Source: a virus
Direction: 5' to 3' (one strand)
Length of the DNA stretch: 30,894 nt
Virus record (IMG/VR): IMGVR_UViG_3300017598_001822
Span: 1 to 30,894 of that record
In this document: piece by piece, positions 1 through 30,894 of the stretch
Layout of the letters: each line of letters starts with the position of its first letter
Numbering within the stretch: the stretch's first letter is position 1
The notes under the pieces: model-generated
Told to the model about the DNA's origin: nothing
The model's input: the letters and a program-made list of their open reading frames with translations, nothing else
The model's database searches: none
Made by a program: the position numbers and the translations under genes

Positions 1-1617
1 TCATAACGACCCCCCGTAAACATCATCAATCTGTGAGATTACGCTAGTTACTATGCCGAGGTACTTTCCTGTATCACAGGCGTAAGTAGGATCATTCGCA
101 AACACATGATCGGCGGGATCTGAGGCACTGTCCCAATTATCTATGGAATGTGGTGTATTATTTGTTGGATTAATCCAAACATTGACAACTGTATCTGCGC
201 CGGTCCCCTGTATGGTTGCTCGTATCTTATCACCTGGACTTAAAACAAAAGTAGATGATGATTTAATATTGTTCTGCCATGTCGTCGGTCCACTAAAGGT
301 CTGCCACTGTAGTAATGTTGTTGATTGATTGTAATATAAATTATACCGACTACCTGTTGTCCCAGGGATTCGAAACTGAATCCCATTAAGACTACCAGAA
401 GGAACATCTATGTAAGTAAACCCAAAATACTGCGCCAGGGTTGAAGTCTCTGTGGCGTACCTTAACAATGCTTGCCCAGAGGGTGAGGCTAACTCTCCGG
501 AGGATATTGAATAATCCCCTGAGTCTTCAACCCAATCACCAGAAGTTATTGTATCACTACTAAAGTCATCAGAAAATATAGATGCCAACGCTGAACTAAC
601 CGTACAAACCGCATCAGTTACATGAGCTCCACTCATATCAACAACCCAGTTAGGGTCTGAGCCTGTAACCCCTGTACCAGTGCAACTCGATGTTTCGTCA
701 TCGTCTGCGGTAAAGGTAATAGCCTCAGTCGCACTGGATAGTCCGGCCCATGTTTTAGGAGTGTCACCCACATTAGCGGCGACCTCATCAACAGTAAAAG
801 TAGACCCTGTGCCAGTGGCATCAGTGATTGCCATTGTTAGGCTATAAGTAGTAGGAGTTAAATTTGTCCAATCTGCAATAACAAAACTATCCCAGTCGCC
901 AGAAGATATACAAAGTCTACCTGTAGTCGCATCGGCAAAGGCATACTGACCAGGAGTACAAGCCTCATCAGAGTAAGTAGGAGCGGGTGTTACATAACCA
1001 CCAGTTCCACCTACACCATCCGCCAGTTTTGCTGAAGTGACTGCACCATCCGCCAACTGTGTAGTATCAATCCCACCGTCTTTAACGCTAATTTCAAACT
1101 TTCCATCACCACTATCAATAGCCCCGTTTAATCCTGTCCCGACCTTTGCCTCTATTACATCTGCGATATCCTGCTTTGTAGCAAACTCATCAAACAACCC
1201 ACCACTACCCACAGTGTGATCAGTATTACCATCAGTCGGAGTGGCATCCATTGTTTCATTGGCTTCGCCTGTTGCACTGGCTTCACTCGCAACTTCTAAG
1301 ATCGCTGCTTGCACGGTTGTAGCCGCTACTGTACCACCAGGGGCAAATACGACCTCTGATGCTGTTTGATCGTCTGTGTTAGTCTCTTTATCAGTATTAG
1401 CAACAATCGCCGCCGCCTGCCCTGATGTGATCCCAGTTTTATCTGTGTTTAAATCGACTTCAGTCTGGTCAGCCTTGCTATTAACCGCAGCTTTCACCGC
1501 ATTGGCATCAGCCGCCGTAAATGACCCGCCAGTGGTTTTATCCGACCATGTAACATCTGTTGCGCTTACGCTCGTTGCTAACAATCCCAAGGTGAGAGCA
1601 ATTAGTATTTTTTTCAT
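1..1617 (-). CDS. Secreted tail-fibre-like protein with Sec signal peptide and LamG-like C-terminus
   Basis: 538 residues, complete. It opens with a classic Sec signal peptide: MKK, a hydrophobic core to about residue 14, then SVSA before TD, giving a predicted cleavage after Ala19. Residues about 20-200 are low-complexity and fibre-like (a FATKQDIADVIEAKVG stretch, then DTTQLADGAVTSAKLADG), typical of phage fibre shafts. Around residue 217 a C-x(n)-C segment (ACTPGQYAF to LCISSG) follows. The last roughly 190 residues (from FSDDFSSD) look like a LamG/concanavalin-type beta sandwich, often sugar-binding. The start is supported by AGGA about eight bases upstream, overlapping the stop of the preceding gene, so translation is probably coupled. 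It is the last gene of a unit with its own promoter. The signal peptide is odd for a virion protein. It may be an exported adhesin or host-surface-modifying protein rather than a fibre. The signal peptide is seen; the function is inferred. Confidence 0.85.
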   Translation of the reverse strand: MKKILIALTLGLLATSVSATDVTWSDKTTGGSFTAADANAVKAAVNSKADQTEVDLNTDKTGITSGQAAAIVANTDKETNTDDQTASEVVFAPGGTVAATTVQAAILEVASEASATGEANETMDATPTDGNTDHTVGSGGLFDEFATKQDIADVIEAKVGTGLNGAIDSGDGKFEISVKDGGIDTTQLADGAVTSAKLADGVGGTGGYVTPAPTYSDEACTPGQYAFADATTGRLCISSGDWDSFVIADWTNLTPTTYSLTMAITDATGTGSTFTVDEVAANVGDTPKTWAGLSSATEAITFTADDDETSSCTGTGVTGSDPNWVVDMSGAHVTDAVCTVSSALASIFSDDFSSDTITSGDWVEDSGDYSISSGELASPSGQALLRYATETSTLAQYFGFTYIDVPSGSLNGIQFRIPGTTGSRYNLYYNQSTTLLQWQTFSGPTTWQNNIKSSSTFVLSPGDKIRATIQGTGADTVVNVWINPTNNTPHSIDNWDSASDPADHVFANDPTYACDTGKYLGIVTSVISQIDDVYGGSL

Positions 1618-1621
1618 TTCA

Positions 1622-2611
1622 TCATCCTAAATTAAATGGGAAAGTATAAGGGAACGTGGAGTTCTCAACAGGCATTGGATTACCATCACCGTCTAACCAG
1701 ACATTACCGTCGCCATCCAATAGATAGTCACCAGTAGGTGGAGCAACAGGTATGTAGCATTTCAATACTCTTGTTATTAAAGCAGACTCAGCAGACTGAT
1801 CTGAACTGTAACCACCAGCACCCAGCTGACCTATCCACAAGTAATCAACATTAATCTCAGTCACATCCATCCACTCTTCCCAAGTATGGACAATAGGCGC
1901 CATGGAATCAGAGGAGTCAAAGAGAACGTCACCACCAAGGTCACTGTCAATTGCTAAGGTATCAACGTTAGAAGGGAAGCTGAAGGACATATCCATGAAG
2001 TCGTCACACGCATCCAACTCGATGTTGTCAAACAAAGTGTACGTGGAGGCATCGGTACAAAACAAATGTATGTGTGTTACTTCTGTTGTCGCTGTGAAAT
2101 AGAGTGTAGTTTGTTCTAATGCGAAGCCGCCGCTCGTAGTATCTGAGGTGAACGCTACCACATCATCAGCACCAGCAGTAGTACCTACGCTGTAACCGTA
2201 GTTCGCTGAAGTACCCTCATGAGCATTAATAATAAGCTGGTAAACTGTACCTACAGTAGTTGACCTGACTTGTCGTGCAAAGCCCATTGGTGTTGCGCTT
2301 GCTTGGACCTCCAACATATAAGTTGTGGCCTGGAAACTAGCTGCTAAGGTTGCGGAGTTCCCAGCTTCCCAGTGATTTGTCCCATCCTCAAAGTCACCGT
2401 TGTCCATCAGGTTGTCACCAACTGCAGTGGCATCAGTGATAGTTAATGGTGCGCCTAATCCAACGATGTCTAAAACTGGATCGGAATGATATAAGAGATC
2501 TTCTTGGTTAGGGAGTTCACTGTCAATAGTGAGTACAACAGGGTACCTGGGGAACAACCCTAAACTCAAGACAGGTTCAGTGGGGTGGTTTGGCGGGTAC
2601 CTGCACATCAT
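1622..2611 (-). CDS. Putative tail protein with galactose-binding-like (CBM-type) domain
   Basis: 329 residues. Residues about 66-200 read like a carbohydrate-binding jelly roll of the CBM4/9 or galactose-binding type: the entry motif NLMDNGDFEDGTNHWEAG, alternating strands, and a closing TLFDNIELDA. The C-terminus carries a tandem DGDGN motif (YLLDGDGNVWLDGDGN) of the kind that can bind calcium, then a proline-rich end. The first roughly 60 residues are proline-rich and unrecognised. The start overlaps the stop of the upstream 97-residue gene by four bases (ATGA), and a second ATG directly follows it. The gene sits between a small fibre-like gene and the signal-peptide fibre gene and shares their promoter. 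The likely role is host-surface binding, which is inferred from the fold and position. No enzymatic motif is visible. Confidence 0.8.
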   Translation of the reverse strand: MMCRYPPNHPTEPVLSLGLFPRYPVVLTIDSELPNQEDLLYHSDPVLDIVGLGAPLTITDATAVGDNLMDNGDFEDGTNHWEAGNSATLAASFQATTYMLEVQASATPMGFARQVRSTTVGTVYQLIINAHEGTSANYGYSVGTTAGADDVVAFTSDTTSGGFALEQTTLYFTATTEVTHIHLFCTDASTYTLFDNIELDACDDFMDMSFSFPSNVDTLAIDSDLGGDVLFDSSDSMAPIVHTWEEWMDVTEINVDYLWIGQLGAGGYSSDQSAESALITRVLKCYIPVAPPTGDYLLDGDGNVWLDGDGNPMPVENSTFPYTFPFNLG

Positions 2612-2901
2612 GATATAACTCTTAAGCCTAGCTCATTACCAGCACTAGCTGACTTGTTAAATCTACCATAGATAGGAGCGTAGAAAGTTATCACATCATT
2701 GGTAGCGTTGATACTGAGTTCACTGTCATTTAAAGTAGCGACCCTATAGGCGCCGTTAGCATTAAGAATTTCAAAATTAATAGTCTGACCTGCTGCAGGT
2801 TTACCTATGACTTGGAAGGATTGGGCACGGAGTACGCCGTATTCTTGGACGGCTAATGTAGAGGCATCTACTGTTGGTTCTATAAGGACTTGAGTGGGCA
2901 T
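2608..2901 (-). CDS. Small beta-rich tail-associated protein, first gene of distal unit
   Basis: 97 residues, not assigned to a family. The sequence is beta-strand rich (INFEILNANGAYRVATLNDS) and has no cysteine, membrane segment or signal peptide. The ATG is preceded by GAGG at a spacing of seven bases, and a strong sigma70-like promoter lies about 30 bases upstream. It therefore leads a three-gene transcription unit with the galactose-binding-like and signal-peptide genes. Its size and position suit a fibre-attachment or small fibre-cap protein, but nothing in the sequence proves this. Confidence 0.75.
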   Translation of the reverse strand: MPTQVLIEPTVDASTLAVQEYGVLRAQSFQVIGKPAAGQTINFEILNANGAYRVATLNDSELSINATNDVITFYAPIYGRFNKSASAGNELGLRVIS

Positions 2902-2931
2902 TTAATTACCTCATTAATTTGGATTTTTAAT

Positions 2932-2960
2932 ACTATACCTTAAATATTTTTTATTGACAA
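2932..2960 (-). promoter_or_regulatory. Strong sigma70-type promoter for the distal three-gene unit
   Basis: On the minus strand TTGTCA (2955-2960) is followed after exactly 17 bases by TATAGT (2932-2937). Each hexamer differs from consensus at one position. The spacer is A/T-rich, and the expected transcription start is near 2925, leaving a leader of about 24 bases with a GAGG ribosome-binding site. It lies in the 62-base gap after the 75-residue gene, one of the few real gaps in this cluster. It should drive the 97-, 329- and 538-residue genes independently of the long late transcript. Confidence 0.75.
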
Positions 2961-2963
2961 ATA

Positions 2964-3191
2964 CTATACGGTAGCTGTTAGGGGTTTTTTGGTGACCCCA
3001 GTGCGGCCTGTAATGGCGCTGCCGACCACAGTTACATTATCACCAATAGAGTAAGAAGTGCTGTAGTCTGCCAGTACCACACCAGACACCAGGGTTATCA
3101 CAAAACTGCCACCAACCCTTTTAGTGATACGGCCTGTGTACCTCTTAGGTTTTACCTTGGAATTTAGTATTGCATTCAGTGGGTTACTCAT
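2964..3191 (-). CDS. Small OB/SH3-like beta-barrel protein of the tail tip
   Basis: 75 residues, basic and strand-rich. The pattern KPKRYTGRITKRVGGSFVIT, then a YSIGDNVTVVG turn, resembles a small OB-fold or SH3-like barrel of the type found in baseplate and hub-associated proteins. The start overlaps the end of the 117-residue gene by eight bases and is preceded by AGGT, so it belongs to the tail-tip operon. It is the last gene before the distal promoter. The fold is guessed from pattern only, and a function cannot be assigned. Confidence 0.7.
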   Translation of the reverse strand: MSNPLNAILNSKVKPKRYTGRITKRVGGSFVITLVSGVVLADYSTSYSIGDNVTVVGSAITGRTGVTKKPLTATV

Positions 3192-3537
3192 CTGTAGCCA
3201 ACCTCTTTAATTGAAGGGAAGTTTGTGCGGAGAAGCTATCACGGCCAGACCTACTGATAGACATGGACACGGTCTGCACCTCTGCAGTGTAGGTGCCGTG
3301 CTCTTTGTCTCTTGCAGTATAGAGCTTACCAGGTTCAATAACAGATGTGAGAGAGCAGGTAGCATCCAGTACCTCAAAGTCTGGACCTTCGTCGTCCAGA
3401 TAAGCCCTACCTGCAGACTCCGCCACTTGGTTTGTCTGGATCAGTTCACTGACTATAGCGTCACCGACAACACACCCTTCAGTATTGTCGAGGTCGTCAC
3501 AACAGCCAGGTATTCGTGTTACACAAAGATTGATCAT
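3184..3537 (-). CDS. Tail-tip protein of unknown function
   Basis: 117 residues. The N-terminal third has four cysteines (LCVTRIPGCC and GCV). The rest (from GRAYLDDEG to the end) has alternating strands and resembles a hub-associated beta domain, including a GKLYTARDKEHGTYTAEVQ stretch. The start forms TAATG with the stop of the upstream gene and has AGGT about six bases away. Its place directly after the hub-like 886-residue gene and one intervening gene suggests that it completes the tail-tip or baseplate assembly. No catalytic motif is seen. Confidence 0.75.
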   Translation of the reverse strand: MINLCVTRIPGCCDDLDNTEGCVVGDAIVSELIQTNQVAESAGRAYLDDEGPDFEVLDATCSLTSVIEPGKLYTARDKEHGTYTAEVQTVSMSISRSGRDSFSAQTSLQLKRLATDE

Positions 3538-4160
3538 TAGCTTACCTCCACTACTGTCAGAATTTCAAAAGTAGTTTCACCGTCGGGGAAGGGTATTGTG
3601 CTGGGTGGCGTCAGCTTGTAGGAGTGGAACTCCACAGGGTAGACTACCTTGCACTTACAAGGTATTTCACCGCCTGTTATAGTACAGGACAGGTCGCTGT
3701 TGTTGGTGGTCAAGCCAGTCCCCTTATTCCCGTACCAAGTTTCGTCTAAGGGACCGTTTGGTTTGTAACTCAGAGATGGCTTGTTATCTACGGAGTCCAA
3801 CTCAATGAAGTCAAGGGTTTGCTCTCTATCCTGAATAGTGGTACCTAGATAGGTAATGTCGCCAGCTGAACTGCTTAAGGATAAATTACCCATGCCACTA
3901 CTGAAGTGTACCAAGAAGTAGTACTCGTCATCTTGGGTGAATATCGACTTCTCTTCTGTGGTGGTGGCTGTACCTTGAATGTGGGAGAGGTATTCCTTGA
4001 GGCTTATGGACCCGTTGGTATAGGCGACAATGTAGTCGTACACGGTCAGCTGTGGAGTACCAGAATCTTGGACGTTGTTGACTGGGTCCGACTCTACAGA
4101 AACAGTGGCGTCAGCCCCAGAAGCAAAGGTAACAACTACGGTAGAGAGTACGTTACTCAT
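3537..4160 (-). CDS. Tail-tip protein of unknown function
   Basis: 207 residues from the ATG at 4160. A TTG one codon earlier is possible but sits only four bases from the GAGG ribosome-binding site, whereas the ATG is at the better spacing of seven. The protein is beta-rich, with an EYYFLVHFSSG segment in the middle and a CKC pair near residue 170, and it lacks signal peptide, coiled coil or membrane segments. The 5' end overlaps the 886-residue hub-like gene by eight bases, implying coupled translation and probably association with that protein. The family is not recognised. Confidence 0.75.
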   Translation of the reverse strand: MSNVLSTVVVTFASGADATVSVESDPVNNVQDSGTPQLTVYDYIVAYTNGSISLKEYLSHIQGTATTTEEKSIFTQDDEYYFLVHFSSGMGNLSLSSSAGDITYLGTTIQDREQTLDFIELDSVDNKPSLSYKPNGPLDETWYGNKGTGLTTNNSDLSCTITGGEIPCKCKVVYPVEFHSYKLTPPSTIPFPDGETTFEILTVVEVS

Positions 4161-6813
4161 CAATAGACCTCAGAATAAATTGTACATCAGGTAACGTTGG
4201 CGAGGTCACCAACCATTTCATGTACCTAGTCTTATACCGCACCTTCAACAAAGATTCACCTAGAATGTCTGCAGTAAGTTGACCATCCTCAGTAAAATCC
4301 ACAGCACCTAAGTCTACTTCGTCCCAGTCATACTCTACAATACTGTAGACTGGTTTCGATACGCTACCGACACCAGAGACAAACTCTATAAGTTCAGGAT
4401 CCTCTGTGTAGAGCGGAGTGGTCACCTCAAACTCACCTACGTACTGGATAACCACATCGTCACCACCAGAGGTCTCCAGCACTGACTTGTCGTGCAAAGC
4501 CCAAGGTACTTGGTACCCTAAGATTTCTTTTTGCGTAGCAGAAATCTCTACCTCTTCCCAACTGTACGTTTCAGAAGAAGTATCATGATCAGATACGTTA
4601 ACCGTGTTGACCCCCGTACCCTCTTCCTTACTTACTGATAACTCCTTGAAATGTAGGTAGTCGTTCAGGGTACCTTCAGTAGCAGCCGTTACCCAGTCGG
4701 GGGTACGCTCTTGGTACTTGTGGACCACCTCAATACTCCCGTCTGGTTGGGACTGCAGGATACCGCCCATACTATTAACCAAGGTACGCAACACAGCGAG
4801 AGGTTTCTCGTCACTAGCTATGAAGGTCCCAGCCTGTACTGTCTGGTCCACTATGGCACCCTTATGTTTGAGGTTCCAAGTAAGAGACACATCTTTTAGT
4901 GCAGCAATATTTGTAGCTAGAACTGAAGCCAACCCTTCTGGGAATTCCTGCTGTAAGGTGTCGGTGTCCCTATCGTCAAGGAGAACCGCAGGGCTTCGAC
5001 AGACCACAGTACGTACACTGGACTCCAACTTAATTTGCTTCTGTACCTCTGTAAGGATAAGGTGAAAGTCTACGTCACCAATAGTGATCACTACAGGAAC
5101 GTGTCGAGTAAGTAAGTGGTAGTACGCAGGATTATTTAGTGTGAAAGCACCGCTGATATAGTACTGTCCTTTGGAGCGCTCCACATTTATATCATTAAAT
5201 GGCATTGGTGTACCGGACACCGTTACACCTACGGGAGTGGCAGTCGCTCCTGGGGGAGGTGCGGGTTGGCCTGGGACGTTTGGTTGTGTGACGTAGACTG
5301 TACGGCTGCTTGCCCCCACTATGTTGTAGAGGAAGTCATAGTAACCCTCGGCAAAGTTAATATTCTCTATGTCATATATGAAGTCATAACTGCTGGTTAC
5401 CTGGTTGCCCGTGATGTTATAGAGCAGGTTGTAGAACTGTACAGCAGGCAGGTAGCAGTCGTATTTAAAGTCATAGGTTTGAACTGTGCGATGAGCTTGG
5501 CTGTACAAGAAGTTGTAATACTGTGTGGTTTCAGGGGCAGATTGATAATAGAAGTTATATATGGATATGGTTGTGGGCGCAGCCCCATAAATAAAATTGT
5601 AGTACTTCAGTGCGATGTCGCCGTAGATCAGGTCGTAGTAATTCGTTACCAGATTACCTGTGAAGTCATACAGCAGGTTGTAGTACTGATCTGTAATGTA
5701 GTTGTAGTTGTGGATGTCGTACTTGAAGTCGTAATAGTTGGTTACTAGTCCGGTCGGTAATGCTACAGTGAATAGAGTATCGGTTAAGCTGAGGTTGGTG
5801 GTGTTGATCCAGTCGTCAGATCTGACCACGTTGGATACACGAACCTCTCTTACGGCCCCGGAAAACAAATGGTTCACATCAGAGTTCTTACCAATAAGTA
5901 AACTATTTGAGCTGCCAGCCATTGTGTCATACCCATTGGCAGTCAAAGTCTCTTTAACACCATCGACAAATAAATCTCCGACCAATCCAGTGGAATTGTA
6001 TGTACCAGCAATTACAAAATCAGTGTCAGCTACCCAAGAAGCTTTTGTACCCTGTATGTTACCTCCGTTTGTCCCTAGCTGTAAAAGCCCACTTGAATTT
6101 ATAAAAAAATTATAAGTATCCTCATTGTCTGTGGGGACATATGACCTGCTTACTAATCCAACAAGATTTGTCAATGACGAGTCCATCAAAACGTTGGATG
6201 TGAACGACATTTCCAACGTCAAGGTAGTGGTAATGTTATGAGCCGCATTGTAGCCGTGATTAGTGTAGTCATCAGTACCATCATACTCAAGCATTTTACC
6301 CACAGTACCGTCTATTAAATCTCCGCTAGTCATAGAACCGTAAGATGTACCATGCATGGCGTAGTTAGTGGAATCCAACACTTGCGGGGCGGTACCGCTA
6401 GGGTCTTGAGCCTGGTGGGAAAGGAATACAAAGTTATCATCCCATACTTGTTGGGCTGGGTTTGTGCCTGTGGTACCTATATAGGCAGAGTTGTCACTGT
6501 TAGTAGAGTCGTAGTCCAAAGTTAAAACAGTGTCAGCGCTACTACTTACAGAAGGTACTTTAACGTGAATAGCAGCACGTTCGTCAGCAACATCCCACTC
6601 CTCAACTTCACAGTATAGCTCATTGTCGTTAGAGTCAGTAACATGGATCTTCTTCCAGTCGTCAACACCAGGTAGTTCTGTAAAGACATCAGAGCAGTCA
6701 AGGGAAGTAAGCCCAGAACCTGCAGATTGTAAACTCAATAGAACAGGGAAGTCTGTTAATGTGCTGCCGATGTCGTCCGAAGAGATTGTATATGTGAGTT
6801 TCTTATCTGCCAT
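4153..6813 (-). CDS. Tail hub-like protein fused to DUF2341-like/LamG-like domains through Tyr-rich repeats
   Basis: 886 residues in several parts. Residues 1-115 match the DUF2341 pattern (FPVLLSL early, then LYCEVEEWD and AAIHVKVPSV). Residues about 125-335 look like a LamG/concanavalin sandwich (GKMLEYDGTDDYTNHG; LFVDGVKETL; LIGKNSD). Residues 358-500 hold ten tyrosine-rich repeats. A proline-rich linker follows (508-530). Residues about 540-886 look like a tail hub or central tip protein of the late-control-D/gp27 type (VPVVITIGDVDFHLILTEVQ; a PLAVLRTLVNSMGGILQSQPDGS segment). The gene starts in a TAATG overlap with the zinc-ribbon gene, with GAAGG upstream. The likely role is the central tail tip carrying a surface-binding head. 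The hub assignment is an inference; the repeats are directly visible. Confidence 0.8.
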   Translation of the reverse strand: MADKKLTYTISSDDIGSTLTDFPVLLSLQSAGSGLTSLDCSDVFTELPGVDDWKKIHVTDSNDNELYCEVEEWDVADERAAIHVKVPSVSSSADTVLTLDYDSTNSDNSAYIGTTGTNPAQQVWDDNFVFLSHQAQDPSGTAPQVLDSTNYAMHGTSYGSMTSGDLIDGTVGKMLEYDGTDDYTNHGYNAAHNITTTLTLEMSFTSNVLMDSSLTNLVGLVSRSYVPTDNEDTYNFFINSSGLLQLGTNGGNIQGTKASWVADTDFVIAGTYNSTGLVGDLFVDGVKETLTANGYDTMAGSSNSLLIGKNSDVNHLFSGAVREVRVSNVVRSDDWINTTNLSLTDTLFTVALPTGLVTNYYDFKYDIHNYNYITDQYYNLLYDFTGNLVTNYYDLIYGDIALKYYNFIYGAAPTTISIYNFYYQSAPETTQYYNFLYSQAHRTVQTYDFKYDCYLPAVQFYNLLYNITGNQVTSSYDFIYDIENINFAEGYYDFLYNIVGASSRTVYVTQPNVPGQPAPPPGATATPVGVTVSGTPMPFNDINVERSKGQYYISGAFTLNNPAYYHLLTRHVPVVITIGDVDFHLILTEVQKQIKLESSVRTVVCRSPAVLLDDRDTDTLQQEFPEGLASVLATNIAALKDVSLTWNLKHKGAIVDQTVQAGTFIASDEKPLAVLRTLVNSMGGILQSQPDGSIEVVHKYQERTPDWVTAATEGTLNDYLHFKELSVSKEEGTGVNTVNVSDHDTSSETYSWEEVEISATQKEILGYQVPWALHDKSVLETSGGDDVVIQYVGEFEVTTPLYTEDPELIEFVSGVGSVSKPVYSIVEYDWDEVDLGAVDFTEDGQLTADILGESLLKVRYKTRYMKWLVTSPTLPDVQFILRSIDE
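5314..5742 (-). repeat. Ten tyrosine-rich coding repeats, period about 14 residues
   Basis: Within the hub-like gene, ten units of the form (Y/F/S/T)Y(D/N)(F/L)x-Y begin at residues about 360, 377, 392, 404, 418, 432, 446, 460, 475 and 491. Examples are YYDFKYD, YYNLLYD, YYNFIYG, YYNFLYS and YYDFLYN. Five consecutive starts (404 to 460) are exactly 14 residues apart, and the outer ones 12-17. DNA copies have diverged, so the repeat is old or selected at protein level. The antisense strand is open here only because of this codon pattern. Confidence 0.9.
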
Positions 6814-7118
6814 TATACCTTCTCCACACTAATTTTTGAATATTGGCACTTGTCACACTTTAATATAGTCACCATAGTACCGTCTAAATCCTCCCGTCTG
6901 TACATCAAGAACACCCCACCACAACTAGGCTCAGTACACTGGGTTTGGGGTGGTGGTACTGTATTGTCAACAGACTTATCAGTATGTCTTTCTCTTATAG
7001 CATTGTCTACCAACACCTTAGCCTCAGCAACATCTGTTACCCCATCTTCTAACATACGTTTAAGTACAACAGAAAAAGTCTGCAGCCCACCTAGATTTAT
7101 AGGATTAAATATTCTCAC
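6813..7118 (-). CDS. Small zinc-ribbon protein
   Basis: 101 residues with a GTG start immediately after the stop of the 704-residue gene; a GGGGGTG stretch just upstream serves as ribosome-binding site. The C-terminal half holds a four-cysteine zinc-ribbon pattern: CTEPSC, then about 21 residues later CDKC. The N-terminal half (FSVVLKRMLEDGVTDVAEAK) is helical. It sits between two large tail-tip genes. It may be a structural zinc-binding tail component or an assembly factor; a regulatory role is possible but unsupported. The zinc pattern is seen; the function is unknown. Confidence 0.75.
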   Translation of the reverse strand: MRIFNPINLGGLQTFSVVLKRMLEDGVTDVAEAKVLVDNAIRERHTDKSVDNTVPPPQTQCTEPSCGGVFLMYRREDLDGTMVTILKCDKCQYSKISVEKV

Positions 7119-9233
7119 TTAACACCCCCACTCATAGTACCGTAATCCACCATTTGCGATAGTGTAATGATACTCTCTTATGCCACCGTTACCGCAGTAA
7201 GTGTGGATATTTGTTACATAATGTTTGTTATAACGGGCTATCGCACCATCACCACAATCAGCCATTAAAAGATTCTTTATACCAACACTACCTGAATACG
7301 GTGTATAGTAGGAGATTGCCGCTAGTGTATGTGTGAGGCATGTGTTAATTTCTGGCCTCCTGCTGTCCCCTTCTGGACAAATAACCTCTTCACCAATACA
7401 TTCTACGCAATTTTGTGTGTTTGGCCCATTTGGATCACACCCCCCGTACCCCCAGGACTGTGCATTGAATACTCCTTGGCTTATATCTTCAACTTGTCTT
7501 CTTCCATTACTTTCGTGTATGGCTGTTACTGATGAAGGGTTCGGTTCTGACAGTGCCTTAGAATAGGAATCTGCAGTCCCAACCATCTCACACACACCAG
7601 AAGATACCAAATGCCAACTACCGTTATCAGACAATAGAAACATAGTGGCTGTGGAGCAGCCATCGGTTACTGTCAAGTGGGTCCTGCCACAAAAATCATC
7701 GTCGCCATATATAGTAACGTTCCTGGTTTCAACATCTATTGTAGTCTTGTTGTTGCTGAAACGAGTAGCCGGGTTGGTAAGGGTGAATGTTAAGGGTAGT
7801 AAACCGCCACTAACGTAAACAACCACACTCTCGCTGGCAGGTAAAATTTCCGGTGTAGACTCCCTGTCTATCTCTATGGGTACTGCACCATCACAACAAC
7901 TCTTCCTGGTGACAGATTGTATTTGAGCTTCCACCCCACACTGTCCACCGACTGGTGATATGGGTATGAACTGTACGTCAGTGCCTTTATATTTCTCCCT
8001 CCAGTAAGTGGTACCTCGTTCTATTTCCACCCCTCCATAGTAGGGGTTGTACCACACCTCACATAACGGCAGTATGTCAGGAGGTTCACAACACACTTCT
8101 TCATAATAATCTGGGTCATGCAGGTTAGAGGCGCCGAAAGGACCACAGTCTATGTGGGTTTTGACAGTGAAGTTCTCAACAACAGTATCGGCAGAAGAAG
8201 AGTGACCATCAGGGCACTGTGTAGGTACGTACTCAACCTCGTCACCTTGATAGGCACCACCACATCTACAGTGCTGTCTCTTTGTTACCTTGGTAAAACA
8301 CTCACCGTCACCAGAAATAGTGCCACCTATGTTATTAACAAAGGTACATATGTCTTCATTACCTGTCTCCTCTGGTACCAAGGTGAGGTGCTGAATCACA
8401 TCTCGATAGTAGGCAGTGACTACAGCAGATTGAGCTTTACCATCCTCATCAACAGGTAGCTCTACCTTTACTCTATCGTAGATGGTGGTGTAGTTTACAT
8501 CAACAGTAGTCGTTATCTCCTGGTCAAAGTTTATGGTGTCGCCGTCCTGCAAGTCAGCGTGTACAGCGTCACCATCGCTACCAGTCTTGGAGATAATGTC
8601 AGAGGAGAAAGATACGTCAATATTAGACGTTGCCGGGGTGTTTAACTCCAGGGAGTCTGAGTTGTCTACGGCCAACGTCTCTGTAACCTGTTCAGTGACT
8701 ACGGACTGCTCCCCTAGGGTACCGTCGGATATCTCCAGGCTATAAGGTATGTTGTCTTGGCTTTTGTAAACTCTGAGGTAGACAACATTGTCAGTCTCAC
8801 ATTCAGAGTCACCACCTAAGAACTTTGAGACAGCATCCTGCATTGTGACGCCGTTCAACATAGCCTCAGCCTCAGCCCGTGGGTCTGTGACAGTATTTAC
8901 CACTGTCTCGTCGACACCTACCTCATCACCAACCTCTGTGTTCGCTGGGTCCGGCTGTGTAGTGGTAGTACCTGTCAGGTCGTCTGGGTTGGTACAAGGG
9001 TCCAAGCCAGCGGCGGCGTCCACCATGTCGGCAGTGTCTGCCAAGGGAGCCAACAACTCTTTGGGCTCCTGCTGGAGTATGATGAAGTAGTTCTCATCTA
9101 TGTCCTTGGGGTACAATGTAATCTTTGTACCCACCACGTCATCAGTCACACTAGACCTACCTACATTACCGACAACTGTGCTGTCAGAGAAGGAAGGCTT
9201 TGTGAACTGCTGATTGAGACTGACTTTTGTCAC
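7119..9233 (-). CDS. Cysteine-rich tail-tip protein
   Basis: 704 residues with 25 cysteines, 23 of them after residue 290, including CC pairs at 381-382 and 446-447 and a terminal Cys704. Residues about 75-172 hold a module shared with the two upstream genes (a GLDPCTNPDDL motif and SLEISDGTL). Around 470-530 there is an Ig-like or SprB-like segment (VYVSGGLLPLTFTL to LTVTDGC). The C-terminal 60 residues contain two similar Gly/Tyr/Cys elements (CGDGAIARYNKHY and CGNGGIREYHY). No signal peptide or CxxC-paired metalloprotein motif is evident. The ATGA overlap couples it to the upstream gene. It is likely an exposed tail-tip component; the cysteines could form disulfides after release, or bind metal. 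It is not recognised as a named family. Confidence 0.8.
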   Translation of the reverse strand: MTKVSLNQQFTKPSFSDSTVVGNVGRSSVTDDVVGTKITLYPKDIDENYFIILQQEPKELLAPLADTADMVDAAAGLDPCTNPDDLTGTTTTQPDPANTEVGDEVGVDETVVNTVTDPRAEAEAMLNGVTMQDAVSKFLGGDSECETDNVVYLRVYKSQDNIPYSLEISDGTLGEQSVVTEQVTETLAVDNSDSLELNTPATSNIDVSFSSDIISKTGSDGDAVHADLQDGDTINFDQEITTTVDVNYTTIYDRVKVELPVDEDGKAQSAVVTAYYRDVIQHLTLVPEETGNEDICTFVNNIGGTISGDGECFTKVTKRQHCRCGGAYQGDEVEYVPTQCPDGHSSSADTVVENFTVKTHIDCGPFGASNLHDPDYYEEVCCEPPDILPLCEVWYNPYYGGVEIERGTTYWREKYKGTDVQFIPISPVGGQCGVEAQIQSVTRKSCCDGAVPIEIDRESTPEILPASESVVVYVSGGLLPLTFTLTNPATRFSNNKTTIDVETRNVTIYGDDDFCGRTHLTVTDGCSTATMFLLSDNGSWHLVSSGVCEMVGTADSYSKALSEPNPSSVTAIHESNGRRQVEDISQGVFNAQSWGYGGCDPNGPNTQNCVECIGEEVICPEGDSRRPEINTCLTHTLAAISYYTPYSGSVGIKNLLMADCGDGAIARYNKHYVTNIHTYCGNGGIREYHYTIANGGLRYYEWGC

Positions 9234-10075
9234 TCTGTATCCTTTACATATATTTTCCTGGTACCCAGGACTTTACCATTACAGGTGTCATAAGCTATCT
9301 GTACCTTCTGTTTTTTATCAGGATCGTCACTACTACTTTGTGCTACTGTGGTGCCGCCAGCCAACTCTTTAGTATTGTCACAAGGATCCAAAGCCGCAAT
9401 CACGGAGTCAGGTATCTCTATATCGGTTGCTGTTGCGGCACTGTTTGAATCTGTGCTGGTCTCTGTGTTGACATTACCTACACTAGCCGTCACTGACAGT
9501 GACACGTCCTCAAGGCTGTACCTAGATTCTTTCGTCACTGTGAAAACTACCTCATAGATGTATACTGGTAAGGTAGCGTTAATTCTGAGCACCCCAAATA
9601 TTGTGTAAGGTGACAGTAGTTTAGTACCTGATACTGTCAGAGGTGGTGGTGCAATTACGTTACCTAAAGAAGTGACAACATCAGACACCCACTTAGGTGT
9701 GAAGTCGGTGACTCGGTAGCCCAAGGGTAACTCTGTATCTAACTCAAAGATCTTGTTAAACTCACGGGCTAGGAAAGACTCCTCCACAAAAGTAGCTTCG
9801 CCTATATTAGACTGCACTACTGGAATGAACCCAGGTTTGTTAACAAAAACAAAAAGAGGTAGGCGAACAGTAGCATCCCCGTTAGCGCCAAGTGTGACTA
9901 GGTTGTTAGCAGTGCTGTAGGTCTTAGCGGATATACCTGACAACGCCAACGTCAGCATGGACTGCAGGTCATCAAAGTTTGCAGTGGCCTCTGAGAACGC
10001 TGACTCTATTTTAATTTCCAGAGACTCCGTTACATCCTCTTCTCTGGTGTATGTGACGTTGTGGGTAGTGATCAT
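9230..10075 (-). CDS. Tail-tip protein sharing modules with its neighbours
   Basis: 281 residues. It opens with THNVTYTREED, similar to the THGVTFTKPTG opening of the upstream 304-residue protein. The C-terminal part (AALDPCDNTKELAGGTT, then a second Cys before GKVLGTRKIYVKD) resembles residues 75-158 of the downstream 704-residue protein. The middle is beta-rich with several proline-containing turns. ATGA overlaps link it on both sides. The three proteins look like variations on one tail-tip theme, probably interacting subunits near the tail end. The family name is unknown. Confidence 0.75.
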   Translation of the reverse strand: MITTHNVTYTREEDVTESLEIKIESAFSEATANFDDLQSMLTLALSGISAKTYSTANNLVTLGANGDATVRLPLFVFVNKPGFIPVVQSNIGEATFVEESFLAREFNKIFELDTELPLGYRVTDFTPKWVSDVVTSLGNVIAPPPLTVSGTKLLSPYTIFGVLRINATLPVYIYEVVFTVTKESRYSLEDVSLSVTASVGNVNTETSTDSNSAATATDIEIPDSVIAALDPCDNTKELAGGTTVAQSSSDDPDKKQKVQIAYDTCNGKVLGTRKIYVKDTE

Positions 10076-10986
10076 GATATAGTTTCGTATTTCACTTCCT
10101 GAGAACAGTAGTCGATGTAAGTCTTCTTGTCTGTGGTGTCGCCTGGGTGTTTAGGTGGCCATTTGTCGCTGTCGCCTTTGTGGGAGAAACCTGTGCCAGA
10201 CCCAGTGTAGGTCCCATTAGCTCCGGTACCAGGCACGTTGGTACCTGAACCAAAGCCACAATCAATAGTATTCTTAGCGTAGTCGTCACTGCCCTCAGGC
10301 ACGTTGATGTCCAGCCACACTACCCCACCAGAATATCTGGCATAAACTACGGTGTCAAAAACATTTTCTAGAGCGTCAGCAAGAGGAGTAGCATTAAGGG
10401 AGTAAGACTCCCTGTACGTAACGTACTCAACTGATAATACTCCAGTAACTTTTTCTGTCAACTGTAAGGAGTACACATCGTTTGATACTCGTGGCTCATA
10501 CACCCTATTTCTCGCTGTGTCGTAGACAGCGTTCTTCCAAGTAGTGGATACTATTCTGTGGCAAGGGTATTTTAAGTCCACTCTATCCCTGTTTGAGAAG
10601 GTTACTAACTCAGTAACAGAGTAATTCAGGTCAATGGAGGCAGGGGTCAGGGTGCCGTTAGTAGTTTTTATTGTGTACGGTTTACCTCTCCTATAGATGT
10701 AGGCGTGTATAGTAGTTTTGAGAGAGCCACCGGACACACCGCACACGGGAGAGCTCATCAGTGAGGTGCTGGGGCTGGTAGTGTCAGCAGCAGTGCTGCC
10801 AGCAACCCCAGTGGCTGGAATGCTACCAACCATTGTCTGCAGGTTCGCGATGAACTGTGTTGCCATGTCTGAGACTGTTACTTTACCTGTGTTACTCTCC
10901 CAGTCTTCCTGCTCTAGTAGGAGAACCTTTGCTACCTCTACACCAGTAGGTTTGGTAAAGGTTACTCCATGGGTTGTCTTAGACAT
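10072..10986 (-). CDS. Minor tail protein, probable tail-tip component
   Basis: 304 residues. The N-terminus (THGVTFTKPTG) and a central segment (SPVCGVSGG, then KPYTIKTTNGTL) resemble parts of the two following tail proteins. The C-terminal 60 residues are Gly/Ser/Asp-rich and flexible (GTGANGTYTGSGTGF), ending in a DYCSQE segment. The start shares an A with the preceding stop (TAATG). The position after the tape measure and two short tail genes suits a distal tail or tail-tip role. No enzymatic signature is present. Confidence 0.75.
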   Translation of the reverse strand: MSKTTHGVTFTKPTGVEVAKVLLLEQEDWESNTGKVTVSDMATQFIANLQTMVGSIPATGVAGSTAADTTSPSTSLMSSPVCGVSGGSLKTTIHAYIYRRGKPYTIKTTNGTLTPASIDLNYSVTELVTFSNRDRVDLKYPCHRIVSTTWKNAVYDTARNRVYEPRVSNDVYSLQLTEKVTGVLSVEYVTYRESYSLNATPLADALENVFDTVVYARYSGGVVWLDINVPEGSDDYAKNTIDCGFGSGTNVPGTGANGTYTGSGTGFSHKGDSDKWPPKHPGDTTDKKTYIDYCSQEVKYETIS

Positions 10987-12014
10987 TATACAGACTCACA
11001 GGATATACCCACTGTGCATCTGTTGGTGGAGAAAGTTCCAGCCCCTGCTGGTATAACCCTGTTGAACACAGGCAATACACTAGAGTCGTGAGTGTCAAAC
11101 ACTACGGTATCACCATTAACAAAGGTACCACCCCAAAATCCTGAGGAAACAGTGAAGTATAGGGCTGATGCTCCAGAGTTGGCTGGCTCGTAATCAGAAG
11201 CAGTAGTTCCAGAAGCTATTGCTCCTGTCCTCGCCCCACTCACAGTAAAGGTAGTAGCGTCAGAAAATAAGATAGTCCAAGTATCCTCAATGGTGCCGAC
11301 ATTGTCCATGAGGATTGGGTAAGTGGTGTCGTCTATGGTGCCGCCAGCGCTGGTTTTTACCAAAGAATCGTAGTTAGCAACCACAGTACCAGCCTCATGT
11401 ATTAGAGAAACTCTGGTACCGGATGCTACTGTGTAAGCGTTTTCTAAAGCAGTTGATATGGTGATGGTGACTTGGTTACTTGCTACCACGGGGGCGCCTG
11501 AGACAGTCTTGGTCTCTGTAGTGCCTGTGGTGGAATCAGGGTACAGCTTATTGGTGATTCTAATAAGGTCAGTATCTCCAATTGAAGTAGTCAATGTCCT
11601 GGAATAGGTATCAGCAGCGTCTGGTGTAGGGAAAGTTACGATGAGTGTGGTTGCCCCTGCGCTGGCGTCGGTGGAGAGGTTAGCCACAGAGTATAACTGT
11701 TCGGACCCGGTAATATCAGCGGCAGTGTCTCCCTGGTCTTTAATCACAAAGTATACGTAATCGTCAGCAGTAGTCTCATTATCCACCCAGATTCGCATAT
11801 TCTGTGCGGAAGCCCTGCTGGTATTGTGGTTGCAAGTATAGGCAAACCGTACTGTGCTGGATCCGTCTGTACGCTCCTGCTCAAACACACTACCAAATAA
11901 ATTTTGGGAGGAAGACCTGGGGATCTCATTGTAAGATCTATGCCCACCATTTGCGCTGGTATCATTTTCAGTCAGCGACCTATACATTACTAATTCACTC
12001 TGTAGAACTGCCAT
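10986..12014 (-). CDS. Virion structural (minor tail) protein sharing a module with the tail tube protein
   Basis: 342 residues. Residues 1-110 resemble a structural family seen next to tape measures in siphophages (NLFGSVFEQE early, then NMRIWVDNETTADD). Residues about 112-205 form a beta module (STDASAGATTLIVTF; VTITISTALENAYTVASGTR). Residues 225-308 are clearly similar to residues 115-200 of the major tail protein: DTWTILFSDATTFTVSG against DTWMVVFSSATAYDVYG, and FWGGTFVNGDTVVFDT against FTGTWAAGDTFSFTT. AGAGGT supports the start, and TAATG overlaps the 128-residue gene. It is probably a distal tail or tube-interface protein, an inference from position and the shared module. Confidence 0.8.
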   Translation of the reverse strand: MAVLQSELVMYRSLTENDTSANGGHRSYNEIPRSSSQNLFGSVFEQERTDGSSTVRFAYTCNHNTSRASAQNMRIWVDNETTADDYVYFVIKDQGDTAADITGSEQLYSVANLSTDASAGATTLIVTFPTPDAADTYSRTLTTSIGDTDLIRITNKLYPDSTTGTTETKTVSGAPVVASNQVTITISTALENAYTVASGTRVSLIHEAGTVVANYDSLVKTSAGGTIDDTTYPILMDNVGTIEDTWTILFSDATTFTVSGARTGAIASGTTASDYEPANSGASALYFTVSSGFWGGTFVNGDTVVFDTHDSSVLPVFNRVIPAGAGTFSTNRCTVGISCESV

Positions 12015-12400
12015 TATACAACCTCTTTTAAAGTTATTGTTCCGTAGTATATATCAGTAGAGACGTGACCAAACATTTTTCTTAGTGGTGTGACCGCTAA
12101 CGGGTTTGCTTCCACCTTCACATTTAAAGTCTTACTGCCATAAATAAACTGCACTGTTTCTTGGGAGGCCTCAAGAGACTTCACATAATCCAGCTGGGCC
12201 TGAGTGAACATACCCCGGCTACCTGAGTCACTACCAGAAGCCACCAACTGGATGGTCCTGCCGTTGTCGCCCACGTACATGAACTGTGAGGAGTAACCGC
12301 CGTCAATGTCGAAGAAGTCGTCCTGGGCTACCAAGGCCTCGCTTAACTCATTCTCCCAGAACACCCCTCGGTGTAACTCCATTGTGCCTAGTTGTATCAT
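12014..12400 (-). CDS. Minor tail protein following the tape measure
   Basis: 128 residues. The pattern LHRGVFWENELSEALVAQDD near the start, followed by GRTIQLVASG, resembles a small siphophage minor tail protein in which an aspartate/glutamate-rich opening is followed by a GRPITL-like motif. The ATG overlaps the tape-measure stop by four bases. A second ATG at 12382, with TAGG five bases upstream, would give 122 residues. The position directly downstream of the tape measure matches lambda gpM and tail-tip initiator genes. The role is inferred. Confidence 0.75.
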   Translation of the reverse strand: MIQLGTMELHRGVFWENELSEALVAQDDFFDIDGGYSSQFMYVGDNGRTIQLVASGSDSGSRGMFTQAQLDYVKSLEASQETVQFIYGSKTLNVKVEANPLAVTPLRKMFGHVSTDIYYGTITLKEVV

Positions 12401-15400
12401 GAGCTTGCTGCCTCTAGTGTTTTAAATTGTCTGGCTAACATCATAGCATCTGTTGGTGTGGCCAGGATCTGTGCAGACTTGCCACCTATATTGATGTTTA
12501 ATGTACCAAAAGAACTCAAAGAAGACAAGTTATCAGTCGCACCAGAAGATGGTGTGGAAGAAGCAACAGGTATGGTCTTGGGTCTAGCTGACGCTCCCTG
12601 TATCACATTCTTCAGAGCAACCCCTGCCTCACTTGCTGGTTTGTGTACAGCCTGCATGAACCAATCGCCTACAGATCTGGACCAAGAGGTGACAACTTCA
12701 TCAGTAATAAACCACTCACCAGGTCGGGCTAGTACTGGTAGCTTATCCTTTTGTGACTTGGTACCAGGCAGCCTGCCACCTGTCGCCATCTTGTGGACAG
12801 GGCCACCGTCGTGCAGAGCTTGTCCACCTTCATTCTTTAACTTTACAGGAACTTCAACAGAGATAGACTTACTGGCCATGCGCACCCAATCTTTTAACTG
12901 CTGGTTGGCTACAGTGGTGTCTATCTTCACATCAGAAGGATAAGAGTCCAAATAGGCTTGGATATCCTCAGTCAATTTATTGACATCTCTATCAGCTATA
13001 GGCGCTATTACTAACTTAGCAGGCAAGCCATCTACTTCCTCTATCCAGAATTCCTCTATCTTCTTGACAGCGGGAGCAATATCACCATCAGAAGGTGGCC
13101 CTATTGTTATCTTAGCTCTGGCTTCAATTTCCTTTTTAGCAGCACCCTCTACGGCTTTAGCTACTTTTTTCTCCACAGCGGGGGTGGCCTTCTCTACCCC
13201 TTCTTCCACACCTTCTTTTGTTCCAGTGGCTGTAGCTTTCTTGGTGGCCTCTGCAACGGGCTGGGTAAAGTCTACGGCATTTTGGGGTGAGTCACCACCT
13301 ACAGGGGCGGCAGTTGGTGTCACTATTGAGTCCTGCTTCCCAGCAGCTACACTAACTAACTCACGTTGTTTTGCTATCTCAGCATCAGCATTAGCCATAA
13401 ACTTTAGGTGGCGGGTTTTTTCTTTCTTTGCCCACGCATCGTACATACTATTTATGGCAGTCATTTTAGTGTTGAACTGACTTAACGCCTTTGCTAGTGC
13501 TTCCCTCTCCAACCTGTCTATCTTAGACAGTTTATACCTGTGGGCTTTAACCTCATTGTTTACCTTAGTATTAAGCTCTGAAAGTTCTACTTTCTTTTCC
13601 GCCTTCCGTGCGGATATCAGGGCTTTCTCAACTTTCTTCAGGCCACTGATAGCATCCCCAGAGTCCTCTAAACTACCGTAGTATTCCCCTGCTTTTGTGA
13701 TCAGTTCTTGTGCCCTATCTATAGCAGCAGAATCTCCAGCCCGTCTAGCAGCAGCTAATTGAGAGGTACCCTTAGATAACTTCTCATTGGCTCGCTCCAG
13801 GGTGGCTACTTGCTTGGCTGCCTCAGACATACCCTTTGTCTGGATGCCAAAAATCTTGTCAGCTATGTCGCCGGATATAGACTTGATGTCAGAAGCGGCC
13901 TTTCGCTCTATCTCTATACGAGCCTTTGCTGCCTCTTTCATTTTTAAGTTGAAAGCTGTGACTGCTTCCAATCGCTTAGTGGCAGCATCCTTTTCTATCT
14001 CTACTATCTTGTCGCCATAAGTCTTGTGTGCTTGTACTTTGTTATTTAGTAACTCCTTACCCTTGGCATCCATCCTGGCATTTACTTTCAAGACCTCATC
14101 AGCCTGTTTTTTCTCCTGAGCCACTATTTTGTCAGATGCTGCCTTTCTTGCTTTAGCAAAATTCTTCAGTTGTTGTAGTTTGTATTTAGCTATTTGTTCC
14201 TGGACAGACAACTCTTCTCTGGCCGCTACTGCTAGGGCCTCTTTATCCCCAGTCTTGCTAACCTCTCTTTTGTATTTCTTAACCTCAACTAATAATTTAC
14301 CGTAAGCTTCTATGGTGTTCTCTATTACTTTAATATCAAAGGCATCACGGTCTTGGTCTTCAGGGGCGGTGGTAGCGTAGTCAATTTCTAGAGTTAAGGT
14401 ACTTGCAGCCAAGTCCTTCTCGATCTTCTCCTTCGCTGTTTTATAGTTACTTACCTGCTTAGCAATAGCAGCCTTCTCTACTTTTTCCTTCTGTTTCTGA
14501 GACTCCTTCAGTTGTTTTAACTCGTACTGTTTAAACTGTTTCTGTAGAGCTATCTGTTCTAACGTTGCAGCCTCCTGCCCCGCTGTATCTTCCATTACTG
14601 ACTTATAATCAGCAGCAAGAGCCAGCATCTCCTTATAGTGCGCTATTCTTAGCTCAGTTTTAGCCAACGCATGTTGGGTTTCATCCTGCTCTGCAGAACT
14701 TAAAGAAACAAAAGCCTTCTCTACTGTGAGTAGCTCTGAAGCTAGATCCTTAGCTATTTTAGCCTTGGCTACTTTATAGGCGTCCGTTTGGTTCTTTACA
14801 TACCTACTTGTTGCTGCCTTCTCTACCTTCTCCTTGTGTTTCTGAGAGTCCTCCACTTGTTGCAGCATGTACTGGTCATACTTCCTCTGCAGGGTGAGGC
14901 GCTCCCGTCCTGCCTTGGCAACAGCCTCAACATTATCCGTTTTACCTACTTGGTCTTGGTACTCTTTAGCCTTAGCCAGCAACGCTTCATAAGCTTCTAT
15001 GTTTTCCTCTAGTATCGCTTTCCTGTGGGCGTCTGGATCTTGTTTACTAGAGGGTAACTTTACATATTCTAGTTCTATGTTGTAGACGTCTTTTGCTAAC
15101 TCAGCCTCAATCTCTTTCTTGGCAGTCTTGTACGCACTTATTTGGTCTTTGATAAATTGCTTAGGATCGGTAACGTGTAGTCCCTGCTCTACGCCAGCAA
15201 CAGTAGCCTTGCCTAACTCCTTACCTGCTTCATATGCATCTACTTGATGATCTACTATGGCCTGGAGCACATCACCAAGAAGTTGCTCCTGTAGATCAAC
15301 CCCAGAATCACCCACAATGCCTGTTGCTTCAGCTAAAAGGTCCTTAACACTAACATCACCTAAAGCACTAGCTAGGTACGCTGTGCGGTTTGTCAGGTCC

Positions 15401-18400
15401 TTTACACTGTCGTCAGCCTGCTGCACTGCTAAGTTGTACTCCGCAGTGGTCATAGTAGCTTTAGCCCAAGAACTAGTCTGTAGCTTGTCAAGTTTCCTGT
15501 ACGCTATGTATAGTTGTTTGAGCTTGCTCTCCAACTCGGCAGTCTGGACTACACGTAACCGTTTGGAGTCGGCCTCGTTCAGGGCTTCTATGACTTCAAG
15601 GAGCTTTTCATTGCTGTCCTTAGCGTTGTCAATCTGTGTCTTGTACTTGGGGTACAGTTCCACTAAGGCTTCAACTATTTCTTGTCTCTCTTTATCCCCT
15701 ATATTCGCATTGGACAACTGCGTAGTGTAGTCAGACAAGGCACTCATGTTAACTTCCATCTCAGTAGCCTGATCTCTGAGAGCGATGGTGGCTAGGTTGA
15801 GGTTCTCTTGGTAGTTGTAGAGTTTGGTTACCAAGACCCCTATAGCCACGGCTGCAATACCAAAGGCGTTACTAACAAGTAGAGTATACAAACCACGTAA
15901 TGACATCTTTAAACCGTCTACGGCTAAAGACGTGGACATCATACTAATCCGTAGAGTGGTCACCCCACTGACTATACTCTGCAGGGCTGCTACGACAAAA
16001 CTAGACCTAGCAAACCAGCCAAAGGCTAAAGAAAGCCCTTTAACCGCAGTAAGTAATAAGAGTACTTTACCTGTGGTACCAGCAATAGCATTGTTGGTGA
16101 GGAACTCCAAGGCGTCAGCTAGAGCACGGGCACCATCAACGAGGGAGGTGAAGACCGACAGCAGCCCTTGGTCACCCATCCCAATATAGATGTTCTTAAT
16201 CTTATCTTGTAGGTTCTTGAACTTCAGCGTCAAACCGGAAAGTTGTATTGCTGCCATGTTAGAAGCAGTACCAGTACGCTCTACTACTTCCCTCATTTTA
16301 TCCAGCGAGTCTACGTTACGTACCAAACCAAGGATAGCTGTTGTAGCTCTCTTGCCAAAAAAGGTGGAGGCGTCTGTGACGCCAACAACCACATCTTTCA
16401 GGTTACGCATTACTTGGTTAAAGCCTAAGGTCTTTACATCTAAATCCGCAATAGACTTACCGACCCCAGCCAAGGCGTTAGCCAAGGCTTGGTTAGGCGA
16501 GGCCAACTCTAGGATAATTTTCCTGAAACTGGTACCCATGGTACTTGCCCTAAGACCTTGGTTAGCCATGGTCATCAGAGCAGCAGCAGTATCTTCTATG
16601 GTCATACCTACGGTGGCTGCTACAGGGCCAACGTAGTTAAAAGCAGTACGTAACTTGTCTACTGTTAACTTAGAGCTGTTAACTGCATTCGCAAAGGTGT
16701 CAGTTATTCGTGATGTGTCTTTGGCCTGGATCCCGTAGACCCTCATAGATGTGGTTACTAGATCCACAGTGGTCTGCATATCTGTTAGTGTACCAGTGGC
16801 CAACTCGGTAACATCTGGTATTGCTGCCGTGGCTTCTGCAGCAGACAAACCAGCCTGCCCTAGGATCTTAGCACCCTCAGCAGTCTCTACAGCGGAGAAT
16901 TTCGTGTCAGATGCTGTCTGTCTTATGACAGCATTCATCTTCTCCATGTCACTAGCAGTAGCATTAGTGATGGCTTGGAGGTCTTTTAGGGCTTGGTCAT
17001 ATGTAGAGATAGCAGTGACGGCACTACGTACTTCTTGAACCACAGCAAAAACAGCACTAGAGGCTACGACGTAACCAACGTAAGTCTTAAACCGCTTATT
17101 AAGTGTCTGTATAACGGACGCCATAGGTGACATAGCAGCGGCGGCGGCCTTCTGTCTCAGCGTCAATATCGTTAACGCTTGAGTGGCTTGGTCTGTATTC
17201 TTCTTCAGGTATCGTAGGTTTTCAATTACCTTTCTAGCAGAAGCCCCATATTTGTCTTGGGACAACAGCAACTTGTTGTAGGTTTTTTGTAGGGAGTAGT
17301 AGGCAGATCGTGCTCGGTCAGTAGCCTTAGCTTTTGCTTCCTCTGCAGCCTTGGTCTTTCTAGCAGCAGCGTCAGCAGCAGCAGCCTCCTCTTTATGTAG
17401 CATTGCCAAACCTTTTAAACTATCCTCTAAGGCGTCAATGCTGTGTTTGGTCTTGTCAAATTTTAGTATAAGATTGTTAGCCGCCCTAGTATAATAGCTA
17501 GTACCTGTTACTAATTCTGCGTATGTTCCTTGTAACTTTTTTAGGCTTTTATCCGTAGCAAGTAAGGCCTTGATTTTCTTTTCTTCAGCAGCCTGTAATG
17601 CTGCTGCGGCAGCTTTGGTTTGGGCTGCCGCAGTCTTCTGGAAGTCACTTAGTAACTGTAGCTTTTGCTTGGCAGTCTTAGCCGAACCTCCGGTCCTTTC
17701 CAGTGTTGCTATAATTTGTTTAGCGGAGGAGGAGTAAACTGTACCTGTTTTCAACAGGGCTCGGTACTGGTGGGAGAGATCTGTAGTGGCTGTGGCTGTC
17801 TTCCTTATAGCCTTTTCTCTAGCGTCTTCCTCAGCACTGGCTTTTTTCTGTAACTGAGACAGAGAATTAAGACGGTTCTTTAGTACTGCAAGGTCCCCGC
17901 CTTGCTTAGCATATAATTTTACTAAGTTAGTAGCAGACCTACCATACAGGTCAGTGGAATTTATTAGTTTATTTTGTTGGTAGTCAACTTGTGACAGTGC
18001 CCTATTGTACTCCTTAGCCGTAGGGTCCAATCGTTTAAAGTCTGAGTAAAGCTCTGACAATTGGTTGGACAGGACCTTAAACCCAGTATTAGTACCCACC
18101 CTGGGTACCATGGCTTCTATGGTGTCCCTAGCCTTGGTGCCTAATTTCGTGTTAGCGTCAATAAGCCTATGGTACTTACTATACAGAACCTCAAGGTTGT
18201 CTGCTGCCTTGCCCGTCTCGTCAGAACTAATTGCTGAGTTAAACTTATCCAACACAGAGGTGAAATCCTTTACCTCTTTCTCAGTCTTGTCATAAGCACC
18301 AGCAAGCTTTGACATCTCGTCGCTCTGCTTGTCGATCTCAGCAGTGGCTTTATTAATAGCAGTAGTGAACTTCTCTAACTGTGCGGTGCCTGAGCCGTCG

Positions 18401-18540
18401 CCCATGTTCTTCATACTCTTGGCGACGTCGCCCATAGCCACAGCTATAGACTTAAACCCGGTGGACACAGCCCTGAATGCTGCTTGAGTTTGTCCTGCGA
18501 GTACTGCACCTACATTTATTATCGCGTCTGGTCCTGCCAT
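12397..18540 (-). CDS. Tail tape measure protein
   Basis: 2047 residues. It sets tail length and is threaded through the tube during assembly and DNA ejection. An N-terminal helical, Lys/Ala-rich part holds four repeats (about residues 195-470). A TP901-type tape-measure core follows from about 475 (YDQALKDLQAITNATASDME, AEGAKILGQAGLSAAEATAA, AALMTMANQGLRASTMGTSF). Hydrophobic segments lie near 800-910 (SNAFGIAAVAIGVLVTKLY). Three long coiled repeats span about 1130-1470. The C-terminus has the usual GGRLPGTKSQKD and ARPGEWFITDEVV elements. At about 0.15 nm per residue this predicts a tail near 300 nm. The start lies 12 bases after the GT stop. The family call is firm. Confidence 0.95.
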   Translation of the reverse strand: MAGPDAIINVGAVLAGQTQAAFRAVSTGFKSIAVAMGDVAKSMKNMGDGSGTAQLEKFTTAINKATAEIDKQSDEMSKLAGAYDKTEKEVKDFTSVLDKFNSAISSDETGKAADNLEVLYSKYHRLIDANTKLGTKARDTIEAMVPRVGTNTGFKVLSNQLSELYSDFKRLDPTAKEYNRALSQVDYQQNKLINSTDLYGRSATNLVKLYAKQGGDLAVLKNRLNSLSQLQKKASAEEDAREKAIRKTATATTDLSHQYRALLKTGTVYSSSAKQIIATLERTGGSAKTAKQKLQLLSDFQKTAAAQTKAAAAALQAAEEKKIKALLATDKSLKKLQGTYAELVTGTSYYTRAANNLILKFDKTKHSIDALEDSLKGLAMLHKEEAAAADAAARKTKAAEEAKAKATDRARSAYYSLQKTYNKLLLSQDKYGASARKVIENLRYLKKNTDQATQALTILTLRQKAAAAAMSPMASVIQTLNKRFKTYVGYVVASSAVFAVVQEVRSAVTAISTYDQALKDLQAITNATASDMEKMNAVIRQTASDTKFSAVETAEGAKILGQAGLSAAEATAAIPDVTELATGTLTDMQTTVDLVTTSMRVYGIQAKDTSRITDTFANAVNSSKLTVDKLRTAFNYVGPVAATVGMTIEDTAAALMTMANQGLRASTMGTSFRKIILELASPNQALANALAGVGKSIADLDVKTLGFNQVMRNLKDVVVGVTDASTFFGKRATTAILGLVRNVDSLDKMREVVERTGTASNMAAIQLSGLTLKFKNLQDKIKNIYIGMGDQGLLSVFTSLVDGARALADALEFLTNNAIAGTTGKVLLLLTAVKGLSLAFGWFARSSFVVAALQSIVSGVTTLRISMMSTSLAVDGLKMSLRGLYTLLVSNAFGIAAVAIGVLVTKLYNYQENLNLATIALRDQATEMEVNMSALSDYTTQLSNANIGDKERQEIVEALVELYPKYKTQIDNAKDSNEKLLEVIEALNEADSKRLRVVQTAELESKLKQLYIAYRKLDKLQTSSWAKATMTTAEYNLAVQQADDSVKDLTNRTAYLASALGDVSVKDLLAEATGIVGDSGVDLQEQLLGDVLQAIVDHQVDAYEAGKELGKATVAGVEQGLHVTDPKQFIKDQISAYKTAKKEIEAELAKDVYNIELEYVKLPSSKQDPDAHRKAILEENIEAYEALLAKAKEYQDQVGKTDNVEAVAKAGRERLTLQRKYDQYMLQQVEDSQKHKEKVEKAATSRYVKNQTDAYKVAKAKIAKDLASELLTVEKAFVSLSSAEQDETQHALAKTELRIAHYKEMLALAADYKSVMEDTAGQEAATLEQIALQKQFKQYELKQLKESQKQKEKVEKAAIAKQVSNYKTAKEKIEKDLAASTLTLEIDYATTAPEDQDRDAFDIKVIENTIEAYGKLLVEVKKYKREVSKTGDKEALAVAAREELSVQEQIAKYKLQQLKNFAKARKAASDKIVAQEKKQADEVLKVNARMDAKGKELLNNKVQAHKTYGDKIVEIEKDAATKRLEAVTAFNLKMKEAAKARIEIERKAASDIKSISGDIADKIFGIQTKGMSEAAKQVATLERANEKLSKGTSQLAAARRAGDSAAIDRAQELITKAGEYYGSLEDSGDAISGLKKVEKALISARKAEKKVELSELNTKVNNEVKAHRYKLSKIDRLEREALAKALSQFNTKMTAINSMYDAWAKKEKTRHLKFMANADAEIAKQRELVSVAAGKQDSIVTPTAAPVGGDSPQNAVDFTQPVAEATKKATATGTKEGVEEGVEKATPAVEKKVAKAVEGAAKKEIEARAKITIGPPSDGDIAPAVKKIEEFWIEEVDGLPAKLVIAPIADRDVNKLTEDIQAYLDSYPSDVKIDTTVANQQLKDWVRMASKSISVEVPVKLKNEGGQALHDGGPVHKMATGGRLPGTKSQKDKLPVLARPGEWFITDEVVTSWSRSVGDWFMQAVHKPASEAGVALKNVIQGASARPKTIPVASSTPSSGATDNLSSLSSFGTLNINIGGKSAQILATPTDAMMLARQFKTLEAASS
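14130..15156 (-). repeat. Three tandem coiled-coil repeats of about 110-119 residues in the tape measure
   Basis: Repeat units start near residues 1130 (ISAYKTAKKEIEAELAKDV), 1249 (TDAYKVAKAKIAKDLASE) and 1359 (SNYKTAKEKIEKDLAAST), each followed in register by an A/S-x-x-QD segment, an IEAY/IAHY helix and a KYDQYMLQQ / QFKQYELKQLK / KYKLQQLK block. The DNA copies are diverged. This is consistent with tail-length evolution by segment duplication. Confidence 0.85.
17200..17960 (-). repeat. Four N-terminal helical repeats of about 73-83 residues in the tape measure
   Basis: Related units contain STDLYGRSATNLVKL, KTGTVYSSSAKQIIATL, VTGTSYYTRAANNLILKF and SQDKYGASARKVIENL, at residues about 197, 270, 347 and 428. 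Each is followed by an L-x-x-L-x-x-LxK helix and an Ala/Lys-rich stretch. They are independent of the C-terminal repeat family. Confidence 0.8.
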
Positions 18541-18552
18541 TGTATCTGCCTT

Positions 18553-19424
18553 TTATGATGGGTGTTCCACTACTCGTGGACTGGCATTTAACTTATTGCT
18601 GTCAGCGAACGGTTTCCAAAACTTCACCATTTTATCGTTGGCAACATGTCTTTCTTCTTCAGACATTAAATCATATTCTGATGGATCTTTAAATAAGAAC
18701 TGTGCTTCAGGTCCAGTATTTGCTTTATTACTAGAAGGATGAACTGGTTTGGTAGGGTCAGCTGAGGTTGTGTCGGGGTTTTCTATGTCGATGCCTTGGA
18801 TGGCAGCGAAGAATTTACGGCTGTCGTATTCTTCACGATCAGCGTCTTCAAACATATAATACAGTTGCGCGAACGTAACTCCGCCCTCAAGGTAAGACTT
18901 CATATAGAAGTCTTCCAAGCGGTAGGCTGGATACTTTCTTAATACTGTAGCTATTACTCGGTCGATTGAGATTGGTTCACTGGACCCGCTGGCTTGACCT
19001 GTCCCGTCGCCACCTTTATCCGTTCCATCAAGCCCTGAACCTTTTTTATAACACTCTCAAAATTCAACTCGTATATAATAGTTGCTATGTCCACGGCCTG
19101 GTCGTTGGTAACACTGTCAAGTGTGACATTGTCATCTGGATTAGTAGACATCTCCAGGAAACTACTCAGACTATCTTCTATGGTGTCCAGCAAGACATTG
19201 CCCATGAGTACTGGGGCAATCATGTCGTTGATATCGTCACTGAGCCCTGAGGTGTTGGCTACAGCATCAGCAGTAGAATTTACAGAAGCCATCTTCTCAA
19301 GCGCTGTGGTGATAACTTCTTTGGCTTTGAGTTGTTGGGCTACAGACAAGGGGTAGATCTTGACTGACTTCGGTTCCCTTATACCGACTATTACTTCTTT
19401 AACAACAGGTTGCAATGCGCTCAT
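18553..19424 (-). CDS. Tail assembly chaperone GT fusion made by programmed -1 frameshift
   Basis: Residues 1-128 are read in the G frame. At A AAA AAG (19041-19047) a -1 shift continues in an open frame for 162 more residues, giving about 290 in total. The -1 frame has no stop from the slip site to 18553. The T part continues GSGLDGTDKGGDGTGQ, then an IDRVIATVLRKYPAYRLEDF segment typical of a chaperone extension, and ends 12 bases before the tape measure. A TTG codon at 18918 could start a stand-alone 121-residue reading, but it has no useful ribosome-binding site. The family precedent is lambda gpG/gpGT, which coats the tape measure and recruits tube subunits. The coordinate span includes the frameshift, so plain translation of it gives only G. 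Confidence 0.88.
18954..19424 (-). CDS. Tail assembly chaperone G (unshifted product)
   Basis: 156 residues, acidic and helical, lying between the major tail protein and the tape measure, the standard place of lambda G-type chaperones. AGGAG five bases before the ATG gives good initiation. The slip site sits at codons 127-128, so most ribosomes finish this product (ending NQSQSTE) while a fraction shift to make the longer GT protein. No homology was computed; the call rests on position, size and the overlapping -1 frame. Confidence 0.88.
   Translation of the reverse strand: MSALQPVVKEVIVGIREPKSVKIYPLSVAQQLKAKEVITTALEKMASVNSTADAVANTSGLSDDINDMIAPVLMGNVLLDTIEDSLSSFLEMSTNPDDNVTLDSVTNDQAVDIATIIYELNFESVIKKVQGLMERIKVATGQVKPAGPVNQSQSTE
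18991..19047 (-). promoter_or_regulatory. Programmed -1 ribosomal frameshift signal
   Basis: Zero-frame codons ATA AAA AAG contain the slippery heptamer A AAA AAG (19041-19047 on the minus strand), the same heptamer as in dnaX. Six bases further on, GGCTTGA (19028-19034) can pair with TCAAGCC (18991-18997), a perfect 7-bp stem with a loop of about 30 bases at a canonical spacing. The zero-frame stop is 29 codons downstream. The larger loop could allow a pseudoknot, which was not modelled. Confidence 0.88.
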
Positions 19425-19446
19425 TTTATCTCCTGTAGATAGAGCT

Positions 19447-19470
19447 TAGGCCCCTCGTGGGAGGGGCCTA
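19447..19470 (-). terminator. Perfect 10-bp hairpin after the tail tube gene (attenuator or mRNA-end hairpin)
   Basis: TAGGCCCCTC and GAGGGGCCTA pair perfectly around a four-base loop, about 14 bases after the stop of the major tail protein. On the minus strand no U-tract follows, so it is not a canonical intrinsic terminator. It may attenuate transcription or protect the tail-tube mRNA from 3' decay, lowering chaperone expression relative to the tube. An AT palindrome (CTAATTAATTAG) overlaps the stop. Confidence 0.6.
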
Positions 19471-19483
19471 TTGAACTAATTAA

Positions 19484-20386
19484 TTAGGACGAAGTAAACA
19501 GAATCTGTCCGTTTGGCATGGAGTCCCATGCTGCGTTACCGCCATCATTATCACTAGAAGCACCCATGGACTTGATAGTCATGGTTACTGCAGCAGAATC
19601 TTCTGGCTGCTGATCAAGTGCTAGGTTAGACACAACGTTAGCACGAGGAAAGATGATAGCCATCTGGTAAGTTGGATCAGGGAAGGTGTAGATAGCTTCT
19701 ACCCTGAGGAACTTAGGAGCCGCCAGGCTACCTAGTGGGATGGACCCGACATGGTTATCAGCATAAGCGGAAGTTCCTGCTACGAATGCCGTAGTGGTGA
19801 AAGAGAACGTATCACCAGCTGCCCATGTACCAGTAAAGGTACCTGCACCAATGACGAAATAGTCCTGTCCACCGTTGTCCGGTTCAAAAGCTACAGATGT
19901 GGTGCCGTTTCCTACATCACCAGTAACTGTTCCGTACACATCGTAAGCAGTAGCAGAAGAAAACACTACCATCCAGGTATCAGTAACAACACCACCAAGA
20001 TCGTCAACAGCCAGGTTACCTTCAACTACAGTACCTGAAGTGGTCACTGAACTACCAGCAAGGATGACCGCTGCCATGTCAGAGAATGGATCAATACCAC
20101 GAGAGATTGCCAAGTTCTTAGGAGTGATTTCTCTGAAAGCACACTCCATAGTGTTGGTTTCACGAAGTGGGAAAGTTGCATCGAGTCCAAGGGGGAATCC
20201 AGATTCCAGATCCCAGTATTCACTCTCGGAATTTAGAGCGGTACTTGCCATGGCACCCATAGAGTCGCCAGCAACGAGGGCAGGAGTAGTAGTAGCGATA
20301 TGTGTTGCGGACTTGCTGATACGGATCTGGCTAAGTCCCAACTGTACGGTACTAGTGTCCTTTGTAATAGGGCCTGTACGAGCCAT
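19484..20386 (-). CDS. Major tail (tube) protein
   Basis: 300 residues, between the tail terminator region and the G/GT chaperones, the lambda V position. Residues about 60-115 and 205-300 carry tube-like beta elements (LESGFPLGLDATFPLRET; FLRVEAIYTFPDPTYQMAII; AAVTMTIKSMGAS). Residues about 115-200 are an inserted beta module also found in the 342-residue minor tail protein. The ribosome-binding site is a strong CGGAGG seven to eight bases before the ATG, and a 93-base leader precedes it, fitting a highly expressed product. The call rests on position and pattern; no homologue was searched. Confidence 0.85.
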   Translation of the reverse strand: MARTGPITKDTSTVQLGLSQIRISKSATHIATTTPALVAGDSMGAMASTALNSESEYWDLESGFPLGLDATFPLRETNTMECAFREITPKNLAISRGIDPFSDMAAVILAGSSVTTSGTVVEGNLAVDDLGGVVTDTWMVVFSSATAYDVYGTVTGDVGNGTTSVAFEPDNGGQDYFVIGAGTFTGTWAAGDTFSFTTTAFVAGTSAYADNHVGSIPLGSLAAPKFLRVEAIYTFPDPTYQMAIIFPRANVVSNLALDQQPEDSAAVTMTIKSMGASSDNDGGNAAWDSMPNGQILFTSS

Positions 20387-20479
20387 AATTTATACCTCCG
20401 GTATATTTATATGTACATCAAAGCTGAGGATTTACGTTCCATCTCTGGACTATTATTAATTAACTATATCATCAAATAC
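20387..20479 (-). other. AT-rich leader upstream of the tail tube gene
   Basis: A 93-base gap, unusually long for this cluster. It holds the strong GGAGG ribosome-binding site and a TATAAATA at 20404-20411 on the minus strand. No convincing -35/-10 pair with correct spacing is visible. It may serve as an untranslated leader that boosts tube expression. Confidence 0.45.
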
Positions 20480-20680
20480 TTAACCTTTATTGGGGAAGAA
20501 GTCAAAGACATTCAAATGTCTACAGGATTTCCTGAGGCACTTCATCCTCACAGACCCATGGATTTCCATGTCGATGACTGGCACATTACCAGCACCATAC
20601 TGACCGAACTGGAAAACCCACAGTCCATTGGCCTGTCTGTTCATTAACCTCTTGCCACATTTTTCACAGTAAATATTCAT
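20480..20680 (-). CDS. Com-like small zinc-ribbon protein
   Basis: 66 residues with IYCEKCGKRLMN at the start and RMKCLRKSCRHLN near the end, a four-cysteine zinc ribbon (CxxC and Cx4C) resembling the Mu Com family (an RNA-binding translational activator of mom). No mom-like gene is in the window. The ATG overlaps the stop of the preceding 155-residue gene by four bases, and the gene directly precedes the tube-gene leader. It could regulate translation of that leader or be a structural accessory. The zinc pattern is clear and the regulatory idea is inference. Confidence 0.75.
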   Translation of the reverse strand: MNIYCEKCGKRLMNRQANGLWVFQFGQYGAGNVPVIDMEIHGSVRMKCLRKSCRHLNVFDFFPNKG

Positions 20681-21144
20681 GTCACTACCAACCTTAGTCT
20701 AACAGACACCAACCTGTATATAGTATTGTCCCTGGCCCTGTCGTCCTCTCCATCCATATAGGGATAGACTAACAGGTAGCCTTTGATAGTCTTGTCAGTG
20801 ATATCATAGAAAGGAATACGAGCCATACCATCACCCTTAGTGAGGTCAATAAGGTGCTCATACAGAGTGTCACGTGTCTGAGCCAGCAGGTCCTCAGGTG
20901 ATAATGGAGACTCACCTCTTGAGAATATATAGGCGTTTAACCTGATGTCTTTCAGTACACCATGAGTTCGTCCACCACCCATATGGAATATGATCCAAGT
21001 ATTCTCGGTATTATCCAAGGCATCCTTGATATCCATGTAGACTGTTTGATAGTCAATGAACAGGTCACCAGGTAACTTGTTATTGAAGTATCGCTTTATG
21101 GAGTACCTTAAAGATAGTTCACTGTGTGTGGGATCAAGAGCCAT
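20677..21144 (-). CDS. Probable tail terminator / tail completion protein
   Basis: 155 residues. It matches the length and layout of siphophage tail terminators (lambda U position): an N-terminal helical region, a WIIFHMGGGRTHGVLKDIRL strand pair, a helix (PEDLLAQTRDTLYEHLIDL), then two strands ending RLVSVRLRLVVT. It caps the tail tube and meets the head connector. GAGG lies seven bases before the ATG, and the start overlaps the 72-residue gene by 11 bases. The call is by position and pattern. Confidence 0.65.
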   Translation of the reverse strand: MALDPTHSELSLRYSIKRYFNNKLPGDLFIDYQTVYMDIKDALDNTENTWIIFHMGGGRTHGVLKDIRLNAYIFSRGESPLSPEDLLAQTRDTLYEHLIDLTKGDGMARIPFYDITDKTIKGYLLVYPYMDGEDDRARDNTIYRLVSVRLRLVVT

Positions 21145-21352
21145 TATCTACCTCTTCCATTTCATGCACTAACTTCTCAATATTAGGGTACAGTGTCTCG
21201 TGCAGATAATTGTTTGCTGCTACGTGGGAAGGTTTATTACTGTCCATATTGAAAGTCATATTGTCTAAGATAGTCTGTAAGTGTCTTGCCTCGGTCAATG
21301 TTACCTCCGTCAGCATCACAATGTCTCTGGGTATGGCTTGGATAAAATTCAT
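21134..21352 (-). CDS. Small protein of unknown function in neck region
   Basis: 72 residues, acidic and mostly helical (TEARHLQTILDNMTFNMD; YPNIEKLVHEMEEVD). AGAGGAG four bases before the ATG is a strong ribosome-binding site. It sits between the neck protein and the probable tail terminator, with an 11-base overlap into the latter. It could be a neck accessory or assembly factor. No family is recognised. Confidence 0.65.
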   Translation of the reverse strand: MNFIQAIPRDIVMLTEVTLTEARHLQTILDNMTFNMDSNKPSHVAANNYLHETLYPNIEKLVHEMEEVDNGS

Positions 21353-21371
21353 AAAACTCCTCTATTCAGGA

Positions 21372-22343
21372 CTAGGACAAGTCACCAACATCAGGCACCT
21401 TGCCAGACAACAGCGCAGTTATCACGGCGTTGGCCTGCTTCGGTGTGAGCTTAGTGGTGGTCTCTTTAAAGTACTTGTTGATGTTATTGATGAGTTGTTG
21501 GCTTGGTGTAATACTGCCAGTGTCCACCGTGTTAGTTATCTTATCTAAGACTGCCGAGGCCTTGTCCAACTCAGCCACAGCCTGCTTAACATATACTGCG
21601 TTGTGTGTTACTACTTGGACTGCAGCTTGGGTGGTGGTTGCAGAACCCTTCATAGGACTTGGTTTAAAAGATGTGGATCCTCCTGCTATGTCGTCTACAG
21701 AAGCAGGATTTTTAACTGCCTCCCAATGGACACGGTTCAACATGTTCTCAGTACTTCTGGAAAAGGTTTCAAAACCGTCTACCGACTGTAACCAGTTCAG
21801 TACTGCACCCGCTATGATAGGTCTTTGTGGCATGTTGCCAAGCCCAAACTCGTGAGCCTTTGCGTAGGTATAGACCTTAACTACCTTACCCGTCATGGGA
21901 TTGGTTGACTTGGAGGTTTTGCTAATGCCCACACCCTTACCTTTGATTACTGTGATAGAGTCAGCCAGGGCCCCAGTCAGGTTGAGTAGTGGTTGGCCTT
22001 TGTAGGTGGGGTTCTTGTCCAGCCAATTTTTGTAATAGGTACTGTAGTCTCTCTTCAGTGGAGGGCCGGAGTAATTACGGGTACCTCCGCTGCGTATGGC
22101 GTCACTGACCCATATGGCCGCATGGGTAGCCATACCATCAGACAGTCTACCGCCACCACCTCTCTTGGTACCACCGACAAAGTAGGCTATAGAGTTAGCC
22201 ACAGCACTGTAACCACGCATCTTTCTAGTACAGGTAGACGTGAACGCACCAATCTCCATGGAGTTGGCGAACGTAAACAGAGCACCACTAATGGCTGCCT
22301 TTGTCTGTTTGTTGTCTACCCTTGCTACTAGACGCTTAGCCAT
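21372..22343 (-). CDS. Neck / virion morphogenesis protein (HK97 gp10 or lambda Z type)
   Basis: 323 residues. A YAKAHEFGLGNMPQRPIIAG segment near the middle matches the HEFG...RPF signature of tail-completion and virion-morphogenesis proteins. Upstream is a basic region with a Gly-rich loop (GGTKRGGGGRLSDG). The C-terminal 100 residues are helical and have no equivalent in the short HK97 gp10-type form, so this is longer than usual. TGATG overlaps the preceding stop. The likely role is sealing the head-tail interface. Confidence 0.75.
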   Translation of the reverse strand: MAKRLVARVDNKQTKAAISGALFTFANSMEIGAFTSTCTRKMRGYSAVANSIAYFVGGTKRGGGGRLSDGMATHAAIWVSDAIRSGGTRNYSGPPLKRDYSTYYKNWLDKNPTYKGQPLLNLTGALADSITVIKGKGVGISKTSKSTNPMTGKVVKVYTYAKAHEFGLGNMPQRPIIAGAVLNWLQSVDGFETFSRSTENMLNRVHWEAVKNPASVDDIAGGSTSFKPSPMKGSATTTQAAVQVVTHNAVYVKQAVAELDKASAVLDKITNTVDTGSITPSQQLINNINKYFKETTTKLTPKQANAVITALLSGKVPDVGDLS

Positions 22344-22990
22344 CAGTCACCCTTAGTATACTCTGACATGAATACTAGACGGATACCAGGGAAGTTGTGG
22401 TCCTCGATCTGGTCAACTTTGTACTTGCGACCATCATCACCAACCCACCGCATACCCATAGCTACGTCAGAAAAATAAGAACTGATGTAGAAGTGCAAGT
22501 TATTCTCCGCTATATCAAGCACCTCATTGGCTACCATGGATATACTAGACCGATAGAGCCTATCCATCAAAGCGCCACGAATCGTAAGCCCAGGATAGAT
22601 GTTAGTCCAAGTACGTATACGATTGTTGTCTGAGTCAAACCCACCGTCCTGGACATACTTCTCAAAATGCCCTGCTCCGTTAGCTAAGTAACCAGACCCA
22701 CTGTACTCTACTACCTCGCCAGAGAAGCCCTGTGGTGCTTTTATAGTGAGAAGGATGTCAGTGTGTACACTACCACCACTATCAACACGTAACACATCCC
22801 CTACAGCACACTGACTGGGGTTGTGTAAGCTCATGTTGTAGAGGAAGGCCCGGATGCTGGGGTTGGTGTGCTCGGCATGGTCGTTAAGATCCAAGTACTC
22901 CCCAGTTATCCAGGTACCATCAGGCTTTAATATGGTGTAGGTAGACCCGACCTCCTGTAGTACATCAAGTAGTTCCTCAGCTATAGTCAT
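22343..22990 (-). CDS. Probable head-tail connector / head closure protein
   Basis: 215 residues. A mixed beta protein with an N-terminal helix (IAEELLDVLQEVGSTYTILK) and a C-terminal strand pair (RWVGDDGRKYKVDQIEDHN) of the type seen in head-closure and stopper proteins. The location between the gp6-like gene and the neck protein supports this. The start overlaps the preceding gene by 14 bases. No diagnostic motif is present, so the name is by context. Confidence 0.6.
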   Translation of the reverse strand: MTIAEELLDVLQEVGSTYTILKPDGTWITGEYLDLNDHAEHTNPSIRAFLYNMSLHNPSQCAVGDVLRVDSGGSVHTDILLTIKAPQGFSGEVVEYSGSGYLANGAGHFEKYVQDGGFDSDNNRIRTWTNIYPGLTIRGALMDRLYRSSISMVANEVLDIAENNLHFYISSYFSDVAMGMRWVGDDGRKYKVDQIEDHNFPGIRLVFMSEYTKGD

Positions 22991-23423
22991 AAGTCAAGTC
23001 CCTACCCAGCTGGTCATAAACAAACCCAGCAGGATTCATAAGAAAACCATAGACAGCAAAGTCGTCACCGTCAGTGAGCTCAATGGGGAAGGTGCCAGAG
23101 ACGTCGTTCTCTATAGCAGAAGCAAAAGCTTTATCAGCCTTTTCGATTATCTTGAAATAGTGGTCGAATTTTTGCTGTAGATTTATTTGCTTATACTTGA
23201 ACCGTTCCGCTTGAGACACAACAACAATGTAGAGGGCGTGACGTTTAGTCCGTTCCGTAGCCCAGAAACTTTGTTTAGAAGTTGTGGTAGGAAAAGAAAA
23301 CCCCAACTCATCCATGGCCATGACCACTGCCTCGTCCTGAGCATCAGCCTCAAGCCCAGACCAAGCAGTACCCAGTAGGTTACCAACTTTTACCTTCAAC
23401 GCATCAGCGTCTGCTATTGCCAT
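22977..23423 (-). CDS. Probable head-tail adaptor (gp6-like connector)
   Basis: 148 residues, helical and acidic at the start (DADALKVKVGNLLGTAW), with a central basic helix (KRHALYIVVVSQAERFKYKQ). This resembles the HK97 gp6 / SPP1 gp15 type connector that docks on the portal. A GAGGG ribosome-binding site lies six bases upstream. It belongs to the connector block behind the capsid gene. The call is by fold pattern and position only. Confidence 0.6.
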   Translation of the reverse strand: MAIADADALKVKVGNLLGTAWSGLEADAQDEAVVMAMDELGFSFPTTTSKQSFWATERTKRHALYIVVVSQAERFKYKQINLQQKFDHYFKIIEKADKAFASAIENDVSGTFPIELTDGDDFAVYGFLMNPAGFVYDQLGRDLTYDYS

Positions 23424-23435
23424 TGTGTCCCTCTA

Positions 23436-23690
23436 TTACTTCTTTTTCACAGTTCTCTTAGGTGCAGACTTTGTCTTCGGTGGTACGGCGGCGCCGACAT
23501 CGTCTTTAACAGCCTGAACTCCTACACCTTTAGGTTGGTCAGCTGCTGGTTGTGGTGCGGCCATTGTAATGGCTGTGGATCCCAACTCAGCTTCTTCCAT
23601 CAGACCTTCCGGCATATTGTCTTCAGTGTACTCCCCAGGGTAGATGTACTTACCTGAGCCCAACTTTAATACTCCAACAACTTTAATCAT
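23436..23690 (-). CDS. Small lysine-rich protein after the capsid gene
   Basis: 84 residues from the ATG at 23690. An earlier ATG at 23699 abuts AGGAG with no spacer, whereas the one at 23690 sits nine bases behind it, so the shorter form is preferred. The N-terminal half is a compact VVGVLKLGSGKYIYPGEY domain and the C-terminal half is disordered, proline/alanine-rich and ends in a basic tail (KRTVKKK). It lies just after the capsid terminator. It could bind DNA or the capsid, as small head proteins do. No family is assigned. Confidence 0.65.
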   Translation of the reverse strand: MIKVVGVLKLGSGKYIYPGEYTEDNMPEGLMEEAELGSTAITMAAPQPAADQPKGVGVQAVKDDVGAAVPPKTKSAPKRTVKKK

Positions 23691-23710
23691 TACACTCATC
23701 TCCTATGGTA

Positions 23711-23751
23711 CTATAAAAATAAAACCCCTACCAGCATAACCAGTAGGGGTT
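23711..23751 (-). terminator. Rho-independent terminator after the capsid gene
   Basis: On the minus strand ACCCCTAC (23743-23750) pairs with GTAGGGGT (23724-23731) around an 11-base loop, followed by TTTTATTTTTATAG, a good U-tract. It lies about 40 bases after the major capsid stop and 20 before the next gene. It should cut most transcription after the capsid gene, leaving downstream tail genes to read-through or antitermination. Confidence 0.85.
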
Positions 23752-23788
23752 CAGAGTTATCCTAGTTACTACCAGAATAGTGTCACAC

Positions 23789-25009
23789 TTATCTTACGAT
23801 CAGTTTGTAAGAGCAGTCTGGATGGAACAAGGTAGGCAGGGACTTGTTCTGGATACGGAGGATTGTACCCTCTGGATCAAACTCGTCCTTGGTATCCATA
23901 TAGACACCATAGTTTCTACCAAGACCAAATGGAGCCAGCATGTTCTCAGCTATAGGCATACCATCGGCATTCTTAGAGTTCCACATGATGAACTCATCAT
24001 CCTTAACCATCTTCTCACGGATACGGATAGAGTCACGACCAGCCTTGAAAGCTTTGGTGGTAGCAGCAACAGTCATGGTTCCAGCTGAAATATTTACAGC
24101 AGTAATCACACGGTCTTCCCACACGTTGTTCTGAGAGTGGTCAATAAACCGAGCAGTAGCACCAACCGCTACATCAACAGCGTTATCAATGCTGATGGAA
24201 GTTGCACCGATTGCGATGTCAGAGGTAGGCAAGGTTTCAATCTCACTGAACTCGTCGAACACAGCCAGGGTACCTACACCAAGGAGGCTACCAATAACTT
24301 CTGCAGGTCTTGCGAACAGGTCACCATCACCAAAAGCAGACTTGGTCATGAGCGCCTGAATCTTGGTATCAAGCATCAACAGCTTCAACAGGTCGCTGTT
24401 AAGGAAGCAGTACTCAGGGGCAACGCCAGCATCCTCTTTAAGGATCTGCTTACCATCAAGAACATCCTCAAGAACGTTACGGTCTGCACCATCATCCCAC
24501 TGGCGAGTAGCGCCGAGGGTTACCTGATGGGTCTCAGGGATACCGTAACTGACAGTAATCTTAGAGCCACCCTGCGCCAGATAGGTAAACCCACCCTGCA
24601 GGATTGCCTTGGCCATCATCCACTCACGGCGACGGTCCATACGATTACGGAGCTTCAGTGTCTGCTTAGCAACCATACGTGCAGCAGTCTGATGTACCTG
24701 ATGGGTACCTGGCTCACGGAGGTTGTTAAGAATCTGTTCGTCCAAGAAAGCGGCTTCTTTCATATAAGCAGCCTTAGCGGACCCTTTACCAACACCGTCC
24801 ATACCAATCTTAGGTGCTACTGCACCAGGGGCAACGAACGGGGTGATACCTGCAGAACCATACTCAACTTCCCACTCGATAGCGTCCGAGTCTGCATTCA
24901 CATCTGAGAACAGATTGGTGAAGAACAGATTAGGATTCACTGGGAGCTTCTGGATGAGTTTGTTCAGCGTAACTAATTGTAATTCAGGAATTCCGGCTGA
25001 ACCTTTCAT
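23789..25009 (-). CDS. Major capsid protein (lambda E-like, HK97 fold)
   Basis: 406 residues. The N-terminus carries FFTNLFSDV, then EWEVEYGSAGITPFVAPGA, a pattern seen in lambda E-family capsid proteins. A charged helix region (LKLRNRMDRRREWMM) and an APEYCFLNSDLLKLLM helix follow, and the C-terminus ends in SYKLIVR. Residues about 262-330 look like an inserted beta module (SISIDNAVDVAVGATARF and VITAVNISAGTMTVAATT). GGAGG nine bases before the ATG predicts high expression, and a terminator follows. The order after protease/scaffold and decoration is as in lambda. Confidence 0.9.
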   Translation of the reverse strand: MKGSAGIPELQLVTLNKLIQKLPVNPNLFFTNLFSDVNADSDAIEWEVEYGSAGITPFVAPGAVAPKIGMDGVGKGSAKAAYMKEAAFLDEQILNNLREPGTHQVHQTAARMVAKQTLKLRNRMDRRREWMMAKAILQGGFTYLAQGGSKITVSYGIPETHQVTLGATRQWDDGADRNVLEDVLDGKQILKEDAGVAPEYCFLNSDLLKLLMLDTKIQALMTKSAFGDGDLFARPAEVIGSLLGVGTLAVFDEFSEIETLPTSDIAIGATSISIDNAVDVAVGATARFIDHSQNNVWEDRVITAVNISAGTMTVAATTKAFKAGRDSIRIREKMVKDDEFIMWNSKNADGMPIAENMLAPFGLGRNYGVYMDTKDEFDPEGTILRIQNKSLPTLFHPDCSYKLIVR

Positions 25010-25025
25010 TATTTGTTATCCTCCA

Positions 25026-25709
25026 TTATTTTACGATTACGTAAGGACTATCTGAAACAACCCCAAGGGCTGTTATCGCAGCACTATCAAGACCAACCAA
25101 TGCGTCTAAATAGAGGATAGCATTAGAAACCACATAAGAAACTTGGGCACCTTGTGCGGCAACCCCACCTTCAACATACTCACCAGTAGTTACCGCTGTG
25201 TCAATGATACCTACAGCAGTAGAAAATGGTGAACCAGTCGCTGTCTTGTGGTAGAGGTTTGCACTCTTTGCCACAGTAGCATTCGCTGTGAAGTTGGTGG
25301 TCACAGTTACTTTGGTCATACCAGGAATGTCGTCGATGTCGATGGCAGTAATTGCACCTTGATCGGTAACGTCATCATCTGTCTTGCAAACAAGGGTCTC
25401 GCCCACAGCAAAACGAGAAGCATAGCGATTAGGCATATAAGCAATCTTAGCCGCCGCAGCGTCGTTAGTGATAAATACACGGCCCACATCCGAAGTAGCA
25501 ACAGCCACAGGAACATAAGGTACAAACTTGTCAGAGTACTTCGCCATTACTGTACCAGCCTGCAAATCACCGAAGCCCGGCATTACAAACTTTTCCAGAA
25601 TAAGCGCCTGCTCTACATATGAGTGGTAGAGTGGTTTGAGCTTAGGTGAACGACCTCCAGTGTTAAACTGAGGAGTAGAACCACCAAGTCCTTGAGTAGA
25701 GTTAATCAT
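25026..25709 (-). CDS. Probable head decoration / stabilising protein
   Basis: 227 residues between the protease-scaffold and the capsid gene, the lambda D position but longer than lambda gpD (about 110 residues). The central region (FAVGETLVCKTDDDV; GAITAIDIDD; KVTVTTNFTA) is a beta module resembling the insertion in the capsid protein. A near-perfect GGAGGTGAT ribosome-binding site five bases before the ATG, shared with the end of the protease gene (TAATG), argues for abundant synthesis. The role is inferred from position. Confidence 0.7.
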   Translation of the reverse strand: MINSTQGLGGSTPQFNTGGRSPKLKPLYHSYVEQALILEKFVMPGFGDLQAGTVMAKYSDKFVPYVPVAVATSDVGRVFITNDAAAAKIAYMPNRYASRFAVGETLVCKTDDDVTDQGAITAIDIDDIPGMTKVTVTTNFTANATVAKSANLYHKTATGSPFSTAVGIIDTAVTTGEYVEGGVAAQGAQVSYVVSNAILYLDALVGLDSAAITALGVVSDSPYVIVK

Positions 25710-26263
25710 TACTTATCACCTCCATAACCGAGAGAAGCAAACATAGCGTCAGCCGTGTCGTCCGTATCTTGGTTGTTATTGTTTGACTCGCTGCCGCCTG
25801 TACCAAACCCAGCTACAGGAGTAGTTGTGGTAGAGCCAAGACTGGTAGACCAGTCCTTAACCTCAGCAGTAACCGCTGCGCCATAGGCCTCAGTATCAAG
25901 AGCGCCGTCTTCACCAACATGAGCTTGATAGTCAACACCAACTTTAGAGTGAAGTGCTTCCGGGATGTTTGATCCGGCAAGAGCTTCAGTCATAATGTGA
26001 GAGGCGTTGGCTTCATTAGCCTTTACTTGGTTAATTGCGTCTTGTTTATCACGCTCTTTAATAACAGCGTTTGATTTTTCGATAGTACCTTCAGCCGTAC
26101 TCAGATCTTCTTTTAGGGCCACATTCTCAGCCTTCAAAGTTTCATTCGTCTGGTTGACTTCAAGAATCTCACTATCGAAAGAAGCCTTGGCCTGGGCTGC
26201 ACCTTCAGCAACCACAGCCGTGAACACCTCAGGGTGTTTGGCTTTCAATTCGTCACGATTCAT
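25709..26263 (-). CDS. Nested scaffold protein from an internal in-frame start
   Basis: An ATG at codon 283 of the protease gene (MNRDELKAKHPEVF) has GGAG eight bases upstream and would give a 184-residue free scaffold protein identical to the C-terminal part of the protease. The lambda C/Nu3 arrangement is the precedent. The protein is acidic, helical and has a flexible Asn/Ser/Gly-rich C-terminal part. Translation from this start is predicted, not shown. Confidence 0.75.
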   Translation of the reverse strand: MNRDELKAKHPEVFTAVVAEGAAQAKASFDSEILEVNQTNETLKAENVALKEDLSTAEGTIEKSNAVIKERDKQDAINQVKANEANASHIMTEALAGSNIPEALHSKVGVDYQAHVGEDGALDTEAYGAAVTAEVKDWSTSLGSTTTTPVAGFGTGGSESNNNNQDTDDTADAMFASLGYGGDK

Positions 26264-27109
26264 AGGATCATCTCCATTTGAAAATTCTTCGGTCTGCCCA
26301 GACAAACGTGCAATGAGCGACTCGAATGTACAGATGTGATCAATCATGCCAGCTTCGAGGGCTTTGCTCGCAATCAACACACCACCTTTACCAAAATCCT
26401 GTGTTACAGTCTCTGGACTAACACTTCTTCCCTCTGCTACATGAGACACGAATACCTCAGCAAGACCATTCACGATCTCCATGTATTCAGCTTGACCCTC
26501 TTCAGTTTCTGGATCAAGCCTTTTCCTGGGACTCACAGAACTTACAAACTCCAACTCCTTTGGACCAGGAGCATCTTTATCTTTACCTTGCGCTGACGTC
26601 ATAACCCCAATGGACCCGACAAGAGTCAGATCAGACGCCGATATCTCAGTCACCGCAGACGCCAACCAGTACCCGGCAGAAGCTACAAGCCCCGTACCGT
26701 GCATATATGTTGGTGTCTCCAGATTGTTAATCAAAGACCACGCCTCGTCAAGCCCTGTAGTAGCACCACCTGGGGTGTTGGTAGGGAATACGATAGCGTC
26801 AATCTCAGGGTCCTTATCCATCGCAACCACATCACGAATAACCATCTCAAGAGAAGTAGCCCCTGAGAGTTCTGTCATCATATTTGCTTTAGGAAAGATA
26901 GGCCCCTGAATAGGGATGATACCAACGTTGTTGCGCTTGGTAGCTTTGTATGTATAGTCAAGAGGTTGCCCGGCTTCGGCCATTAATGCCCTGTAATCCG
27001 CCGCTGCTTCTCTATCATATATGATACTGTAAATCTGCCTAAGCCACTCCTCTTGGATAGCCCAAGTGTTGTTGAGTAAGGCAGCAAGTATCTTGGATGC
27101 GTGAATCAT
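25709..27109 (-). CDS. S49-family prohead protease fused to C-terminal scaffold
   Basis: 466 residues. Residues about 60-265 are an S49/SppA-like protease: NTPGG at 111-115, nucleophile Ser144 in LVASAGYWLAS, GSIGV at 165-169, and a candidate general base Lys196 in SPRKRLDPE. Residues 283-466 are helical then disordered, as in scaffold proteins (coiled TAEGTIEKSNAVIKE; Asn/Gly-rich end). The layout matches lambda C with an in-frame Nu3. The start has AGAGG five bases upstream, and a promoter-like pair lies in the 67-base gap before it. It cleaves scaffold and capsid during prohead maturation. Confidence 0.9.
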   Translation of the reverse strand: MIHASKILAALLNNTWAIQEEWLRQIYSIIYDREAAADYRALMAEAGQPLDYTYKATKRNNVGIIPIQGPIFPKANMMTELSGATSLEMVIRDVVAMDKDPEIDAIVFPTNTPGGATTGLDEAWSLINNLETPTYMHGTGLVASAGYWLASAVTEISASDLTLVGSIGVMTSAQGKDKDAPGPKELEFVSSVSPRKRLDPETEEGQAEYMEIVNGLAEVFVSHVAEGRSVSPETVTQDFGKGGVLIASKALEAGMIDHICTFESLIARLSGQTEEFSNGDDPMNRDELKAKHPEVFTAVVAEGAAQAKASFDSEILEVNQTNETLKAENVALKEDLSTAEGTIEKSNAVIKERDKQDAINQVKANEANASHIMTEALAGSNIPEALHSKVGVDYQAHVGEDGALDTEAYGAAVTAEVKDWSTSLGSTTTTPVAGFGTGGSESNNNNQDTDDTADAMFASLGYGGDK

Positions 27110-27143
27110 ATTAACCTCTTGTCAATTAAACGCAATTTTTATC

Positions 27144-27172
27144 AAGATATATGGAGGGCTTGAACTTGTCAA
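27144..27172 (-). promoter_or_regulatory. Possible promoter ahead of the protease/scaffold gene
   Basis: A perfect TTGACA (27167-27172) on the minus strand is followed after 17 bases by TATCTT (27144-27149), a weak -10. It lies in a 67-base gap after the portal gene. The -35 is flanked by a short inverted repeat (CTTGA and TCAAG, five bases apart). Confidence 0.45.
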
Positions 27173-27176
27173 GTAT

Positions 27177-28844
27177 TTAATCATCTTCTTGATTATTAGA
27201 GTCTTTGTTAGGTTCCGTTGTAGACTTATTGTCAGGAAGCCCAGGCTCCGTAATACCCTCTACAGTCTGCTCAGCTTCCTCATTAGTCATAAGCTCTGGA
27301 TACATCTCCTCTTCCGTCGCCAGATCCAACCGCTCCTGGGCGTAGCCGTGGACGCCAATCTTCTTGGCTACGGTACGATTAGAGATACCCACAGTCTGGG
27401 TGACAGGCCCATGCTTGGAGCCAAGATAAGCCTTAGTCTTGGACTCAACATCACTCATCTCAGAACTTGGGAAGTTCATCTCTATGGTGCGGTGGGCCTC
27501 GACAGCGACAGTCTGAAACTTAGGTTTCTTATTAGCAAATTTATAAGCCTTCTTCATAGGGTAGGTCCATTTCATATGACCCCCCTTGTGATGGAGCCAG
27601 AGTACACCTCTCCAGAAGCCATGGATCATCCACCGCTCCAGATCAGACATGGCGTCCATGACACGGTTTTCTACTGGACCACGACTGAGCTTAGCCCCGC
27701 TGTAAGTCTGACCTGAACTGGATCCGGTCATTACATCCTTAGGGGTGTTCAACCCGCCAGCAATCATGTTGAGGATGTCCTCATCCTGATTAGAGATTGA
27801 GGCCAGCTTGGGGTTATTACAAGTCAGCTTGAATCCAGGAGGAAGCATCAATGTACCGCCGGGCGTCTTCTTACCCATAATACCTGTGGCCTTTCTCTGA
27901 TCCTCAGTGAGAGAGAGCCACAAGCGAAAGGCTTGACGGTCCTCAATCTCCACAGCCCAGAGGTAGGCGCCGGAACTTTTCTTGTGGTCAAGCTCCCATC
28001 TCTTCATATTGTCATAGTGATTCAACCACTCCATCACTACCTTCACACCACCAACGTTACGCTTAGTAACAAAGCCTTGGTCCATATGGACCATGAACTG
28101 AGCGTACCCCTCAATACCATAGGACTCTTTACCAATAACAGCAGCGCCACTACCCACAGCGTTCTTGTACTCAGTCATCTCCTCAAGCTCTTTCCAGAGC
28201 TCAGGATAGTAAGCAAGATTAATTGAGGGTACCAAACTCACTGTCGTCACACCACCAACCACAGACTCCACACGGTAAATCAGAGGAAAGTTTGTCTTCC
28301 CCGTCTTAGTCAGGATGCCGCTACCATCACTAAACCCAGTGATGGTGGTGGGGCTGATGAAGTCCACCTCCACAAACCCGTCCTTGTGCAGAGACAAGCA
28401 CTGAAACAACTCACCTTGAATTACCGACCGCGCCACATACTTCTTGAAGTTAAGGACCAGCATGTTCCGTGGGTCATGCCAGACCTTGTCCATGAACTCG
28501 TTCGCCTTAGGGAAGTGGCTGAACTGGCTAAAGCCCATCCCGGTCAAGCGCCCAGTGGTATCCAGAACTGTAGTGTAGACAAAAGAGTTCGACTTAAACT
28601 TCTGCCAACAGGCCTGCTGCCATTTCTGGAAACCAATATAGTCCTCAGACATCCCGTTAAACCCGCCAGAGAAACCGTCCTCGTCACGTATAGGTTTATT
28701 AGAGAGCCCAGGTAAATCAGACATATTCCCTGGAGGAGCGCCCTGCCATGGCATTATCGCCATCGCCTCCTGCAGTAAGGAGTTGGCGCCCTCGCCTTCG
28801 TCAAGTCTGGTGATAAGTTCTTCTGCTTTATTTAAGTAATCCAT
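27177..28844 (-). CDS. Portal protein
   Basis: 555 residues, between terminase-side small genes and the protease, the universal portal place. The N-terminal region (FQKWQQACWQKFKSNSFVYT) and the GGLNTPKDVMTGSS segment followed by GAKLSRGPVENRVMD and a WRGVLWLHHKGG stretch match the portal stem and crown order. It is a dodecameric ring through which DNA is packaged and ejected. The start forms TAATG with the preceding stop; only a weak ribosome-binding site is visible, suggesting coupled translation. The acidic Asn-rich tail (NQEDD) is usual. Confidence 0.88.
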   Translation of the reverse strand: MDYLNKAEELITRLDEGEGANSLLQEAMAIMPWQGAPPGNMSDLPGLSNKPIRDEDGFSGGFNGMSEDYIGFQKWQQACWQKFKSNSFVYTTVLDTTGRLTGMGFSQFSHFPKANEFMDKVWHDPRNMLVLNFKKYVARSVIQGELFQCLSLHKDGFVEVDFISPTTITGFSDGSGILTKTGKTNFPLIYRVESVVGGVTTVSLVPSINLAYYPELWKELEEMTEYKNAVGSGAAVIGKESYGIEGYAQFMVHMDQGFVTKRNVGGVKVVMEWLNHYDNMKRWELDHKKSSGAYLWAVEIEDRQAFRLWLSLTEDQRKATGIMGKKTPGGTLMLPPGFKLTCNNPKLASISNQDEDILNMIAGGLNTPKDVMTGSSSGQTYSGAKLSRGPVENRVMDAMSDLERWMIHGFWRGVLWLHHKGGHMKWTYPMKKAYKFANKKPKFQTVAVEAHRTIEMNFPSSEMSDVESKTKAYLGSKHGPVTQTVGISNRTVAKKIGVHGYAQERLDLATEEEMYPELMTNEEAEQTVEGITEPGLPDNKSTTEPNKDSNNQEDD

Positions 28845-29026
28845 TATATACCGTTAGAAATATTAAGTACCGTTTGACACAGGATGTCCACAACCTTTCT
28901 CTCTCGCTTTCTCTCAGGACGATTCTCAAAAGGCACAGTCACATGTACTGAGGTAGGCGACTGAGCTATGTAGTAGTTCTCGTTGTCGATAATTACACGC
29001 TTTCTTATACAAGTCTCTTCGGTCAT
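28844..29026 (-). CDS. Small protein of unknown function upstream of portal
   Basis: 60 residues. It has a short strand-rich part (RVIIDNENYYIAQ; SVHVTVPFE), a basic patch (NRPERKRERKVV) and two cysteines. The start has GGAGA nine bases upstream and overlaps the preceding gene by four bases; the stop overlaps the portal ATG. In lambda this slot holds gpW, but no gpW similarity is evident. The function is unknown. Confidence 0.6.
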   Translation of the reverse strand: MTEETCIRKRVIIDNENYYIAQSPTSVHVTVPFENRPERKRERKVVDILCQTVLNISNGI

Positions 29027-29235
29027 GTTGTTTTGTCTCCAAAATGATTGCGGTGTAAACAGGTAGTGAGTGAGTCATAGTCCTCGGTGGTGATGGTGCC
29101 TGTAGCAAGCCAAGCCTTCAGTTTGGCTACAGGCACACCTGACAACTCAGAGACTTGCTCAAGCTTCCCCCAATTAGCATAGTACTGCACTATCATCTTC
29201 AAACCATCAAATCTTGGTACTTCTGGCATTGTCAT
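29023..29235 (-). CDS. Small helix-turn-helix-like protein
   Basis: 70 residues, or 68 if the second ATG at 29229 is used, which has better spacing from AAGGA. The helical segment KLEQVSELSGVPVAKLKAWL has the shape of a helix-turn-helix, and the whole protein resembles a small DNA-binding or gpW-sized factor. It overlaps both neighbours by four bases. It could be a packaging accessory. The HTH reading is a guess from pattern. Confidence 0.6.
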   Translation of the reverse strand: MTMPEVPRFDGLKMIVQYYANWGKLEQVSELSGVPVAKLKAWLATGTITTEDYDSLTTCLHRNHFGDKTT

Positions 29236-29525
29236 GTCCTTAGATTGTTAAGGTTAACAGAGTCAAAATTATTACCTTCCCTCAAAGCCAAGGCTAGTCT
29301 CTCCATCCAGTCAGCTAGTTTATGTGCGGCCTCGGTAGCCGTGTCACAGCTGTCGATGTCGTCAAATAGCATATTTGCTTTCCAAGTGTCACCAAACTTA
29401 GTAAGTAGTAGGTCCTGTCGAACAGTGGTAGTGTCATTATTATGAGCTATCTCATAGGTGGCAACTGTCTTCCCTGTTATAGGTTCTTTGGTCACGCCCT
29501 TGAACTCCCTATAAGTACTTGGCAT
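29232..29525 (-). CDS. Small protein of unknown function after the terminase
   Basis: 97 residues with a strand-rich first half (GKTVATYEIAHNNDTTTVRQ) and a helical second half (ATEAAHKLADWMERLALALR). AAGGGG about ten bases before the ATG initiates it, 25 bases after the terminase stop. It is unassigned. Small genes between terminase and portal are common and often have packaging or connector roles, but that is only context. Confidence 0.65.
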   Translation of the reverse strand: MPSTYREFKGVTKEPITGKTVATYEIAHNNDTTTVRQDLLLTKFGDTWKANMLFDDIDSCDTATEAAHKLADWMERLALALREGNNFDSVNLNNLRT

Positions 29526-29550
29526 TGTCGCTTTCCCCTTTTTATATTAA

Positions 29551-30894
29551 CTATTGCCCCAGCATTGTCAGATCAGGCACGAAGGTGCCCATGAACAGGT
29601 CCGAGTTCGCCGCTATGAAATCATCAGGAGTCTTCTCCCGAAGGCCATAGAGCCCCCAGCAAATAGAGAACATACAATCATCTTGTATCCCGGTCTGTGT
29701 CTTCTTAGTCAGCGACCCATACCACTTCTTATGGACGTCATGACGGAAGGCTTCCATCTCCTCCTGCATCACATCGTCAGTCTCAGACCCACCCACTACA
29801 GTAGGTGGCGCCTTGAAACGCCCGGACTTCACTAACCTGTAGAAGTCATTAAAGCCCGTCCTCTGCTTCTCATAGGTGGGGGATATGAGTTCCATATGGA
29901 TATCCTTTTCATTACAGTAATTCCTCATCTCCCCTGCACCCCAGCGCTCAGAGCAAAAGGTAAGGATAGAGCCAAACTCAAATAGAAAACTCTCCATCTC
30001 CTCCTGCACATCAGCAACCTCATTGAACTGGATATGTATCAGATTGACAAGGAAGTAGATGTACCTGGCCTTGTCTCCAAGGGTGATGTGTAGCCCAGGA
30101 TCAGAGCGGGACCCAGGCAGACCCTTAGCAATAAATGAGGTAATAGTCCGGGCCCCTTTGGTAATATCATCTTTTAATGGATCCGCGAAATCCACCCCCA
30201 CCCCAATACCCCAGTTCGTATCATAAATATCAGAAAGCTTCTCCAACTCCTGAAGCGTAATACAGCGAGGGTGCAAGTCATCTTCCAAAGTATAAGGTAG
30301 AGGTATCAACTCACTCTGTAACGACTTGACCATGCCGCTGTTGTCAAACATGGGGCTGTCTTGTTGTTGTTTCTCAAGCTGAGCGATTTGCCTACACGCC
30401 GCAATCACAGCAGACTGTTGACCGAGCCGCCCACTAGCCCCAATGTAGCGCATCGACTGGATCATGTCGGGCTTAAAGAGCGAAGTATCCACCAAGTCCC
30501 AAGTGTTCTTGAAGTACTTAGCAAACTCCGCCTCGGTAAACTTTGTCTTAAAGGAATTTAACTGCTTCTCTGTTTGCAGTGGATGGAGGTAATCTTTATA
30601 GTTCGCCGTCTCTGAAGACCGATAACAGTACATAATCCCAGGGTCTTCATCAGTCTGTAGCGGTGACACCATATACAAGTTGTGCAGCACATGACCTTTC
30701 TCTGACACGGTCGAGTCAATGTACCCCTGAGCGTTTGGTATGTTCCGGCGCGAAGAATCCAACTGATAGTAAAAATTAGGATTCTTCATATCGAAGATCT
30801 CAGAAAACGCATACGCCGTTATGTTTGAGTAGATACCAGTAAAGGCAGAGACAGGGATAATCCTGGAGACAACGTTGTCGTTACCATCCAGCAT
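29551..30894 (-). CDS. terL: Terminase large subunit, 5'-truncated by window edge
   Basis: 447 residues visible; the Met at the edge is probably internal. The upstream Walker A must lie outside the window. The fragment begins with an ITAYAFSEIFDMKN stretch like a Walker B with Ser-Glu in place of Asp-Glu. The nuclease domain follows: GVGVDFAD (Asp235), CSERWGAG (about 314-321) and IQDDCMFS (Asp405/406) are the expected metal-binding acids. It packages DNA into the prohead. It lies at the head of the module, as usual. Confidence 0.88.
   Translation of the reverse strand: MLDGNDNVVSRIIPVSAFTGIYSNITAYAFSEIFDMKNPNFYYQLDSSRRNIPNAQGYIDSTVSEKGHVLHNLYMVSPLQTDEDPGIMYCYRSSETANYKDYLHPLQTEKQLNSFKTKFTEAEFAKYFKNTWDLVDTSLFKPDMIQSMRYIGASGRLGQQSAVIAACRQIAQLEKQQQDSPMFDNSGMVKSLQSELIPLPYTLEDDLHPRCITLQELEKLSDIYDTNWGIGVGVDFADPLKDDITKGARTITSFIAKGLPGSRSDPGLHITLGDKARYIYFLVNLIHIQFNEVADVQEEMESFLFEFGSILTFCSERWGAGEMRNYCNEKDIHMELISPTYEKQRTGFNDFYRLVKSGRFKAPPTVVGGSETDDVMQEEMEAFRHDVHKKWYGSLTKKTQTGIQDDCMFSICWGLYGLREKTPDDFIAANSDLFMGTFVPDLTMLGQ

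Follow-up and report, generated by a model that had tools for sequence, protein, structure and literature searches.

Host range is set by tail fibres, which are assumed to assemble in the cytoplasm, as tail fibres normally do, and tail parts that are assembled there need no export. The Sec pathway by itself delivers its substrates to the periplasm, not to the outer face of the cell. Exported or released phage products have been described. The endolysin Lys44 of phage fOg44 is Sec-exported and has a genuine signal peptide (PMC6116005), and a signal peptide has been predicted for pneumococcal PblB (PMC4508584). In S. mitis, as summarised in the latter source, lysis sets PblB free, and it then binds to other cells. 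The open-access literature that we searched contained no report of tail fibres with a Sec signal in phages of Gram-negative bacteria.

The 538-residue protein and its tail operon

The window, i.e., the whole stretch of DNA analysed here, is one virus contig of 30,894 bases, the minus strand of which carries a structural operon of the siphophage type. The operon starts with a probable terminase and a portal-like gene, continues with the tape measure protein and leads on to the tail genes, and the order of its tail genes matches that of Vibrio phage SIO-2 and its kin. It contains the following features:

12397 to 18540, minus strand: tape measure protein (PF10145, E 1e-35), which marks the operon as a siphophage-type tail module
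4153 to 6813, minus strand: 886-aa tail protein with DUF2341 and Laminin_G_3 (Pfam, PHROG and tblastn matches)
1622 to 2611, minus strand: 329-aa tail-operon gene upstream of the fibre-like gene (alignment; blastp E 8e-11 and 7e-15 against L014/L015)
1625 to 1628, minus strand: AGGA ribosome-binding site of the 538-aa gene, 5' of the ATG, TTTAGGATGATGAAATG
1 to 1617, minus strand: coding sequence of 538 aa, fibre-like protein with signal peptide; complete open reading frame and last gene on the contig
1561 to 1617, minus strand: predicted Sec signal peptide, residues 1-19, MKKILIALTLGLLATSVSA (KK in the n-region, hydrophobic core, V-S-A at the cut)
1468 to 1560, minus strand: phage fibre N-terminal module, residues 20-50, TDVTWSDKTTGGSFTAADANAVKAAVNSKAD (seen when carriers with and without a signal are aligned; profile matches in 6 phage records)
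1291 to 1374, minus strand: fibre-type segment, residues 82-109, DDQTASEVVFAPGGTVAATTVQAAILEV, common to the L037 and L012 fibre-like proteins
4 to 585, minus strand: C-terminal region, residues 345-538, first read as LamG-like (no domain match; AlphaFold pLDDT 33)

The reading frame of 538 codons has its stop codon at positions 1-3, where the contig ends; the plus strand carries many stops over 1-1617, and the coding strand is the minus strand. The gene starts 4 nt past the stop of the 329-aa gene and is translationally coupled to the tail operon. Because of this spacing and the AGGA site, it should be made late, together with the tail proteins. The C-terminal ~130 residues encoded by the 329-aa gene recur in the phages L014 and L015, where they belong to the gene that immediately precedes the homologous fibre gene.

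Two other proteins of the tail region have peculiarities of their own. The 886-aa protein is a candidate for a signal-less receptor-binding part. Its C-terminus resembles tail proteins of Vibrio SIO-2-type phages, and its N-terminal 180 residues, within the DUF2341/LamG part, are 36% identical to a protein of a Methanoculleus archaeal virus; many short repeats of the YYDF/YNLLY type lie between these two parts. The 704-aa protein at 7119-9233 (minus strand) has 25 cysteines with a clustered C-x-C region, which is unusual for a tail protein and looks metal-binding or disulphide-rich.

An earlier note on this DNA had read a Sec signal peptide at the start of the 538-residue protein, and this was borne out. 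The N-terminus, MKKILIALTLGLLATSVSA followed by TD with a predicted cut at A19/T20, has two lysines, a core of nine residues with a mean hydropathy of 2.77, and V-S-A (V-x-A) at the cut, which gives it the positive n-region, hydrophobic core and small residues at -3 and -1 of a signal peptidase I substrate. Our signal calls rest on a simple Sec rule applied to N-termini, which only one of the 31 window genes passes, namely the 538-aa gene; by chance, it is passed by 1.5% of shuffled window N-termini and by 7% of shuffles of this protein's own N-terminus. Among the proteins of T7, lambda, P22, SIO-2, Tunturi_3 and Tunturi_4 to which it was applied, the rule flagged the positive controls Lom and Bor of lambda and no other structural protein (fibre, spike, tail, capsid or internal-virion). 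As far as can be judged from the N-terminus, export of the protein is strongly indicated.

The same note's view of the protein as fibre-like is likewise supported. The module (TDVTWSDK..FTAADAN..KAAVNSK) starts directly past the predicted cut, it recurs in phage fibre genes, and the first 113 residues align with the fibre-like protein of L037 at 47% identity (E 1e-17), an alignment that takes in the second fibre-type segment (DDQTASE...VQ.AI.EV). Being encoded in a tail operon and homologous to fibre modules, the gene is of the tail fibre or receptor-binding type. Among its relatives, tail-fibre PHROGs are matched by two proteins without a signal, those of L031 and L041, and phrog_892 ("tail fiber protein") by one with a signal, that of L012.

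A LamG sandwich in this protein, by contrast, found no support: searches of Pfam, PHROGs, NCBIfam and PDB sequences gave nothing above noise for it, and the real Laminin_G_3 match belongs to the 886-aa protein. AlphaFold models of the whole protein and of its C-terminus were unusable (pLDDT 34 and 33, respectively). A Pfam match to a tRNA methyltransferase lay under its cut-off and is meaningless, and weak C-terminal matches to sigma factors and portal proteins are due to chance. In 50,697 phage records, tblastn found no match to the protein or to its N-terminus.

Relatives with and without a signal, and the cassettes they open

Module relatives were found in IMG/VR by degenerate-DNA patterns for the short module and by tblastn scans; the patterns found carriers of the module, and full-length relatives of the 538-aa protein were not found in the viral contigs. 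In five other uncultured phages (L009/L012, L010/L014, L003/L013, L028 and L037), the module is preceded by a signal peptide. The signal sequences differ among the six carriers, the window included, but the cut position is the same, in that 6/6 have an alanine at -1, precisely two residues ahead of [VI]T[WY]. In L002, L004, L005/L015, L025/L041, L031 and L036, the module sits at residue 1-3 without any leader. The signal-less fibres of L015, L031 and L041 (N-terminus I-T-Y-x-D-K...FTxxDANEIKxxVNSK) share the module, the tail-region location and the fibre repeats with the window protein, but begin at the module itself, without the export signal that the window protein has. A further pattern match, L011, is unrelated and has only a signal-like leader in common.

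It could be argued that the 538-aa gene encodes a normal tail fibre of the cytoplasm, and that the hydrophobic stretch at its N-terminus plays no part in export but is an assembly element or a product of chance. Its fibre nature, its operon position and a sister phage without a signal (L015) would agree with this, but an A-x-A-type cut position kept in six diverged phages, the signals on neighbouring cassette genes (one of them Tat-type) and their absence from control fibres make it very unlikely. Even less credible, and hardly to be reckoned with, is the alternative raised in the earlier note that a host-derived secreted adhesin gene was acquired at the end of the tail operon. This would explain the signal peptide and the operon-end position. 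However, the module was found in phage contigs only, GTDB-wide pattern scans returned only unrelated or chance matches, none turned up in 398 Pseudomonadota genomes, and in other phages the signal-less forms lie among tail genes. The GC content of the gene (0.456) equals that of the rest of the phage, and a recent foreign origin, tested in this way, is not indicated by any anomaly.

The signal-bearing fibres open small cassettes of more signal-bearing, spike-like proteins (beta-helix, LamG, PKD, fn3 and a Tat lipoprotein):

L013, past the fibre: signal-bearing LamG-like and beta-helix proteins
L012, past the fibre: a further Sec-type protein and a beta-helix protein
L014, past the fibre: a signal-bearing PKD protein
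L037, past the fibre: a signal-bearing beta-helix-like protein
L050: a Tat-type lipoprotein (RRRFL...LFSVGC), an M14 carboxypeptidase with a Sec signal and an fn3-like protein with a Sec signal

Lysis-type or integrase genes come next after the cassettes. The Sec rule finds signals on 14 of the 17 cassette genes, versus zero to two genes per phage on the rest of that strand; the three that fail it are the L015 fibre, which truly has no signal, and two leaders that the rule missed. Since both Sec and Tat are used in the cassettes, it appears that export itself is selected. As a test of disulphide-driven export, cysteine content was weakly enriched in exported proteins (median 0.96% versus 0.69%, p 0.051). 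For the window phage, whose contig stops at the fibre-like gene, we infer a cassette of its own from these relatives.

Two observations on the cassettes may be added. The L050 gene at 1662-2945 (minus strand) is a phage-encoded M14 zinc carboxypeptidase with a Sec signal within an exported cassette, and two otherwise different exported spike proteins (L014, 9404-11407, and L015, 9323-11194) have a C-terminal Cys-rich motif, CSDLTQNGDETG.DCGGSCPACD, in common.

The sister temperate phages L014 and L015, both metagenomic contigs for which assembly chimerism is possible to some degree, share 8,009 bp at 97.3% identity, a stretch that reaches to the first codons of the fibre gene. Divergence climbs within the last few hundred bases of the gene preceding the fibre, similarity is absent from the fibre gene and from the one that follows it, and resumes beyond the cassette. 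At this same locus, the L014 fibre bears a signal, whereas that of L015 begins MSDITYTDK, without a signal; an integrase gene lies near the cassette in both. Because the two kinds of fibre occupy one locus, the cassette appears to be exchangeable and the signal optional, and because a sister phage does without a signal there, export cannot be essential to the slot.

Possible fates of the exported protein

The explanation that we favour, and to which we give about an even chance, is that the 538-aa gene encodes a phage-derived protein of the tail-fibre type that is made late, is exported by Sec and stays in the periplasm until lysis releases it as a fibre or adhesin. In such a protein, a signal peptide would have been joined ahead of a complete fibre N-terminal module, and cleavage at A19/T20 would leave an N-terminus that is essentially that of the cytoplasmic versions (TDVTW versus SDITY). 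To judge by its relatives, its gene would stand first in an exchangeable cassette for exported proteins of the adhesion or spike type between the tail genes and those for lysis or integration. The protein would be translocated and cleaved in late infection, would fold in the periplasm, apart from assembling virions, and would be released upon cell lysis. Once outside, its C-terminal part might bind surface glycans on cells or debris, and it could serve as a soluble adhesin or spike or could join tails after lysis via the retained module. At the level of sequence, the export signal, its conserved placement, the operon coupling and the cassette swapping speak for this explanation, and from there we infer a function outside the cytoplasm.

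Two readings of that function fit best, between which the sequence cannot choose: a soluble adhesin or spike that is stored in the periplasm and freed at lysis, as S. mitis PblB reportedly is, or the late arming of virions via the retained module. In a purely soluble product, the virion-type module would be superfluous, which counts against the soluble reading. A true virion fibre, which would be exported, undergo processing and perhaps disulphide bonding in the periplasm, and be joined to tails at or after lysis, would make sense of a mature N-terminus that is the same as the cytoplasmic fibre module; in L031 and L041, this module is part of fibre genes in the tail region. It would also suit the exchange of signal-bearing and signal-less forms between L014 and L015, the Cys-rich tail common to the exported spikes of these two phages, and the signals on Tunturi_1 proteins that are annotated as tail spike and virion structural proteins (see below). 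However, these phages also encode signal-less fibre candidates (in the window, 4153-6813), the cysteine enrichment of exported proteins is weak, and no virion proteomics was found, so that we hold such a fibre to be unlikely here. It is similarly doubtful, though conceivable, that some tailed phages let receptor-binding fibres or spikes mature in the periplasm via Sec (and Tat) and arm their virions only at lysis, with signal-bearing and signal-less forms as alternative alleles. If true, this would amount to an extracytoplasmic assembly step in tailed phages.

The protein might also act in the envelope or on the surface of the producing cell, as a superinfection-exclusion, receptor-mask or lysogenic-conversion protein made from fibre parts. 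Precedent for this comes from lambda lom, a gene for an exported outer-membrane protein that sits between the tail genes J and stf, and the integrase genes near the L014 and L015 cassettes and the Tat-type lipoprotein of L050 would be in line with it. Yet coupling ties the 538-aa gene to the late tail operon, the 4 nt that separate it from the preceding gene leave no space for a promoter of its own, the outer face is not reached by Sec alone, and neither a lipobox nor a transmembrane or outer-membrane anchor was found in the protein, which together render an action on the producing cell rather improbable. Of the earlier proposal of a secreted or surface-displayed phage product made from fibre parts, which might be an adhesin, a receptor mask or a decoy, it holds that fibre parts are addressed for export, given that signal and cut recur in six phages and that neighbouring spike-like genes carry Sec or Tat signals. 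Surface display is without direct support, because Sec alone leads to the periplasm and the protein showed neither an outer-membrane passenger nor an anchor.

Returning to a fibre or adhesin that is freed at lysis, export-tagged fibre, LamG and beta-helix proteins that recur as an exchangeable set, together with similar export-tagged spikes in a cultured phage, suggest that adhesins may be deployed by some tailed phages away from the virion under assembly. If true, this would open a new way to superinfection control, debris clearance, attack on biofilms or capsules, or late arming of particles. Annotation pipelines call such genes "tail spike", and the signal is overlooked.

Comparison with known systems

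Lys44 resembles the window protein in being a late phage protein with a signal peptide, but is a lysis enzyme and not a fibre. Lambda Lom, like the window protein, is a Sec-exported product of the tail operon that adjoins fibre genes. It differs in being an outer-membrane protein that is not made from fibre parts, and the 538-aa protein had no Pfam, NCBIfam or PHROG match to a Lom-type family. The prophage adhesins PblA and PblB are fibre-like phage proteins that act as adhesins, but their hosts are Gram-positive, and the likeness to the window protein is one of analogy alone.

A cultured counterpart is Tunturi_1 (PP887698.1), an isolated podovirus of Tunturiibacter, which has clear Sec signals on gp14 ("tail spike") and on gp16 and gp17 ("virion structural protein"). 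The paper describing it (PMC11924767) mentions neither signal peptides nor virion mass spectrometry. These three spike-region proteins (4270-11367 in our record L056), two of which are Cys-rich (gp14 with 20 and gp17 with 32 cysteines), resemble the cassettes of the window's relatives as Sec-signal, spike-like proteins past the tail genes and ahead of the endolysin, and the exported beta-helix-like protein that L037 encodes past its fibre is a homologue of gp17 (E 1e-12). Tunturi_1 differs from the window phage in that it is a podovirus of Acidobacteriota, and the window's N-terminal module was not seen in gp14, gp16 or gp17. With its culturable host, it makes the question of soluble adhesin versus late arming testable.
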